NCBI RefSeq assembly: GCF_018069875.1 | Contig: NZ_JAGQDF010000020.1 | Span: 1-64,000 of the forward strand | DNA: 64,000 nucleotides | Direction: 5' to 3' | Source: Ideonella alba | GTDB lineage: Bacteria; Pseudomonadota; Gammaproteobacteria; Burkholderiales; Burkholderiaceae_C | Shown: piece after piece, positions 1-64,000 of the stretch | Layout: every line of letters begins with the position of its first letter | Numbering within the stretch: position 1 is the stretch's first letter | Made by a program: the position numbers and the translations under genes | The notes under the pieces: generated by a model | Told to the model about the DNA's origin: nothing | Seen by the model: the letters and a program-made list of their open reading frames with translations, nothing else | The model's database searches: none

Positions 1-427
1 CGCTGCTCGGCACCTGACTCCCACGGAAATCCATTAACCTTCAACCCAGGACCCCTACCGAATCACTGGTACGGCCGAAGGGGGCAGGTCAGAGTATACG
101 ACGACTAGTTGAATGAATTAATGATCGGCTTTAGGTATTTAGTCAGCCCTGGAATTCACGCGCAGCCTGCATGAAGAAATCAGAACCGGCGACTTTCTTG
201 GCCGACCTCTTCCAAGAGTCGGCACGGCGCGAATTGCGAGAGGACTGGAGGATTTTTTGATTCGGTTTGAACTTGACGCAGTTCGAGTTGTTGTCTGCCG
301 GCTGCATACGTGTGGAGAACGATTGGAGCATCGGCTGATGAGCAACGTGATGTATCGACCCAGTAGAACCTGCTCAGCTCAAGCCGCTTTTGCATAAGCC
401 TCATCCCGCCCTGCCCAGACGCGACAC
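1..427. other. Intergenic stretch with no supported gene
   Basis: No convincing gene was found here. Short open frames exist on both strands, including a 29-codon frame at 171-260 on the plus strand, but none shows a recognisable motif or a good ribosome binding site. The stretch lies beside a transposase remnant and is probably scarred insertion-sequence or plasmid DNA. Confidence 0.5.
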
Positions 428-631
428 ATGTCCGTGGCCCAGCGCTCGTTGGGCGCCTGGGCCACTGAAGGCAGTACCGACAATGAACGGCGAAAAATCC
501 ACGAATGGGGCCACGACTACAACGAGCACCGGCCCCACAGCTCCCTCGGTCACCTGACCCAGCGGGAGTTCATCGAACAAGGTCAGGACAACCCGTCACC
601 GGTGGGCCGACTCCTGTTCAAACCTGTCTGA
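428..631 (+). pseudogene. IS3-family transposase C-terminal remnant
   Basis: The frame ends with DYNEHRPHSSLGHLTQREF, the hallmark C-terminus of the IS3-family OrfB integrase core. About 65 codons remain, against roughly 280-300 for an intact OrfB, and the DDE catalytic core is missing. The first 20 codons do not resemble transposase, so homology effectively starts near position 485. This is a decayed insertion sequence at the downstream edge of the NRPS operon. Its sequence differs from both IS3 elements at 16664-19205, so the two edges are not copies of one element. Confidence 0.8.
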
Positions 632-767
632 ATCTAGTCCGACCTCAGTCCTCGACCATCTCTAGTCGCCTCAGAAACGTCAATCGGGCGTGCTTATTGG
701 CGTTCATCCGGACTCAAGCTTTAGTTTGACAGGGCGTTTGGCGATTCCCAGTCTCTCAAAACCACCC

Positions 768-781
768 CGGGTGAACACCCG
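768..781 (-). terminator. Possible weak terminator after the MbtH gene
   Basis: A 6-bp inverted repeat (CGGGTG..CACCCG) lies about 25 bases past the stop codon of the MbtH-like gene. On the minus strand it is followed, after a short G-rich run, by TTTT. The loop is only two bases and the T tract is short and displaced, so the call rests mainly on position at the end of the operon. Confidence 0.25.
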
Positions 782-805
782 CAACAACCTATTGAAGCTT
801 CACAC

Positions 806-988
806 CTAACCCTTGCGCAAGCTGGCCGGGGTCATGTCAGTCCAGTGCCTGTTGATGTAGTCGAGGCAGTCCTCTTTGTTGTTTGGTTCGGTCTGGACCG
901 CCCAGCCAGCGGGCACGGCGCGATCAGCCGGCCACAACGAATACTGTTCTTCCGAGTTCATCACTACCACGTACTTGTCGGCTTCCAT
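806..988 (-). CDS. MbtH-like protein (NRPS adenylation partner)
   Basis: This 60-residue protein carries the MbtH family signature: NSEEQYSLWP near the N-terminus, VPAGW, a K..CLDYI segment, and WTDMTPASLR at the C-terminus. MbtH-like proteins bind adenylation domains and are often needed for their solubility and activity. The gene starts 19 bases after the stop of the C-A-T NRPS, with a GGAG ribosome binding site at a spacing of about 7 bases, and is the last gene of the operon. It presumably serves one or more of the three adenylation domains encoded upstream. The length is slightly shorter than the typical 65-75 residues. Confidence 0.95.
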   Translation of the reverse strand: MEADKYVVVMNSEEQYSLWPADRAVPAGWAVQTEPNNKEDCLDYINRHWTDMTPASLRKG

Positions 989-1007
989 TTGGTTACTCCT
1001 CGATTAC

Positions 1008-4000
1008 CTACTGCAGTGAAGATGATTGTCTGTCGGCTGTGCGCATCGCGTCGTGCCTACGCGCTTGGCGGGTGATGGTAGGAACTTCCGGAGGGGATAT
1101 GGCCCCCGTCGCTTGGTCAATGCTAGCCGCCAGCGCCGCAATCGTAGGGTGGTCGAACAGGCGGCGCAGCCCGATGTCGCCATACCCTTTTTCGGCGAGC
1201 CTACTGGCAATCTGAGTTGCTAGCAGCGAGTGGCCACCGAGGGCAAAGAAGTTATCGTGCACGCCGACGCGCTCGACACCAAGCACTTCGATCCATATTC
1301 CTGCCAACATTTCTTCGCTGGTGTTACGCGGCGCGACATAGCCCGTTCCGAGCGAATCACGCGACAACTCGGGTGCCGGCAAGGAATTGCGGTCGACCTT
1401 GCCGCTTGAGTTTAGCGGTAAGCTGTTCAGGAACACCCAGCCTGACGGGATCATATACTCGGGCAAGAAAGCCGAAAGCTGGGTACGCAAATCAACGATA
1501 TCAAGCATTCCGGAAAGAGGTACGACATACGCTACCAGTCGCTTGTCTCCAAGCTCGTCCTCGCGAGCGGTCACAACGGCATCACCAATTCCAGCGCAGT
1601 CCAGCAGCGCAGCCTCAACTTCTCCCACTTCAATTCGGAAGCCACGGATCTTGACCTGCTGATCGATTCGGCCGAGAAACTCGATATTGCCGTCGGGCAG
1701 ATAGCGCGCCAAGTCCCCGGTCTTGTACATTCGGCTACCAGGCTCATCGAAGGGATTGGGAATGAACTTCACCGCTGTCGGCACTGGACAGTTCAGGTAG
1801 CCGCGAGCCAATCCAGCGCCAGCGATATGCAGTTCTCCGGTCACGCCAATGGGGACCGGTTGTAGATTGCCATCAAGAATGTAAATCTTCCGTTGCGCTG
1901 TCGGGCGCCCGATTGGTATGAGTGGGCCGGACGGCATATGCAACGGCCTAAGCATGTACTGAGTCGCGGTCACGATCGCTTCGGTCGGCCCATAGGCATT
2001 TATAACCCTCATCGGGAGGGTAATTCCCCGGCAGGCCTGGGCCCGAACAGCCTCCCCGCCGACAATCAATGTGTCTAGCGGCAGTGACTCCAGGTCGGCA
2101 AGATTTTTCCGGGCATACTCATGCCAATAGGCTGCCGGGATGTCGGCCACACCGATCGACTGCCTGCGAACCTGAACAAGCAGTTCCTGCGGACTCCAAA
2201 TCTCGCGGCCCCGCAGTATGACTGTGGCTCCGCATACCAGTGGTGAAAACAACTGCTCGACAGAGACGTCAAAGTTGATTGATGCCAACTGCAAGCATCG
2301 CGTCCCGGGCTTCAAACGGTATGCTTTGCTTCGCTCCAGCAAGTGACAAGCGGCGGCACCATGCTCAACCAGGACTCCCTTTGGCTTTCCTGTTGAGCCC
2401 GACGTGTAGATGCAGTACGCCAAATTCAGCGAAGACGTTAAGGTCTGTGGGTTGAGGTGTACATGACTGCCGATATCGGACCAGTCTGAATCAAGGCAAA
2501 CGATCTCGTAGCTTGAACGTGGCAGGCGAGCCTTGAGGGATGACTGCGTGAGCACAATTTGCGCTCCAGTGTCCTGGAGTATGTAGGCTACGCGTTCTTC
2601 CGGATAGTCGGCATCGAGCGGTACGTATGCTCCGCCGGCCTTAAGAATACTAAGCAGCCCGATGACCATGTCTAGGCCGCGCTCCAAGCAGATCCCCACG
2701 AGTGTGTCGGGTTTGACTCCCTGGCACCTGAGGTGGTGCGCCAGCTGGTTGGCTTTGGCATTGAGCTGCGAGTAGCTCAGCTGCTTATCATCCATTGCCA
2801 CGGCTGTTGCATCTGGTGAGCGCTCAACCTGCTCTTCAAACAGCTGATGGATGCATTTGTCTCTCGGGAAGTCAATCCGAGTGTCATTCCACCCCAGCAG
2901 GATCTGGTTCTGCTCCGGCTCAGTCAGCAGCCGCAGAGCAGCTACAGGACTGTCAGGTGCGGCGGCCGCCAACTCTTCGACCAACACGGCGTATGAACGC
3001 GCCATGGCCTGAACAAGCCAAGCATCAAGATGCCCGCGGTCGTACAACAGCCAACCGCGCAAGCCACATGAGTCCTCCCGAATATCCAACGTAAGCTCGT
3101 TCTTTACGAATTTGGGAACGCATTCGACAGGGGGGAGGCTTTGGTCAGCAAGACACAGAGGGGGTACCGGCTTTGCCTCATAACCAAAGCCAAGTTGCAC
3201 CAGGGGCCCTTGGATGCTGTGGCCGGCTCGTTTCATCCCTCTGGCAACAAGAGGGAAGGGCAACGCGGCGCTCTCCATGAGGTCGAACAACTGGTCCTGC
3301 ACGCCAGCCAGCAGACCGCGAACCGTGTCGCCGGTATCGATGCGGGCCCGGACAATGCCAAGGTTGGTCAGGTAGCCGATTGCGGAAACAGCCTCTGGTG
3401 ACTGGCGATTACTCACAGGCATGCTGATCGCAAAATCGGCTTGGCCGGAGTAGCGGTGCACCAGCGCAGCGAAAGCCGCGAGGTGGTATGCGGTCGGCGT
3501 GATCCGGTGGCGCAGCGCGGCTGCGTTGATACGTTTGACGGCTTCGACGTCGAGGCTGAATTCCGCAACTCCCGAAATCGCGCTCCCCGTCTCCTGGTGG
3601 CGTGACTCACTGAGTAGCGGCAGTGCGACACGCGAGGGGATACCGGCAAGCCGACTGAGCGTTGCCTGAAGTGCAGCGTGTCCGGCCTGCGATTCGCAAT
3701 AGCGGGCCTCCTCGCGTGCCAACTCAGAGGCGATCAGCGGCTGGGTCAGCCACGCGGGTTCGCGATGTTCGGCCAGCGCTTTGGACACGGCTGCAAGTTC
3801 GTCCAAAAAGACCTCAGCTGACGCGCCGTCGAACACGATGTGCGGGAAGCTCAGCACGACGCCGCCGTCGGTTCCAACGATTGGCTGCGCAACCAATGCG
3901 CGCAACAGCGGCGGTACCGCGAGGTCAAAGGGGCGCTCGGTCTCAGCAAGCGCCAGATCGCGCAATGGCGCGTGTACGAGAGTCACCGGTACGGCATGCA

Positions 4001-4235
4001 GGTCATCTGCGTCTTGGATGCTCAAGCTTGGCACGCCGGCTTGGGCGGTGATCGCCGAGCGCAGCGACTCATGACGGCGGCACAACACAAGCAGCGCACG
4101 CTCCAACAGCGCCGTGTCGACCGCCTGAGCGCTTGCAAAGGCAAATACCATGTTGTAGGCCGCGCTAGTGGCTGCATCGCTTTGGCACAGGTACCAGAGG
4201 CCCTGCTGGGCGATAGTGAGTTTGGACTTGTTCAT
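1008..4235 (-). CDS. NRPS elongation module, C-A-T, no thioesterase
   Basis: A 1075-residue single-module NRPS. The condensation domain covers about residues 5-430; its active-site motif reads PHIVFDG near residue 130, so the first His is Pro while the second, catalytic His is kept. The adenylation domain (about 455-945) has TSGSTGKPKG near 610, AYGPTEA, YKTGDLARYLPDG, GRIDQQVKIRGFR and the A10 motif NSSGKVDR. The carrier domain has LGGHSLLATQI with Ser about 1003. Hand-read pocket residues include Asp235, Val236, Glu239, Asp278 and Ala322, suggesting a substrate with an amine or other basic side chain. Only about 70 residues follow the carrier Ser and no thioesterase or reductase is visible. 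The start at 4235 (MNKSKLTIAQQG) is preferred over an upstream ATG at 4262, which would overlap the MFS gene. Confidence 0.93.
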   Translation of the reverse strand: MNKSKLTIAQQGLWYLCQSDAATSAAYNMVFAFASAQAVDTALLERALLVLCRRHESLRSAITAQAGVPSLSIQDADDLHAVPVTLVHAPLRDLALAETERPFDLAVPPLLRALVAQPIVGTDGGVVLSFPHIVFDGASAEVFLDELAAVSKALAEHREPAWLTQPLIASELAREEARYCESQAGHAALQATLSRLAGIPSRVALPLLSESRHQETGSAISGVAEFSLDVEAVKRINAAALRHRITPTAYHLAAFAALVHRYSGQADFAISMPVSNRQSPEAVSAIGYLTNLGIVRARIDTGDTVRGLLAGVQDQLFDLMESAALPFPLVARGMKRAGHSIQGPLVQLGFGYEAKPVPPLCLADQSLPPVECVPKFVKNELTLDIREDSCGLRGWLLYDRGHLDAWLVQAMARSYAVLVEELAAAAPDSPVAALRLLTEPEQNQILLGWNDTRIDFPRDKCIHQLFEEQVERSPDATAVAMDDKQLSYSQLNAKANQLAHHLRCQGVKPDTLVGICLERGLDMVIGLLSILKAGGAYVPLDADYPEERVAYILQDTGAQIVLTQSSLKARLPRSSYEIVCLDSDWSDIGSHVHLNPQTLTSSLNLAYCIYTSGSTGKPKGVLVEHGAAACHLLERSKAYRLKPGTRCLQLASINFDVSVEQLFSPLVCGATVILRGREIWSPQELLVQVRRQSIGVADIPAAYWHEYARKNLADLESLPLDTLIVGGEAVRAQACRGITLPMRVINAYGPTEAIVTATQYMLRPLHMPSGPLIPIGRPTAQRKIYILDGNLQPVPIGVTGELHIAGAGLARGYLNCPVPTAVKFIPNPFDEPGSRMYKTGDLARYLPDGNIEFLGRIDQQVKIRGFRIEVGEVEAALLDCAGIGDAVVTAREDELGDKRLVAYVVPLSGMLDIVDLRTQLSAFLPEYMIPSGWVFLNSLPLNSSGKVDRNSLPAPELSRDSLGTGYVAPRNTSEEMLAGIWIEVLGVERVGVHDNFFALGGHSLLATQIASRLAEKGYGDIGLRRLFDHPTIAALAASIDQATGAISPPEVPTITRQARRHDAMRTADRQSSSLQ

Positions 4236-4245
4236 AGGTACAAGC

Positions 4246-5553
4246 TCACGATGCGGTTGCATCGGCGACCTTCAGGGGACTCTCCGAAACGCGCAGTCCG
4301 CCTTGCCACCACAGCCCTGCGGTGCAGAAGGCGATCAGCAGCCCGCACGCCGAGATTAAGGAGCCTAAGGCACCGGTGAGCCCTGCCCCCCAGGTGGCTC
4401 CCAATGGCGCTAGGGTTTGAGTGATTGGGCCAAAGACGGTATTTGCGAGCGGAATAGAGCTCAGGGTCGCTAGCGGCGTCAGACCATACGCGACGACGGT
4501 GCGCACGGCGAAAACCTTGCCTTGCGTAGCGATAGGCACATTGGATTGCCAGATTGTCTGGCTGCACGCTGAGATCAGTGAGGTCGCCGCCCCGATAAGC
4601 AGGACGAGTACACACAATAGACGCGTGTCTCGCGCGATGCCCCATGCGAACATGCATATCGCGAGGAAGAACGCGGCGACAAGTACGGCATTGGCATGAT
4701 CCATGGCGACCCGGCGCCTGACTAAATAGGCACCCACCGTGAAAGCGCCGGCACCTTCAAATGCCAAGGTGAATCCAAGATTGCGGTTGTCACTGAACGA
4801 TAGGAGGTAGGGCGTGATGGTGACCACAAAAATTGTCAGGCCGATGTTGATCAACATGAAGAACAGCAACAGTCGACGCAAACCCGGACGGGCGAAGACC
4901 CAGCGGAACCCATAGGTCATCTCACCCCAAAATCCGGTCGAGTCTCCGCGCGCGGCTTTGTCAGCGGGACGGGAGGACGGGCGGATGGCCAGGATCCCTG
5001 CGATGCCGATAATGTAGGACAGGATGTCGAGTGCAAGCATCCCGTTGAGGCCGAGCAGTGTCAGGCCAAAGGCGCCCAGCAGTGGACCCAACACAACGTT
5101 GATACCGCGAAACACCTGCTGTAGGCCGTTGACTCTCGCCAAGTCCTCTCTTGGCACCAGTTCAGAAATCGTTGGGCTGAGGGCGGACCAGCGTAGCTCG
5201 GACGTCAGGCTTAGCAACATCATTGCCACCGCCACAAGGACAACGCTGAGTTCACCCGTGATGGATGCAAGCCAGATGACGCAGATCATCGCCAAGGACA
5301 TAACGTCGGCGATCAGCAGCAGGCGTTTCTTGTCGCATCGATCTGTGATGAGCCCCGCGAATGGGGCGAAGAGGATCTCGGGCAGCGCGGCCAGTGTGCT
5401 GAGCACAGCAAAGATCGGGAACGACCCGGTTTGACGGAAGATCCAGACGTTCAGCCCAAACGATGTCAGGGTCGACCCAAGCGTACTGATGCCGCGTGTA
5501 GCGACCAAGACCCACGCTGATCGTGGGACGGCCGATGTGGGGCCTTCGGTCAT
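4246..5553 (-). CDS. MFS transporter, probable peptide exporter
   Basis: A major facilitator protein of about 435 residues with roughly 12 hydrophobic segments. The loop after the second segment carries GLITDRCDKKR, the MFS signature between helices 2 and 3. It resembles the EntS-like exporters found in siderophore and NRPS clusters. The ATG at 5553 overlaps the stop of the phosphopantetheinyl transferase gene as ATGA, which decides this start over an in-frame codon 129 bases upstream that would give an unusual Arg/Ser-rich leader. The next NRPS starts 10 bases downstream. It probably exports the tripeptide-derived product across the inner membrane; the substrate is an inference from context. 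Confidence 0.88.
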   Translation of the reverse strand: MTEGPTSAVPRSAWVLVATRGISTLGSTLTSFGLNVWIFRQTGSFPIFAVLSTLAALPEILFAPFAGLITDRCDKKRLLLIADVMSLAMICVIWLASITGELSVVLVAVAMMLLSLTSELRWSALSPTISELVPREDLARVNGLQQVFRGINVVLGPLLGAFGLTLLGLNGMLALDILSYIIGIAGILAIRPSSRPADKAARGDSTGFWGEMTYGFRWVFARPGLRRLLLFFMLINIGLTIFVVTITPYLLSFSDNRNLGFTLAFEGAGAFTVGAYLVRRRVAMDHANAVLVAAFFLAICMFAWGIARDTRLLCVLVLLIGAATSLISACSQTIWQSNVPIATQGKVFAVRTVVAYGLTPLATLSSIPLANTVFGPITQTLAPLGATWGAGLTGALGSLISACGLLIAFCTAGLWWQGGLRVSESPLKVADATAS

Positions 5554-6353
5554 GGTGTTAGAGGGCGGGGAGGAAGGGGAAGACCATGCCGGAGCATGAC
5601 CACTGTATGAACTGCGCGTTCGATCGTCGTGATCTTGGCTTCGATCGGCTCGGACCACTCCGGGCCAAGGGCACCGGCGCAAAGCCAGGCGATCGCGTGG
5701 CCTGGCCGTGCCTCAATCGACAGAACCTCAACCTCGTCGAAATCGACGAAACGACGGACATGGCGGTGGATCGCCTTGTAAAGCGATTCTTTGGCAGAGA
5801 ACAGAGCAGTGGCCCGCCATTGGTCGTCGCAGCCGTCGAACAACTGTTGGCGTTCGCGATCCGTGCAGCACAAGGCCTGAATGACAGCGAATCCAGCGTG
5901 ATCGACGATTAGCTCCGAGTCGATCCCAATGCCGGCGCACACACTAGCTGGCGCGGCGACTGCGTAGGCCATCTCACTAGTGTGGGAGATCGACCCGACA
6001 CTGCCGTCTGGCCAGACTGGCTCACCCGTATCGCCTCGCAACACAGGCCAGCCAATCCCAAACTGGGCGAGTGCCCGCCCAGCACAAAGCCGACCGGCTA
6101 GAAAGGAAGCCCGTCGACTAGGCACGGACAGCCTCAGCTCCGCCGGAAGTAGGCTATGCAACGCGTCCGCCAGGGTGCTGCAGACCGAAATCGGGATCGC
6201 CGCGCCGAAGCACGACGCTGGCAAAGCATGGGGCACGCGCTGACATGCCAAATCCAGTTCCGCAAGGCAAGAGGCGGTAGCCGCCAAGCTCGAGCCGCCC
6301 GCAGAGCCCGCTCCCCCGCTGGGCAAGAGGTGGAAGCGATTATCTTCTGTCAT
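5550..6353 (-). CDS. 4'-phosphopantetheinyl transferase (Sfp/EntD type)
   Basis: A 267-residue enzyme that would load phosphopantetheine from coenzyme A onto the carrier domains of the neighbouring NRPS proteins. Family motifs are present: RRASFLAGR in the N-terminal half, GEPVWPDGSVGSISHT, GIGIDSEL with the metal-binding Asp, and FSAKESLYKAI with the Glu-Ser pair typical of Sfp/EntD enzymes. Start and stop overlap the flanking genes by 4 bases on both sides, so it is translationally coupled within the operon. The N-terminal 45 residues are Gly/Ala/Ser-rich and unlike the core family. Confidence 0.94.
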   Translation of the reverse strand: MTEDNRFHLLPSGGAGSAGGSSLAATASCLAELDLACQRVPHALPASCFGAAIPISVCSTLADALHSLLPAELRLSVPSRRASFLAGRLCAGRALAQFGIGWPVLRGDTGEPVWPDGSVGSISHTSEMAYAVAAPASVCAGIGIDSELIVDHAGFAVIQALCCTDRERQQLFDGCDDQWRATALFSAKESLYKAIHRHVRRFVDFDEVEVLSIEARPGHAIAWLCAGALGPEWSEPIEAKITTIERAVHTVVMLRHGLPLPPRPLTP

Positions 6354-8944
6354 GCCCGATCATCCTGATGCACCGCCACCACGCGAAACTCGCTCGTGTA
6401 CGGTTCGCCTTGGGTGTCTTGCAGCCACAGTGCATTCATGCCGGGCAGCATCTCCGAAAACACGAGGCATGCGTCGGCGCATGCACTACTGTCCAAAGCG
6501 ACGCGCACCTGTTTGATGAGCAGCCGCACGAGCGCGGGGCTGCAGAAGTCCAGGTAGAAGGGCTTGACCTCGCAGGGCGACTTCACGAAGACCTGCTCCG
6601 GCAGCCGGTTCTGCGATTTCCAACGGCGCATGAACCGGAAAGCCTCTGCGTCACCGCCCTGGCAAGCGCCCGCCAGCTGCCGACACTCGACGCGCCAGCA
6701 TTCGCGCTGCACGACCAAGTCGCCAATGGCAATCCGCGGCACGTGGGGACTTGGACTGAACATCCGGAACTGGTTTACCGCCAGCGTCGACATCGACTCA
6801 CCGAATGCGTCGAGAATGTCGGCACAAAACCGGCCGTCATGGGTCCGCGCTACCAATTCGCCGTCCACGCGCTCGACGATCAGCTCGCCTACGGCAATGG
6901 CCGACGCAGGATCCAGCGGACAAGCGTCGTGAGAAAAGCAGATCTCCCGGTCGACGCCCGGTTCGGCTACGACCTGAACCCGCACCGGTTGGCCTGAGCC
7001 TACGCGCGAGAACAGGGGAAGTGCACGCGGCATGCCAAGATCGGCGCGCAAGGCTGCCAACAGCGACGATGGATCCGGATGCTGCTGACAGGCTGAGTGG
7101 TTGATAAGAGTGTTGACCCCCATGTGGAGTTCGCCGAGCACGAAGGACAGTTCGCCACGCCTGGCCGCCATTGAATCCGTTGCAGCGACCAGGATGTCCG
7201 GGCTCTGGTGGCACGCACTGCGCCAGCCACAGTCAGAGGCAATGAAGTTCTGCTCGACAGCGGCTTGCACGCGAGAGACTGGGAACACGAGCTGTCGGTC
7301 GCCGTCGGCATAAGGAAGGATGGATGCCCAGCGCGCGGCTAGCTCCTGCTGCAGCGACGATGTGTCAAGGGCTTGCCCCTGAAACAAGTCCTGAACGAGA
7401 TACCAGAATCTGACGAGAGGCACAGCCTCGACGCCGCCACAACGGTCGAAGGCATCATGCATCGCCGCGCGTGCCAGCTTCGCGAGCTGATGGCAGTACC
7501 AGCGCGCGCTACTGAGCACTAAGTCCAGCGGCGCTTGCAGCTTCGCGCGTGCGTCGATGCCGAGACTGATACTGAGGTTGCGCCGGCAATCCTCGTAGAC
7601 AATCGTACGGGCTCCATAGGTCTCCCCGGGCGCTCGCACCGCGGCAACGCCAGTCACTCGCTCGAAGGCCGAATTCAAGGCAGCCACGGCATCGGCAACC
7701 GCATCTGCGTCTCCAGCCGCTGCCGCCAGCGCCGTACGTCCTTGCTCTAGCGTGTCAAGTCCAGCGAGGGCTTCTTGCTTTAGATATTCGTTGTCGATTG
7801 CCTCCAGTTGGCGCCGCAGCGGCTGCTCTGGTCGAGGTTCGCCCACAGGGACCTGGAACTCCCAGACGATCCGGCGCGAGCCGGCCAGCGCCTCCAGGGT
7901 CGCGAAGACCTCCGATTCTTGTTCGAAGGGCCCGAACGGGTTGGCGCACAGGGCAGCAGCGATGTCGCTCGCGAGCGCGACGCCGTCGCAGCAGGCCACG
8001 ACGGATGCAGACCGCTCGTCTAGCTCAACGGCGTGACCGTGCGGCATTTGAAGACGAGCACCATCCCATCTCAACTGCGGTGCTAAGCGAGGTGTCTGCC
8101 AATGGCGATAGCGCAAATCTGCGGACAAACGTTCTGCATAAGCGCGAATCGCCCAGTCTTCGAAATACACATGCCGCGCCTGGAGGAAAGAAGGCCCCAG
8201 GGCGCAGCTGATGTGGCCCGGCGATTCAGCGAAGAGTGCCCACGCCTCGGGCCCGAAGAAGCCAATCGTGTCATTCTTGATTGAATATCGCTGCGCATAA
8301 GCGGTGACCAGCGTCTCGGCCTGGCGCAACTTCGCCGAATCATCGACCACATCGACCAGCAGTCGGTCGACGCATTGGTGCAGCGCCTTCAGGTTTTGCC
8401 ATGCCACGGCTTCCCGAAAGCGCTCCTGACGGGCAATCGTTGCGGCCCATTCGCGCGATCGCCGGGCTGCTTGCACATGGACATGTTCGTATCGTGCGCG
8501 AGCTGCTCTCAAGAGGTCCTCGGCCTCGATCATCGCCTCGGCCATGACGGTGCTTAGGTGAGGTAGCAGCGGTGTATTGTGGCCTGTGCGGTAAGCCTGT
8601 CGCAGGCCCCGCTGCAGGTCGCGCAGCTGCGCGGCATCCTGTGCTGGCGCGCCTGCGTTCAGACCCGGAGCCCGTATGCGCTCGCGCAAGGCTTCGGTCC
8701 GGCTTCTGAGCGCCTTGAGCGCGGCTTTGCGCAGAATGGCAACGCGCGTTTCGACCCCGTTGACTTCGTCTGCCGTCCGCGCCGCGTCCGCAGAAGCGAA
8801 ACCGGCGATCAGCGAAGCAGAGAAACCAGCGCTGCGAAACTCGATGTCGCGCCAGTATGACCAGCCCTGCGGACTGGCCGGGGTCAAGTGGGCTGGGATC
8901 GCGATGGCGCGATGTACTACCGGCCCGGTAGATGCCCGCCTCAT
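6350..8944 (-). CDS. LanB-like protein (lantibiotic dehydratase, tRNA-dependent type)
   Basis: An 864-residue protein resembling the N-terminal (glutamylation) part of lantibiotic dehydratases. Visible family-like segments are YSIKNDTIGFFGP around residue 220, where canonical LanB proteins have a TPFG(L/F) motif, and a C-terminal FRMFSPSPHVPRIAIGDLVVQR segment followed by a basic tract. In known LanB enzymes this part uses aminoacyl-tRNA: Glu-tRNA for Ser/Thr dehydration, or other aminoacyl-tRNAs in the peptide aminoacyl-tRNA ligases (PEARLs) that extend a peptide C-terminus. The length fits a stand-alone LanB/PEARL without the separate elimination domain. No precursor peptide or elimination subunit is seen nearby. 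It overlaps its neighbours by 4 bases on each side in an NRPS operon, so it probably acts on an NRPS-bound or released peptide. The family assignment is fairly sure; the function is not. Confidence 0.78.
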   Translation of the reverse strand: MRRASTGPVVHRAIAIPAHLTPASPQGWSYWRDIEFRSAGFSASLIAGFASADAARTADEVNGVETRVAILRKAALKALRSRTEALRERIRAPGLNAGAPAQDAAQLRDLQRGLRQAYRTGHNTPLLPHLSTVMAEAMIEAEDLLRAARARYEHVHVQAARRSREWAATIARQERFREAVAWQNLKALHQCVDRLLVDVVDDSAKLRQAETLVTAYAQRYSIKNDTIGFFGPEAWALFAESPGHISCALGPSFLQARHVYFEDWAIRAYAERLSADLRYRHWQTPRLAPQLRWDGARLQMPHGHAVELDERSASVVACCDGVALASDIAAALCANPFGPFEQESEVFATLEALAGSRRIVWEFQVPVGEPRPEQPLRRQLEAIDNEYLKQEALAGLDTLEQGRTALAAAAGDADAVADAVAALNSAFERVTGVAAVRAPGETYGARTIVYEDCRRNLSISLGIDARAKLQAPLDLVLSSARWYCHQLAKLARAAMHDAFDRCGGVEAVPLVRFWYLVQDLFQGQALDTSSLQQELAARWASILPYADGDRQLVFPVSRVQAAVEQNFIASDCGWRSACHQSPDILVAATDSMAARRGELSFVLGELHMGVNTLINHSACQQHPDPSSLLAALRADLGMPRALPLFSRVGSGQPVRVQVVAEPGVDREICFSHDACPLDPASAIAVGELIVERVDGELVARTHDGRFCADILDAFGESMSTLAVNQFRMFSPSPHVPRIAIGDLVVQRECWRVECRQLAGACQGGDAEAFRFMRRWKSQNRLPEQVFVKSPCEVKPFYLDFCSPALVRLLIKQVRVALDSSACADACLVFSEMLPGMNALWLQDTQGEPYTSEFRVVAVHQDDRA

Positions 8945-11900
8945 ACCAACGTCACCCCAATGTCTTCTATATGGAGCGCAATGGCGCGTGGGGTGGCCAG
9001 CCGATAGAGGTCGCGCACCTTCAGTTGCACGCCCAGTCGGCTTTTGCAGGCCGCGACCAGGCGCAGCAGCTGCACCGAATGCATGCCATTGCGCAGCAGG
9101 TCATCGTCTGGTTCGATTGCGATAGAAGGCATCAGCTCACGCAGAATCTCGATGACCTCCGGCAGCGTCGGGCACTCAGCGTCGACCGCCGGGCACTCGA
9201 TGCTCGCCCGGTCGGCACTCGAGGGCTCTGGCGGCGGCAACTGCAAACGGTCGACCTTGCCGTTGCGGCTGAGCGGCAGGTGCTGCAGGAAGACCCAGGC
9301 ACCCGGAAGCATGTATTCCGGCAAGCGCTGCGCGAGCTGCGCACGGACGGCGTCGAGGTCCAACGCCGCGCCATCAGCGGTGACCAGATAGCCCACGAGC
9401 TGGAGGTCACCCGAGCCGCCCGGGTGAGCCGAGATCGCCGCCCCGCGTACGCCCGGCAGACCGACCAGGACGGCCTCAACTTCGCCGGGCTCGACCCGGA
9501 AGCCGCGGATCTTGACCTGGCTGTCCGTTCTTCCAAGGAACTCGATGTTGCCGTCGGGCCGGTAGAAGCCCTGGTCGCCGGTCCTGTACAGACGCTCGCC
9601 AGGCGCACCATAAGGATCGGGGACGAACTTCTCTGCGGTGAGGCCGGGCAGATTCAGGTAGCCGCGAGCGACCCCAGCGCCGCCGATGCAGATCTCGCCC
9701 GGAACGCCGAATGCCGTCGGCTCGAGGTTGGCGTCGAGCACGTACACGCGCACATTCGAAATCGAGCGGCCCAGCGGCACACTTGTGCCCGACGGCGGAC
9801 GGTCGGTCGGGTCAACGCGGCCGCGCGTGGCAATGATGGTGGCTTCAGTCGGGCCGTAGGTGTTGAACAGCGTGAAGTCCGGATGGCGGGTCAAGCGCTG
9901 CCAGCGCTCGACATGCTCCCATTTCGCGGCCTCGCCGCCGATCACGGTGATCCGGACCGAATGCGGGATCCGGCTTCGGTCATCGGCATGCGTCACCAGG
10001 GCGGCCCAGAACGCCGTCGGCAGATCCAGCACTGTGAGTTCTTCCGCGGCCATCCACGCGAGGAACTCTTCGTCGGGCGCCCGCAGTTCCGGCGGCGCGA
10101 TGACGAGCGTCGCGCCGACAAGCAGCGTGGGCACGATCTCCTCCAGCGATGCGTCGAAGCCGCATGAGCAGATCTGCAGAACGCGGTCTGAAGCAGTCAG
10201 CGCGCACGCTGTGCAATGCGACCACGCATGGTTCACGAGCGATCGGTTCGAGACGCCAACGCCCTTAGGGCGCCCGGTCGATCCGGACGTGAAGATGCAA
10301 TAGGCCAGATGGCCAGGCCGGGAAACGTTCAGCGGGCGCTCGGACGACTGGCCAGAAAGATTGTCATCACCCCCGTCCAGCACGATGACGCGTGCGGCCG
10401 AAGAACGCAGCGCCGGCGCGTGCCGCGCCGTCGTCAATAGGACCGGCGCACCTGTATCGGCAAGCACACCGTCGCGCCGCTCGGCCGGATAGCCCGGATC
10501 CAGCGGCACGTAGACGCCACCTGCCTTGAGAATGCCCAGCAGTGCGACGATCAATTCGACGCCGCGCTCGACGCAGGCGACGACGGCGACTTCCGGCCCC
10601 ACGCCGCACGAACGGAGGCAGTGCGCCAAGCGATTAGCACGCCGCTCCAGCTCGCCGTAGCTGACCCGGTGCGCTCCGGCCACGACCGCTGTCGCGCCGG
10701 GATGGGCATCCGCCTGCAGCTCGAACAGCTCGTGGACACACCGGTCCAGGTCCCAACCCTCGGATGTGTCGACGAAGTCTCTCAACAGCAGCCGGCGTTC
10801 GCTGGACGGAAGGACTGAGAGGTCCTGCAGACAGCGGCGGCTATCGGCCGAGATGGCGTGCAGCAGCGTCACGTAGTGGTCGAGCAACCGCTCAACGCTC
10901 GCTTCGTCGAGGCAGTCGGTGCTGTATTCGAACAGCAGCTCCAGACCCTCGCCCTTGCCAGGATTGCCGGCAATCACCACCACATCCAGGTCGAACTTGG
11001 CCGATCCGATGGCGATCGCTTCGTCGACGTCAACGACCAACTCGCCAAAGCGGGGTTGGGCTTCGAGGGAATCGTGGAACGAGAAGCCCACGTTGAACGG
11101 CGGTTCCCCTTGCAAAGTGGCCGACAGGTTCAACGCCTTGACGATCTCGCCGAGTGGCACCCGGCTGTGCGTCAACGCGAAGTCGATGGCGGCCGACGTA
11201 GCGTGTGCGAATGCCTCGAAGGGCATCCTCGGCGCGCAATCGAACGGCAACGGCAGCATGTTTACGAACATGCCGGTGGTCCACTGGTGCTTTGCCGCAG
11301 TGCGGTTGGCCAATGCCGTCCCGATGACAAAGCGTTGCTCGTTGCTGTGGCGCCCACAAAGCAGCCCGAAGGCGGAGAACATCAGCGCGAAACGCGTTAC
11401 CCCCAGACTGGCCGCGACTGTATCGACCGCGCGCACGAGTTCAGCCGCGAGAGGCCTGCGCGCCTGGGCACCGATGCCCTGGCGCCGGGGAGGCCGCGGG
11501 CGGTTCGAGAACAGGCGAACCTGGGGGTCAGACGACGCTAGCGCCCCGCGCCAGGCCGAAAGTTGCGCGCGAAACTCGGCAGACTGCAGCCATGCACGCT
11601 CTTCGCAGCAGTAGTCGCCGTACTGCGCTTCGATCTGCGGCAGTCCCGCTGCGGAACCCGTCGTGGCGGCGCTGTACAGCGTCGACAGGTCACGCACCAG
11701 GATCCGGAAGGATTGCCCGTCGTGCAAGAAGTGGTGTTCGGATTGCAACAGGACGTGCTCGTCCTGCGCCATTCGCAGCAGCAGCCAGCGTGCCAGCGGT
11801 GCTTGTGAAATGTCGAACCGGTGCGCGAGTTCGGCGGCGATATGGGCTTGCAGCGCAGGCTCGCGTTTACCCAGCGGAAGCGCGGACAAGTCGACCACCG

Positions 11901-13983
11901 GCAGCGGGACCTCGAGGCGCTGTGACACTTGGCGAAAGAGTTCACCGTCGTGCTGGATGAACGCGGTGCGCAAGATCTCATGGCGGTCGACCAATTGGAC
12001 GAGCGCGGTTTGCAGCGCCGGCACGTCCAGCGCTCCCCGAAAATTGAAGCGCGCGTGGAAGCGATAGGCGCGCCAGCCCTCACCAAGCTGCTCGAGAAAC
12101 CAGACCTGATGCTGAGCCTGCGAGGCGCAAGGTGTGCTACCGGCGGAGTCCGCGGCGAACGCGTCCTGCCCGTGTGGATCAAGCACGGCGATGCAAGCCT
12201 GGGCGAATTCGGAGAGGGTCATATTGCCCAGAGGCGCTGGCACCCGATGTCCGCCGAAGAGCTTGCGGCCCGCCCGGAAGCTGAGGTCGATCGCCTGAAT
12301 CGAGTTGCCGCCCAAGGTCGCGAACTGGTCGAGCCTGCCGACGCGGTCCAGACGGAGCACCTCCGCCCAGAGTTCGGCCAAGCGAGTCTCTAGGCCCGGC
12401 TTGGGTGCGACGTACGCGGTGGCGATCCCGTCGCGTCCCGATCCAGGCGGCGGCAGCGAGCGTCGGTCGATTTTCCCGCTTGGGCCATGCGGCATCGCAT
12501 CGAGGACGGTCCAGGCGGATGGGATCATGTAGTGCGGCAGCTTGTGAGCCAGCCCGTCGCGCAGTCCTTCGACGGTCAGGCGCCGGCCCGGCGCCGCGGT
12601 CAGGTAGCACACTAGCCGCCTTTCGCCCGGAACGCGTTCCCATGCAACGACCACGGCTTCATGGACACCGGGCTCGCGGGCGACCACTGCTTCGATTTCA
12701 CCGAGTTCGACACGGTGTCCGTTGATCTTGACTTGGTGGTCGATTCGGCCCGCAAACGTGATGCGACCGTCAGCGAGCCGCGCGCCGAGGTCGCCCGACC
12801 TGTACATTCGACTGCCCGGGGGGCCGTACGGATTGGGGATGAACTTTTCGGCGGTGAGATCCGGACAATTTAGATACCCCCGCGCCAAGCCTGAGCCGGC
12901 GATATGGATCTCGCCCACCTCGCCGGGTTGCACCGGCTCCAACTGCTCGTCGAGGATGTGGATCCAGGTCTCGTTGATCGGGTTTCCGAGCGGGACAGCG
13001 CTCGCGGCCTCCTGCGACGACACAGTGCCGCAGATGGCAAAGGTGGTCGTCTCTGTGGGCCCGTACCCGTTGACGAGCCGGCAGCCCGGCAGGGCCTTCA
13101 GCGCGCGTGCGACGGCACTGGGCATCAGCACGTCGCCGCCGGCAAGAAGCTGACGCAAGCTCGACATGCCCTCGAAATGGCCTGCACCGATGCGATGGAA
13201 CAATGGCGCCGTCAGCCAGGCTGTGGTCACGCGGTGGAGCTCGATCGCGGCGGCGATCGTCTCCGGGTTCACCGGGCCGGGTTCGAGGATTGCTACGGTG
13301 CCCCCATTCAGCAAGGCACCCCACAGTTCGAAGGTGGATGCATCGAACGCCAATGGCGCGGCGTGAAGCAGGACTTCCTTCGCGTCCAGATGCACGTAGT
13401 CCGGCTCGCAAACCAGCCGCAGCACACCTGCGTGCGGAGTGAGAATGCCCTTGGGAGCGCCGGTGGACCCCGAGCTGAACATGCAGTACGCCACGTCGCC
13501 GGGCGCGGACTGGCCCACCGGATCGCGAGGGCTCTGCGTCGCGAGGTCCGGCACGATGTCGTCAAGGCACACGGACCGCGCTTGAATACCGTGGGGCAGG
13601 CGCGCGATTCGATGTCCGTCCGTCACGAGGACGCGTGCCTCCGTTTCGCGCAGCTGGTGTGCCAGACGTTCCGAAGGGCAGTCTGCCTCGATGGGCACGT
13701 AGCCGCATCCCGCCTTCAGAATGCCAAGCAGGGCTTCGATCGCAGCGCTGCTGCGCGGCAGCCAGACACCCACCAGCGAACCTCGCGTCATGCCGAGGCC
13801 GCGCAGGTAGTGGGCCAACTGATTGGCCTTACGGTTCAGTTGACCGTAGGTCGTGTGTGCAGCTCCGCAGACAAGCGCGACAGCATCCGGCGACGTTCGC
13901 GCGTGGTGCTCGAACCGCTCTTGTATCGAATTCGAATCGCGGACCGCGCATCGCGCCGGCGCGTCAGTATGAGCTGGGTCCAT
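8941..13983 (-). CDS. NRPS, initiation plus one elongation module (A-T-C-A-T)
   Basis: A 1680-residue synthetase. Adenylation domain 1 covers about 25-515 (SSGSTGAPKG near 165, NGYGPTETTTF, A10 Lys in PSGKIDR near 505). The first carrier domain has LGGNSIQAI with Ser561. The condensation domain (about 625-1060) has the intact motif HHFLHDG near 750. Adenylation domain 2 spans about 1085-1570 (TSGSTGRPKG near 1232, NTYGPTEATII, RNGKVDR). The last carrier reads LLRNGMHSVQLL with Ser near 1636. No condensation domain precedes A1, so this is the loading protein. My hand-read A1 pocket code, DAFWLGGTF plus Lys, matches valine-type codes. The A2 pocket has Glu239 and Asp278, suggesting a basic or amide side chain. 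Start lies 57 bases after the receptor gene. Confidence 0.95.
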   Translation of the reverse strand: MDPAHTDAPARCAVRDSNSIQERFEHHARTSPDAVALVCGAAHTTYGQLNRKANQLAHYLRGLGMTRGSLVGVWLPRSSAAIEALLGILKAGCGYVPIEADCPSERLAHQLRETEARVLVTDGHRIARLPHGIQARSVCLDDIVPDLATQSPRDPVGQSAPGDVAYCMFSSGSTGAPKGILTPHAGVLRLVCEPDYVHLDAKEVLLHAAPLAFDASTFELWGALLNGGTVAILEPGPVNPETIAAAIELHRVTTAWLTAPLFHRIGAGHFEGMSSLRQLLAGGDVLMPSAVARALKALPGCRLVNGYGPTETTTFAICGTVSSQEAASAVPLGNPINETWIHILDEQLEPVQPGEVGEIHIAGSGLARGYLNCPDLTAEKFIPNPYGPPGSRMYRSGDLGARLADGRITFAGRIDHQVKINGHRVELGEIEAVVAREPGVHEAVVVAWERVPGERRLVCYLTAAPGRRLTVEGLRDGLAHKLPHYMIPSAWTVLDAMPHGPSGKIDRRSLPPPGSGRDGIATAYVAPKPGLETRLAELWAEVLRLDRVGRLDQFATLGGNSIQAIDLSFRAGRKLFGGHRVPAPLGNMTLSEFAQACIAVLDPHGQDAFAADSAGSTPCASQAQHQVWFLEQLGEGWRAYRFHARFNFRGALDVPALQTALVQLVDRHEILRTAFIQHDGELFRQVSQRLEVPLPVVDLSALPLGKREPALQAHIAAELAHRFDISQAPLARWLLLRMAQDEHVLLQSEHHFLHDGQSFRILVRDLSTLYSAATTGSAAGLPQIEAQYGDYCCEERAWLQSAEFRAQLSAWRGALASSDPQVRLFSNRPRPPRRQGIGAQARRPLAAELVRAVDTVAASLGVTRFALMFSAFGLLCGRHSNEQRFVIGTALANRTAAKHQWTTGMFVNMLPLPFDCAPRMPFEAFAHATSAAIDFALTHSRVPLGEIVKALNLSATLQGEPPFNVGFSFHDSLEAQPRFGELVVDVDEAIAIGSAKFDLDVVVIAGNPGKGEGLELLFEYSTDCLDEASVERLLDHYVTLLHAISADSRRCLQDLSVLPSSERRLLLRDFVDTSEGWDLDRCVHELFELQADAHPGATAVVAGAHRVSYGELERRANRLAHCLRSCGVGPEVAVVACVERGVELIVALLGILKAGGVYVPLDPGYPAERRDGVLADTGAPVLLTTARHAPALRSSAARVIVLDGGDDNLSGQSSERPLNVSRPGHLAYCIFTSGSTGRPKGVGVSNRSLVNHAWSHCTACALTASDRVLQICSCGFDASLEEIVPTLLVGATLVIAPPELRAPDEEFLAWMAAEELTVLDLPTAFWAALVTHADDRSRIPHSVRITVIGGEAAKWEHVERWQRLTRHPDFTLFNTYGPTEATIIATRGRVDPTDRPPSGTSVPLGRSISNVRVYVLDANLEPTAFGVPGEICIGGAGVARGYLNLPGLTAEKFVPDPYGAPGERLYRTGDQGFYRPDGNIEFLGRTDSQVKIRGFRVEPGEVEAVLVGLPGVRGAAISAHPGGSGDLQLVGYLVTADGAALDLDAVRAQLAQRLPEYMLPGAWVFLQHLPLSRNGKVDRLQLPPPEPSSADRASIECPAVDAECPTLPEVIEILRELMPSIAIEPDDDLLRNGMHSVQLLRLVAACKSRLGVQLKVRDLYRLATPRAIALHIEDIGVTLV

Positions 13984-14040
13984 CGTCAGAGAAAATCGGC
14001 GATGTGGGGAGGTGGGATCAGGAAGAGCTTCGCTAACTGC

Positions 14041-16236
14041 TCAGAGCTTCCATTCCAGGGTGGCGCGAACCGTTGCCGCGCGCTCTTCTCGGGTCCTCTG
14101 CTGGAAGGTGCCGCTGGCATCCAAGTTCATCTGGTCAGTGAGCGTCGGTTGTCTCGACAAATTGCTCAGCGCGATGCGCAGCTGTGTGTCCTGATTCAAC
14201 TTCCATAGGGCGTACGCATCCCAGACCGTCGAGCGATGACGACGCTCCAGCAGGGAGCTCGAGGCGCGGGCCGTACGTATTGACGAATACGTCAGGCTGG
14301 TGCCCACGGTGAGATGATGGGTCGGCAGTTGATAGTCGATCCCGACACTGGAGGTGAACGGCGTCTGCCCAACCATGCGGTTGCCGGGCTCGGGCCAGTT
14401 CGACAGGTGTGACCAGTTCCACCCCACGTTGCCGCGAAGGTCGACTTGGGGCCACTCCGCGCCCAGCTTCCGGAGGCTGAGCTTGCCGCTCAGCTCCAGG
14501 CCGGTCGTGATGGCCTTGCCATTGTTGAAGGGGCGCACGACCCAAGCTCCATCGACGAAGCTCAGTTCCTGGACGGTCACGTCGTCGATGCTACGGGCGT
14601 ACGCCGTGGCGCTGACCATGCCGTCCAGCGCAGGCAAATAGTGTTCAAGTGAAATATCCAGGCCCCATGCCAGCTCCGGGCTTAGCGCCGGGTTGCCGCT
14701 GGTGTTCGGTGTGGTCGGCGTGTTGTCGTTGGCGACGTGCCGACGCGGATTGAGCTGGTCGGGCGTAGGAGCCTTGTAGGTCCGGCTTAACCCCAAGCGC
14801 AGCTGGTCGTCTTTGTATTCGAGCGGGCGCCAGACCATCTGGACGATCGGACTCAGTACCGCTGACCGGCTGTCGACGGTGCTGATGGTGTTGCCCGAGG
14901 CGTGCGTCAGCAGCGTTTCCCAACGAACACCAGCGTAGACCGACAACTCCTTGGTTATGGCCCATTCGTCTTGTGCGAATAGCGCGAGCTTGTCGATCCT
15001 GACGTCATTGATCTCGACCAGGTCGACGGCCGGATAGCCCGGCGGCGCCGACTGAAACTGCCGCCTGTCTTCGGACAGATTGGTCACCGAACCATCCCAG
15101 CCGAATTCCATCGCGTGGCCCTCGACCACCGGGGCTCGGAACTTGCCGTTGACAGTGAGCGTCCGCGTAAAGGTGGTCGCGAAGATGTCTTCATTGAGGG
15201 TGCGGAGGCCGTTTTCGTCAAAGCCTTCGAAGTGCGACGTGCCGAGGATGCGGAAGCGGCTCATCCCGAGCTTGAGGTCGAGGTCCGCTTCGTCGAACAG
15301 CTGCTGCCGCCACGCGAGGCGAAAGCGAGCGAGCTGGGCATTGATCCGCGAGAACTGCGTGTCGCTGGCGAAAGTCGGAACGACCCCGGTTGTGGAAATC
15401 CGTTCGTCGCTGGTGCGGTCTTCGATTCGACGCAGCGACAGCCATGGATCCAGCGTGAGGACAGTTCGGTCAACCGGCTTCCACTTGAGGGCCGATGCAA
15501 ACTCAAGCTTGTCGATTCGCAGCGAATTCTCCTGGTCGGTATGCCGCCGCAGGAACTCGAAGCCGCTTGCATCCGTTGCGCTTTGATTGAGGGTGGTGGG
15601 CGTGCGCGAGTTGGTTTCGCTGGCCGAGGGCGAGAGCGAATATGACAAGTCGTTGACGACGCCAGAGAGCTCGCCGTTGATAGCGTAGCTTTCCTCGCCC
15701 TTCGGACCTCCAGCAGTGACTCGAATCGAGCGCGTGGCTTTCCGGGGGGGCTGGCGCAGGATGATGTTAATCGTGCCCGCGATTGCCTGGGTACTTTGGT
15801 CAGCGGTTGCGACCCGGCTGACCTCGATCCTTTCCACCAGGGAAGGGGACAAGGATTCGATCGCGAACCCAGGCGGAGCAGAATCTCCGTTGATCAGAAT
15901 CTGCGTGTAGCCATTGCCCAGTCCGCGCATGCGGATGTCGGTCTTGCCCTGCCTACTAACGACCTCAAGGCCGGGAACGCGCCGCATCGAGTCTGCAAGA
16001 TTCGTGTCGCCAAATTTTGTCAGTTCCGCCTGAGTCACCGTAACGCGCGCCGTAGTAGCACTCCGCTGATCGGCTAGCCCGTCGTCAGCAGCCGCGGTGA
16101 CCTGGACTTGTTGGACGGCGCTATCCGCCGCGGCTGCGGTTCGGCTGGGGTCTTCAGCGAAAACAGACTGGCAAGCAAGAGCCGAATACACCAACGTCGC
16201 AGTTGTGGGCAGGTGCGCGACAGCCAATCGATGCAT
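14041..16236 (-). CDS. TonB-dependent outer-membrane receptor
   Basis: A receptor of about 731 residues. The chosen start (MHRLAVAH) gives a clear signal peptide ending VFA, followed by a plug domain: VQVTAAADDG as a TonB-box-like region, then DTNLADSMRRVPGLEVVSRQ, MRGLGNGYTQILINGD and a SPSLVERIEV segment. The remainder alternates polar and hydrophobic residues as in a 22-strand barrel and ends in a short beta-strand motif (LEWKL). The frame is open 51 codons further upstream to 16389, but those residues would hide the signal peptide. It is first in the NRPS operon, so it probably recovers a metal-loaded or other form of the product, or protects the producer. No FecI/FecR regulators were seen. 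Confidence 0.92.
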   Translation of the reverse strand: MHRLAVAHLPTTATLVYSALACQSVFAEDPSRTAAAADSAVQQVQVTAAADDGLADQRSATTARVTVTQAELTKFGDTNLADSMRRVPGLEVVSRQGKTDIRMRGLGNGYTQILINGDSAPPGFAIESLSPSLVERIEVSRVATADQSTQAIAGTINIILRQPPRKATRSIRVTAGGPKGEESYAINGELSGVVNDLSYSLSPSASETNSRTPTTLNQSATDASGFEFLRRHTDQENSLRIDKLEFASALKWKPVDRTVLTLDPWLSLRRIEDRTSDERISTTGVVPTFASDTQFSRINAQLARFRLAWRQQLFDEADLDLKLGMSRFRILGTSHFEGFDENGLRTLNEDIFATTFTRTLTVNGKFRAPVVEGHAMEFGWDGSVTNLSEDRRQFQSAPPGYPAVDLVEINDVRIDKLALFAQDEWAITKELSVYAGVRWETLLTHASGNTISTVDSRSAVLSPIVQMVWRPLEYKDDQLRLGLSRTYKAPTPDQLNPRRHVANDNTPTTPNTSGNPALSPELAWGLDISLEHYLPALDGMVSATAYARSIDDVTVQELSFVDGAWVVRPFNNGKAITTGLELSGKLSLRKLGAEWPQVDLRGNVGWNWSHLSNWPEPGNRMVGQTPFTSSVGIDYQLPTHHLTVGTSLTYSSIRTARASSSLLERRHRSTVWDAYALWKLNQDTQLRIALSNLSRQPTLTDQMNLDASGTFQQRTREERAATVRATLEWKL

Positions 16237-16663
16237 GTCGGTCTGCGGGCGAACCACGATCCTGGCGCCAACGTGCTGCCACAAGCGAACTGACGCCTCC
16301 GTTACTAGCCGTAGATTGGGGAATGCAACTAATGGGCCCCAAAGAACCTGTCCGCCCGTGACGCTGGGCGCTAGCTTAGCACTAGGCACTGGAATGCTAC
16401 TAATGACGCCTCCCTGGATGCCCCATCATTGGGGCCGGCTAAGCCCCCCGCAAGCACCCGAACGATTGTTCTACTTTGCTCCCGATTGCCTTTGTCGACA
16501 ATTTCACTGCGGAGCAGGCTCGGATGCTACACGAAAACTTTTCGGTGCGAACCCCGGCTTTCGTTTCATCAAGTTCAGCAGGAAGGCACGTGGTGCATGC
16601 GGTCGCAGGTGAAATGAAGAGGCTCTACTGAATTTCCAGTGGGTTACCGGGCAAGGGTTCGTA
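16237..16663. promoter_or_regulatory. Upstream region of the NRPS operon
   Basis: About 430 bases between the receptor start and the IS3 element. The promoter of the whole minus-strand operon should lie here, but no convincing -35/-10 pair and no Fur-box-like inverted repeat was found by eye. Part of it stays open in frame with the receptor gene. The right edge is cut by an IS3-family terminus, so some original upstream sequence may be lost. Confidence 0.4.
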
Positions 16664-16702
16664 TGAATAGGCCCCGGTTCCGCGGAGGCCAGTCGGTTTA
16701 AG

Positions 16703-17565
16703 TCAGACGATCGCGGCCTGACCAGCGCTTTGCCGATGGTAATTGGCTTCAAACTCAGCCGGCGGCACGTGACCCAGCGGACCCATCAGGCGGTGATGGT
16801 TGAACCAGGCCACCCATTCCAGGGTGGCCAGTTCCACCGCCTGCTTGGTCTTCCACGGCCCGCGCCGGTGGATGACCTCAGCCTTGTAGAGCCCGTTGAT
16901 CGTCTCGGCCAGCGCGTTGTCGTAGCTGTCGCCCTTGGAGCCCACGGAGGGCTCAATGCCGGCTTCAGCCAGGCGCTCGCTGTAGCGAATCGACAGGTAT
17001 TGCGAGCCCCTGTCGGAGTGGTGCGTCAGGCTGCCGTCGTCGTCGGGCTTGCGGTCATACAGCGCCTGCTCCAGTGCATCCAGGACGAACTCCGTGTGCA
17101 TCGAACTGCTCTGGCGCCAGCCGACGATGCGCCGGCTGAAGACGTCCACCACAAAGGCCACGTAGACCCAGCCCTGCCAGGTCGAGACGTAGGTGAAGTC
17201 CGACACCCACAGCTGATTCGGCCTCTCGGCTCTGAACTGCCGATTGACCCGGTCCAGCGGGCACGGCGACTTCGGGTCAGGGATGGTGGTGCGCAGCGCC
17301 TTGCCTCGGCGAACGCCCTGCAAGCCCTGCAGCCGCATCAGACGCTCGACCGTACAGCGCGCCACCTCGATGCCCTCGCGGTTGAGCTGATGCCAGACCT
17401 TCTCGGCACCATAGACCTGAAAGTTGGCCCGCCAGACCCGCTCGACTTCGGGCACGAGGACAGCGTCGCGCTGGGCTCGATGGGACCGCAGCTCAGGCCT
17501 GCGCTGACACGCGGCGTGGTGCCGGTAGGCGGATGGGGCGATCTGCAGCACACGGCAGATCGACT
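16703..17565 (-). pseudogene. IS3-family OrfB, main fragment, cut by insertion
   Basis: The main part of an OrfB transposase: an HTH-like start (SICRVLQIAPSAY), the DDE integrase core with WVSDFTYV (first Asp), HHSDRGSQY (second Asp) and NALAETINGLYK (Glu), and the C-terminal motif GPLGHVPPAEFE. The first residues of OrfB lie on the far side of the inner IS3. Rejoining across the insertion and removing one ACT copy restores VESICRVLQ in frame. An apparently longer reading frame that runs on to 17740 enters the inner element and is not native. Confidence 0.85.
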
Positions 17566-17626
17566 TGAATCGCCCCGGGTTCAGTAGACACCTTCGAGCC
17601 TCAAACTGAGCCCAATAGGAGGTGCC

Positions 17627-17908
17627 ATGACGAAGAACCAGCACTACCCGGAAGAATTCAAGATCGAGGCGGTCAAGCAGATCACCGAGCGAGGCCACAA
17701 GGTGGCCGAGGTTGCGACCCGCCTGGGGGTGAGCCAGCACAGCTTGTACAAGTGGATCAAGCTCTTTGGTCAGCCTGCGCAGGACCGCCAGGCCCAGGCG
17801 TCGCAGACGGAGGAATTGCGGCGCCTGAAGGCTGAGCTGCGGCGCGTGACCGAGGAGCGCGACATCCTAAAAAAGGCCGCCGCGTACTTTGCCAAGCAGT
17901 CCGGGTGA
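17627..17908 (+). CDS. IS3-family OrfA (HTH protein)
   Basis: A 93-residue OrfA with the family helix-turn-helix (FKIEAVKQITERGHKVAEVATRLGVS, then SLYKWIK) and a C-terminal leucine-zipper-like heptad region (LRRLKAELRRVTEERDILKKAA). It binds the terminal repeats and pairs with OrfB. The A6G run near 17869-17875 (ctaaaaaaggc) is a typical -1 frameshift site producing the OrfAB transposase. A good ribosome binding site (aggagg) precedes the ATG. Confidence 0.93.
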   Translation: MTKNQHYPEEFKIEAVKQITERGHKVAEVATRLGVSQHSLYKWIKLFGQPAQDRQAQASQTEELRRLKAELRRVTEERDILKKAAAYFAKQSG

Positions 17909-18780
17909 GGTACGCGTTCATCAAGGCGAACGAGGCCCAGCACAGTGTTCGGCGCATGTGCAAGGTGATGCAGGTGCACCCCAGCGGCTATTACGCGTGG
18001 AAGGCCGATCCGCAAAGCCCAAGGGCCAGGGATGATCAACGCCTGACCGGCCTGCTTAAGCAAGCCTGGCTGGAGAGTGGCGGCGTGTACGGCTATCGCA
18101 AACTGACGCTGGACATGCGCGACCTGGGCGAGCGCTGCGGCAAGCACCGCGTGGCGCGCTTGCTCAAGCGGGAGGGCCTGCGCTCGCAGACCGGGTACAG
18201 GCGCCGGCCGGGGGCGCGTGGCGGCAAGCCTGCCGTGGTCGCACCCAACCACCTGCAGCGCCAGTTCTCAGTGGCCGAGCCCAACCAGTCCTGGGTGACC
18301 GACATCACCTACATCCGCACGCACGAGGGCTGGCTGTACCTGGCGGTTGTGGTGGACCTGTTCTCGCGCCAGGTGGTGGGCTGGTCGATGGGCAGTCGCA
18401 TCGACACCCGCTTGGCGCTGGATGCCCTGCTGATGGCCTTGTGGCGCCGCCGGCCCAAGGAGGTCGTCACGGTGCACTCGGACCAGGGCTGCCAGTTCAC
18501 CGGGCATGAGTGGCAGACCTTCCTGCGTGACCACAACCTGATCAGCAGCATGAGCCGGCGCGGCAACTGCCACGACAACGCCGTGGCCGAGAGCTTCTTC
18601 CAGTTGCTCAAGCGCGAGCGCATCCGCCAGCAGATCTACGCAACACGCGGCGATGCCCGCGCCGATGTCTTTGACTACATCGAGATGTTCTATAACCCCA
18701 AGCGGCGCCACGGCACTGCCGGCAACACTTCGCCGGTAGAGTTCGAACGACGCCACTCCCAACGGCTCACGGGTGTCTAG
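17905..18780 (+). CDS. IS3-family OrfB (DDE transposase)
   Basis: A 291-residue catalytic subunit. It has the N-terminal HTH_21-like segment (VMQVHPSGYYAWK, GVYGYRKL) and the integrase core with WVTDITYI, HSDQGCQFT and NAVAESFFQLLK giving the D, D and E residues, ending in the conserved GNTSPVEFE motif. It overlaps OrfA by 4 bases as GTGA and is in the -1 frame relative to it, so it is probably made both alone and as a frameshift fusion. Confidence 0.94.
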   Translation: MRYAFIKANEAQHSVRRMCKVMQVHPSGYYAWKADPQSPRARDDQRLTGLLKQAWLESGGVYGYRKLTLDMRDLGERCGKHRVARLLKREGLRSQTGYRRRPGARGGKPAVVAPNHLQRQFSVAEPNQSWVTDITYIRTHEGWLYLAVVVDLFSRQVVGWSMGSRIDTRLALDALLMALWRRRPKEVVTVHSDQGCQFTGHEWQTFLRDHNLISSMSRRGNCHDNAVAESFFQLLKRERIRQQIYATRGDARADVFDYIEMFYNPKRRHGTAGNTSPVEFERRHSQRLTGV

Positions 18781-18840
18781 GAGATCCGGGGCGATTCAAC
18801 TCGACCCCAAACTGCCCACGGTGTTCGTCGACAAAGGCCT

Positions 18841-19157
18841 TCAGGACTTGATGCGGCGGTCGAGCTCCGCCTGGGCGAAAAACGCGCTGGCCAGCTTTAG
18901 GATCTTGTTGGCCTTGCGCAGTTCGGGTACCTCGCGCTCCAGATCCTTGATGCGCTGGGCTTCGGCCGTCGACACCCCATCGCGCACACCGGCATCCACT
19001 TCATGTTGCTTGACCCAGGTGTGCCGCGCTTGCGTAACGCAGCCGATCATGCGGGCGATGGCCCCTATGGCGGCCCACTGCGACGGGTGCTCGCTTACAG
19101 CACCTTGCGCACTGCGCGCTCGCGCACCTAAGGCGAAAACTTCGGGGACTTCTTCAT
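18841..19157 (-). pseudogene. IS3-family OrfA, degraded
   Basis: The orfA of the outer IS3 element. The ATG at 19157 opens MKKSPKFSP and is followed at codon 10 by TAG (19128-19130), where relatives have a Glu codon. A short deletion near 19090-19100 then shifts the frame. After that the sequence reads as expected: [18 protein letters not shown], and the zipper region [24 protein letters not shown] to the stop at 18841. It was inactive independently of the inner insertion. Confidence 0.85.
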
Positions 19158-19382
19158 GGTTCCATTCTCCAGAGTTGGAGCCTCCGCCAAACCCGGGGCG
19201 ATTCACAATGCTGCTGTTGTAGTGTCGAGCAGAAGCCGCCCGCGCGGGACTCGTCCTTAATTGGACGCATCGCGCGAAGCAGCCCCGAGGATGTGGAAAC
19301 CAATGTGGGATGGCAGGGGCGCCTTCTGGCAGGTGTGGCGAGAACTGCTGGAGGGCACTTAATCGCTGCAGGATGCGGTAGA

Positions 19383-19412
19383 GGCTACAGATAACGCGCA
19401 TAATCTGTAGCC
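19383..19412. repeat. Recombination-site-like inverted repeat upstream of the recombinase
   Basis: Two perfect 10-base arms, GGCTACAGAT and ATCTGTAGCC, are separated by 10 bases (AACGCGCATA). Read as 12-base arms with 6 central bases, the layout resembles the core of a tyrosine-recombinase site such as dif. It ends 39 bases before the recombinase start. Only one copy was found. It could instead be an operator for the recombinase gene. Confidence 0.55.
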
Positions 19413-19451
19413 ACAAAATCCCCGCCGAAAAGCAACCTGCCCCGCCGCGCC

Positions 19452-21329
19452 GTGCCCACTTCGCCGCTTTTCTCCGAGAAATCAGGCACTTACCCAGGTC
19501 CGCACCACCGCGGCTTGGTCAGGCTGGGCCGCCATCACTTCGCCCACCTTCGAGCCATAGCCGAAGGCGTCGAGCTGCACCAGGCCGCCGCCATGTACCT
19601 GGGCATCGACCACGGCCTTCAGGCGCCCGGCGCCCACCACCTGGTGGTTGACAGCGTGCGCGCACTCGCCCGGCGCGCCGGCGAGCGGGACTGGCGCCTG
19701 GTCGGGCTCACCATCCGCATCCACGGCCGAGAGCACCGCCCCAGCCTGGAGGATTTCATTGCGGAGCGCGACCTTGATGGCTGGTCCGAGCGAGAGGTAC
19801 AGGACTTCTACAACGAGGCCTTCCCCATCGAGCCCAAGGCTGCCCGACGCGAGCGGCTACGAGAGCGCCAACTGGGCCTTCTGCGCCGACTGGAGAGCTC
19901 TTCCGCGGTTGTTCCGGCCATGAGTGATCGCATTGACTCCTGGTTCGATCCAGTCACCGCCGCGCGCCTGCAGGCTAGCGGGGTGCTGCTGCTGCAGGAT
20001 CTGCATCAGCGCATCACCCAAGGCGGTCGGTGGTGGCGAAGCATTGCAGCGATCGGGCAGACCAAGGCCGCCCGCCTGGCAGCCTTCCTGGCTGTGTTGC
20101 TACCAGATCACCCGCTTGCTTCGCCTCGACGCTTTGCTCTGCATGACCTCGAGGCACCGCACGTCAGCCCCACGGACCGGGGCAGTTCGGCCACCATCCG
20201 ACCAGTGATCGCAAGCCGGGAGCCAACCCCCCTCCCCTCCCCTGGCGCCGCAGCGCGTGTTGACCCGGTCAGCGCCGAGCCCAGTGGCCAGGCTGATCTG
20301 TTCATTCGCGCCCGCAATGACCAGGACGCCATCGAAGCCTGGGTACAAGCCCGTGCCGGCTCCGCGGCCACGGTGAAGTCGTATCGGCGTGAGGCCAGGC
20401 GACTGTTGGTCTGGCTGCAGGCCGAGCGAAGGAAGGGCCTCAAGCAGTTCAACGTCGACGACTGTCGCGCCTACCTGGTGTTCCTGGAGCATGTGCCCGC
20501 GCACTGGATCTCGCGCTCGAAGGCCTCACCGCTGGAGCGCGGTTGGGCCCCATTCAGAGGACCGCTGTCAGTGGCCAGCAGGCGCTTGTCAGCCACGATT
20601 CTGAGCACACTGTTCGATTGGCTGGTGTCGGTGGGCTACCTGGTGCGCAACCCTTGGCTGTTGGTCAATCGCCGCATCGGAGATGACGCCGGCCGCAATG
20701 AGCTCGAGAGTCGCGCGTTCTCACCAGAGACCTGGTCCGAGATTCTGCGAGTGCTCGCCGAACAACCGCCCTCCCCTGCCCTGCACAGGATCGTCTTTGT
20801 GCTGCGCTTCGTGGAGGCCACCGGCCTGCGGTCCACCGAGCTGGTGCAGGCAAGGCTGGACGACTTCAGGTCACATAAAGGTCGGCGGGTTCTGCAGGTA
20901 CACGGCAAAGGTTCACGCAACCGCCTGGTTGCCATCCCGCCCCAGGCGGTGCATGCCCTCGAAGAGTATCTGCGCACTCGGCACCTTCCACCTCTGGGGC
21001 AGGCTCCTGGCGACGCGCCACTCTTGGCCAGTGCCACAGACCCGATGGAGCCCATCAGCTATGAGGCGCTCTACAAGACCGTGCGGGTCTGGCTGACCAA
21101 GGCACTGAGGTTGGCAACGCTGATTGAATCAGCTCGGCAGCAGGCCTGGGGTGCCAGTCCGCATTGGCTTAGACACACCTTCGGCACGAGGGCGGTGGAA
21201 CGCGGCATTCCGCTGGACGTGGTGCAGCAGCAGCTGGGCCATGCCGACCCTCGGACCACCAGTCGCTACACAAGAGCGCAGCTGGATCGACAATTGGAGG
21301 CTCTGCAAGGGGCCTTCAGCGGCGAGTAG
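19452..21329 (+). CDS. Tyrosine recombinase with long N-terminal extension
   Basis: A 625-residue site-specific recombinase. The C-terminal catalytic domain shows the family residues: Arg in [10 protein letters not shown] (about 460), Lys in [24 protein letters not shown] (about 570), [15 protein letters not shown] with the nucleophilic Tyr near 605. A core-binding SAM-like domain covers about 290-420. The first 280 residues are not the usual short arm-binding domain and include a helical region ([25 protein letters not shown]) suggestive of a DNA-binding module. No excisionase was found. Its place next to parAB/rep suggests plasmid multimer resolution or cointegrate resolution rather than chromosomal integration, an inference from context. 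The GTG start is uncertain. Confidence 0.88.
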
Positions 21330-21363
21330 CCGCTGACCACATCGAAGGGTCAGGCAAAAAAAA

Positions 21364-21384
21364 GGGGTGGAACGGTTCCACCCC
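21364..21384 (-). terminator. ParB-gene terminator built on a repeated palindrome
   Basis: A 21-base palindrome (core GTGGAACGGTTCCAC flanked by GGG/CCC) lies just past the parB stop. On the minus strand it is followed by eight T residues, giving a strong intrinsic terminator for parAB. The same palindrome occurs twice inside parB, so this copy may also be a protein-binding (parS-like) site. Confidence 0.75.
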
Positions 21385-21407
21385 CATGCAGACCCCGTCT
21401 CAACACC

Positions 21408-22514
21408 CTATCGCTTCGTGGGCTGCGAGTCGCTAAGGAAGTCAGCCAGCAGCTTGGCCAAGGCCTTCTGGCGGTCGACGGCCAACACACCCGCCTTCAA
21501 CTTGATGCTCACTGCACCATCCGGAGCCACACTCAAGCTGCCCCATCGCCTGCTCCCGGTTTGCAGGAGCAACGGCTCAGCCGCTGGGGGTGGAACGGTT
21601 CCACCCCCCTCCCCTTGCTGCCCAACCAAGCGCAGAAAGACATCCTTGGCGGACGGCCTTGGCTCGAGTTTCGTGATGGCATCTGCACGCTGGATCACGC
21701 CCGCCGGGTCAGCTTCCAGCGCATCGGCCAATGGCTTTGCCCAGCGGAACTGAATCTCAAGCGGCGACAAAAAGGCGGCTACCACCTGGTGAGGCAACTT
21801 CGCCAACGACAGTGACTTGCCCAATGCACTCAGGTCAACGCCGACGGCATCTGCGAGCTTGCGGTTCGACGGAAAGAGCCCCTCATCCAACGCTCGCTGG
21901 TACATCCGTCCTTGCTCGTAGGGCGAGAGACTCTTTCGAGCGCGATTCTCGCGATCCATGTCCACGAAGAGGCCCTGGTCCGACAGGTTCTCCACCAGCG
22001 CCAGAACTGGAAGCCCAAGCTCCAAGCAGCCCTGATGCCGGCGATGGCCAAAGACAACTTCATAGAGCTCGCCCTGCTCGTCACGCCCCACGGGTCGCAC
22101 CTTGATGGGCTGAACATTACCTCCGGCGTTAGCCAGTTCGTCCTTCAGCTGCTGGAACTCAGCATCGGCAAAGCTCAGCTCGTGCCTGTTGGCCCACCGG
22201 CTCCGACTGATCCGCTTCGGATCAATCTGCCTCGTCGCCTTGGCACCGTCCCATTGAGAAAGGTCGGCGGCCAACTCATGGACCTTGCCACGCAGTGTTT
22301 CGACCTCTTCCGCCTGGGCCTTCAGCGCCTGGTTCTCAGCCAAAAGCTCTGATCGGGCATCCGCGGCGAAAGCCATCATTGCGCCTGGCGCCGTCTTCGG
22401 GCGATGGATCTCAGCATGGGGTGGAACGGTTCCACCCTCCCCTGCTCCTGCAGCCGCCAAGCCTGGCAGATTACTGAAATCAAGGCGCGCGGCCTTGTCA
22501 CGAAACTTGGTCAT
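21408..22514 (-). CDS. parB: ParB-family centromere-binding protein
   Basis: A 368-residue ParB. The N-terminal half contains a coiled-coil-like stretch (LLAENQALKAQAEEVETLRGKVHEL), then the ParB/Sulfiredoxin-type domain: IKVRPVGRDEQGELYEVVFGHRRHQGCLELGLPVLALV, where GHRRHQGC corresponds to the GERRxRA CTP-binding box. A helix-turn-helix region follows (RKLADAVGVDLSALGKSLSLAKLP). Its start lies one base after the parA stop, so the pair is coupled. Two repeated palindromes inside the gene are translated as GGTVPP in both places. With ParA it would segregate the plasmid. Confidence 0.92.
   Translation of the reverse strand: MTKFRDKAARLDFSNLPGLAAAGAGEGGTVPPHAEIHRPKTAPGAMMAFAADARSELLAENQALKAQAEEVETLRGKVHELAADLSQWDGAKATRQIDPKRISRSRWANRHELSFADAEFQQLKDELANAGGNVQPIKVRPVGRDEQGELYEVVFGHRRHQGCLELGLPVLALVENLSDQGLFVDMDRENRARKSLSPYEQGRMYQRALDEGLFPSNRKLADAVGVDLSALGKSLSLAKLPHQVVAAFLSPLEIQFRWAKPLADALEADPAGVIQRADAITKLEPRPSAKDVFLRLVGQQGEGGGTVPPPAAEPLLLQTGSRRWGSLSVAPDGAVSIKLKAGVLAVDRQKALAKLLADFLSDSQPTKR
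21587..21607. repeat. Palindrome copy 2, inside parB (parS-like)
   Basis: A perfect palindrome with core GTGGAACGGTTCCAC, extended by G and C runs to at least 23 bases. It lies in the 3' part of parB and encodes GGGTVPPP on the minus strand. It is identical in its central 21 bases to the copy at 21364. Repetition of a long palindrome beside parAB is what a ParB-binding centromere looks like. Confidence 0.65.
22418..22438. repeat. Palindrome copy 3, inside parB (parS-like)
   Basis: Same 21-base palindrome as at 21364 and 21587, with one mismatch in the last base of the outer arm. It lies in the 5' part of parB and encodes GGTVPP. The spacing between the three copies is about 220 and 830 bases. 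Confidence 0.65.
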
Positions 22515-22515
22515 C

Positions 22516-23727
22516 TCAGCCCCCAGCGTTCACGCGTTGACCGGCCCACACTGCCTGCACCTGCTGCTCAATCAGCTCGCACATGCGATCGTAGGCATCC
22601 CTGGCTCGAGAAAAAGTCTTGGCGTTCATTGCGCCCCTGGGCAGATCAAACACCGTGCCGAACTCTGCCGAGGCCGTGGCAGCCACCGCGGTCTTTGGGA
22701 TCTCAATGGGCAGGACCTTGTCGCCATACCCTTGCATCACCCACTGACGGACCACAGAACTGGCGGCATCGGCAGACTCCACCCGAGACAGCAAGACGTC
22801 GATGAACTCGAAGGTCTTGTCCTGGCCACGGCTCAGGATGAGTTGGTTGCACAGATCGGAGAACAAGTCCCAGAACTGCGCAGAACTGGCGAAGTCCAGC
22901 GCTGAGGGTGGCAGTGGCATCAACACGCCATCAGCAGCCATCAGAGCATTGATGGTCACATAGGACAGGGCAGGGGGGGTGTCGATCACGATGACGTCGT
23001 AGTCGCTACGCGCCTGGTCCAGCCCGCGGTCCAGACAACGCCAGAACTCGAACCCCGCGTCGCGCGTCTGCCGAGCTGGAAGAGCGAACTCCGCTCCGAA
23101 GAGCAGGGGGGCAGCGCAGACGATGTCGATGCCCGGCCAGTAACTTGGCCGGATCGCATAACTCAGATCCTCTTCAGCACCGGAGAAGAGCGGCAGGGCC
23201 GTATGCTCCTGCTCAACCTCGGCATCCGGCAACACGCCAAAGAGCGTGGTGGCTGAGCCCTGTGGGTCCAGATCCAGCAACAAGACTCGGTGCCCTCGCA
23301 TAGACATGCCTTGAGCCAAGGTCACCGCAGTCGTGGTCTTTGCGACACCGCCTTTGAAGTTGGCCACGGTAATCGTCGTGCCAGCGGCGTCCATAGGCCG
23401 CATGTGGCTGGCACGCAGATCACGGACCCAGACACGCGCTTCCTCCATCGTCCACTCGCGCCGGTTGCCTGCCATCTGTCCCTCCGGCAAGCCACCACGG
23501 GAAAGGCGGTACGCTATCTTGCTCTTGTCGACGCCGCACATCAGCGCCAGTTGCGCCGCGCTGACCGACGGCGCCTTCTTGGCGGAGGTGGGTGACAACA
23601 TGGTCGATCGGATCGCGCTCATCATTGCTGCGATTCGAGCGGCCTGTGCTTCGATGTCGCCCAATGACTGCTTGCGGATGGGTGCCGAGGGCATCTCGGT
23701 GGGCACGTCCTGGTCGTTCATTGCCAT
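22516..23727 (-). CDS. parA: ParA-family partition ATPase
   Basis: A ParA of about 403 residues with an N-terminal helix-turn-helix extension (VSAAQLALMCGVDKSKIAYRLSRGGLP), the type Ia architecture in which ParA also represses its own operon. The deviant Walker A motif reads FKGGVAKTTTAV; a downstream DLDPQG and VIVIDTPPALSY provide the A' and B motifs. The ATPase would position plasmid copies through ParB. I chose the ATG at 23727 because GGAG lies 6 bases before it; the frame stays open to a GTG at 23814 with no visible ribosome binding site. It is transcribed away from the origin. Confidence 0.92.
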   Translation of the reverse strand: MAMNDQDVPTEMPSAPIRKQSLGDIEAQAARIAAMMSAIRSTMLSPTSAKKAPSVSAAQLALMCGVDKSKIAYRLSRGGLPEGQMAGNRREWTMEEARVWVRDLRASHMRPMDAAGTTITVANFKGGVAKTTTAVTLAQGMSMRGHRVLLLDLDPQGSATTLFGVLPDAEVEQEHTALPLFSGAEEDLSYAIRPSYWPGIDIVCAAPLLFGAEFALPARQTRDAGFEFWRCLDRGLDQARSDYDVIVIDTPPALSYVTINALMAADGVLMPLPPSALDFASSAQFWDLFSDLCNQLILSRGQDKTFEFIDVLLSRVESADAASSVVRQWVMQGYGDKVLPIEIPKTAVAATASAEFGTVFDLPRGAMNAKTFSRARDAYDRMCELIEQQVQAVWAGQRVNAGG

Positions 23728-23899
23728 CATGATCTCCGTCTTCATCTCAGATGCTTCGATTATCCGTCCACTCTCAGGAAAATCGAAGACTCTAAGATCT
23801 GTGGAAGGAGACACGGCGACATCTTTAGTGAGACCCGGCTTGTGCGGCCTCGATCTCTTCAGACTTCAGAGTAGCGGCTCCTCTCCAGGGGGAGATCTA

Positions 23900-24340
23900 A
23901 GGGATTCAAAGCCTCTTAAATACATCTAGACCTCACGGCTTGCGAAAAAATCCTTGCACGACAATACCTTAGCGACCAACTGCAAGGCCAAGTGTCCAGA
24001 CCTGAACCGCTTCTGTCCTGGTTCTACCCGTCAGTGTCCATGAACAACCCGCCTACCGTCCGGAGCTGACCCGCTTGCCCATAGGAGCCCTTCCAAAGTG
24101 CGCCAGACGGTAAAAACCTGGACACTTGGCCACCGGTCAATGTCAAACGTGAGGTTGCAGGCAGGGGTGAGAGCCGAGCAAGCACCAAAGTGTCCAGGTC
24201 TAAACCGCCACCGCCGAGCAACGAGCTCCTCAACTGTCCGGAATCTACCCGGGGCCTAACGATCAGGAACTGTCCAACAACTAACCGGCACTACCCGAAG
24301 GCATCTTCCTGCTAGTGTCCAAGCCGGCTTGGACATAAAA
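23900..24340. other. Iteron origin of replication (oriV)
   Basis: Non-coding region between parA and rep. At least eight copies of a degenerate iteron, roughly TGTCC(A/G)..(C)T.ACCCG or ACCGC, occur near 23992, 24014, 24034, 24058, 24190, 24235, 24271 and, inverted, at about 24107-24127. The best copies read GTGTCCAGACCTGAACCGC (23992) and GTGTCCAGGTCTAAACCGC (24190). Spacing varies, unlike the strict phasing of many Rep_3 origins. The segment before 23990 is AT-richer and could be the melting region. No clear DnaA box was recognised. Confidence 0.8.
24316..24335. promoter_or_regulatory. Perfect palindrome before rep, likely Rep autoregulation site
   Basis: A perfect 20-base palindrome, TGTCCAAGCC followed by its complement, 12 bases before the rep start codon. 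Each half begins with the TGTCC core of the iterons. In Rep_3-type plasmids, inverted iteron halves at the rep promoter are bound by Rep dimers that repress rep, while monomers bind the direct iterons. Confidence 0.75.
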
Positions 24341-24347
24341 TTCAAGC

Positions 24348-25715
24348 ATGAGCGATCTTGACGAAGCCGTGTCAGGTCTGGCCACCCGCGTCCCAGGACC
24401 GGCGCCGGGCGACGATCTTCGCAAGCCACACGAGATGATCGTGATGATGCCCCGCTCTGGCAGAGTCACGCTCACTGGCCGAAGGCTCTACAACGCGTTG
24501 CTTCAGGTTTCGCAGAGTCATATGGCGGCGATGCCGGCCATGCCGCCGGCAGACTTCATGTTCTCTGCGCCGCTGCCAAGTCTCCTTCGAGCCACGGGCT
24601 CCAGCGGCGAGGATCGCACTGCCGCGAAGCGTTACCTTCGTGAGATGAGGGGCCTTGAGGTTGACTGGGAGTCGACGGCAGCAGGAGACGGCGTCAAGTG
24701 GCGTGGCTTCTCAATGCTCTCGGAGGTCAGCATTGAGGTCAGGAATGGCGAGAACTGGGTTTCCTGGTCCTACCCGCCCACCCTGATGGCTGCGCTGCGT
24801 GAGCCCACCCGATGGGCTCGCCTGGACTTGGAGGTCCTGGGACGACTGGGCACCTACACCGCACTGGCGCTCTATGAGATCTGTGCGCGCTACCGAGACA
24901 ATCCGTCTGGCCTCACCAGCCGCAAGCCCGTCGCCTGGTGGGCAGACGCCCTGAGCAACGCGCCGGCCAATGGCGAGCGACGCGAATGGCGGAAGTTCAA
25001 GTCCGAGCGCGTCAAGGACGCCATCGACGAGATCAATCGGGAGACCGAGATCGAAATCGAACTGATCGAGCACAAGCAGGGTAGGGCGGTGGAAGAAGTT
25101 CAATTCGCCGTCCGCAAGAAGCGCCAGGCGCCCCGTGAGTTGCCGCACGTGCCGATCGACGTCGACCTGGTCCGTCGTGCCAGTCAGCTGCACATCCGCG
25201 AGATCAAGCTCGATGGCCTGATCCTGGAGTTCGGGGACCAAGCCGTGCGCAGCTGCTTGGATCACATTGAGCGACGAGTTGCCAATCCAGCGCTGAAGCC
25301 CATCGACAATGCCTACTCCTATTTGCGTACGCTGCTGCGCAATGGCGGCGTTGAGCAGGCTCCAGACACTCCCGATACCACGCCGTCGGCCGAATCGGAT
25401 CTGTCCAGCCCGCGATCCCCGGCTCAGAAGGCGGCACAGCAAGCAGCTCAGTCACAGGCTGAGCTTGAGGCGCGGCAGGTCAAACTGGGCGAACGGATTG
25501 CCCAACTCAGGTCGGAGATCCAAGCGCTCGACCCGTTGCGTAGGAAGGCGTTCGTCGACAAGGCGATCACACTGATGACCGAGCGAGGCCTTTTCACCCC
25601 GGTCATCCGCCGCAGAGCAGAGCAGGGCGATCCACTTCACGGCCCATTGGGTGCCATGGTGGTCAGGTGCTATGCCGAGTCCACCTATGGCACGAATTGG
25701 GAGGTCCTAGCCTGA
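24348..25715 (+). CDS. repA: Plasmid replication initiator, Rep_3-like
   Basis: A 455-residue protein immediately downstream of the iterons. It shows the two-winged-helix pattern of Rep_3 initiators: RVTLTGRRLYNALLQVSQ near 40-60, a segment with TAAKRYLREMRGLEVDWES, and LGTYTALALYEICARYRDNPSG near 190. The C-terminal third is a separate helical, Ala/Gln-rich region (about 345-400) followed by a conserved-looking end. It would bind the iterons and open the origin, and its own promoter carries a palindromic iteron pair. Identification rests on motifs plus position. Confidence 0.85.
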   Translation: MSDLDEAVSGLATRVPGPAPGDDLRKPHEMIVMMPRSGRVTLTGRRLYNALLQVSQSHMAAMPAMPPADFMFSAPLPSLLRATGSSGEDRTAAKRYLREMRGLEVDWESTAAGDGVKWRGFSMLSEVSIEVRNGENWVSWSYPPTLMAALREPTRWARLDLEVLGRLGTYTALALYEICARYRDNPSGLTSRKPVAWWADALSNAPANGERREWRKFKSERVKDAIDEINRETEIEIELIEHKQGRAVEEVQFAVRKKRQAPRELPHVPIDVDLVRRASQLHIREIKLDGLILEFGDQAVRSCLDHIERRVANPALKPIDNAYSYLRTLLRNGGVEQAPDTPDTTPSAESDLSSPRSPAQKAAQQAAQSQAELEARQVKLGERIAQLRSEIQALDPLRRKAFVDKAITLMTERGLFTPVIRRRAEQGDPLHGPLGAMVVRCYAESTYGTNWEVLA

Positions 25716-25743
25716 CTGCTCCGGGTACGCTCGCAGCTACGAC

Positions 25744-25905
25744 TTAGGTTCCGGGAAGCTGCCACTGCCCAAGGCCTGCCCGCAGCCAGGAGCCGAGGTT
25801 GGCTAGAGGCAGCTGTTCGGCGTTTCGACGCACCAACCCACGAAGACACGAGTCGCGGCGGGCACATCTATTGGCGTCGGCAGCTACTTTGTCCGCCTCA
25901 CGCAT
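25744..25905 (-). CDS. Short hypothetical frame between rep and the amidase gene
   Basis: A possible 53-residue protein starting MREADKVAADANRC, in a 280-base gap. The same frame is open a further 24 codons upstream (ECAILDPDAFKSRGNPW..) with no start codon, so it may be the tail of a decayed gene instead. No family was recognised. The amino-acid composition looks protein-like, which is the only support. Confidence 0.25.
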   Translation of the reverse strand: MREADKVAADANRCARRDSCLRGLVRRNAEQLPLANLGSWLRAGLGQWQLPGT

Positions 25906-25995
25906 AACGTTCAGCGCTGTCCAAGGGTTACCTCTGGACTTGAAGGCGTCGGGGTCCAGGATTGCGCATTCGCGGTGACATCATCCCGAAATACC

Positions 25996-26790
25996 TCAGT
26001 CTGCGGCAGGCAACTGCGCCCAGGACTTCGGGCCGACAATTCCGTCAGGCACCAGTTGATGGAGGCGCTGGAATCGGCGCACGGCGGCCTCGGTCATGGG
26101 GCCGAAGATGCCGTCGGCCTGAGACAGGCCAAGACGGCGCTGTAACTCCATGACAAAGGGGCCCGCGCTGCCCCGAAGCAGTGTCGGCCGCCCGGCTTGG
26201 CCCGCAGCCGTTAGAGGCTCCGCGGCTGGCACCAGCGGCAGCGCGGGCACACCGCCGGCCATCACAGCCTGCACGCTGCGGCGGAAATCGGCCATGTCGA
26301 ACAGCGGGTCCACTTTGCGCCCGGGCGCGAACTCCTTGTGGCCGATGCAGGCATCGGCGTCACAGCCAGCGTGGCGCAGCAAAGCCGCCACGCCCTGGCG
26401 CAGCGCGTTCATCTGGATCTCGGGCCAGGGCATGTCGGCCGCAGTGCCGGTGTTCTCGCATTCGATGCCGATGAAGTGCGTGTTGCCGGCCGTGAGCCCG
26501 CGCCAGCTGCCCTTGCCAGCATGGTAGGCCAGACCGGCGGCGATCAGGTACCAGGCGCCGTCGCGTGCCAGACCCAGGTGCGCCAGCGGGCCAGGCAGGT
26601 CGCTGCGGCCGCGCACCAGCGTGTTCAGGCTAGGCATGTTGCCGTTGGCGGGGCCCACGGTGTGATGGATCATTACGCCGCGCACTGGCCCCATCTCGGC
26701 ATGGCCGCGCGCCTGCCAGCCGGGTACCTCGGCCACACGCAGGCCAACTTCCAGCAAGACGCCAGGCATCCAGGTTAGTGCAAAGGCCAT
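25996..26790 (-). CDS. N-acetylmuramoyl-L-alanine amidase with peptidoglycan-binding domain
   Basis: A 264-residue enzyme. The amidase_2-type domain covers about residues 30-175 with the zinc ligand segment MIHHTVG near 40-46, GIECENTG, and GHKEFAPGRKVDP, the second ligand region. A C-terminal peptidoglycan-binding_1 domain (about 205-260) reads GPFVMELQRRLGLSQADGIFGPMTEAAVRRFQ. No signal peptide is evident, as in phage-type lysozymes and many plasmid-borne hydrolases. It would cleave the bond between muramic acid and the stem peptide. It is last in a four-gene cassette with other cell-wall-directed proteins, 12 bases after the gene before it. Confidence 0.88.
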   Translation of the reverse strand: MAFALTWMPGVLLEVGLRVAEVPGWQARGHAEMGPVRGVMIHHTVGPANGNMPSLNTLVRGRSDLPGPLAHLGLARDGAWYLIAAGLAYHAGKGSWRGLTAGNTHFIGIECENTGTAADMPWPEIQMNALRQGVAALLRHAGCDADACIGHKEFAPGRKVDPLFDMADFRRSVQAVMAGGVPALPLVPAAEPLTAAGQAGRPTLLRGSAGPFVMELQRRLGLSQADGIFGPMTEAAVRRFQRLHQLVPDGIVGPKSWAQLPAAD

Positions 26791-26802
26791 AGCAATTCCT
26801 CC

Positions 26803-28707
26803 TCAGCTGCCTTCGACGCCACCGCGGGCAGCAGGCAGTTCATGGTCTTCGGTGGGGTTGGCGATGGGCACGTCGCAGCCGTCGTGGTCGTCGTCGGCGT
26901 GATCGTGCGGCGGCGCAGTTGGCGCCGATGCGGCAGCACTGCCGGCTGGGGTAGTGGTGCGCATCGCCAGCAGCTCGCGGATCTGCGCCTCGCTCAGTTC
27001 GCCGGTGGCCGGCAGATACTGGCGTGTCGTCTGCCAAGCTTGGATGGCACGGCGCGTGTTGCCGTCGAAGAAGCCGGTGACCTCGATCTCGGGTATTGGC
27101 AACCCGCGCTGCAAGCGCTGCACCTCGGCCGTCGTCAGGCGCCGCTCGGCGTCGTTGAGCGCGTCGCTCATGACCGCACCGTCCGTCGCCGTGGCGGCAC
27201 CAGCTGCCACGGTGGAGTCGGAACGGGTCATCAGCGTGGGCGTGGTCCCCGCTGCTGTGGTGGTAGCAGGGGCGGCGCCAGAGCCGCGCAGCCGCACCAG
27301 CCGGCTGAGCGAATCGAACCAGAATGGCGCGCCAAGCGTGCAGGCCAGTGCGGTGGCCAGCCAGCCCAAGGCCATCAGGAGCAGCGAGCCCCAAAAGCTG
27401 CCCTTGTCGGGTTCGAGGCGTAGGTCGTTGCGTGGCCAGCCCAGCGGCAGCCCCGCAGCCTGCAACTTTCCGAGCTGGTCGAGCTGCTGGCACATCTGAT
27501 CCCAGGCAGCGGCGCTGGCCGCATCGCTGGCTGCACCAGCTGAGCTGGCGGGGCCGCACAGGGCCCGGCTACTGCGGTCGATGCTGGACGGACGGGCAGC
27601 TTTGGAATCGCCGGTGCTAGCCAGCGGAACGGCACGGCGTGTCTCGTCGGCCAAGGCCAGCGTGCGCTCGCGCAGCGCCGCCAGAGACGGCTCGGCCGGC
27701 GCCGCGGCGGTGAGGGCGGGCAACTGAGCCACCAGGTCGCGCACCGCCGGCTCGGCGGCGCCTCCACCGGCCTGCTGCCAGCTCTTCAGCGCCTTCTCGA
27801 AGTCCTGCATGGCCCTGTTCAGGGTCACTAGGCTCGCGGTCGGTCCGGTGCCGGCGCGCGCGGCGTCGGCCACCGCGGTTTCCAGGACCTTGTGGGCCTG
27901 CGTCACCTTGGCGTCGGCGCGCACTGCCGCGGGAGCCGAGGCTTTCGAGTCGGATGCCATCGGCGTCATGGCGACCGTCCCGGCGGACGACGCGGCGTGC
28001 TCTGCGGCGATCTGCTTTCCGGCGGCGACCATGGCCTCGCGGAGGGGCGCGTCATTCCACAGCCGCACGGCGATGTACAGGGGGTCGATGTTGAGGAAGG
28101 CGGCCGTCAGCAGACCGAGCACGAACACGCCGGCCTGCGTCTTGCGCTTGAACCAGCCGGTGGAACGTGCAACCACCGAGTCATACCAGGCCGCCAGCCG
28201 ATGCTCGAATGCTGGCCAGTCCGACTCCACACCCTGCACCAGCGCGCGCAGGCCACGCACGAACTGCAGGTTGGGGCGTTGTGCCGTGGCACCCGCCAGC
28301 AGGGCCGGGCCGGTCTGGACCACGAGCCGCTGCGCACCGCTGGCCGTAGCATCGACCAGCTCCACGAGTTCCAGTGGCGTGCTGGGGCGGCGGCCGTTGC
28401 CGGCGTGCGTTTCGGTGAGGTGCGCCAGCAGTGCTGTGACGACGCTGCCGGCCTCGATGTAGCTCGGGCGTCGCTTGTCACGCTCGGCCTGAGGCTGCGC
28501 CGACAGCGACACCAGCAACGGGTGGTCAAGTATGGCCTGCGCGAAGTCCTTGTCGTCGCCGAAGAACGAGGAGAGCGCCTGCTTCATCACGCGGCCGCGC
28601 ATCTGGCTAGAGGAGGAGAAGACCTCCTGCAGCGCGGTGACGAAGAGGCTCGTCAGTGCGAAGACGAGCGCCAGTCCGATGGCGACGTCGATCATGCGGG
28701 TGTCCAT
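26803..28707 (-). CDS. Membrane protein with C-terminal peptidoglycan-binding-like domain
   Basis: A 634-residue protein of unknown function. An N-terminal transmembrane segment (about 5-28, VAIGLALVFALTSLFVTALQEVF) is followed by a soluble helical region, a second hydrophobic segment near 195-215 (AGVFVLGLLTAAFLNIDPLYIAV), a long Ala-rich helical stretch and a third near 440-465 (LLLMALGWLATALACTLGAPFWF). A region near 550-600 (IEVTGFFDGNTRRAIQAWQ) matches a peptidoglycan-binding_1 fold. A His/Asp-rich tail (PPHDHADDDHDGCD) may bind metal. It lies between the protease/hydrolase and the amidase and could anchor or sense the cell wall. Confidence 0.7.
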   Translation of the reverse strand: MDTRMIDVAIGLALVFALTSLFVTALQEVFSSSSQMRGRVMKQALSSFFGDDKDFAQAILDHPLLVSLSAQPQAERDKRRPSYIEAGSVVTALLAHLTETHAGNGRRPSTPLELVELVDATASGAQRLVVQTGPALLAGATAQRPNLQFVRGLRALVQGVESDWPAFEHRLAAWYDSVVARSTGWFKRKTQAGVFVLGLLTAAFLNIDPLYIAVRLWNDAPLREAMVAAGKQIAAEHAASSAGTVAMTPMASDSKASAPAAVRADAKVTQAHKVLETAVADAARAGTGPTASLVTLNRAMQDFEKALKSWQQAGGGAAEPAVRDLVAQLPALTAAAPAEPSLAALRERTLALADETRRAVPLASTGDSKAARPSSIDRSSRALCGPASSAGAASDAASAAAWDQMCQQLDQLGKLQAAGLPLGWPRNDLRLEPDKGSFWGSLLLMALGWLATALACTLGAPFWFDSLSRLVRLRGSGAAPATTTAAGTTPTLMTRSDSTVAAGAATATDGAVMSDALNDAERRLTTAEVQRLQRGLPIPEIEVTGFFDGNTRRAIQAWQTTRQYLPATGELSEAQIRELLAMRTTTPAGSAAASAPTAPPHDHADDDHDGCDVPIANPTEDHELPAARGGVEGS

Positions 28708-28722
28708 GCCAGTTGCTCCTAG

Positions 28723-30186
28723 TCAGGCCACGCCACGGAAGAAGTGATGATGGCCGATGCGGGCGCAGGGCTGCAGGTGCGCGGCCCAGCGCGGACGGGC
28801 CACGCGGGCCGGTGCATAGTAGTGTGTGGCGCCGAAGGTGATGTCGCCTCGCAGTCCGGCGGCGGCGTCGACGCGCAATCGCGTGCCCATTCGCTGCGCC
28901 GCGTGTACCCGGGCTGCGACCCGGCTCGCGGCCGCGAAGAAGGGGTCGGACGCGTTCAGGGTCAGCAGCCGAGTGGCGTTAGGATCGTTGGCGTTCCAGC
29001 AACTGAACTGCCAGGGCTTGCGGCACACACCGATAACGTCGCGGCCCCACCAGCTGCGCGCCTCGACGCGGTTGAATACCACGTGGGCGACCGCCTCCAT
29101 ACCCAGCTCGCCCTCGCCCCTTGCTTCGCCGTACAGCGTGCGGGCCAGGATGTCGATCTCGGCCTCGTCCGACGCCGTGGCCATCGGCAGCGTCGGCGCG
29201 GTCGCGGCCGCGGCCGCGGCTGCGGTCGTGCGGCGTAGCGGCTCGCCGCGCCGCACAACGCTCGCGCCGGCCCAGCGCAGCACGGGACCGATGAGCGTGG
29301 CGTAGGCAATGGGGCCATCATCGAGCCTCTGGCCGCCGGCGTGCAGGGCCACCAGCTCCTCGCGGCTGTTCCACACCGGCGCACCGCTGTCGCCCTCCTG
29401 AACCGGCGACTCAGGTCGCCACCACAGCGCATTGCGCAGCACGTAGCGTCGGCGCGGATCGTCGGCCACCGTGAGCGTTACGTCGGCCGTGCCGTCGGGC
29501 CGACCCGGGATGACAGTGCAGCGGGTGCGCAGCAGCAGAGTGTCCTCTGCGAAGGCCTGAGCCGAGCCGGTCGGCCAGTCCGCCGGGCTGCCTAGCCAGC
29601 CGGCCACGGCCTGCGGGTCGATCTCGGCTATGCCGGCGTCGATATCGATGTTGCCGGTGAGCCGCGCAAAATTGGGCTGCCAGTCGAGCAGAACGCCCTC
29701 GAAGGGTGCCGGAGTGTTCCCGTGGGGCTCGAAGCGGAGCTCGTCGCCGCGCGCGCTGGAAAAGGCCGCGCCGCAGACGTGCCCGGCCGTCAGCGCCAAC
29801 AGCCGCGTAGGCTCGTCGTCCAGGCGCAGAACCGCAGCCAGCGTGCCTCGCAGCATGAAGTGCGAGCCGTTGGAGGCTTGCACCCATGCCGTGTGCGCTC
29901 GTGCCGGCGCCAGCGTGCAGATGGCGCGCACCGGCACGGGCGTGCCGTCCAGCGGCGAGCGCAGGGTGTGCGGCCAGGCACGCGCGGGTACATCGGGGCC
30001 GAAGTGCAGCAACAGCGCCGCGCCGCCCGAGTGCGCGCCGGGGCCTGCGTGCACTGCCCACAACGAGCCGGCCGCCTGTTCGTCAAGGCCGAGACGGTGC
30101 GCGTGCGATAGGGCACGGTGCGGCGTCTCCATCACCGCGCGCAGCGCCAGGCGCAGCGCCTGCGTATGGTGTACTGGTGTCGGCAT
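28723..30186 (-). CDS. Trypsin-like protease fused to SleB-type cell-wall hydrolase
   Basis: A 487-residue two-domain protein. The N-terminal part has a plausible chymotrypsin-fold triad: His136 in ALTAGHVCG, Asp183 in NIDIDAGIAEI, and Ser267 in EGDSGAPVW. After an Ala-rich linker (about 320-335) comes a SleB/cell wall hydrolase_2 domain with LARTLYGEARGEGELGM (Glu354 the likely catalytic acid), AHVVFNRV and KPWQFSCWN. No signal peptide is evident. Fusing a trypsin-like protease to a peptidoglycan lytic enzyme is unusual; the protease could activate the hydrolase or act on a partner. Its neighbours are a lipoprotein upstream and a membrane protein downstream. Confidence 0.82.
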   Translation of the reverse strand: MPTPVHHTQALRLALRAVMETPHRALSHAHRLGLDEQAAGSLWAVHAGPGAHSGGAALLLHFGPDVPARAWPHTLRSPLDGTPVPVRAICTLAPARAHTAWVQASNGSHFMLRGTLAAVLRLDDEPTRLLALTAGHVCGAAFSSARGDELRFEPHGNTPAPFEGVLLDWQPNFARLTGNIDIDAGIAEIDPQAVAGWLGSPADWPTGSAQAFAEDTLLLRTRCTVIPGRPDGTADVTLTVADDPRRRYVLRNALWWRPESPVQEGDSGAPVWNSREELVALHAGGQRLDDGPIAYATLIGPVLRWAGASVVRRGEPLRRTTAAAAAAATAPTLPMATASDEAEIDILARTLYGEARGEGELGMEAVAHVVFNRVEARSWWGRDVIGVCRKPWQFSCWNANDPNATRLLTLNASDPFFAAASRVAARVHAAQRMGTRLRVDAAAGLRGDITFGATHYYAPARVARPRWAAHLQPCARIGHHHFFRGVA

Positions 30187-30204
30187 GGGCCGCAGGCGCG
30201 CGGG

Positions 30205-31896
30205 TTAGGACTTGGCGGCGCCCGAGGGCAGCGGCGTCGTATTGGCCTTCGTGGCCGTGCCTGCACCCGAGGCTGCTGGCGACGGCTTGCTAGCCTGCGG
30301 ATCCGTCTGCTTGCCGTCAGCCGGGCTGTCTGTGGCCGGAGCGGCCCCCGACTTCTCTGCTGCGATGCGCACCTGCACGGTATGCGAAGCCGCGCCCGCG
30401 CCATCGGTGAAGCGCAGCAGCAGTGCGTCGCCTGCCACCAGGCTCGCGGGTGGCTTGAACTCGAAGCGGAACTGGCCGCCTTCGGGCTTGAAGTCCACCG
30501 TTGCTGCGGTGGGCCCGGCGACCACGTCGGCGCGAGGCACGCCGCTGCCGCCGGACACGAAAAACACCTGCGTCGTGCCCAGCGCAACCGTGATCTCCTC
30601 GCCCGAGGGCGTCACGGCCAGGCGCACGCCAGTGGTGTCAACGGAGCAGCCATTCAGCTGGTTGATGAGGTTGGGCTCGTCCAGACCAGTGAACGGCCGC
30701 ACGCGTCGATCGAGTGTGGCGCGCAGCCGCCCGAGCCGCTCGGAAGCGCGCTCGATCTCTTGAACCGACTGCTGCGCGGCCGCGTCGAGCGTCCGGACCT
30801 TGGCGCCACCACCTTGGGCGGCCGCATTGCCCGCGTTCACCGCTGGGTTGGCCGGCGTGGCGGGGGCAGGCGGCGCCGCGCCACTGGGCAGGAAACCGCT
30901 GTCGCGCATGCCCTGCGCCGCGCGCATCACCGAGGCGAGGTCCGGCACGGTCTTGTCGACCTGCTCGCTGACGGCGAGCTGGATGTCTGCCGACTTCTTC
31001 CATAGCAGGCCTCCGGCGTTGGCGTTGGCGCCAATGGCTTTCTGCGCCGTGGCCAACACACCGCCGGCCAGCGCCAGCTCGCGCTGGGCGCGTTTGAACG
31101 CGGCCATGGCGGCTGGCGCGGGCCTCACGGTCTCTTCACCTGCTGCGCGTCCCTTGTCGACCGTCTCGGTGGTCACGATGTCCGGTCTCTTGTCGCAGGC
31201 AGCGCGCAGGTCCAGGGCCTCTGTAGCGGAGGCGTCCTTGGGAATGTTGCAGGCCGGGCGCCGCCGCACGGTCCGCGTTGTCGGCTTGATCTCCGGGATC
31301 GGAACCGTCAGTTCCTGCGCCAGGCCAGCGTTTCGCTCAAGCAGCGTCTGCAAGTTCTCACTGGCCTGCTCGACGCTTAAGCTCGCGCCGTAGACGGTCT
31401 TGGCGCCGGGCGCGTCGGACGGATCGCCGAGGTCATTCGCGACGCGTCGGATCGGCTCCACTGCAGCCATCGCGCAGGTGAGTGCGCGAGCGCCGGCCCG
31501 GTAGACGTCCAGGCGTGGCCGGGACAGCAGCGTGTTGCCCATCGCCCAGCCGGCCGAGCCTAAGACTCCGGCGCCGGCTAGGTCATTGGTGTCGGGATGG
31601 GTGAGGCCCTTGAACAGCGTCAGTGCCGACAGACCCAGAAGCACCGTCGACAGTTGTGGAACTGCATTCCCCTGGTCCTGCAACGCTGTGATGTAGCGCT
31701 GGCGTACGAAGGCCGCGTCGGCATAGGCGAGTTCCAGTTCGATCTGCGGAACCGCATCAGCCAGCACGTATTTGCCATCGATTCCCGTGTGAACTTGTAA
31801 GCGTTCCGAAAAGATCTGTGGCGTTAGGCTTGAGCAGCCGGCCAGCAACACCAAAACCAGCAGAGCCGGACGGTGCAACCTAATGGATTTTCTCAC
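30205..31896 (-). CDS. Large lipoprotein of unknown function
   Basis: A 563-residue predicted lipoprotein: MRKSIRLHRPALLVLVLLAGC ends in a lipobox with Cys21. The mature part is mostly helical with regions rich in Ala, Arg and Glu (about 165-410) and a later beta-rich domain with ITVALGTTQVFFVSGGSGVPRADVVAGP and a PEGGQFRFEFKP segment. The tail is Pro/Ala/Ser-rich. No family was recognised. The GTG start has a GGGGAGG ribosome binding site five bases upstream. It is the first gene of the four-gene cassette and could be its outer-membrane or periplasmic component. Confidence 0.7.
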   Translation of the reverse strand: MRKSIRLHRPALLVLVLLAGCSSLTPQIFSERLQVHTGIDGKYVLADAVPQIELELAYADAAFVRQRYITALQDQGNAVPQLSTVLLGLSALTLFKGLTHPDTNDLAGAGVLGSAGWAMGNTLLSRPRLDVYRAGARALTCAMAAVEPIRRVANDLGDPSDAPGAKTVYGASLSVEQASENLQTLLERNAGLAQELTVPIPEIKPTTRTVRRRPACNIPKDASATEALDLRAACDKRPDIVTTETVDKGRAAGEETVRPAPAAMAAFKRAQRELALAGGVLATAQKAIGANANAGGLLWKKSADIQLAVSEQVDKTVPDLASVMRAAQGMRDSGFLPSGAAPPAPATPANPAVNAGNAAAQGGGAKVRTLDAAAQQSVQEIERASERLGRLRATLDRRVRPFTGLDEPNLINQLNGCSVDTTGVRLAVTPSGEEITVALGTTQVFFVSGGSGVPRADVVAGPTAATVDFKPEGGQFRFEFKPPASLVAGDALLLRFTDGAGAASHTVQVRIAAEKSGAAPATDSPADGKQTDPQASKPSPAASGAGTATKANTTPLPSGAAKS

Positions 31897-32016
31897 GTTG
31901 GCCTCCCCCTCAGTTCGTTGGCTGCCTTACGAAACACGCGTATGCCTACAGGTACAAACTCTAAGCTGGGCGGCGGACGGCGTCGAGTCCGCGGACCGCG
32001 TTCCATCCATAATCTT
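31897..32016. promoter_or_regulatory. Upstream region of the lipoprotein cassette
   Basis: About 120 bases between the lipoprotein start and the putative left end of the IS5 element. It should hold the cassette promoter, but no clear -10/-35 pair was found. The IS may have displaced more distal sequence. Confidence 0.3.
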
Positions 32017-33344
32017 TAGCAGGCCGTTGAAACACCAGCTCGCCGAAGCTAACCTGTGATGCTAAATCGCGCTATGCCAGTCATCCAGTACGTCCGAGGT
32101 GGTCGATTCGGCGCGTTTATTGCGGCTTTGATGCCCTGCGAAGCCCCATTTCGCCCCGCTCGCGGGTCATTGCGCCACCTGCGGACGCAATGGGGCCAAG
32201 CTGCGCAGCCGCGTGAGGTTGTAGGCGGCCATGGTCAGGGTCAGAAGCTGGTCAACCTTATCCAGTCCCCGCACCATCACCTGCGCCAACTGGCCTACCG
32301 TCTTGGCCCAGCCAAAGCACTGCTCGATGCGCTTTCTGGCCCGCATGCTCATCGCGTAGCCGGGGTGGCGCGTCGTGCGCCCGTCGATGGCACTGCCACC
32401 CAGGCGGTTGAGGTTCTGCGCGACATGTGGCGTCACGTTGAGTTCACGGCACGCCTTGACGAAGCCTTTGGTGTCATAGGCCTTGTCCGCAGCGACTGTC
32501 TTGCGCTGCGTCGTGCTGGCAACATCGGCCAGCATCTGTGCAGCCACCTCCCGCTCGGCCACTCCGTTGGCCTGGCTGGCGCGCACGTTGACCACCAGGC
32601 CGTGTCGGTTGTCGCTGAGCACGTGACCCAGGTAGCTGGGCAGCGCCGGGGCCGCATGGCTCTTACGGTACAGGCGCGACTGATCGTCGGTGCGCGACTC
32701 GTGCGTCTCGTTGCTACGCGGCTCGCCGCGCCAGTCCTCGGGCGGGCGGTCATCATCCGACCCATCCTTGCGCCGCATGCTCTTGTGGCTGGCCCAGGCC
32801 TTGATCAGCGTGCCGTCGACACTGAAGTGCTCGCCCGACAGCAGCCCGCGTTGGTCTGCCATTTCCACCGTGGCATTGAACAACTCGGTAACCGCCTCGT
32901 GCTCGATCAGCCGGTCGCGGTTCTTGCTGAACACCGAGTGGTTCCACACCGCGTCGTCGATCGACAGACCAACGAACCATCGGAACAGCAGGTTGTAGTT
33001 GATCTGCTCGACCAGTTGCCGCTCGCTGCGGATGCTGAGCAGCACCTGCAGCAGCATCGCGCGCATCAGCTTCTCGGGGGCGATGCTGGGACGACCACCT
33101 CGAACATCCGCCTCGTACATGGCCGAGAACCTCTCGTCCATCTTCGCCAGCGTCTCGTTCATCCACGCGCGGCTCGGCCGCAGCGGATGATTGGCCGGCA
33201 CGAAGTCCTCCAGTCGGATCGTGCTGAAAAGCTTCTCGCTGTAGCTGTCGGCGCCTCACATCGGCTGCGGCAAGCCCATTCTCAACGCGCAAGATCGTCG
33301 CTTATCACGAGAAACATGGCAATCGGTATCGCAACGGTCTGATA
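32017..33344 (-). mobile_element. IS5-family insertion sequence
   Basis: Encloses an IS5-type transposase on the minus strand. Candidate ends are TAGCAGGCCGTTG at 32017-32029 and its near complement CAACGGTCTGATA at 33332-33344 (two mismatches in 13). This gives a length of 1328 bases, normal for the family. The boundaries are tentative because the repeat is short and no target duplication was confirmed. Confidence 0.55.
32167..33261 (-). pseudogene. IS5-family transposase with stop at codon 2
   Basis: A DDE transposase of the IS5 group: HFSVDGTLIKAWASHKS (first Asp), VAADKAYDTKGF (second Asp), and the YAMSMRARKRIEQCFGWAKT motif (Glu). The expected N-terminus GADSYSEKLFSTIRLEDF..VPANHPLRP is present in frame, but the codon after the ATG at 33261 is TGA (33256-33258) where relatives start MRG. 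Translation could resume only at a GTG at 33201, losing about 20 residues. Whether that 344-residue form is active is unclear, so it is called broken. Confidence 0.7.
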
Positions 33345-33390
33345 GGTCTAAAATAGAAGTAAACGCTGTCCTAGGGAGAAAGACAATAAA

Positions 33391-34443
33391 ATGTTCAGCG
33401 AACCATTGAACTGCAGACAGTGCGGCTATCTGGTTTCTCACCACGAGCACTTCTGCGCTCGCTGCGGATTTACTTTGCCTGCGGGTGCTGCGCTTGGCCT
33501 TCAGGTCAAATCTCTGGTTGCTCGCGAGCTTCCGGCGGCCGCCAAAGACCTATTCAAGGACTCAAACTATGTTGAGGCAACCTTGGCCGAGCGAGTTGCC
33601 GAAAGAGTGCTTAAATGGGCTAAATATGCCGGCGCAATCATCTCCATCCCTGTGGCGGCTCTTGCCGCGCTTGGCGCAAAGGCATATATCGACTTAAGCG
33701 ATGTATCAAAGGAGCTTGACAAGTTTGAGAAACGCGCTCAAGTGCTAGCCTCTCAGGTTGATAAGGGTGAAGAACAAGCGCGTGTGCTGGAGGTTAAAAT
33801 TGCGGCGCAAATGAGGCAACTTGATCAAGCAGCCTCTGCCGTTCAAACTGCCACGTCTAAGGCAGGCGCTCTAGATGAGCAGGGCGTTAAGCTCACGGTC
33901 TCACTCACTAAATTGGGTGAGCGCATCGCGAAAAATGAAGAACTTGCTGCACAGCAATTTGCGGCTCTTAAGCAACGACTCACAACTGTCGAAAAGCGAA
34001 TAGCTATCCCAAAATACGAGAACTATACGAAGGCGCTCGACATTCTCGCAAGGACAATTTGGGGAGAGGCCAGGGGTGGCAACAAGGAACTTCGCGAGGC
34101 AATTGCCGCTGTGGTTGCCAACCGCGCGAATCTCGCTTCGACCGCTGGCCGCTCAGTACTGGGCGAGACGGTTGAAGAGGTTTGTCTTAAGGCTTGGCAG
34201 TTTCCAGCTTGGACGCCGGGAAATCCGAATCGCGGGCCTATGATTGCTGTGGATGAACGAGATCCCATATTTATTGAGAGTCGAGATATTGCTCGACGCT
34301 TGCTTGCGGGTGAACTGGTCGACAGGGTTTCCGGCGCTACGCACTTTCACTTCGAGGGCATTCAACCTGCTTGGGCAAGAGGCCACCAGCCAGTGGCTCG
34401 AATCGACAAATTGTTGTTCTACGCGCGTCTGGAACTTGGGTGA
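33391..34443 (+). CDS. Zinc-ribbon, transmembrane, coiled-coil protein with SleB domain
   Basis: A 350-residue protein with four parts. A zinc ribbon covers residues 7-26 (CRQC.. and CARC: Cys8, 11, 22, 25). A transmembrane helix spans about 79-97. A coiled coil spans about 105-205. The C-terminal SleB/cell wall hydrolase_2 domain reads LARTIWGEARGGNKELREAI (Glu226 the likely catalytic acid) and KAWQFPAWTPGNPN. The topology puts the zinc ribbon inside the cell and the hydrolase outside. The SleB domain is a paralogue of the one in the protease fusion at 28723-30186. Base composition is AT-richer than the flanks. It begins about 46 bases after the IS5 element. Confidence 0.8.
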   Translation: MFSEPLNCRQCGYLVSHHEHFCARCGFTLPAGAALGLQVKSLVARELPAAAKDLFKDSNYVEATLAERVAERVLKWAKYAGAIISIPVAALAALGAKAYIDLSDVSKELDKFEKRAQVLASQVDKGEEQARVLEVKIAAQMRQLDQAASAVQTATSKAGALDEQGVKLTVSLTKLGERIAKNEELAAQQFAALKQRLTTVEKRIAIPKYENYTKALDILARTIWGEARGGNKELREAIAAVVANRANLASTAGRSVLGETVEEVCLKAWQFPAWTPGNPNRGPMIAVDERDPIFIESRDIARRLLAGELVDRVSGATHFHFEGIQPAWARGHQPVARIDKLLFYARLELG

Positions 34444-34603
34444 GGCCTAAAGAATAATTGGAAATATTATACTTCGCCCTCGGCGGCGGGACGTATTTCA
34501 AGCCCTGCCTTGGATAAATCCTGTGCTTGGTTTGGTGTTATCAGTCTCGAATACGCTTGGAGCGATTGTTTTTCTAGGAGGTTATGTGATTAAGGAGAGC
34601 ATT

Positions 34604-35053
34604 GTGAAGGAATGCATATGCGCCTGCTGTCTGATTTGCTTGGTGGCAATCTCCGACTACGCAGTCGCGCAATCCGGTAGTTGGGAACCACTTGGGCGTC
34701 AAGAGGATGGCTCACTGGCCTTCTACAATACGGACGTTGCTAGACCTGCCAAGGGTCGTATACGATTTTGGTTTGAGCGCTCAGGAGGGAAAATGGAGCC
34801 CTTAGAACTTGATGGAAAGAAGGTGTCGTTCTTCATGTTTAGGTCAAGGGTTTACATTTCGTGCGAAAGCGAGAGGGCATACACGGAAGTGCAAACATAT
34901 TATGACAAGCAGGGAAACGTGCTGTATCGTGCGAGCCCAAAGATTTACGGACGTGACCTATCTGGGGAAGATCTCGAGAAGGCTTCAATGAACTCGATAG
35001 TGATAGATGAAGGCAATCTGCTACGAAAAGTTATGAAGACATACTGCAATTGA
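34604..35053 (+). CDS. Small exported protein, surface-adhesin-E-like
   Basis: About 149 residues. The GTG at 34604 is preferred because AAGGAG lies 6 bases upstream and it yields a signal peptide (CICACCLICLVAISDYAVAQ). The mature protein starts SGSWEPLGRQEDGSLAFYNTD and has RIRFWFE, VYISCESERAY and a final YC, a pattern that loosely matches surface-adhesin protein E. This is a weak family match. The gene is AT-rich, like the gene before it. In-frame starts at 34586 (GTG) and 34523 are also possible. Confidence 0.55.
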   Translation: MKECICACCLICLVAISDYAVAQSGSWEPLGRQEDGSLAFYNTDVARPAKGRIRFWFERSGGKMEPLELDGKKVSFFMFRSRVYISCESERAYTEVQTYYDKQGNVLYRASPKIYGRDLSGEDLEKASMNSIVIDEGNLLRKVMKTYCN

Positions 35054-35170
35054 CGAAGGGAAACCTTCGGGGAGTATTTTTCCGTCAAATTTAGGGCAGA
35101 TGTTCAGGCGACCTGTCCCCCGTAGACCTGCTGCTGGTGGGAAGCCAAGCGCCGCATCGACGCAGACCGC

Positions 35171-35923
35171 TCAGAGGTACTTCTTGTAGTACGCCGCTTG
35201 CAGCCGCAGCAACAGCGCAGCGGCCACCGCCAGGGGGAGGAGAACCATGTTGGGATGTGTGACGTCAGGCAACGCAAGGCATGCCAGGTAGCCGGTGATC
35301 AGCACGAAGGTCACCCCCAACTTCGCTCGGTGGTAGATGCTGGAAGACTCACGGCCGGCATTGGCTTTGCGAGAGGCCCTGGCCACCAGACCATCAACGG
35401 CGCCCAGCAGACATCCCAAAGCCAGCGCCGGCAACATGGCTAGGTACATCCCAGTCCTCACGGCGAACCCATAGGTTCCGAGGATCAGAAGGTTCCAGTC
35501 AGCGCCGGCACCGCGAACCAGCTCTCGAGCGTAGGCTCCGCCAGGGTCTGGGGAATTGCGAATGAAGTCGCTCGCTGCGAACTCCCGGGCGCGTCCGGGG
35601 ATGTTCATCAACGCGCGCGACACCAGAGTTGCGGTCGCCAGGGCTGTGTGATGGATCGCGTCGCCGATGAAGCGTGCGACGGCCGCAGGCTCAACAACCA
35701 CCGGCGTCAGGCCGGCCAACGTGCTCAGCTCCTGCTCCAGATGCATGGCTTGGTAGCCCACCGGGTCCTCCGGATGGCGGTGCGTTGCCCAAGCAGCCTG
35801 AGACAGCATCCCGAAGATCCACACTGTGACGCCGATGGCGGCCGACCAGAACGCCAGGCGAAGGGGCCAGAACCACTGGCGCAGCAAGACGCTGCGCTCG
35901 ATCGTCGCCAAGTCAGTAGCCAC
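35171..35923 (-). CDS. DUF4400 membrane protein of the conjugation module
   Basis: A membrane protein of about 250 residues with four or more hydrophobic segments: AFWSAAIGVTVWIFGMLSQAAWA near 25-47, NLLILGTYGFAVRTGMYLAMLPALALGCLLGAV, and two near the C-terminus. This matches the DUF4400 family found beside traD in SXT/R391-like elements. The GTG at 35923 is chosen because it overlaps the traD stop; a longer frame to 36037 would overlap traD by 125 bases and gives a non-membrane leader. Its role in transfer is not known. Confidence 0.8.
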   Translation of the reverse strand: MATDLATIERSVLLRQWFWPLRLAFWSAAIGVTVWIFGMLSQAAWATHRHPEDPVGYQAMHLEQELSTLAGLTPVVVEPAAVARFIGDAIHHTALATATLVSRALMNIPGRAREFAASDFIRNSPDPGGAYARELVRGAGADWNLLILGTYGFAVRTGMYLAMLPALALGCLLGAVDGLVARASRKANAGRESSSIYHRAKLGVTFVLITGYLACLALPDVTHPNMVLLPLAVAAALLLRLQAAYYKKYL

Positions 35924-37979
35924 CGCCGGTGCCCTCCACCGTGAGATCCATGTCGGGGGTGCGCGCCAGGTAAGCGGCGTACTCCGCGCGCATGTGCCCC
36001 AGCATCGCCGCCCAGTCTGCTGGTATCTGGTCGTCAACGTGGGGCAGCGGCAACGGAATCCGTACCTTGCTCAGGCGCCCACCTTCTAGGAGGGCGAAGG
36101 CCTGCCCCTTGGGGAGCTTCATCAACCATGCGGGGTCCAGCATCGGCACCTTCTCGGTCAAGACCCGGTCTTCGTTGCGGGTCGCGAACTCGGCAAAGTC
36201 CGCCGGGTCGTTGGTGTCGCTTGCCCCACTGGCCACCAGCCGGGTGGCGATGCGTACCTCCTCCAATCGGTCCGTGAGCTTCTTGGCCGTGTCGAGGTTG
36301 ACGACGCGTAGCATCATCAGCGAGTTCAGGTTGCCGCCGATCTGTTCCGCCTTGGCACTCGACCCAACCTTCACCTCAATGTCCTGAGCGGTCTGGGAGT
36401 AGCCGGTGATGAACAGGCCGGCACCACCCCCCTTGTTGGCCGCCTGGACAAACTCTGGTCCGATCAGTTCGTTGAGCTCGTCGGCATGCAGCCGAACGCG
36501 GCGCATGGGTTCGGCACTGGACATGCCGTAGCCTGAGCCGTGCTTATAGATGCGGCCGAAGGTGCTGGTCAGGTCGGCCAGCATGGACGCGCTGACGGCC
36601 TCGGCCACATCGCGGATGGTCAGGGCGTCGAAGCCGCAATAGACGATGCTGCCGCGGTTGATCACGGACAGCCAGTCGAGCACGGGCCGAGGATCGGCGG
36701 TGTCTTCGTAGTCAGGCGAGATCAGCTCGGCCAGGCTGCCACTGGTGAGCTTCTCGAGCAATGGGTACAACGAGTTGACCAGCTTTTCGAAGTAGGTCCG
36801 GTCGTTAGCCAGGACGGAGCTGAGGGCGTCGGCGATCGGGTCGTGGTAGCCCTTCTCCTTGAAGTAGGCCAGCAGCATCAGGACTTCCAGATCGCGCGAG
36901 TTCTTCTCGGCCTTGGTCACCAAGTCCTTGTGCTCCTTGGTGGGCGTTGGGTCGAACTCGCCAGACCAGCTCGGTGCATGGGCGTTGAGCCATTGGCGAA
37001 CGTACTTGCCTGCGAGCTTGTCGATCGACACGCCGTACTCGTAGATCTTCCGAAAATCTGGGCGCTCGCCCACGGCGGCCATGGCGCGCGCGATGACGTT
37101 GACGTAGCGCCAGGCGAAGGCCTTGAACGCTGCGGACTGGCCTTGGTCAGGCAGTGGGCCCGTGGCGCGCGTCGCTACCTCGGTGACCTGTTCGTAGTTG
37201 CCGATAGGGTTGTACCGTGCGGACACCTCCGGAAATCCGAGGTGGAACAGCAGGAACTCATCGGCACGGCCGGCTCTCAGGGCGGCGGAGTACATCCCCA
37301 GCAGCAGGTCAACGTCACCCTTTGGGTCGAACACAATGACGACGTCGCCTCGCTTGATGTCCTGCTCGATCAGGATCTGGGCAAGCCGCGTCTTGCCGAC
37401 CCGTGTGGTGCCGTAGACCATCATGTGGTTGTTCAGCTCGGGCAGCGGCGTCCACACTTTCTCTTCGTCGATCTCAACGCCGTGCAGAGCGGGAACGCCG
37501 CCAACCGGTGGCATCGGACGGCACGGATTCCAGGGGCTGTCCTGGCTGAGGAGCTCGCGGAGCCATTCCGGTCGATGCGGATCGCGCTCAATCGCTCGGG
37601 CCCATCGATACCAGACAGGGGGCTGACGCAGCGACTCGTTCTCAGGCAGAGCGAGCAGCGCCATGCGTTGCGTGTGTCGAACGCTCCACTCGAAGCCCAT
37701 ACCCAGGAAGACAGCACGCTGCGACCATGGCAGCTCGTCAGGGGCCAGCGCATAGGGCTTCAGGACTCGCACGGCCTTGCGGTGCCGCGCGATGCGGCGT
37801 GCCTGACGAAACCTCCACGCGCCGATGGCAGCCAGACTCAGAGACACGGCCGGCGCGATGTCTCGTGACAGCAGGAACACCTCGGGCTTGGCCAACACCA
37901 TCGATACGGCGGCGAAGAAGGCAACAACACTGGCGTACTCGTATGGCCAGCGGTAGACGTTCGAGATCGGATCGCTCAT
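35913..37979 (-). CDS. traD: TraD-type conjugative coupling ATPase
   Basis: A 688-residue coupling protein that would link the relaxosome to the secretion channel. Two N-terminal hydrophobic stretches (about 15-55) anchor it in the inner membrane. The Walker A motif is GTTRVGKT (190-197) and the Walker B region is DVVIVFDPKGD (212-222). The C-terminal half contains the TraD/TraG-type segment VRLHADELNELIGPEFVQAANKGGGAGLFITGYSQTAQD. It is followed by the DUF4400 gene (overlapping) and preceded by a small gene and the relaxase, the SXT-like order. Confidence 0.93.
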   Translation of the reverse strand: MSDPISNVYRWPYEYASVVAFFAAVSMVLAKPEVFLLSRDIAPAVSLSLAAIGAWRFRQARRIARHRKAVRVLKPYALAPDELPWSQRAVFLGMGFEWSVRHTQRMALLALPENESLRQPPVWYRWARAIERDPHRPEWLRELLSQDSPWNPCRPMPPVGGVPALHGVEIDEEKVWTPLPELNNHMMVYGTTRVGKTRLAQILIEQDIKRGDVVIVFDPKGDVDLLLGMYSAALRAGRADEFLLFHLGFPEVSARYNPIGNYEQVTEVATRATGPLPDQGQSAAFKAFAWRYVNVIARAMAAVGERPDFRKIYEYGVSIDKLAGKYVRQWLNAHAPSWSGEFDPTPTKEHKDLVTKAEKNSRDLEVLMLLAYFKEKGYHDPIADALSSVLANDRTYFEKLVNSLYPLLEKLTSGSLAELISPDYEDTADPRPVLDWLSVINRGSIVYCGFDALTIRDVAEAVSASMLADLTSTFGRIYKHGSGYGMSSAEPMRRVRLHADELNELIGPEFVQAANKGGGAGLFITGYSQTAQDIEVKVGSSAKAEQIGGNLNSLMMLRVVNLDTAKKLTDRLEEVRIATRLVASGASDTNDPADFAEFATRNEDRVLTEKVPMLDPAWLMKLPKGQAFALLEGGRLSKVRIPLPLPHVDDQIPADWAAMLGHMRAEYAAYLARTPDMDLTVEGTGGGY

Positions 37980-38012
37980 GACTCCCTCTGCTCAGGCTCG
38001 TTGAAGGACTGT

Positions 38013-38426
38013 TCAGTCCGCGGTGGCGGCGCCGATCGCGCGGCGAAGCTCGGGGGACTTCCAGCCGTATCGCGCCACGATTGCGTCGAAGTCCTCTCGC
38101 GCCAGCAGCCGGTCGCGCCGCCGGTGGTAGCGCAGCAGAAATCGGCGTGGAGGCGAGACGCCGACGGCCGTCAGGTTGAAACGCACCTGCGTGAGCGCAT
38201 GTGCGAGGTGCGTCACTTCTGGGAGCGGTGTCGATGCCAGATGCATCAGCTCACTGATGCAGGCCGCCTCGGTGAAGTACCGTCCGTACAGCGCCGCTGT
38301 GATTTCCAAGACATCGGCCAGCATGTCGACCTGAATGGGGGTCTTGAGCGTGCCTGGCAGGAGCGACATGGCCATGTCGCGCGCCACAAGACTGTCCCTC
38401 GGGCTGAGGTCGACGACGGGACTCAA
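38013..38426 (-). CDS. Conserved-looking small protein between relaxase and coupling genes
   Basis: A 137-residue protein of unknown function that starts by overlapping the relaxase gene stop (ATGA) and ends 33 bases before traD. It has no signal peptide or membrane segment. The N-terminal half is mixed polar/hydrophobic helices (MLADVLEITAALYGRYF), and the C-terminal part is basic (PPRRFLLRYHRRRDRLL) as might suit nucleic acid or relaxosome binding. The coupling to traI and traD implies a role in DNA processing; this is only an inference. Confidence 0.7.
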   Translation of the reverse strand: MSPVVDLSPRDSLVARDMAMSLLPGTLKTPIQVDMLADVLEITAALYGRYFTEAACISELMHLASTPLPEVTHLAHALTQVRFNLTAVGVSPPRRFLLRYHRRRDRLLAREDFDAIVARYGWKSPELRRAIGAATAD

Positions 38427-40645
38427 TGAACGCCTCCTGGCTTCGGCAAGGCCAGCTTCTTTGGCGTTGGAAGCACCTTGATCCGGTCATTGGGGGCAGG
38501 CACCGGGTTCCAGAACAAATGAGGCTTCGGCACCAGGTAGAAGCTGGCTTTCCTGGACAAGCTACCGTCCGCCTTGACGAAGGCGGCGTAGTGGAGGTTC
38601 TCGTCGCCATTGCGCTGCGTCCAGCCGCTCTTGGCCAACTCGTTCTGCAGACGGCTGAACGCCTTCTCGCCATGACTCGCCCGAAGAACCGCCACTGGGC
38701 CTTCCGTCAGCTCGCGATACACATCGAGGAATCGCCGGAAGATCTCTGGCGACAGCAGCAGGCAGCCTTGCTGCACGAAATGCACCAGGGCGCCTTCTTC
38801 GTTGTACTTGAGCTCACCGGACCCCACCGAGTGAGCGACCCAGGCCATGAAGGCTTCTGCAGCGGGCGTCGGGCCTTTCTTCGACTTGGGCGGCTGTCCC
38901 GGCTGATGCGGGCGCATGGGTGGCCCTAGTGTGGTGACGGCTGCACTTGGCGGAAGTGCCGGGGCAGCGACGGCGCGCTCCACCAGCGCGGCAGACTCAC
39001 CAAGCGACAACACCCCCTCATCGTTCTCGCTCGGTCGAGGCTTTGCCGGTGGCGGAACTGCCTTGGGCGCCTGGTGAGCCAGTGGGACGGCCTCTGACGG
39101 CATCACTTGCGCCTGTGCAAGTTGGTGTTGATCCGAAAGAGGGTCGACGGCCGTCCTCACAGGCGAGGCGGTTGAAGGCGGCGCGATAGCGTCCGTTTCG
39201 TTGGGTGGCAAGGACGGGGGTTCCAGGCCCGCTCCATCGGCCGCCGAAGTCACGGGTACAGCAAGAGCGGGCGCGGGAGCTGGGCCAGGACCCGCAGACG
39301 TTGGCACCGCGCTGGGAAGGGAGCGGGGAGTGTCGTTTGCTTGGGCCAGCCCATCACCGCCAGCGGACCCTGCGGGGCGCTCAGCGACTACTCGCCCGTT
39401 CATGGCTGCCGGGTAGTCCTCGGGGCGCGGATACAGTCGTTCCAGCGGAAAGCACAGCACGGTCAGGATGTCGGGCGAGCGCCAGGCCTCGCACTCCACC
39501 CGTACTCGCCAGACAGCACCGCCGTCGGCGCTGGGAATGCAGGCACCGTGCTCCTGCCAGGTGTCGAACAGCCGGTCGTTCTTGTCCTTGCCGGGAACCC
39601 CTTGCAGGCTCTCGTGCTGAGACAGGTAGCTACGCACCTCGTCTGCGAGGCGCGCGCAGACGAACCAGAGGCAGCCGTCGTGAACCCAGCCAGCGGCACC
39701 GGGTCGATTCAAGGGCAGGTGGGTGCCCTCGAGGAGCATGCGCCGCAGGGCCTCCATCAGTCGCTCAATGAGCGGCCGGGTGCGCGCTGTCGAGAACCTG
39801 GTGCGTGGGCCGTGCAGCAGGTTTCGCCGCACCGAGTCGCTGTCCGCACGTTTGACGATGTCGGCCAAGGTTCCATCAGGTGCCTCTCCCGCAAGGAATG
39901 CCAGCAGCTGAGACAGCACATTGCCGTCTTCGCTGAGCCAGCGCATCAACCTGGACGGCACAAACTGGTGCAGCAGCATCGCGGCCAGCTTCTGGTGTGC
40001 CTGGTAGTCCCGCACGGCCGTATCGGCAAACGCAACGCTGTACCAGTGCGCGCCGGCCGCGCGCATGGACCCGGCCAGCGGTGCCCAGGGCCTGCCGGCC
40101 CGTGGGTCCGCATTGAAGAGCATGACCTTGACGTCAGTCACCGGCTTGCCGACGTCGTGCAGCAGCGCGGCGATCAGTACCGCGTAGGTCCATCGGTGCT
40201 CCAGGCGCTTGCGCTCCTCAGTGGTGGCGCCCTGGGGCAGCTCCAGACCTGCACGCATCGTCAGCGCTGCGTCGGCGACTTCCAGCAGGTGGATCCACAG
40301 CCCGCCAGGCTGTGCGTGGTGATGGGCCTCCGATGCGGGGAGCATCTGAACAAACTCGGCCAGTGCCTCCAGCGCGGGCATGCAATCTCTGCTGAAGACG
40401 CTGCTGGAGAACCTGGTGCGGCGCTCAATCGAGCGCATCAGATCCTTGGTGCGTGTGATCTCGACCAGCTGATCGGGTCCGCGCACGGGCAGTTGTGTAG
40501 CTGGCCTGGGCGTCGTCGCCACCGCGGCGGACGCGCCGCCTTGTCCCTGACGAGTGGCATGGCTGGACTGAAGCCTGTGGACCAGCACGGTGCCGGTGGC
40601 GAATGCGCCGCACACGAGCCCGAGGTCCCACCAACTGAGTGTCAT
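38423..40645 (-). CDS. traI: MobH-family relaxase (TraI_2, HD type)
   Basis: A 740-residue relaxase of the MobH family. After a hydrophobic start (LGLVCGAFATGTVLV), the TraI_2 domain shows the three-histidine motif HHH at 108-110, GGLWIHLLEVAD, and the HD metal site LLHDVGKPVTD (His163-Asp164). The middle (about 430-590) is a Pro/Ala-rich, low-complexity linker. The C-terminal DUF1528-like winged domain (about 600-735) has GCLLLSPEIFRRFLDVYRELTEG and the final YLVPKPHLFWNPVP. It would nick oriT and pilot the strand. The upstream neighbour overlaps by 4 bases. Confidence 0.92.
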   Translation of the reverse strand: MTLSWWDLGLVCGAFATGTVLVHRLQSSHATRQGQGGASAAVATTPRPATQLPVRGPDQLVEITRTKDLMRSIERRTRFSSSVFSRDCMPALEALAEFVQMLPASEAHHHAQPGGLWIHLLEVADAALTMRAGLELPQGATTEERKRLEHRWTYAVLIAALLHDVGKPVTDVKVMLFNADPRAGRPWAPLAGSMRAAGAHWYSVAFADTAVRDYQAHQKLAAMLLHQFVPSRLMRWLSEDGNVLSQLLAFLAGEAPDGTLADIVKRADSDSVRRNLLHGPRTRFSTARTRPLIERLMEALRRMLLEGTHLPLNRPGAAGWVHDGCLWFVCARLADEVRSYLSQHESLQGVPGKDKNDRLFDTWQEHGACIPSADGGAVWRVRVECEAWRSPDILTVLCFPLERLYPRPEDYPAAMNGRVVAERPAGSAGGDGLAQANDTPRSLPSAVPTSAGPGPAPAPALAVPVTSAADGAGLEPPSLPPNETDAIAPPSTASPVRTAVDPLSDQHQLAQAQVMPSEAVPLAHQAPKAVPPPAKPRPSENDEGVLSLGESAALVERAVAAPALPPSAAVTTLGPPMRPHQPGQPPKSKKGPTPAAEAFMAWVAHSVGSGELKYNEEGALVHFVQQGCLLLSPEIFRRFLDVYRELTEGPVAVLRASHGEKAFSRLQNELAKSGWTQRNGDENLHYAAFVKADGSLSRKASFYLVPKPHLFWNPVPAPNDRIKVLPTPKKLALPKPGGVH

Positions 40646-41124
40646 TGGTGGCCTTGCTGTGGGGTCGCTGCGGGCGGGTGGGGCGGCAGATGACCCAGCA
40701 TCCAGGCGGTCAACTCGGCTTCTCGGCGCGCCGGTTGCGCCTCCCAGTAGGGGTAGCGCTCAGGATGGCGCTGCGCAAACGTGTTGTAGGTCTCAACGAA
40801 AGGGTCCCAGCAGATGCGGCCGCCCCAACAGTCACGAGCTGCCCTGGCCAGAAAGTCGCAAGTCCCGATGGTTCTGGCCAGCGCGACGTCCTGGCCCGCC
40901 TGGGCTTGGGGGAACGCGCGCAGAGCCTTGACGATGTCGATCATCGGTCGGTAGTCGGGCGAAGCTTCGGGCGCCTGCAGGAAGTCCACGAGCCAGCCGT
41001 CAAAGCGCTGGCACAGGTCCATCAGCAGGCTGTGCCAGTGACCAAACCCGAGCCCCACCAGGACCTGCATCAGGTCGGGGTCGTCTTGGTCCGGTGGTTC
41101 GGCGCTCGGTGTCTTGGCGTGCAT
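40642..41124 (-). CDS. Conserved conjugation-linked protein of unknown function
   Basis: A protein of about 160 residues upstream of, and overlapping by 4 bases, the relaxase gene. The start MHAKTPSAEPPDQ at 41124 is preferred; a longer frame to 41220 begins with an unlikely Cys/Arg-rich stretch. It is largely helical with conserved-looking aromatic motifs (GLGFGHWHSLLMDLCQRFDGWLVDFLQ and CWGGRICWDPFVETYNTFAQ) and no signal peptide. It is the first gene of the minus-strand DNA-processing operon. No family name was recognised. Confidence 0.7.
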   Translation of the reverse strand: MHAKTPSAEPPDQDDPDLMQVLVGLGFGHWHSLLMDLCQRFDGWLVDFLQAPEASPDYRPMIDIVKALRAFPQAQAGQDVALARTIGTCDFLARAARDCWGGRICWDPFVETYNTFAQRHPERYPYWEAQPARREAELTAWMLGHLPPHPPAATPQQGHQ

Positions 41125-41833
41125 GGGCAGGGTCCATGGCGGCCCAGGACAACATGCCCGCCGACAGGCCCTTTTGTGCTCCGCTCCGTGGCACAGGGGC
41201 TTGCTGGCTTGACGCCGCACACCGGCAGGCTAGTCAGAGAGGCGATGGACTCGAAGCGAAAACCCCCTGACCGATGCACGAGGGTTATCGCTTGACATGT
41301 CGAGAGGCCCTTGGGGGAGCGCCACTTGCAGGTTCCGCCGATGAGGCCGGCAACCTGCTGACCCTTTGCAGCCTTTATCCATTGGGACCTCGCTCTTAGT
41401 CCCTTGGCCCTTTCGAGGCCCCCAAGTCGGTTTGCGACGAAGGGGGCCGAGGCCCTTTCAGTCAGGCCTTTACCCTTCTGTAGCCCTCGGTCTTGATGTG
41501 GCTGGCTTGCTGCTGCAGCCCTGGGCCTGATGACACGACTGTTTCGGCCGCGGCGCCTCAGTCGAGGGCGCGTCGCCTAGATGCTTGATTCAGAAGGAAC
41601 TCGGCGAATCCTGCAGAGGCAGGCCCTTTCGCGCAAAACCTTTCATCCTAACTTGCGAAGAAAGCGTCGTCCAGCAAGAACCTTCTTGAATCGACTTTAG
41701 GGTTCTCGCTGGAGATTCCCTCGACGCTTTTCCACACTGGCGCCGGGCCGGTTCGTGCTTCTCGCCGGCTCCGCTGTCCGTTGGCCCCGGGGTCTTGAGA
41801 CCTCGGGGGCTTTTTCAGATTTGAGGGTGAGTC
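41125..41833. other. Divergent tra intergenic region, candidate oriT
   Basis: About 700 bases between the relaxase operon (minus) and the mating-pair operon (plus), with no convincing gene. Such positions often hold oriT and the divergent tra promoters. The motif AGGCCCTTT or a one-base variant recurs at 41166, 41305, 41405, 41450 and 41621, with a looser copy at 41464. A GGCCCCC..GGGGGCC inverted repeat brackets 41417-41447. An intrinsic terminator occupies the right end. No nic site could be assigned. Confidence 0.5.
41784..41815 (+). terminator. Intrinsic terminator just before the tra operon
   Basis: A strong hairpin: GCCCC at 41784-41788 pairs with GGGGC at 41806-41810, then an inner stem around GGGTC/GACC with one bulge and a UUGA loop, followed by five T residues. 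It points along the plus strand and ends only 19 bases before the first tra start codon, so operon transcripts that start upstream must read through it. Confidence 0.8.
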
Positions 41834-42577
41834 GTGCTTCGTCAAGGTTCAGTGTCGGCAAACAGGCGGTCAAGCCGCGCAAAGGTGTTCACCTGGGCGC
41901 TGTTTGCCGTGGAGTCTGTCTGCGCAGTGGCTCTGCTGGCGTGGTTCACGAGCTCTGACGCCAGGGCAGGTGGGCGCAGCGTGAGCGAGCCGGCCATCGA
42001 ACAGTGCTTTGAGTTCCAGGCTGCACGCTTCGGACTCGATGCGAGTCTGCTGCGCTCCGTCGCCGTCGTGGAGTCTGGCCTGCGGCCAGGCGCGGACAAC
42101 AACGACCACTTCCAGCGCACGGGAACGCGGGACATTGGGCTCATGCAGATCAACACTGGGTGGCTGCCGGTGCTGCGTCAGCACGGGATCGGCCTGAGGG
42201 AGCTGCGCGATGCCTGCACCAACATCGAGGTCGGCGCGTGGATCCTCGCCGACCTGGTGCGCAGGCACGGGAACTCCTGGGACGCGGTCGGCGCCTACAA
42301 CGCCGCCTGCACCCAGCTCAAGGGTGAGGCCTGCCGGCGGGCGCGATCTGCCTACGCCTGGAAGGTCTGGCGCAGCCAACAACGCGATGCGCTGCGCGCT
42401 CCAGGCGCGACCCCAAGCGCCGCACGAGGGCTGCCGGCAGTGCAGTTCGCTCCGACAACTCCGGCGAGGTCGATGCGCCCGACGGATCCTGGCCTGGTGT
42501 CCATCAACGCCCTCAGTCAGGTCGCGCGTGTCGATTCGTCATCGCTGCCCCCAGGCCATCAGGAGGCATCGCAGTGA
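41834..42577 (+). CDS. Lytic transglycosylase (SLT type) of the transfer operon
   Basis: A 247-residue VirB1-like peptidoglycan hydrolase that would open the wall for the secretion channel. A membrane segment or signal peptide (about 18-45, VFTWALFAVESVCAVALLAWF) is followed by the SLT domain: Glu80 in SVAVVESGL as the catalytic acid, DIGLMQINTGWLPVL and AVGAYNAAC. The C-terminal 70 residues are Pro/Ala-rich. GTG start with GAGGG upstream; the next gene overlaps by 4 bases. It opens the plus-strand tra operon. Confidence 0.9.
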   Translation: MLRQGSVSANRRSSRAKVFTWALFAVESVCAVALLAWFTSSDARAGGRSVSEPAIEQCFEFQAARFGLDASLLRSVAVVESGLRPGADNNDHFQRTGTRDIGLMQINTGWLPVLRQHGIGLRELRDACTNIEVGAWILADLVRRHGNSWDAVGAYNAACTQLKGEACRRARSAYAWKVWRSQQRDALRAPGATPSAARGLPAVQFAPTTPARSMRPTDPGLVSINALSQVARVDSSSLPPGHQEASQ

Positions 42578-43383
42578 TCCAGCGTCGCGAACGTTGGTGG
42601 CCTCTGCTGGTCGCACCCGTGACCGCGGTTCTGGGCGGATGTTCGGCGCTCCCATCGCGGCCGGCCGACATACCCCAGCCAGATCCTGGCTCACAGGGCA
42701 TCGTTCAGCGCGACGACGGCCGCTTCATCAGTTGCCGTGGGTGCGAAGGACCGACGCCTAAAACCCTGGCCAGCGCGGGCCAGCTGGGGGCACAGGTCAC
42801 GGCTATGACCAGCGGGGCAGGGGGCTCGGCAGTCTCCACCATCACCACCGCCGCTCGGCCCTTGCAGGCGCCCATAGTAGCCGCAGCACCTGTACCGGTT
42901 CAGCCCCAGGACCAGGCCCAGAGGCCAGGTCGGGCGGCGCGGCGTCTGGAGCGTGCAGTCGTCATCTTCCCCTCCGACAGTGCCAACGTCGGCGACTTGG
43001 CCAAGGCGCGTTTGGCCGAGCTGAGCGTGCTGTTGAAGCAGGCCGCCCGCGTGAGGATCGTCGGCTACACGGACGACATCGGTGACCAAGCGCTGAATGA
43101 CAAGCTTGCGCTCGCGCGAGCCCTGGCCGTTGCGAGCCAGCTGCGCCAGTTGCTGGGCCAGGCCAGCCAGACCCCGCTGATCCCCAGTGGTCGTGGCCTG
43201 TGCTGCTACCTGGTTGCCAACCAGAGCTGGGGTGCGCGCGCGGCCAACCGCCGGGTGGAACTGCTGATCGAGCTGGAGGACACGCCGGGCAACGCCTGGC
43301 TGATCGATCGGCACCAGCCGTTGCTGGCCGGTCCTGCAATGGTCCGATTCCCCTCGGCTGGAGGCGCTCGTGCTGCCAGTTGA
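42574..43383 (+). CDS. Lipoprotein with OmpA-like peptidoglycan-binding domain
   Basis: A 269-residue protein with a lipoprotein-type leader (LLVAPVTAVLGGC). The middle is Pro/Ala/Gln-rich. The C-terminal OmpA-like domain (about 125-255) contains AVVIFPSDSANV, RIVGYTDDIGDQALNDKLALARALAVASQL and the final ANRRVELLI. It would tether the outer membrane to peptidoglycan near the channel. The GTG start has AGGAGG seven bases upstream and overlaps the transglycosylase stop. OmpA-like lipoproteins are not part of the classical F transfer set. Confidence 0.82.
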   Translation: MIQRRERWWPLLVAPVTAVLGGCSALPSRPADIPQPDPGSQGIVQRDDGRFISCRGCEGPTPKTLASAGQLGAQVTAMTSGAGGSAVSTITTAARPLQAPIVAAAPVPVQPQDQAQRPGRAARRLERAVVIFPSDSANVGDLAKARLAELSVLLKQAARVRIVGYTDDIGDQALNDKLALARALAVASQLRQLLGQASQTPLIPSGRGLCCYLVANQSWGARAANRRVELLIELEDTPGNAWLIDRHQPLLAGPAMVRFPSAGGARAAS

Positions 43384-43972
43384 ACCGAAGGCCCCTGTGG
43401 TGCGAGGCAGCCGGCGCCGCCCTGTCACAGCGGCGCGGTCCTTGCTGGTCGGCAAGGACGCCTTCACAGCCCTCAGGGTGGCGCAAGCGAATGGGTCAGG
43501 TCCGCGCCTGGACATGCGCTACCTCATCGAGGGCGCCGTCGCGTTGCTGAGCGCATCGCAGGAGCTCCGGTCTGCATGGATCGACGCCGCACGCTGCGCG
43601 CTCACCACTCACCTGCAGGTCCCGATGGACCTGGGCAGCGAGTCAGGAACCGGTGTGCGGGCCAGACCCGCCGCCGAAGGGGCGTCAGCCCGGACTCACG
43701 GCGGCAGCGCGCCGTCTCGTCGTCATGCCGACTGCAAGTCCTTGCAGGTCGGCGAATCGGCGTTCGAGCGGCTCAAGGCCATCCAGCGAACCACCCACAC
43801 ACCACGCCTGGAGATGCGCTACCTGGTCGAGGGGGCCGTTGGCCTTCTGCGGCGAAGAGCGGATCAACAGGCCAAGTGGGAGCGGCACGCCAGGCAGGCG
43901 CTCATTGAGCACTTGTCTGAACTGCAGCAGCTGTCCCTTCATCACATCCATCTGGAGCAAACAGACCCATGA
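43370..43972 (+). CDS. Unknown protein with two copies of a ~60-residue domain
   Basis: A 200-residue protein whose two halves are clearly related. Repeat 1 (about 24-83) reads SLLVGKDAFTALRVAQ .. PRLDMRYLIEGAVALL; repeat 2 (about 124-185) reads SLQVGESAFERLKAIQ .. PRLEMRYLVEGAVGLL. Each is followed by a helix with a conserved Trp-x5-AR spacing. No signal peptide or membrane segment is seen. Cytoplasmic location and internal duplication would suit a DNA-binding relaxosome or regulatory protein, which is speculation. GTG start with a GGAGG site six bases upstream, overlapping the gene before. Confidence 0.78.
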   Translation: MLPVEPKAPVVRGSRRRPVTAARSLLVGKDAFTALRVAQANGSGPRLDMRYLIEGAVALLSASQELRSAWIDAARCALTTHLQVPMDLGSESGTGVRARPAAEGASARTHGGSAPSRRHADCKSLQVGESAFERLKAIQRTTHTPRLEMRYLVEGAVGLLRRRADQQAKWERHARQALIEHLSELQQLSLHHIHLEQTDP

Positions 43973-44307
43973 GCAAGCTTTCCCTGACGCGCGTTCTGCC
44001 CTCGATCGAGGGCAGCGGGCGCCTTGTGCTGACCACCGGCTTCGTGCTGCTGGTGGCCTTGCTGTTCGCCTTTGACGCCACAGCGGCGTCGAACAAGGGC
44101 ACTGCCCTGCAGGCGGCTTACAACAGCCTGGACGACATGGCCAATGGCTACGGCAAGCAGATCCTGACCTTGATGGGCTTCGTGATTGCGGCGATCGGCT
44201 ACATCGCCACCAACGCTTCCGGCGTGGTGATGAAGTTCATCGGCTACGCGATCTTCCTGGGTGCGGCGCTGTCCGCCGCGGTCACGCTGGTTGGCGCCGT
44301 CATCTGA
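43969..44307 (+). CDS. traA: TraA-like conjugative pilin
   Basis: A 112-residue small membrane protein at the pilin position just before traL. The leader (about 1-40) ends in ATAA, leaving a mature part of about 70 residues with two hydrophobic helices (ILTLMGFVIAAIGYIATNA and VMKFIGYAIFLGAALSAAVTLVGAVI), the organisation of F-type pilins. It overlaps the preceding stop by 4 bases. The call rests on size, topology and position since pilin sequence is poorly conserved. Confidence 0.75.
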   Translation: MSKLSLTRVLPSIEGSGRLVLTTGFVLLVALLFAFDATAASNKGTALQAAYNSLDDMANGYGKQILTLMGFVIAAIGYIATNASGVVMKFIGYAIFLGAALSAAVTLVGAVI

Positions 44308-44340
44308 CCAGCCCAGCGGCCCAGCACCTGGAGGCCTGCC

Positions 44341-44637
44341 ATGGACGAGGACCACGACACCACGATCGTCTCCCGGCTCAAGGACCCGTGGAAGTTCCTG
44401 TTCGTGGACATGGACATCGCGATGCTCGGCTCCACGATCGGCATCGCCCTGCTGATGGCAGGCCTCAACACCTTCATCGTCATGGCCGTTCCCGGGCTGA
44501 TCGGCTACTGGGTGCACAAGGCGCGACAGGACCGACCGCGCGGCTATGTCCGTCATCTTTGCTACTGGTACTTGCCGCCCGTTGTGTCACGGCTCCAGCG
44601 CACCCCCCCGATGTACTGCATCCGCACGGTCGGTTGA
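44341..44637 (+). CDS. traL: TraL, pilus assembly membrane protein
   Basis: A 98-residue protein matching TraL: a short soluble start with LKDPWKFLFVDMDIAMLG, a hydrophobic pair (STIGIALLMAGLNTFIVMAVPGLIGYW), and a C-terminal RHLCYWYLPP segment. It is a VirB3-like inner-membrane component of F-type systems and sits directly before traE, the canonical order. Confidence 0.88.
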   Translation: MDEDHDTTIVSRLKDPWKFLFVDMDIAMLGSTIGIALLMAGLNTFIVMAVPGLIGYWVHKARQDRPRGYVRHLCYWYLPPVVSRLQRTPPMYCIRTVG

Positions 44638-44665
44638 TTCTCTCGCTGCCACAGGCAGGCCCTCG

Positions 44666-45304
44666 ATGACTCCACACAAACACCTCGCAGACACGCGTGA
44701 CATGAGACAGCTGCTGGTGCGGCAGCAGCTGCTGAGTGCCACGCTGGCCGTGCTGTGCCTGTTGCTGGCATTTGCGGTGCTCACCAAGCGCACGACGACC
44801 ATCCTGGAGCCGCCAACGCGTGCCAGGACCATGACCGTCGTCGGTGATCGCGTCGATGGGGCCTGGCTTGAGGAGATGGGACTGTGGGTTGCCCACCTGA
44901 TGCTGGATGCCACGCCCCAGTCCATCGGCTGGCAGCAAGAGCAGATCCTGAAGTGGGTTCACCCGTCGACGCACGGTGAGCTGCAGCAGCGCATGACGGT
45001 CCAGGCCAAGCGAATGACCGAGGCGAATGCCACCACGATCTTCTGGCCATCGCAGGTGGCGCCCGACCCCGATGCCCAGCGGGTTCTGGTCATGGGCCAA
45101 CTGGAGACCTACGTCAACAGCGCCAAGGTTGGCGGGACGGGTCGCACCGTGGCCTATCAGGTCAGCTTCGAGTCGATCGGGGGGCGCGCACTCATCAAGG
45201 AGTGGAAGGAAGTGCCGCCGGACGATCCATGGCTTGTCCGCGCCATGGAGGAGCAGGCGCGAGCCGCTGAAAAGGCCAAGGAGGACAAGCGTGCTGGCAA
45301 GTGA
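44666..45304 (+). CDS. traE: TraE, VirB8-like channel component
   Basis: A 212-residue protein with one N-terminal membrane helix (SATLAVLCLLLAFAVLTK, about 20-40) and a periplasmic VirB8-like domain (VVGDRVDGAWLEEMGLWVAHLML, then MTEANATTIFWPSQV). The C-terminal end is charged. The start MTPHKHLADTRDMRQLL at 44666 is chosen over an upstream in-frame ATG that would overlap traL. It overlaps traK by 14 bases. Confidence 0.9.
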   Translation: MTPHKHLADTRDMRQLLVRQQLLSATLAVLCLLLAFAVLTKRTTTILEPPTRARTMTVVGDRVDGAWLEEMGLWVAHLMLDATPQSIGWQQEQILKWVHPSTHGELQQRMTVQAKRMTEANATTIFWPSQVAPDPDAQRVLVMGQLETYVNSAKVGGTGRTVAYQVSFESIGGRALIKEWKEVPPDDPWLVRAMEEQARAAEKAKEDKRAGK

Positions 45305-46118
45305 ACACCGGACCTCTCGCGTGGCTGCGCGCTGCCTGTCCTGGACGGTGGCCCTCCAGGCCCTGGTCGCCAATGGCGGTGCCTGGGCAGCGCAGCAGTT
45401 GGACGTGCGCGATGGCGACACGGCGATCGCCCGAATCTCGCAGAGAGACCAGACCCGCATCCGCGTGGACCGTGCCCGCATTACCGACGTGCTGGGCGAC
45501 ATCTATGACGCGCAGCGCAACCCCGCCGGCCGGATCGTGCTCGTCAAGGACGACCAGGACGGCGAGGTCTATGTCCGCCCGGTCACACAGGTGGCGCCGG
45601 GCGACGGTGCCGCGCCGGTGCTGCCTGGCTCGCCCCCGGTGCCGGTGAAGCTGGACATCAAGAGCGACCGCGGGACCTTTGCGCTCCTGTTACAGCCGAT
45701 GGATGTTCCCGGGGACACCCTCATATTGCGTCCAGCAGGTCCACCGCCGATCAAGCCCAACGCGGAGGCTGCCGCGCGATACAAGGGTGCGGCCCATGTT
45801 CGAGCCATCAAGGCCTTGACGCTGGCCATGGCCAATCCAGACCTCGCCAGCGAGGTGCCGCCGCAGTGGCTGCCTGGCGGCGGTGAGGAGCTGGCGCTCT
45901 GGAAGGAGGCGCGCTTTGTCCTGAAGGCTCGGCACGTGGCCACAGGCATGGTCGGCGAGGTGTATGAGCTGATCAACGTGAGCGGTCAGCGCATGGTGAT
46001 CGACGAGCGCGAGCTGTTCGACAAGGGCGTCTTGTCGGTGGCGCTGCGTCGCCTGGTGCTGGCGCCAGGCGAATCCACGCCTGTGTGGGTGATCCGACAG
46101 GCCCAGGCGGGGCAGTGA
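45291..46118 (+). CDS. traK: TraK, VirB9-like secretin-type protein
   Basis: About 275 residues with a signal peptide ending in GGAWA. The mature protein begins AQQLDVRDGDTAIARISQRDQTRIRVDRARITDVLG, typical of TraK, with a C-terminal beta-rich domain (GMVGEVYELINVSGQRMVIDERELFDKGVLSVAL). It forms part of the outer-membrane core complex with TraB and TraV. The GTG at 45291 is chosen because AAGGAGG lies 6 bases upstream; the open frame extends far into traE and is not used. Confidence 0.9.
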   Translation: MLASEHRTSRVAARCLSWTVALQALVANGGAWAAQQLDVRDGDTAIARISQRDQTRIRVDRARITDVLGDIYDAQRNPAGRIVLVKDDQDGEVYVRPVTQVAPGDGAAPVLPGSPPVPVKLDIKSDRGTFALLLQPMDVPGDTLILRPAGPPPIKPNAEAAARYKGAAHVRAIKALTLAMANPDLASEVPPQWLPGGGEELALWKEARFVLKARHVATGMVGEVYELINVSGQRMVIDERELFDKGVLSVALRRLVLAPGESTPVWVIRQAQAGQ

Positions 46119-46128
46119 GGAGCTGAGC

Positions 46129-47580
46129 ATGCCCCGCATCACCATCCCTGGCTACAGCCGCCTGAGCCCCAAGCGCAAGCAACAGGTCAACATGGCCCTC
46201 GGCGGATTCGTCATGGTCGGCATCGTGCTCTTCGCCTCGGGCTTCGTCGGCGGACCGCCCGCGATCAAGAGTGCATCCACGCAGGATGCGCCGAAGCCGA
46301 AGCCCCTAGGCGCCGTGCCAGGTGCTGCGCTTGACACGAAGGACGCCTGGGTCGGCGCCGCCGGCAAGGACCTCACCCGGATGAGGGATGACCTGAAGCT
46401 GCAGGCCGATGAGGTTCGACATCAGCGTGAGGAGCAGGAGCGGATCAACAAGGAGCTGATGGCCGAGCTCAAGGCCATGCGGGAGGGGAGAGCGGACACG
46501 GCCATGTCTGCTGTGCGCGAGCCGGCAACCGCAGCCTCGGCGAGCCGCCCCATGGACCGCACTTCGGATCGCTCCCTGGATCGCCCGGGGACACCCGCGG
46601 CCATGGGCGGCAGCAGCTTTCCGGCACAGCCGCGCAGCGAGCGACTACCGGCACCGGTCCAAGGCCCTGGCGCGTCGACGGCCTACCCGCCCGGCACGCC
46701 GAACCGAGCCGCGGGTACTGGCGCACCCGGTGCTGGGCCTGTCCTCGCTGCTGAGCAGACGGCACCGGTTGTGCTCAGGGTCTCACTTCGCAGTGGGGGA
46801 GGGCGAGGGGAGGGCGCTGAGGCCACGGGCACGGGGGCTGTCGGTGGCGCCACGGTGCCGCGGCGGGTGGACAACTTTCTTCCTGTGAGCTTCACCCGCG
46901 CGGTCCTGCTCGGTGGCCTGGCAGCGCCGACCGGCGGGCAGGCCCAGGCGAACCCCGTTCCGGTTCTTCTGAGGCTGATGGATGCAGCTGTCTTGCCCAA
47001 CCAGTTCCGCAGCCAAGTCAAGGACTGCCTCGTGATTGGCGAGGGCTTTGGCGACCAGTCGGCGGAGCGCGCCTACATCCGCACGACCCTGCTGTCTTGC
47101 GTGATGCGTGACGGCCGGGTCATGGAGATTCCCCTCAAGGGCTCGGTCTTCGGCGAAGACGGCATGAACGGCATGATGGGCAAGCTGGTCACCAAGCAGG
47201 GGCAGATCCTGACGAACGCACTGCTTGCCGGCATCGCCTCCGGCCTGGGCTCCGGCCTCGCACAGGCCAGCCAGACCATCACCACCTCGCCGCTGGGCTC
47301 GACCACGACAACGGGCACGGATGCCAAGTCCATCGTGCAGGCCGGTGTCGGCACCGGCGTGGGCAAGGCGCTCGACCGCCTGTCGCAGTACTACATCTCG
47401 CTGGCCGAGAAGACCTTTCCGGTGATCGAGATCCTGCCGGGTCGCGTGGTCGACATCGTGGTCACCCAAGGTGCCCAGCTCGACGCCACGCTCTCCGCCG
47501 GCTCTCAGCTGGCGAGCCGTGACAGTGGAAACGACCGCAGCAAGCTGATGCAGGCGGTCCGCACGGATGACGAGGACTGA
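46129..47580 (+). CDS. traB: TraB, VirB10-like channel scaffold
   Basis: A 483-residue VirB10-like protein. One transmembrane helix (about 23-40) follows a basic cytoplasmic start (MPRITIPGYSRLSPKRKQQ). A coiled coil (about 75-115) and a Pro/Gly-rich linker (about 130-240) lead to the C-terminal TrbI/VirB10 domain (CLVIGEGFGDQSAERAYIRTTLLSCV and IPLKGSVFGEDGMNGMMGKLV). It spans both membranes and couples inner-membrane energy to the outer core. Confidence 0.92.
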   Translation: MPRITIPGYSRLSPKRKQQVNMALGGFVMVGIVLFASGFVGGPPAIKSASTQDAPKPKPLGAVPGAALDTKDAWVGAAGKDLTRMRDDLKLQADEVRHQREEQERINKELMAELKAMREGRADTAMSAVREPATAASASRPMDRTSDRSLDRPGTPAAMGGSSFPAQPRSERLPAPVQGPGASTAYPPGTPNRAAGTGAPGAGPVLAAEQTAPVVLRVSLRSGGGRGEGAEATGTGAVGGATVPRRVDNFLPVSFTRAVLLGGLAAPTGGQAQANPVPVLLRLMDAAVLPNQFRSQVKDCLVIGEGFGDQSAERAYIRTTLLSCVMRDGRVMEIPLKGSVFGEDGMNGMMGKLVTKQGQILTNALLAGIASGLGSGLAQASQTITTSPLGSTTTTGTDAKSIVQAGVGTGVGKALDRLSQYYISLAEKTFPVIEILPGRVVDIVVTQGAQLDATLSAGSQLASRDSGNDRSKLMQAVRTDDED

Positions 47581-47585
47581 TCCCG

Positions 47586-48377
47586 ATGACTCGACGCACC
47601 ACCTCGTCGGCCTCGGCTGCCATGGCATGGTTGATCTCCGCCTTGTTCAGTACCGCCCTGGCGCAGCCCGTCTCTGGCGGGAATGACGTGGACGCCTTCG
47701 CTGCCCGTCTCAAGGCACAGTACCCGGCCACCCGCTTTGACGCTGTGATGCCAGCACCGGTGCCCAACCTCTACGAGGTCACGATGGGTAAGAACGTGGC
47801 CTATGTGGAGCCCACGGGGCGCTACTTCCTCTTTGGCCATGTCTGGGACATGCAGGCCCGCAAGGACCTGACAGCGGATCGCAAGGCGGCCCTCGACAAG
47901 GTCGACCCGGCCGCACTCCCCAAGGAACTGGCGATTCGCAGCGTGCGGGGCAGCGGCAAGCGTGTGCTCTACGTGATGGCCGATCCCCAGTGTGGTTACT
48001 GCCGCCAGCTGGAGAGGGCCGTGGGCGACCTCGACGATGTGTCCGTCTACACCTTCTTGCTGCCTATCCTTGGGCCGGAGTCCCGCCGCCTGGCGGCCGA
48101 CGTCTGGTGTGCGCCGGACAAGGGCGCCGCCTGGCGCGACTGGATGCTGCGTGGCGTGTCGCCGCCCCCCGCTGGGTCGAGTTGCGAGACTCCCTTCGCT
48201 GCGATCGAGCGTCTGGCCGAGTCGATGGGCATTGGCGCCACGCCTGCCCTGGTCGCTGCGGACGGCCGCAAGCACGCCGGTGCCTTGCCTGCTGCAGAAC
48301 TGAGCGCCTGGCTTGGCCCGGTCGGGGCGGCGCCCCGTGATGCCGCGACAACGACCGTCAAGACGCCCGCGCGATGA
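47586..48377 (+). CDS. DsbC-like disulfide isomerase
   Basis: A 263-residue exported thioredoxin-fold protein. Signal peptide ends near STALA. An N-terminal dimerisation-like domain (NLYEVTMGKNVAYVEPTGRYFLFGHVWD) is followed by the CXXC site, Cys136-Gly-Tyr-Cys139, in MADPQCGYCRQLE, and a cis-Pro region GATPALVAADG. It would shuffle disulfides in the Cys-rich transfer proteins TraN, TraU and TraV. Similar dsbC genes sit within F-type operons of SXT-like elements. Confidence 0.9.
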   Translation: MTRRTTSSASAAMAWLISALFSTALAQPVSGGNDVDAFAARLKAQYPATRFDAVMPAPVPNLYEVTMGKNVAYVEPTGRYFLFGHVWDMQARKDLTADRKAALDKVDPAALPKELAIRSVRGSGKRVLYVMADPQCGYCRQLERAVGDLDDVSVYTFLLPILGPESRRLAADVWCAPDKGAAWRDWMLRGVSPPPAGSSCETPFAAIERLAESMGIGATPALVAADGRKHAGALPAAELSAWLGPVGAAPRDAATTTVKTPAR

Positions 48378-48435
48378 GCCACCAGCCCGTCCACCAGCCC
48401 GACGCCCGGGCAATCCTGCCCACTGGAGCCGTCGC

Positions 48436-49065
48436 ATGAGATCTTCCCGTGTTGTCGTTGTGCCTCTCACGCTGATGGGCGCGCTGCTCGCCGGCTGTAC
48501 CAACTTGTCGGGCCTGGGCGGCACCAGTGACTTTCAATGCAAGGCACCTGAGGGCATCCCCTGTCAGAGCGTCAGCGGCGTGCATTTCAACGAGCGAGCG
48601 GGCACCCTGCCGGCACAGCGCGCCGCGGCCGGCCGCTCTGCAGACCTGGGTGCACCGGGCCGCGCCCGCACACTCGCAGGCGGAATGCCCGAAGGGATTC
48701 GTGATGCGCTGACCGCGGGTGACACCTCCCCGGCGCCGATGCTCGGTGCGATCCGCTCGGAGCCGACCGTCATCCGCATCTGGATTGCACCCTGGGAGGA
48801 TTCGGACGGCGATCTCAACGACGAGAGCCGTGTCTATCTGCAGATCGACGCCGGGCGCTGGCTCATTGAGCACAACCGCGAGCGCATTCGGCGAGAGTTC
48901 GCGCCCTTGGCGGCCAGTGCAGCCCAGACCCGAAACCCCCAGATGCCGACGGTGCCGGGTGCCGCGCGGCCGGTTCAGGGCGGCGCTTCCGCGCGCACGA
49001 GCGGCACCACAGCCGGAGCTGGTGTCCTAGGCACCGGTGTGCCCAAGCAGGAGGGTGCGCAATGA
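48436..49065 (+). CDS. traV: TraV, outer-membrane core lipoprotein
   Basis: A 209-residue lipoprotein. The leader RSSRVVVVPLTLMGALLAGC ends in a lipobox. The conserved TraV motif follows: FQCKAPEGIPCQSVSGVHFNE. A later segment RIWIAPWEDSDGDLNDESRVYLQID is also typical. The start at 48436 was taken because it gives the lipoprotein leader directly; the longer frame adds 41 Arg/Pro-rich residues. It joins TraK and TraB in the outer-membrane ring. Confidence 0.9.
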   Translation: MRSSRVVVVPLTLMGALLAGCTNLSGLGGTSDFQCKAPEGIPCQSVSGVHFNERAGTLPAQRAAAGRSADLGAPGRARTLAGGMPEGIRDALTAGDTSPAPMLGAIRSEPTVIRIWIAPWEDSDGDLNDESRVYLQIDAGRWLIEHNRERIRREFAPLAASAAQTRNPQMPTVPGAARPVQGGASARTSGTTAGAGVLGTGVPKQEGAQ

Positions 49066-51698
49066 TCGATGGACTGCTCCACTCGGCCCAGTCCATGCTG
49101 AGGCAGCTCTTCGCCGCGCCCGACGACCTTGACCCCACCGAGGATGACGCCCGCCATGTGGATCTCCACGAGGACGGCGCCAGGATGTCGGACTGGTTGC
49201 CCTACAGGTCGTTTCGGGAGCACGACAAGCTCTTCATCAACCGCGACTCGCTCGGCTTCGTGCTGGAGCTTTTGCCACAGACCGGCGCTGACCAGCAGAC
49301 AGCGGACCGGCTCAAGGGCTTGTACGCCAGGCTGCCCACCGACGCGACGATGCAGATCCACCTGTTTGCGTCGCCCAACGTCTCGCACATCCTGCGCGAC
49401 TATGCCAATTTGCGCCAGATGGATGCAGACGCCGAGGCCGCATCCAGCCTGCTCGGAGGCAGGCCGGCCCGCAACGGCAACGTCTTCCGGCTGATGGCAC
49501 GGCGCCGCTACGCCCACCTCAACCGTGGCTCGCAGCGAGCGCTGGTGGCTGGTTCGGGCTTCCTGGTGCGCGACTTCCGTCTGCTGGTCAGCGTGACCAT
49601 GCCGGGGCACATCGAGAACCTGGGTGCGGTCGACCAGCTGCTCGATATCCGCGACGGCATGCGCTCCACCTTCGAGGCGGCCCGCTTTCCGAACGAGGTC
49701 CTGGGCGCCAGCGACCTGATCGACTTCGTCGCCGAGTTGCTCAATCCCGCCAAGCTGCGTGCCGCTGCGAAGGTGAACACCGAGTACGACCCCATGCGCT
49801 CCTTGGCTGACCAGTGCGTCGACCGCGACACGACTGGGGACTGGCGCAACCCGACCAAGGCGACCCTGGAGCGTCTGGGGGGCACTGAGGACCAGAAGGT
49901 CGAGCTGCGCATGCTCTCGCTGCAGCGTGCCCCCAAGCGGTTCACGCTCTGGGGGATGGGCGGGTTGATCGGTGACCTGTTCCAGGACACCTTGCAGGTG
50001 CCGTGCCCGTTCATGATCACCATGGGCGCGGTCGTCCCGGACCAGAAGTCCATGAGCAGCGCTGCAGCGGCCGAGAAGATCCAGGCCGAGCGCAATGCGA
50101 AATCGGACTTTGCGTCTCTCTCGCCCGGCATGGCCGAGAAGAACGCGGACTGGGCCGCGGCGCTCAAGGCGATGGAGGCCGGCGGCAAGCTGGTGTGGTC
50201 TTACCACCAGGTGGCGCTGTTCGCGCGGCCTGGCGAAGGCCAGCGCGCCGAGAGCGCGATCCGCGACGTCTGGCGCGCTCGTGGATTCGAGCTGGTGGTC
50301 GATGGCTACATCCAGAAGACCGCGTTGCTCCAGTCCTTGCCGATGACGCTGAGCAGACCTTTCGCCGCTGATCTGGAGCGCCTGAAGCGGCTGGACCTGC
50401 GGACCTCTGGCAACACCATCCACATGGCGCCACTGATCGCCGAGGCGCGCGGGACCGGCACGCCGACCATGCTGGGCCTGGGGCGCCGAGGTCAGCTCAC
50501 CACACTGGACTTCTACGACAACCGGGAGGGTGGCAAGAACGTGTCCATCGTCGGCTCGGTCGGCTCGGGCAAGTCCACCCTGCTGCAGGAGATCGCGGCC
50601 TCCTACGCCTCCAAGGGCGCCCGCGTGCGCGTCTTCGAGGCCGGCCGGTCGTTCGAGCGCCTGACCGACCGCCTGGGCGGCGATTTCGTCCGCTTCAACT
50701 CCGACAAGCTGATCTGCGTTAACCCGTTTTCCTTGGTGTCGGACCCTCGCGAGATCGATGGCGAGCTCTGCGGTGGCATCGATGACGACGTGGCGATGCT
50801 TCAGCCCTTGCTGGCCAAGATGGCCAGTCCCAACGAGTCGCTCGATCCGGCGATCTACGCCACCCTGGCCACCGTCATCAAGGAGGAGTTCCAGAGGAAG
50901 GGCCGCGCCATGACGGTGACCGACGTCATGCGCCGCTATCAGGAGGGAAGGCTTTATGAGGGCCGACCCGTTGACCAGCGCTACTTCGACATGGCGGACA
51001 TGCTGGCGCCGTTTGCCGAGAACGGGCCGTACGCCAACTACTTCGAGGGACCAGCGACGCTCGACTTCAGCAACGACTTCATCGTCTTCGAGCTGCAGGA
51101 ACTTTCCACGAACCCGCATCTGCGCGGCGTGGTGCAAATGATCCTGCTCTACCAGATCACCCAGGAGATGCTGGAGGAGCGCACCCGCCAGAAGCTCTTC
51201 ATCATGGACGAGGCGAAAGAGGCGCTGGCCGGCTCTGGACCGGATGACCGCATCCTGGCCGAGTTCCTGGAGAAGCTCTACCTGCGTGTGCGCAAGTACA
51301 ACGGCTCAGCGATCACCGCCACCCAGGACGTTGCGCACTACTTCACCTCGTCCTACGGCGCCTCGATCTGGAACCAGTCGGACTTCATCCTGATGGGCCG
51401 TCAGAGCGAGAACTCGATAGAGGCGGCGGCCAAGAGTCAGGCCATCCGCCTGGATGAAAACCTGCGGCGCCTGTTGGGTTCGATCGGGGGCGGCAGCGGG
51501 CACTTCAAGGAGTGGTACGTCCACAGCCCGCTGTTCAAGGGCGTCGTGCGCCTGGTGCTCAACCCCAGCACTCTGCTGCTGTTCTCCAACCGGCCGGAGG
51601 ACAACACCCCCATTGACCAGCAGCTCGCCTGCGGCCTGGGTGTGCCCGAGGCCATCGACGCGGTACTACGAGAGCGCGGCATCGAGGAGGCGACCTGA
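49062..51698 (+). CDS. traC: TraC, VirB4-like secretion ATPase
   Basis: An 878-residue ATPase that powers pilus assembly. The N-terminal TraC_F_IV domain includes LPYRSFREHDKLFINRDSLGFVLELLPQTGAD. Walker A is GSVGSGKSTLL near residue 500 and Walker B is KLFIMDEAKEAL near 710, followed by ITATQDVAHYF and NQSDFILMGRQSENS. It overlaps traV by 4 bases. It is the largest and one of the most conserved genes of the operon. Confidence 0.94.
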   Translation: MIDGLLHSAQSMLRQLFAAPDDLDPTEDDARHVDLHEDGARMSDWLPYRSFREHDKLFINRDSLGFVLELLPQTGADQQTADRLKGLYARLPTDATMQIHLFASPNVSHILRDYANLRQMDADAEAASSLLGGRPARNGNVFRLMARRRYAHLNRGSQRALVAGSGFLVRDFRLLVSVTMPGHIENLGAVDQLLDIRDGMRSTFEAARFPNEVLGASDLIDFVAELLNPAKLRAAAKVNTEYDPMRSLADQCVDRDTTGDWRNPTKATLERLGGTEDQKVELRMLSLQRAPKRFTLWGMGGLIGDLFQDTLQVPCPFMITMGAVVPDQKSMSSAAAAEKIQAERNAKSDFASLSPGMAEKNADWAAALKAMEAGGKLVWSYHQVALFARPGEGQRAESAIRDVWRARGFELVVDGYIQKTALLQSLPMTLSRPFAADLERLKRLDLRTSGNTIHMAPLIAEARGTGTPTMLGLGRRGQLTTLDFYDNREGGKNVSIVGSVGSGKSTLLQEIAASYASKGARVRVFEAGRSFERLTDRLGGDFVRFNSDKLICVNPFSLVSDPREIDGELCGGIDDDVAMLQPLLAKMASPNESLDPAIYATLATVIKEEFQRKGRAMTVTDVMRRYQEGRLYEGRPVDQRYFDMADMLAPFAENGPYANYFEGPATLDFSNDFIVFELQELSTNPHLRGVVQMILLYQITQEMLEERTRQKLFIMDEAKEALAGSGPDDRILAEFLEKLYLRVRKYNGSAITATQDVAHYFTSSYGASIWNQSDFILMGRQSENSIEAAAKSQAIRLDENLRRLLGSIGGGSGHFKEWYVHSPLFKGVVRLVLNPSTLLLFSNRPEDNTPIDQQLACGLGVPEAIDAVLRERGIEEAT

Positions 51699-51700
51699 GC

Positions 51701-52108
51701 ATGGGTCTGCGCGACACCGTGATCAACGCCATGGTGGCCACTTCCTTGGTGGCGATTGGCATCACGGCCTACGACCGGCTGGTGCGTTCGCCCAGCACGC
51801 CGCGCCTGGCCGTGGTGGATGTCGCGCGGCTGTACAACCTGGCGGAGCGGGTGGCTGCGAGCAAGGCCGTGGGCACGCAGCGCGGGGATCAGGCCGCTGG
51901 CGCGGCGGTCGGCGCCTTGTTCCGTACCGCCGAGGACTTCGGGCCCCAGTTGGAGGGCACGCTCAAGGGACTGGCGGCCGAATGCCAATGCACCCTGGTG
52001 GCCATGGCCGCGGTGGTGGGTGAACACCCGTCCATCCCGGACTTCACGGCCGAGGCGGCGCGTCGATTGCAGTTGCAGGCAGCGCCAACGCCGGAGGGCC
52101 ATCAGTGA
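51701..52108 (+). CDS. trbI: TrbI-like F-type transfer protein
   Basis: A 135-residue protein with an N-terminal membrane helix (VINAMVATSLVAIGITAYDRLV) and a soluble helical part (LAVVDVARLYNLAERVAASKA). Size, topology and location between traC and the signal-peptidase-like gene fit the F-type TrbI family, implicated in pilus retraction. The sequence family is diverse, so the identification is moderately sure. Confidence 0.75.
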   Translation: MGLRDTVINAMVATSLVAIGITAYDRLVRSPSTPRLAVVDVARLYNLAERVAASKAVGTQRGDQAAGAAVGALFRTAEDFGPQLEGTLKGLAAECQCTLVAMAAVVGEHPSIPDFTAEAARRLQLQAAPTPEGHQ

Positions 52109-52761
52109 GCAAGCCGGCTATCCCCGATGCCATGCCAGGGGCCGGTCAAGCGGCAGTCCCCCCGCGGCCGCTCGGCGAGCGCCTGATGGATCGCCTGATG
52201 ATGCGCTGGCCTGTCATCCGTCGCCAGCTGCCCCGTGATCTGGCTGTCGTGCTTGTCCTGGCTGGCCTGGCACGGTATCTGGGCCTGGCCTGGGTCATGA
52301 CGGACAGCGTGCACACCAGCGTCGTGCTTGTGTTCAAGAGCGTCCCCCCGCGACCGGGCGAGCTGGCTGTCTTCGCCTATGCCGGTGAGGCGATTCCTGG
52401 CTACTACCTGCACAACGCCTGGACCCGAGTCCAGCAGGCTTGGAGGCCTGCAGTCACCACCGACGGGCCGCGAAAGGGTGACGGTTTCGTCAAGTACCTG
52501 GTCGGCGTGCCTGGGGACCGCATTGAGGTGGTGGCCAACCACGTCTGGATCGTGCGACCGACAGGCGAGCGGTTCGATGCCGGCGCCTGCAAGCCGCAGT
52601 CCAGGGCGGGTGTGCCCTTGACACCCATCACACCCCAGGTGATTCCACCGGGCTACACCTACATGTGGGCGCCGCATGTCGACGCGCTCGATTCGCGCTA
52701 TGCCGTCATGGGCCTGGTGCCGGCGACCGCGATCGTTGGCAAGGGGATAGCGCTGTGGTGA
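52105..52761 (+). CDS. S26 signal-peptidase-like transfer protein (TrhF/TraF type)
   Basis: A 218-residue S26-family peptidase. A membrane helix (about 45-60) is followed by VMTDSVHTSVVLVFK, containing the likely catalytic Ser, and KYLVGVPGDRIEVV with the conserved Lys and PGD motif. A further RYAVMGLVP segment matches S26 box E-like sequence. Such peptidases in IncH/SXT-like systems process pilin or cap it. Translationally coupled to both neighbours. Confidence 0.85.
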   Translation: MSKPAIPDAMPGAGQAAVPPRPLGERLMDRLMMRWPVIRRQLPRDLAVVLVLAGLARYLGLAWVMTDSVHTSVVLVFKSVPPRPGELAVFAYAGEAIPGYYLHNAWTRVQQAWRPAVTTDGPRKGDGFVKYLVGVPGDRIEVVANHVWIVRPTGERFDAGACKPQSRAGVPLTPITPQVIPPGYTYMWAPHVDALDSRYAVMGLVPATAIVGKGIALW

Positions 52762-53384
52762 GCCGTGCAGCACTGTCACTGTGCTTGGCCATGGCATCAG
52801 TGTGGACGGTCAGTGCCCAGGCCCGCGACCTGGGAGCAAGAGGGCCGCTCTACGAGATCTCTGAGCCCGACCTGCTCCAGGAGATGCTTCAGGTGATGCG
52901 CGCCAAGCAGGCCAGCGGCGAGTTGCAGCGCCTGCAAGACGAGGCCAAGCGCCGGGCCATCGCGCGGGTGGAGACGCCTGCGGCGGTGCCGGGCCTGCGC
53001 CGGACGGTCAGGGCGCGCACCTTCCTCTTCGACCCGTCTGTGCGCTTCGACGAGCCCGTAGTCGACCACCAAGGTCGCATCGTCATCGCCGCGGGCACCG
53101 TGGGCAACCCTCTGCAGGCGGTTCGTCTGACCCGTGAGCTGCTTTTCTTCGATGGGCGCGACCCGGATCAAGTGAAGTTGGTCAAGGCCCGCCTGGACGA
53201 GTTGGGCACCCTGATCAAGCCCATCCTCGTGGCCGGCCAGCCTCTGGCCTTGACCCGGCAGTGGAAGGTTCAGGTCTTCTTCGACCAAGACGGGCAGCTG
53301 GTGCAGCGCTTTGGCATCCGTCAGGTGCCCGCCCGTGTTAGCCAGGACGGCTTGCGGCTGAAGGTTGAGGAGCTGCCGCTGTGA
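52755..53384 (+). CDS. traW: TraW, periplasmic pilus assembly protein
   Basis: About 209 residues with a signal peptide ending VSAQA. The mature protein has RDLGARGPLYEISEPDLLQEMLQVMRAK, RTFLFDPSV and AAGTVGNPLQAVRLTRELLFFDGRDPDQV, all typical of TraW. There are two adjacent GTG codons, 52755 and 52758; the first sits 7 bases from AAGGGGA, and the second overlaps the stop of the preceding gene as GTGA. TraW works with TrbC and TraU. Confidence 0.9.
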   Translation: MVSRAALSLCLAMASVWTVSAQARDLGARGPLYEISEPDLLQEMLQVMRAKQASGELQRLQDEAKRRAIARVETPAAVPGLRRTVRARTFLFDPSVRFDEPVVDHQGRIVIAAGTVGNPLQAVRLTRELLFFDGRDPDQVKLVKARLDELGTLIKPILVAGQPLALTRQWKVQVFFDQDGQLVQRFGIRQVPARVSQDGLRLKVEELPL

Positions 53385-54472
53385 GTCCCTCACTGAGCGC
53401 AATCCAACGGCTGTGGCAGTTTGGTCTGCGGGCACTCCAACTTGGCCGATGCTGGTCCAGCCACGCCGTCGGCCTATTCGCCGGGGCGGCCTGTGCCTTG
53501 CTGATCGCCGCGCCAACGCCGGCTGTGGCCAGCGCAACGTGCTTTGGGCAGTTCCCCAACCCCATCACCGACATCTGCTGGTCCTGCATCTTTCCGCTGT
53601 CAATAGGCAACATGACCATCCTGGAATTCGACCAGGAGGACATCTCCAACCCCTCGGACCCGCTGTGCTTCTGTGCGACGCCCACGCCGCGTATCGGCAT
53701 CGAGATCGGATTCTGGGAGCCGGCGCGGCTGATCGAGGTCACCCGGACGCCCTACTGCCTGGTGTCGCTGGGCGGCATCGACTTCGACCCCGGCATCGAC
53801 GCACCGCGCGGCGCTCAGGACTCGCGAGCGGCCTGGGACGGCACGATGCGTGGATCGACCTACCAGGTCCACTACTACACCAACCTGATCCTGTACTACC
53901 TGGAGGTGCTGCTCGACTTTCCCTGCCTGGAGAAGGGCAGTCTGGACCTGGCCTACCTGACCGAGCTCGACCCCGCCTGGAACGACGATCAGCTCACGGC
54001 GATCCTGAACCCCGAGGCCATCCTGTTCGCCAACCCGGTGGCCCAGGCGGCCTGCGCTGCCGACTGCGTGGCTGCCTCGATCGGCTTCGGCATCAAGGAG
54101 ATGATCTGGTGCGCCGGCTGCAATGGCACGGTGTACCCGCTTGACGGCCACGTGCAGGCCCATGTGGGCGGCGTCCAGGCCTCCTCACTGCTCGTGCAGC
54201 GGATGCTGGCCAAGATGCACAGGCAGATGCTGGCCTGGAGATGGCATGGCCGCGACGCGCAGTGCGGCCCGAAGCTGGCGCCACTGATGGACAAGACCGG
54301 CTACAAGACCCAGCTCGTCTATCCGGTCCCCAACACCAGCAAGGACGAGGGGCGCTGCTGCCAGCCACTGGGCAGGACCACCCAGATCTGGGGCATGGCT
54401 AAGGAGTACCCCATCAAGGGGGAGGACTTCTCCTACATGGTGTTCCGCAAGCGCAACTGCTGCGCGTGGTGA
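53381..54472 (+). CDS. traU: TraU, pilus assembly and DNA transfer protein
   Basis: A 363-residue exported, Cys-rich protein. The signal peptide ends near AVASA, then CFGQFPNPITDICWSCIFPLSIGNM opens the mature protein. Other family segments are FCATPTPRIGIEIGFWEPARLIEVTRTPYCL, a HYYTNLILYYLEVLLDFPCL block and CCQPLGRTTQIWG. The GTG start overlaps traW. Many Cys residues suggest dependence on the DsbC-like protein in the same operon. Confidence 0.93.
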   Translation: MSPSLSAIQRLWQFGLRALQLGRCWSSHAVGLFAGAACALLIAAPTPAVASATCFGQFPNPITDICWSCIFPLSIGNMTILEFDQEDISNPSDPLCFCATPTPRIGIEIGFWEPARLIEVTRTPYCLVSLGGIDFDPGIDAPRGAQDSRAAWDGTMRGSTYQVHYYTNLILYYLEVLLDFPCLEKGSLDLAYLTELDPAWNDDQLTAILNPEAILFANPVAQAACAADCVAASIGFGIKEMIWCAGCNGTVYPLDGHVQAHVGGVQASSLLVQRMLAKMHRQMLAWRWHGRDAQCGPKLAPLMDKTGYKTQLVYPVPNTSKDEGRCCQPLGRTTQIWGMAKEYPIKGEDFSYMVFRKRNCCAW

Positions 54473-54482
54473 GGACCAGGCG

Positions 54483-55190
54483 ATGACCATGAATGCAAGC
54501 TGTCGCTCTGGTCGCCCTGGTCGCGCTGCGCTGTCTGCCGCGTTGGCGCTGGCGATCAGTCTGCCGGCCGCCAGCCAGCCTCTGCCGCCGGCCCGGATGC
54601 CGACCGATGCCGAGATGGCCGCAGCCATGGCCGCCAGCCGAGACCAGATGCCTGTCCTGGCGCTGCCGGCGGGCGCAGGTTCGCAAATCGACATCCAGGC
54701 GATTGCCGCCCAGGCTGAGCGCGCCACAGGCCTCGGGGCCGGTGGGCGGCCTCAGGACTCGGCTTCCCGAAGCGTGGCCGATCTGATGATCTTCGTGTCA
54801 CTGTCGATGCCGCGCGCCACCCTGCAGGCGCTGGTGGAGCAGGCGGAGCGCGCGCACGCCCAATTGGTGATGCGCGGGCTCAAGGACCGCTCGATCCGCA
54901 AGACCGCTGAAGCCGTGCGCGCGGTGCTGGGCACGCGCAAGGTGGCCTGGACGATCGACCCGCAGGCCTTTGAGCGCTTCGCGGTCGCTGCGGTGCCGAC
55001 CTTTGTGCTGGTCGATCCGAGGCAGCCCGTCACGGTGGGCTGCGATGGGGGGCAATGTGGGCCGATGGCCTTCAGCAAGCTCACGGGCGATGTGTCGATG
55101 GACTATGCGCTGCGCACCATGGAGCGAGAGGATCCGCCGTTTGCGGCACTCGCCCGGCGGCACCTGGCCGCCATGCGGGGCATGCGATGA
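54483..55190 (+). CDS. trbC: TrbC, F-type pilin assembly protein
   Basis: A 235-residue exported protein. Signal peptide ends near PAASQ. The TrbC_Ftype domain shows LMIFVSLSMPRATLQALVEQAERAHAQLVMRGL, AWTIDPQAFERFAVAAVPTFVLVD and a thioredoxin-like fold without CXXC. It lies between traU and traN as in F. It overlaps traN by 4 bases. Confidence 0.9.
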   Translation: MTMNASCRSGRPGRAALSAALALAISLPAASQPLPPARMPTDAEMAAAMAASRDQMPVLALPAGAGSQIDIQAIAAQAERATGLGAGGRPQDSASRSVADLMIFVSLSMPRATLQALVEQAERAHAQLVMRGLKDRSIRKTAEAVRAVLGTRKVAWTIDPQAFERFAVAAVPTFVLVDPRQPVTVGCDGGQCGPMAFSKLTGDVSMDYALRTMEREDPPFAALARRHLAAMRGMR

Positions 55191-57700
55191 GCTGGCTGCG
55201 GTTGTTCGTGGCCAACCACGCCGCCGGCCAGGTGGTGGCGGCCATCGCGCTGGTCAGCGCTTGCGCAGCGGCGGCAGCTGATCCCCAAGACGACTTTGAA
55301 GCGGGCAAGGCCCTGGGCAAGCAGTTGGTCACGGGAACGGTCCAAGACCTGAAGTCCGGCGCCACCAAGTCGATGGTCCCCAACTACACCGACACGCCGC
55401 CACAGGCCGACTACTACCGCAAGGGCGACCTGGTGTCGCCGGCGGCCAGTGTGCGGGCCCAGTGCCAGACTAACCCGGGCGACTCCATCTGTGCCGGGGT
55501 TGCGCTCGGCGTGGCCACTCGCCCGGCGCGAGCGGTGACCTCGGCAGATCCGGCCCTGGCTGGCGCTGGTGTCGCCAAGGATCCCAGCCAGGTCCTCGGC
55601 AATGTGGCCCAGAGCTACAGCGCCTGCACCGTCGGCGCGCCAAAGCTGCTCAAGGCGGCCACCTATGAGCGCACAGGCTGCTCCGTAGAGACGGGGAGTT
55701 GGAACACCAACACGTGCGACAAGACGCTGACCGTCTTCACCAAGGACAAGTACAGCTGCGAGCAGTCGACTTGGTTCGCACAGCTCAGTGGCAGCTTGCA
55801 CCTGGCCGGCACGGTCACCGTGGCCGCCTACTGCGACTGGGGGCGCAAGGACGGCCGGGTACTGTTTCGGATCGGCGTGGGTGCCCAGTCCCGTGAGGTG
55901 ACGCTGGCTGTGGACTCGCCGATCCCAGTCGCCGGCCAACTGCCGCCGGTGATCGCGGAGTTTGAAGGTGCCTACGGGCTCGACAGCTTCTCGGTGCAGG
56001 TCTACGTCGACGGGCCAGCCTGTGATCGCGACGGGCGCTGCCGCCTCGACTTCCATTTCCACGAGGGCTATCAGCACTGCTCGTGGGTCAATGGCGACGG
56101 TGAAGCCTTTTGCGACCCACCGGTCCCGCCGGCGGTCTTCGACCATCGCTTCAGTTGCCCGGGCGGCGAGGTGCCCGGCAATGAACTGATCTTCGTGGAG
56201 TGTGTGGATCAGGGCGGCGACAACGGACCTAGCTGTAGCGAGGCGCGGGGTGACGGCGCGGCGTGTTGGTCACCAGGGGGTATGGCCTGGGCCAGGCGGC
56301 TGGGTGGCACCGAGCTCAGCCCCTACCACCAGGCAGGCAGCTCCAGCCCCACCTCGGAGTACTTCGTCGTTCCGTCCGGCCCGACGCGCACGCTGGTGGA
56401 GTCGATGGACAAGCCCCACATCGACCACATTGCGGGGGACTATTGGGAGAACGCCTGCGCGTCCTACGAGGCCAAGACCGTCGCCCTGCCGCCCGACGGC
56501 GTTAACCCGGACCCACCAATCGCACTGCCGGCGCTCTCGCTGCTCGCGACCGCCCAGTGCGTACGCATGGACAGCGTCTGCATCGAGGGCGAGGCCACAC
56601 GTGACATCGAGGGCGTTCCGGTCTACCGGGCCTGCTGGAAGTGGCGGGCTCGGTTTGACTGCACCACGCTGGGACAGCCCTCGACCTGCAGTGACCCGAG
56701 GCTGCGGGCTTGCAGCCAGTACGGCGGCCTCACCTGCAACCAGTTCGACGCCCAGGGCCACTGCCTCAGCACCAGCGCGCAATTCGACTGCAAGACCGCT
56801 GACGCCGTCTACGAGCAGCCGATCGAGTGTGGGGGCCAGAGCTACTGCTACGGTGGTTCTTGCTACGACAAGTCCTACAGCCAGGACCAGGACTTCGTCA
56901 AGGCGATCACGATGATGGAAGCCCAGCGCGAGTCCGGACGCTACCTGGACCCGGCGGCGACGAAGATCTTCCAGGGCACGGACAACCGCTGCGATCGCGA
57001 GCTGTGGGGCCTGAAGAACTGCTGCAAGGGTGGCGGCACCAACGCCTTTGCGGCCTTCAACACGCTCAGCGTGGCCAGCGCTGCGGTGGGCATGGTCGGC
57101 AAGGCGGCGTTTTCCAGCTACACCTATGACGCGCTCTTCACCTCCGAGGCGCCGAGTTGGGTGATCTCGGGCTTTGAGGGTCTGTTTGGCACCGGACTGG
57201 ACTCGGGACTGGCGGGGGTGCTGGCCGGCAACCTCGGTGTGGGTGACTTCCTGACCAGCCTGGTGCCCGGGCCCTGGTCTCTCGCCATGCTGGCGATACA
57301 GCTCTCCGGTTTGCTCGACTGCCCGACCTCGAGCCAGACCACGGCGATGAAGCGCGATGCCAAGCTGTGCCACGACATGGGCGACTACTGCTCGGACCGT
57401 GACCTCTTCGGCGGCTGCATCACGCGCACCCAGACTTACTGTTGCTATCCGTCCAGGCTGGCTCGGATCATCAACGAGCAGGGTCGACCTCAGCTCGCTC
57501 GTGGCTGGGGCACCCCCAAGGCGCCGATCTGTGACGGCTTCACGATCGCCGAGCTGCAGGCGCTCGACTTCAGCCGGATGGACCTCAGCGAGTTCTACGC
57601 CGAGATCGTTCCCACCCAGGCTGACCTGGGCGGCCTGCAGTCCGAGGCCTTCAAGAAGCAGATGACCTGCTACTACGGGGGAGGCTCCTGTGCCCAGTGA
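55187..57700 (+). CDS. traN: TraN, mating-pair stabilisation adhesin
   Basis: An exported protein of about 837 residues that would contact the recipient's outer membrane. Signal peptide ends near ACAAAAA. The mature protein is very Cys-rich, with segments such as YERTGCSVETGSWNTNTCDK, CGGQSYCYGGSCYDKSY, GLKNCCKGGG and CYYGGGSCAQ at the end. The ATG at 55187 overlaps the trbC stop; the longer frame lies inside trbC. It is longer than F TraN (about 600), closer to SXT-like versions, so the receptor-binding tip is probably different. Confidence 0.92.
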   Translation: MSWLRLFVANHAAGQVVAAIALVSACAAAAADPQDDFEAGKALGKQLVTGTVQDLKSGATKSMVPNYTDTPPQADYYRKGDLVSPAASVRAQCQTNPGDSICAGVALGVATRPARAVTSADPALAGAGVAKDPSQVLGNVAQSYSACTVGAPKLLKAATYERTGCSVETGSWNTNTCDKTLTVFTKDKYSCEQSTWFAQLSGSLHLAGTVTVAAYCDWGRKDGRVLFRIGVGAQSREVTLAVDSPIPVAGQLPPVIAEFEGAYGLDSFSVQVYVDGPACDRDGRCRLDFHFHEGYQHCSWVNGDGEAFCDPPVPPAVFDHRFSCPGGEVPGNELIFVECVDQGGDNGPSCSEARGDGAACWSPGGMAWARRLGGTELSPYHQAGSSSPTSEYFVVPSGPTRTLVESMDKPHIDHIAGDYWENACASYEAKTVALPPDGVNPDPPIALPALSLLATAQCVRMDSVCIEGEATRDIEGVPVYRACWKWRARFDCTTLGQPSTCSDPRLRACSQYGGLTCNQFDAQGHCLSTSAQFDCKTADAVYEQPIECGGQSYCYGGSCYDKSYSQDQDFVKAITMMEAQRESGRYLDPAATKIFQGTDNRCDRELWGLKNCCKGGGTNAFAAFNTLSVASAAVGMVGKAAFSSYTYDALFTSEAPSWVISGFEGLFGTGLDSGLAGVLAGNLGVGDFLTSLVPGPWSLAMLAIQLSGLLDCPTSSQTTAMKRDAKLCHDMGDYCSDRDLFGGCITRTQTYCCYPSRLARIINEQGRPQLARGWGTPKAPICDGFTIAELQALDFSRMDLSEFYAEIVPTQADLGGLQSEAFKKQMTCYYGGGSCAQ

Positions 57701-58118
57701 CGATCACCCAATCAGCTGGCGCACGGCGCTGGCCGGCGCCGTGCTGTCCTGCGGGCTGTTGCCGGCGCAGGCCCAGCCGATAGGCACCAGGGAGGAGGTC
57801 ACCACGATTCGGCCACTGCTCATCGCTGCCATCCAGCAGGGGAGGGCGGTTGGCGTTCTGGGCGCGGGTGTCGCCCAGGGCATGGCGGAGGTGTTTCGCA
57901 GCCGAAAGCCCATCGAGGTCGATGTCGAGCGTACTGCATGGCTGAAGGAGCCCGGCTGCGCACGGCTGAAGGTCACAACCCGCCAGGCTGCTGTGGTCGC
58001 CCCGGTGGGCAAGGATCCGAAGAGCGTGACCAGCGACCAGCAGCTGGTCTACGCGATCAGCTACTGCGAGTCGGGCACCTTCCCGAACGAGCCGCTGGCC
58101 ATGGCCAGCGACCGTTAG
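57690..58118 (+). CDS. Small exported protein in the tra operon
   Basis: A 142-residue protein with a signal peptide (LAGAVLSCGLLPAQAQ). The mature part (PIGTREEVTTIRPLLIAAIQQGRAVGVLGAGVAQGMAEVF) matches no family I recognise. GTG start with GGGGGAGG five bases upstream, overlapping traN by 11 bases. A periplasmic accessory protein for TraN or TraF would fit the position. Confidence 0.72.
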   Translation: MPSDDHPISWRTALAGAVLSCGLLPAQAQPIGTREEVTTIRPLLIAAIQQGRAVGVLGAGVAQGMAEVFRSRKPIEVDVERTAWLKEPGCARLKVTTRQAAVVAPVGKDPKSVTSDQQLVYAISYCESGTFPNEPLAMASDR

Positions 58119-58137
58119 CGCCGGCAGGAGACAGTCG

Positions 58138-59148
58138 ATGCACCTGATCATCACCTCAACGCCTCCCGGCCGCCTTGGCCAGGCAGCCCTGCGTCTGGCC
58201 CTCGCTCTTATGGTTGGTTGCCTCACCAGCTGGTCGACGCTGGCCATCGCCGCACCTCAGTCCAGTGGGCGGGCCGTCGCCGGGAACGCTGACCGCGGCG
58301 GCTACTGGCAGAGCCACCGTGACGGCTGGTTCTGGTACCAGGATCCCGAGATGGAGCCAGCGAAGGCGATGCAGGCCCAGCCTGCGTCGCCGGATGCGCG
58401 CACGGCCGAGGATCGCGACCTGGAGGAGTTCAAGGCCTTCCAACAGCACCTTGAGCGCAGCCTCAACGCCGCCATCATCAACCCCAACGAGGCCAACCTG
58501 GGGCGCTTTCTGGAGCTGTGGGCGGAGTCGCGCCGCAAAGCGTCAACCTTCACTGACCTGGCACAGGCCGTGGCCATGAGGATGCCCTGGGTTGACGAGA
58601 CGGCCCAAGGCACCCGACCACCCAACCCGGCGGCCCAGCGGGTGTTCGATCAGGTCCAGTCCCAGCAGAACGACGACCTGATGCGGTCCCTCTCGCGCAC
58701 CCATGGCTTGTACTTCTTCTTCCGAGGCGACTGCGCCTACTGCCACGCCTTCTCGCCCATGCTCAAGCAGTTCGAGCAGAAGTATGGGTTCACGGTGTTC
58801 GCGATCAGCATGGATGGTGCGGGCCTCCCGCTGTTCCCGCGGCCAGCCCGGGATAGCGGCCAAGCTGCCCGGGTGATGGAGTCACTGGGCATCCCTGCCG
58901 AGCAGTTCCAGGTCCCCTTCACCGTGCTGGCACAGCCCGGTGCGCGTGAGGTCCTGCCGGTGGGATTCGGTCCGATGACCGCGGGCGAGTTGGTCGAGCG
59001 CATTGCGCTGCTGGTGCGCATGCGCGACGAGCCCGGCAGCAACGCCGCCACACCGGTGATGAACAGCCTCGGCGGGTCTCGCCAGCGCGCCGCCTCGCTA
59101 GTTCTGCGTGCGGGGGCGCAGGGGTATCAACCCCTGAGAGTTCAGTGA
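58138..59148 (+). CDS. traF: TraF, thioredoxin-like pilus assembly protein
   Basis: A 336-residue exported protein. The signal peptide ends near AIAAP. The N-terminal part has GYWQSHRDGWFWYQDP, typical of TraF. The C-terminal thioredoxin fold retains CAYC (199-202) in YFFFRGDCAYCHAFSPML, whereas F TraF lacks both cysteines. So it may be redox-active, together with the DsbC-like protein. Its stop overlaps traH. Confidence 0.92.
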   Translation: MHLIITSTPPGRLGQAALRLALALMVGCLTSWSTLAIAAPQSSGRAVAGNADRGGYWQSHRDGWFWYQDPEMEPAKAMQAQPASPDARTAEDRDLEEFKAFQQHLERSLNAAIINPNEANLGRFLELWAESRRKASTFTDLAQAVAMRMPWVDETAQGTRPPNPAAQRVFDQVQSQQNDDLMRSLSRTHGLYFFFRGDCAYCHAFSPMLKQFEQKYGFTVFAISMDGAGLPLFPRPARDSGQAARVMESLGIPAEQFQVPFTVLAQPGAREVLPVGFGPMTAGELVERIALLVRMRDEPGSNAATPVMNSLGGSRQRAASLVLRAGAQGYQPLRVQ

Positions 59149-60659
59149 TGCATGACCGGAACCACACCATGCTGAGTCAGGCCAATGCGGCGCGAGCTCG
59201 CTCGGGCGTCACGTGCCGACGCACCTGCATCGCCGTCGCCTTGATCTGGAGCCTGGAGTTCTCTGGCGTCGCCCGGGCCGCTGATCTCAATGCTCAGATG
59301 CAGCAGATGTTCAACGACATGGGCGCCATGGCCAACGTGTCCGGGCCAGGCGCCTTCAGAAGCCAGGCGCAGAACATCTACACGGGTGGAGAGCTGCAGA
59401 TGCGGGCGCCTACCCGCAACTATCAGCTGTGGAGCGTCACGCTGCCGAGCATCAATGCCGGCTGCGGAGGGATCGACGCCTACCTCGGCAGCTTCAGCCA
59501 CATCAACTCGGCCCAGTTCAAGGCCATGCTGCAGCAGATCGGCGCGAACACGGTCGGTCTGCTGTTCAAGGCAGCGCTCAAGAGCATCAACCCGCTGATT
59601 GAGGGCACCCTCGGCGATCTTGAGAAGACCATTGCGCAGTTCAACAACTTCAGCCGCAACAGCTGTCAGATGTCGAACAGCCTGGTCAATGGCATGTCGG
59701 GTGTTTTCGACATCAACAGCTACAGCGCCTGCGTGGCCATGGCCAAGGCCTACTACGGCGAGGACGAGCCCGCGGCCCAGGCGCGCTGCAAGGACAGCGC
59801 TCCAGCGGTGAACACCGACGTCAAGGGCAGCTCGGACCCAGACGTCAAGCAACTGGCACAGCGGGACATGAACCTGGTGTGGGAGGCGCTGAGCCAGAGC
59901 AGCTTCACAAAGGACGAGAAGGAGGCCTTCATGAACATTGCGGGCTCGGTGCTGCTGTACAAGGCGGCCAACAATGGTGGTTCACCCATTCCGCCCAGGC
60001 CTGTCAGCCCACCAATCGACAACCTCACCGTATTGCTGAACGGCAACGCGCCCGGCAACTCGGCCGACACCGTGATGGTCAAGGGTTGGTGGAGTTGTCC
60101 TGACACCGACTGCATGTCACCCGCAGCGGTGGACAAGGAGCTCACGCCGTTCCCGACCTATGTGCGTCAGACCTTGGAAGGCCTTCGGGACGCGCTCAGT
60201 GAAAAGAAGACCCCCACGGCGGAACAGATCCGCTTTGTCAACATGACCACGGTGCCGGTCTACAAGATGTTGACGGTGGGCTTTGTTGCCGATTCGGCCC
60301 ATCGAGACAGCTATCTCTCGGACCTGCTGATCCACCGCTACGCCAAGGTCATCGCCTACGACTACGCCTACACCTTCCTGTCGAGAGGGCTACGCGACGT
60401 GCGGGTCTACCTCTCTGCAGCGCGCCTGCAATCCGCCGTCGAGGAGGAGCAGGCGAAGGATCTGCGTGGCCGCATCGACGCGATGCTCCTGGCCATCGAT
60501 GGCGAGCGCAAGACCGCGTTGGAGCGCGTGCCTGCCATGAACGCTGTCGTCGAAGATATCCAGCACATCGAGCGTCAGATGCGACTGAACCTGCCCAGCA
60601 CGGTGCGCAACATGATCGACTTCTCCAACCTCATGACCGGCAAGGGCACGCGGGGCTGA
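59145..60659 (+). CDS. traH: TraH, pilus assembly protein
   Basis: A 504-residue exported protein. Leader ends GVARA, then ADLNAQMQQMFNDMGAMANVSGPGAFRSQ and YTGGELQMRAPTRNYQLWSVTLPSINAGCGGID, both diagnostic of TraH. Coiled-coil-like stretches occur near residues 420-490. Start codons GTG 59145 and ATG 59148 are both possible. TraH links the pilus assembly sub-complex (TraF, TraU, TraW, TrbC). Confidence 0.93.
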   Translation: MMHDRNHTMLSQANAARARSGVTCRRTCIAVALIWSLEFSGVARAADLNAQMQQMFNDMGAMANVSGPGAFRSQAQNIYTGGELQMRAPTRNYQLWSVTLPSINAGCGGIDAYLGSFSHINSAQFKAMLQQIGANTVGLLFKAALKSINPLIEGTLGDLEKTIAQFNNFSRNSCQMSNSLVNGMSGVFDINSYSACVAMAKAYYGEDEPAAQARCKDSAPAVNTDVKGSSDPDVKQLAQRDMNLVWEALSQSSFTKDEKEAFMNIAGSVLLYKAANNGGSPIPPRPVSPPIDNLTVLLNGNAPGNSADTVMVKGWWSCPDTDCMSPAAVDKELTPFPTYVRQTLEGLRDALSEKKTPTAEQIRFVNMTTVPVYKMLTVGFVADSAHRDSYLSDLLIHRYAKVIAYDYAYTFLSRGLRDVRVYLSAARLQSAVEEEQAKDLRGRIDAMLLAIDGERKTALERVPAMNAVVEDIQHIERQMRLNLPSTVRNMIDFSNLMTGKGTRG

Positions 60660-60696
60660 TGGGCCAACTACAGCGAACCGGAGTGCGGACGAGCCC

Positions 60697-63615
60697 ATGG
60701 TCACGCAGACCCTGACCATCTACGCCTACGGCAACGTGGATGCCCTCCATGGCATCCTCAACGCGATCGCCATGGTCATGAGTGCGAATGACTTCGCCGA
60801 CATGATCCGCGTCGCGGTGATCGTTGGGTTCGTCTCGGTCGCGATCCTGGCCATGCTTCCGGGCAACCTGCAAAAGGGCTGGAACTGGTTCATGACGGTA
60901 GCGGTGCTTTCTGGTGTGCTGCTCGTCCCCAAGGCGAACGTGTCCATCGAAGACAAGCTCGGCTTGCAGCCCCCGGTGGTGGTGCAAAACGTTCCATGGG
61001 GGCTGGCGCTGTTGGGTACCGTGAAGTCGAGCATTGGGTCGACGCTCACGCAGATGTTCGAGACCGCTTTCCAGACGATTCCCGGCGATCTGGCACTGCC
61101 GGCGGAGCTGGGCTACCTCGAGCACGGGGTGCTCTTTGGCAACAGGCTTGTCAGGGCCTCGCGCGAGGCGGAGTTCACGGCGCTGGTGACCCAGAGTGAC
61201 ACGCTGAACTACCTGCGCAACTGTGTCTTTCCAACACTCGCCAGGGAGGCCAACCCAGGCGCCTTCGAGCGATCGCCCAATCTCTTGGCCGACATCGAGG
61301 TCACCAATCCTGCGCTGTTCAGCCCCTACCACGACAGCAACGGTGACACCCAGCTGGGTACTTGCCCCGAGGTCTACGGCAAGCTGCACAAGAATCTCAT
61401 GGGGCAGGGTCGGCAGGCTCTGGAAGCCATGGCGCAAAGGCTCTATCCGGGTCAGGACAGTGCGCAGGCGATTGCAAAGGCCGAAGGCAGCCTGCTCGCG
61501 ATCTACGGAAAGAGCCAGCTTGCGAACGTGGGTCTCACGGCGGCCGAAGTCATGGTGCAGAACATCTTGATCAATGCCACTGCAGACGCTTCAGCCTTGT
61601 ACGGGGCGTCGCTGGATGATCCTGCGCTGATGATGTTCGCGTCGATGCGGTCCCAAGCCATTGCCCAGACCAATGCGGGCTGGCTGGTACAGGGTCGCAT
61701 CGCCGAGGAGGTACTGCCCCTGGTGCGCAACGTGACCGAGGCCATCCTCTACGCGATGTTTCCGGTGCTGTGCATCCTGGCCGTCGCTTCCGAGGGCCAG
61801 GCCCTGGCCAAACTGCTCAAGGGCTACATCCTGGTCATGATCTGGGTTGAGCTGTGGCCACCCATGTTCGCAGTGGTCAACTACCTGCAGACCCTGGAGT
61901 CAGCCAAGAGTCTGGCGGCGGCGGCGGCTATTGGTGGCACCCAGGCGCTGTCTCTGCAGTCCGCAACGGGCATCTACTCAACGGCTATCTCTGAAGTGGC
62001 GGTGGCGTCTTGGATGGTGACCTTCGTTCCAGTTCTGGCGGCAGCCATCCTCCTTGGCTTCGAGAAGGTCATGGCCGTGGCTGGAGCCAGTGGCGTCGGT
62101 GGCGGCTCGGCCGCCAGCTCGACGGCGGCACAGGGCGCGCATGGCAATCTGCAGCTCGGCAACATGAGCTACGGCCAGCAGGAGTTATCCGAGTACCGCT
62201 CGGACTCGGCCGTGCGGCGCACCAGTGGTCTGGGTGGCCAGTCGGCGACCCATTTGCTCTCTGGCGAGACGATCGACCAGTACGCCCAGTCCTCAGGGCC
62301 GGTCAGCGTCAAGGATTCGGCTGGCTGGGGTCAACGGATGTCCGAGAGTGCAGCAGCTGCGACAGAGCAAGCCACCCAACATCAGAAGGCCTACGAGGCA
62401 TCGCTGGGCAATGCATTCACGCAAGCGCTGACACTGGCCAGGACTGGGAGCGCAGGCGCGACACGTGGGCTCGGGTTCGACGTGTCGACGTTGGGGGACA
62501 ACGGGCTCGCGACAAGCGACACAGCCCGCTCTGCCGAGAGAATAGCGAAGCAGTTCGGTATCGCTGACTCGTCGGCGGTTCAGAAAGCGCTCACCGCTGG
62601 TGTTGGCGCGCCGATTCCAGTGCTCAGCTTTGGGGGCAAATTGAGCACCCAGGAAACAGAGCAACTGAGCAATGCCATTCAGAGTGAACGGAGTTCGCTG
62701 CATGACCTGAGCGTTCAACGTCAGGAGCGCTTGGTCAATGCCTTCCGGAGCGGCAGCAGCTTTGAGTCAACTCGAAGGTCAAATCGCGAAGCTGCGGACC
62801 GTATCGATGCGTCGATGCGCGATGCGGCAACGTCAAGGGAGTTGGCAAGCGCAAGTCTCGCCGAGAGTCGCCGGTACCAAGAGGCCAGTGAGAAATACGA
62901 GGCATTCTCCCGGTCCGGCGAGGCGAACTGGGCGAACGAGTTCTACCAGTTTGCTCGGGCACGCGGCGTAGAGCCTTCCCAGGGCCGCGCATCAACAGCT
63001 CACCTCAAGTCCTTGCTGCAGGAATTCGTGGCCTCGGGCGAGGTCTTCAAGAGTGACGCAGGCGAATCTTTCTGGGTTCCCCATCAGGGGCAGGGTCCCA
63101 ACGTCCAGCAGGATCGACTGAACTTCACGCCGGCAGCCTTGCGAAGTCATCAGCAACAGGCCAACCCTGGCGGGGGGCGCCAGGCGGTCGAACTGGCACA
63201 CGAGGCCGGCAGTATGCGCGTCCAGGCTGGATGGCGTCAGCAGGGCGTGTCGCCTGCGCAAGCCGTGGGAGGATCAGACCTTGGTGCGCAAGTTGCCGCC
63301 GGACAAGGTGGAGCACAGCAGGCCAGCCAGGCTGCACGTGCAAAGTTGGACAGCACAGCGGGGGCGACCCAAGTTGACTGGGATAGCCGTATTGATTCGA
63401 CCAGCACCGGGCACGATCCCGTGTACTCGTCGAATCCGATTACCCAAGAACACACGCCGAACAAGGCTCAAAAAGGAGTGCATTCGCCCGAGGCGTCGAC
63501 ATTTCCGCAGCAGGCAGAGAATGTCCGGAAAGCGAAGGCAGCTGACGCAGAGGCCAAACAAGAACAGATGGGTGTGTACCCACCTCGAATTCCAACGGGC
63601 CCCAATGATCAGTAG
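60697..63615 (+). CDS. traG: TraG, mating-pair stabilisation and pilus assembly protein
   Basis: A 972-residue inner-membrane protein. The N-terminal TraG_N domain includes YAYGNVDALHGILNAIAMVM, the membrane segments VAVIVGFVSVAILAML and later AILYAMFPVLCILAVAS and GYILVMIWVELWPPMFAVVNYL, typical of TraG. The C-terminal half (about 500-970) is a hydrophilic, Ser/Gln/Ala-rich, coiled-coil-like periplasmic domain that contributes to mating-pair stabilisation and exclusion in F. It is the last recognised gene of the operon. Confidence 0.92.
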   Translation: MVTQTLTIYAYGNVDALHGILNAIAMVMSANDFADMIRVAVIVGFVSVAILAMLPGNLQKGWNWFMTVAVLSGVLLVPKANVSIEDKLGLQPPVVVQNVPWGLALLGTVKSSIGSTLTQMFETAFQTIPGDLALPAELGYLEHGVLFGNRLVRASREAEFTALVTQSDTLNYLRNCVFPTLAREANPGAFERSPNLLADIEVTNPALFSPYHDSNGDTQLGTCPEVYGKLHKNLMGQGRQALEAMAQRLYPGQDSAQAIAKAEGSLLAIYGKSQLANVGLTAAEVMVQNILINATADASALYGASLDDPALMMFASMRSQAIAQTNAGWLVQGRIAEEVLPLVRNVTEAILYAMFPVLCILAVASEGQALAKLLKGYILVMIWVELWPPMFAVVNYLQTLESAKSLAAAAAIGGTQALSLQSATGIYSTAISEVAVASWMVTFVPVLAAAILLGFEKVMAVAGASGVGGGSAASSTAAQGAHGNLQLGNMSYGQQELSEYRSDSAVRRTSGLGGQSATHLLSGETIDQYAQSSGPVSVKDSAGWGQRMSESAAAATEQATQHQKAYEASLGNAFTQALTLARTGSAGATRGLGFDVSTLGDNGLATSDTARSAERIAKQFGIADSSAVQKALTAGVGAPIPVLSFGGKLSTQETEQLSNAIQSERSSLHDLSVQRQERLVNAFRSGSSFESTRRSNREAADRIDASMRDAATSRELASASLAESRRYQEASEKYEAFSRSGEANWANEFYQFARARGVEPSQGRASTAHLKSLLQEFVASGEVFKSDAGESFWVPHQGQGPNVQQDRLNFTPAALRSHQQQANPGGGRQAVELAHEAGSMRVQAGWRQQGVSPAQAVGGSDLGAQVAAGQGGAQQASQAARAKLDSTAGATQVDWDSRIDSTSTGHDPVYSSNPITQEHTPNKAQKGVHSPEASTFPQQAENVRKAKAADAEAKQEQMGVYPPRIPTGPNDQ

Positions 63616-63650
63616 CGACTCTGACGACAGTCGCCGGAGCGCGATGCACC

Positions 63651-63914
63651 CTAGGCGGGTCGATCAAACATCTCCTGCTCTTGATTCCACCGCCAGAGGT
63701 CGTCATCGTCGAACAGCACCGGCTTCGCGTGGGAGGCAGACGAAGTCGCCCTTGTTGCGTCACCGTGAATGTCGGCGATGTGGTCAGTAGCCTCGTTGGA
63801 GATATCACTCCTGAGATGTCGGCGCTGCGCAACTCCTTGTTGGGGAACAAAGAGGTCAAGTAGCAGAAAGAGGTTGTCACTTGCGAGCGACATCCAGTTG
63901 CGCAGCCCATTCAT
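63651..63914 (-). CDS. Small hypothetical protein convergent with traG
   Basis: An 87-residue protein starting MNGLRNWMSLASDNLFLLLDLFVPQQG and ending LWRWNQEQEMFDRPA. It has one mildly hydrophobic stretch at the start and an acidic C-terminal patch (LFDDDDLWRW). The ATG at 63914 has GGAG eight bases upstream and is chosen over an ATG at 63947. No family was recognised. It is on the opposite strand to the tra operon. Confidence 0.5.
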   Translation of the reverse strand: MNGLRNWMSLASDNLFLLLDLFVPQQGVAQRRHLRSDISNEATDHIADIHGDATRATSSASHAKPVLFDDDDLWRWNQEQEMFDRPA

Positions 63915-63987
63915 GGCGGTTGCTCCGATTCGGTTCCAATAGTACACCTACTGTTCAAACATCCAGCAAGCCATTTGGGAGGAAGAG

Positions 63988-64000
63988 ATGAAGAACTGCT
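63988..64000 (+). CDS. Start of a further gene, cut by the window end
   Basis: An ATG with a strong ribosome binding site (GGGAGG) about five bases upstream begins Met-Lys-Asn-Cys at the window edge. Only four codons are visible, so nothing can be said about its function. Confidence 0.4.

Follow-up and report, generated by a model that had tools for sequence, protein, structure and literature searches.

An operon of Ideonella alba raises the question of what a LanB-like protein, predicted to be an aminoacyl-tRNA-dependent ligase, does among NRPS genes, and on which substrate it would act. The operon lies at the start of the window, by which we mean the whole 64,000-nucleotide stretch analysed, and that start is itself a contig end (base 1 of C12 in genome G000). 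Open reading frames (ORFs) and a Pfam scan give seven genes, all on the minus strand, from 806 to 16236/16389, which from 16389 downwards encode a TonB-dependent outer-membrane receptor (14041..16389; PF00593, 4.1e-32; PF07715, 3.8e-14), NRPS1 (8941..13983), the LanB-like protein (6350..8944), a 4'-phosphopantetheinyl transferase (PPTase; 5550..6353; PF17837, 6.5e-21; PF01648, 2.3e-12), an MFS exporter (4246..5553; PF07690, 4.2e-24), NRPS2 (1008..4262) and an MbtH-like protein (806..988; PF03621, 9.8e-21). The receptor is likely to start at ATG 16236, which precedes a signal-peptide-like stretch and matches the operon end in the initial annotation of this DNA; the exporter ORF extends to 5682 with an ATG at 5553, and given this start it overlaps the PPTase gene by 4 bases. 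The gene set of the initial annotation (two NRPSs, PPTase, exporter, MbtH protein and TonB receptor) is borne out by the Pfam scan, as are by the ORFs the 4-base overlaps it described on both sides of the LanB-like gene, with NRPS1 at 8941-8944 and with the PPTase gene at 6350-6353. It had also reported no precursor peptide gene beside the LanB-like gene. Gaps within the operon reach 57 bases at most, and the largest is free of ORFs of 20-110 aa; small mechanical ORFs number 14 in the flank at 1-805 and 7 in that at 16237-16702. Directly 3' of mbtH lies a weak terminator-like hairpin (768..781, minus strand), terminator-like sites in 1-17800 numbering 9 where 12.4 are expected. Transposase genes and remnants flank the operon (428-631 and 16703-18780, the second stretch also holding ORF 17905-18780): an rve transposase gene outside the pathway occupies 16703..17740 (minus strand; PF00665, 1.8e-28), and ORF 428-631 is, by its look, presumably a transposase fragment. 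Portions of window 1-806 are repeated elsewhere in the same genome; a matching pair of insertion sequences was considered and rejected, as the left flank does not duplicate the right one.

Sequence comparison and a predicted structure make it very probable that the LanB-like protein (864 aa) is a PEARL-type ligase. In agreement with its initial naming, it matches PF04738 (79 bits against a cut-off of 28; E 2.9e-22), and the comparison with NisB that had been proposed gave a predicted LanB glutamylation fold common to TbtB, MibB and NisB, with TbtB as the closest solved structure; structure matches outside the LanB family were single-domain or helical and were set aside. A phmmer search of PDB sequences with the single protein gave no match, unlike a profile of alignment A1, which found matches there. 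In contrast to class I LanB enzymes, the protein lacks the glutamate-elimination domain: PF14028 is not matched, and the structural match ends ahead of the elimination domain of MibB and NisB. PF14028 has no match in the rest of the genome either, a weak negative, as none of 14 control genomes gave a match with it. Eight residues assigned to the PEARL ATP site (D583, E605, H607, R747, F786, K794, E852 and R854) are all present and are invariant in the 49 rows of alignment A3, and both this and its NRPS-operon setting distinguish the protein from TbtB, MibB and NisB. By order and spacing, these residues would correspond to D558, E575, H577, R715, F755, K763, E813 and R815 of BhaB7. E852-x-R854 (6383..6391, minus strand; 49/49 rows) is on the same basis the counterpart of TglB E801/R803, to which PMC11962472 assigns ATP-dependent carboxylate activation. 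Whether tRNA-binding residues are kept, a check suggested at the outset, has a divided answer. PMC11962472 and PMC12945691 give R197, Q201, Y205, R208 and R429 as the BhaB7 residues at the tRNA CCA end, four of them tRNA-helix contacts; our protein keeps Y216 and R219, whereas the counterparts of R197 and Q201 are replaced by Q208 and L212. In lacking the elimination domain and in its ATP-site and main tRNA-site residues, again by order and spacing, it resembles the RiPP PEARLs TglB and BhaB7, and it differs from them in these two replacements and in having no adjoining scaffold peptide gene.

A free carboxylate for such a ligase could come from NRPS1 (1680 aa), whose Pfam domains read A-T-C-A-T. 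Its C domain (10783..12126, minus strand) is on the evidence of motif and tree predicted to be ureido-forming (Curea), an assignment we hold to be probable. The domain carries EHHFLHDG at residues 749-756 (11716..11739, minus strand; E749, H751, H754), with S758 just beyond. EHHXXHDG is the signature motif of ureido-forming C domains, and its counterpart in SnaA is E744-HH-LV-H749-DG with S753, where, once E744, H746 or H749 was replaced by alanine, ureido formation was at the limit of detection or absent (PMC11212132). In a tree of 154 C domains of at least 340 residues with readable motifs, the NRPS1 domain falls into a clade (support 0.983) whose four other members also have EHHxxHDG and are thus themselves candidate Curea domains by motif. 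The partners come from a partial sample, a plasmid tblastn search from which 7 of 448 matching records were fetched, and two of them (L152 and L153) belong to very similar clusters; three of the seven fetched sequences (H24, H31 and H37) do not have the motif, although H31 has the third-best E-value among the 40 matches listed. The residues after the motif are QS in the window and WS in the four other clade members. A further domain, of L043, has EHHAIHDG but sits elsewhere in the tree, so that the six EHHxxHDG domains form no clade (their common ancestor spans 121 of the 154 tips) and the motif alone may therefore mislead.

Readings of A-domain codes, here and below, as Val, Thr, Asp, Glu, Gly, Ser or beta-amino acid are our assumptions from code tables. 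A domain 1 of NRPS1 (12472..13914, minus strand) has the code DAFWLGGTFK, which we take to be Val-like. The codes of A domain 2 (9238..10662, minus strand), DAEDVGTIIK, and of NRPS2, a C-A-T protein, DVEDIGAVTK, perhaps select basic residues, a reading based on the two acidic pocket residues; six A codes of this kind found no match in the open-access literature.

The combination of a PEARL with NRPSs has already been reported, and the window presents a different arrangement of it. The threopeptin (sna) cluster of Stackebrandtia nassauensis, with SnaA and SnaE, was characterised in 2024, and NRPS/PKS clusters that contain genes of this type are put at about two thousand. In sna the chain is turned round by ureido formation, and the carboxylate exposed in this way is extended by the PEARL-like enzyme, the need for SnaE being shown by deletion in heterologous expression and its use of ATP and tRNA inferred from homology (PMC11212132). 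Both clusters have an A-T-C-A-T NRPS, a stand-alone PEARL-like protein, MbtH and a transporter, neither has a precursor peptide gene, and the ureido-type motif EHHLVHDG of sna is matched by EHHFLHDG in the window, where an A-T-Curea-A-T NRPS adjoins the PEARL-like gene. A KS-AT-T polyketide module, an acyl-CoA dehydrogenase and a stand-alone thioesterase are peculiar to sna, where Arg is loaded by both A domains. In contrast, the C-A-T NRPS, the PPTase, the TonB receptor and a first A code that we read as Val-like are found only in the window, whose operon has no thioesterase.

We therefore consider it rather likely, by analogy with SnaA/SnaE logic and from sequence and model, that the operon makes a ureido peptide with PEARL ligation. 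NRPS1 would load two amino acids and its C domain would link both amines via a carbonyl, leaving the first residue, of Val-like code, with a free, unactivated carboxylate and the second on the terminal T domain. The PEARL-type ligase would then phosphorylate the free carboxylate with ATP, the amino group of an aminoacyl-tRNA would attack the activated carboxylate and the tRNA would be freed, the chain growing by a single amino acid against the direction of NRPS growth. NRPS2 would lengthen the opposite end by one residue, with the PPTase priming the T domains and MbtH aiding the A domains; the substrates, the amino acid added and the order of these steps are inferred. Export would be the task of the MFS protein, and uptake of the product, free or as a metal complex, may be that of the TonB receptor. 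The receptor and a weak match of the exporter to the EntS model (1.5e-7, far below the model cut-off) would fit a siderophore cluster; the Pfam results for the seven proteins include no catechol- or hydroxamate-group enzymes, and the window has no match within 3 mismatches to a Fur-box consensus. The initial proposal that the product might combine both chemistries, by aminoacyl-tRNA-dependent extension or by dehydration of an NRPS-bound peptide, is plausible in its main inference and names a kind of system that is already described. Extension is supported by the fold, by the PEARL residues that are conserved, by the ureido-type C domain and by what is known of SnaA/SnaE (PMC11212132), whereas dehydration is unsupported because there is no elimination domain and the PEARL ATP-site residues are invariant. 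The outcomes that the initial annotation had named against itself did not occur: similarity to LanB proteins is significant, R219 and Y216 are kept, and the gene is found in related operons.

Relatives of the LanB-like protein were sought in genome samples that are partial views of the order and class. Three of 399 genomes of the order match, its own included, of which G055 does so over the full length (36%) and another over only 83 residues; the A3 profile matches 25 of 369 genomes of the class, among which, besides the own genome, only G622 aligns over most of A3, with one internal stop codon, whereas in the remaining 23 the match is short and confined to profile positions 260-364, the RRE-like part. 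The G055 locus (L004, 1453-5447) has a PEARL and no NRPS domain in the fetched DNA, beside a neighbour whose sequence resembles, as we read it, a phenylacetate-CoA ligase. In a named genome collection at least 388 candidate stretches encode a relative, and among the best 80, forming 79 loci, related NRPS operons carry the LanB-like gene too. An A-like or C domain is found in the DNA examined at 69 of the 79; by a crude stop-to-stop test only 38 of 100 PEARLs adjoin or are fused to an A- or C-bearing ORF. Twelve ORFs fuse A-T and PEARL in one frame (L024, L031, L035, L037, L038, L039, L041, L042, L045, L066, L071 and L072, from Saccharothrix, Micromonosporaceae and one Streptosporangiaceae), several with a preceding C domain of motif HHAILDG and an A code that we take to be Val-like. 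Other settings include two Streptomyces plasmids (L010, 8052-16109; L011, 7964-16073) with two PEARL-like genes, a stand-alone A domain of code DARSASQMTK, a carrier protein, a PLP enzyme, MbtH and PPTase, and no C domain in the fetched DNA; clustered PEARL-like genes in Myxococcales and Kitasatospora (L049 and L015) with no A or C domains in the DNA examined; and three Pseudomonas loci (L074, L076 and L083) where the PEARL directly follows an NRPS with a presumed Ser-like code and the code VDATHSLADK, which to us resembles beta-amino-acid codes.

These relatives bear on the best-surviving alternative, namely that the ligase extends some other free carboxylate, belonging to a dicarboxylic starter or to the side chain of an acidic residue, and that the ureido-type C domain is incidental, which we regard as unlikely. 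The expectation that most PEARL loci would include a Curea domain had to be abandoned: among the best 79 loci of at least 388 relatives, with flanks of up to 10 kb, a C motif is readable at 56, of which 55 have no ureido-type motif, and EHHxxHDG accounts for only one of 136 readable motifs (L043). The Pseudoduganella rivuli locus (L018) has a PEARL within the same gene order and no ureido-type motif, and it follows from these two results that a PEARL does not imply a ureido partner. Acidic substrates are suggested by codes that we read as Glu-like directly before the PEARL of L058 (DSKDLGVVDK) and as Asp-like in NRPS genes of L046, L078, L084 and L094; at L012 (12083-19641) the PEARL-like gene adjoins genes for a methylaspartate mutase, a carrier protein, an AMP-binding enzyme and an ATP-grasp protein, and the PEARL perhaps acts on carrier-bound methylaspartate. 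Against this, none of the three A codes of the window appears acidic-like by such code tables, and the ureido-type domain, in its SnaA-like A-T-C-A-T setting, would itself supply a free carboxylate.

The nearest PEARLs among the matches listed are those of Massilia cavernae (L017, 46%) and Pseudoduganella rivuli (36%), which form a clade with that of the window (99% SH-aLRT) in a tree built by a quick method with warnings of long branches (L018 included) and uneven letter make-up. The Pseudoduganella locus shares the order TonB-NRPS1-PEARL-PPTase-MFS-NRPS2, with 39-43% identity over aligned parts for the TonB receptor (39% over 653 aligned positions), PPTase, MFS protein and NRPS2 (43%). Its NRPS1 is in contrast C-A-T (32% over this region), its MbtH match lies at the opposite end of the locus, the EHHxxHDG pattern has no occurrence in its genome, and none of 12 proteins scanned has a thioesterase. 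The Massilia locus is cut by a contig end; the sole EHHxxHDG-coding pattern of that genome reads EHHQHHDG and lies on contig 87, which is not among the contigs listed as similar to NRPS1. The window shares two unusual domains with these two Oxalobacteraceae loci. The C domain of NRPS2 has PHxxFD in place of HHxxxDG (in the window FPHIVFDG, Pro for the first His, at 3825..3848, minus strand), found only in these three among the 154 C domains, whose tree groups the three together with support 1.0. The carrier domain that immediately precedes the PEARL, in the window the terminal T domain of NRPS1 (8968..9153, minus strand), has GMHS in place of GGxS, with GLHS in Massilia and GFHS in Pseudoduganella; in a crude-pattern survey of 134 carrier motifs, GxHS (x not G) is also found in the last carrier of NRPSs upstream of PEARLs in Amycolatopsis (L078 and L084) and once more, as GAHS, in the ORF after the PEARL of L027. 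Both domains may be adapted to a PEARL-extended chain, a suggestion drawn from few independent lineages. Somewhat more speculatively, and only as a tentative proposal, the proteobacterial PEARL-NRPS lines might be a distinct subtype in which the dedicated GxHS carrier presents the chain to a PEARL acting on the assembly line, the dedicated PHxxFD domain accepts the doubly extended chain, and carboxylates are exposed by any of several interchangeable means, the ureido module among them.

It is very unlikely that the PEARL instead replaces a missing thioesterase by releasing the T-domain-bound chain onto aminoacyl-tRNA. The Pfam scan finds no thioesterase among the seven operon proteins, the PEARL gene directly follows an NRPS gene, and the A-T-PEARL fusions would fit such a role; a thioester, though, needs no ATP activation, yet the ATP-site residues are invariant, and the Massilia locus has a further downstream NRPS with a thioesterase domain. 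Elsewhere in the genome PF00975 (thioesterase) has 10 matches, 6 above the cut-off, one of them within a 1373-aa ORF with a C domain on a separate contig, C16 (22,007 bases; L108/L109), whose NRPS ORF has C, A-like and TE matches. C16 was not linked to the operon, as window 1-806 shares with it only a 54-base stretch (96%) near its end, which also matches C8, C6 and C34. A LanB-style dehydratase, or mere glutamylation of Ser/Thr in the NRPS peptide with glutamyl-tRNA, would agree with the fold of TbtB, MibB and NisB and is nevertheless highly improbable, given the missing elimination domain, the PEARL ATP-site residues, an operon with no A code that we would read as Ser- or Thr-like and, for what the uninformative controls allow, the absence of PF14028 from the genome. 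Equally improbable is service to a ribosomally made scaffold peptide whose gene would lie at another place in the genome, to which the RRE-like region kept in the protein (PqqD and TbiB1 matches) would point, against an intra-operon gap with no ORF, the 4-base overlaps with both neighbours and the recurrence beside NRPS genes.

In the open-access papers considered here the pairing of a ureido-forming module with a PEARL is shown in one actinobacterium. The window extends this pairing, in predicted form, to another bacterial class, and its operon also encodes a TonB receptor and an exporter. That 55 of the 56 loci with a readable C domain among the nearest PEARLs (the best of at least 388) show no ureido-type motif in the DNA examined makes testable the question of which carboxylates are extended by NRPS-linked PEARLs, and whether these enzymes act on carrier-bound chains.
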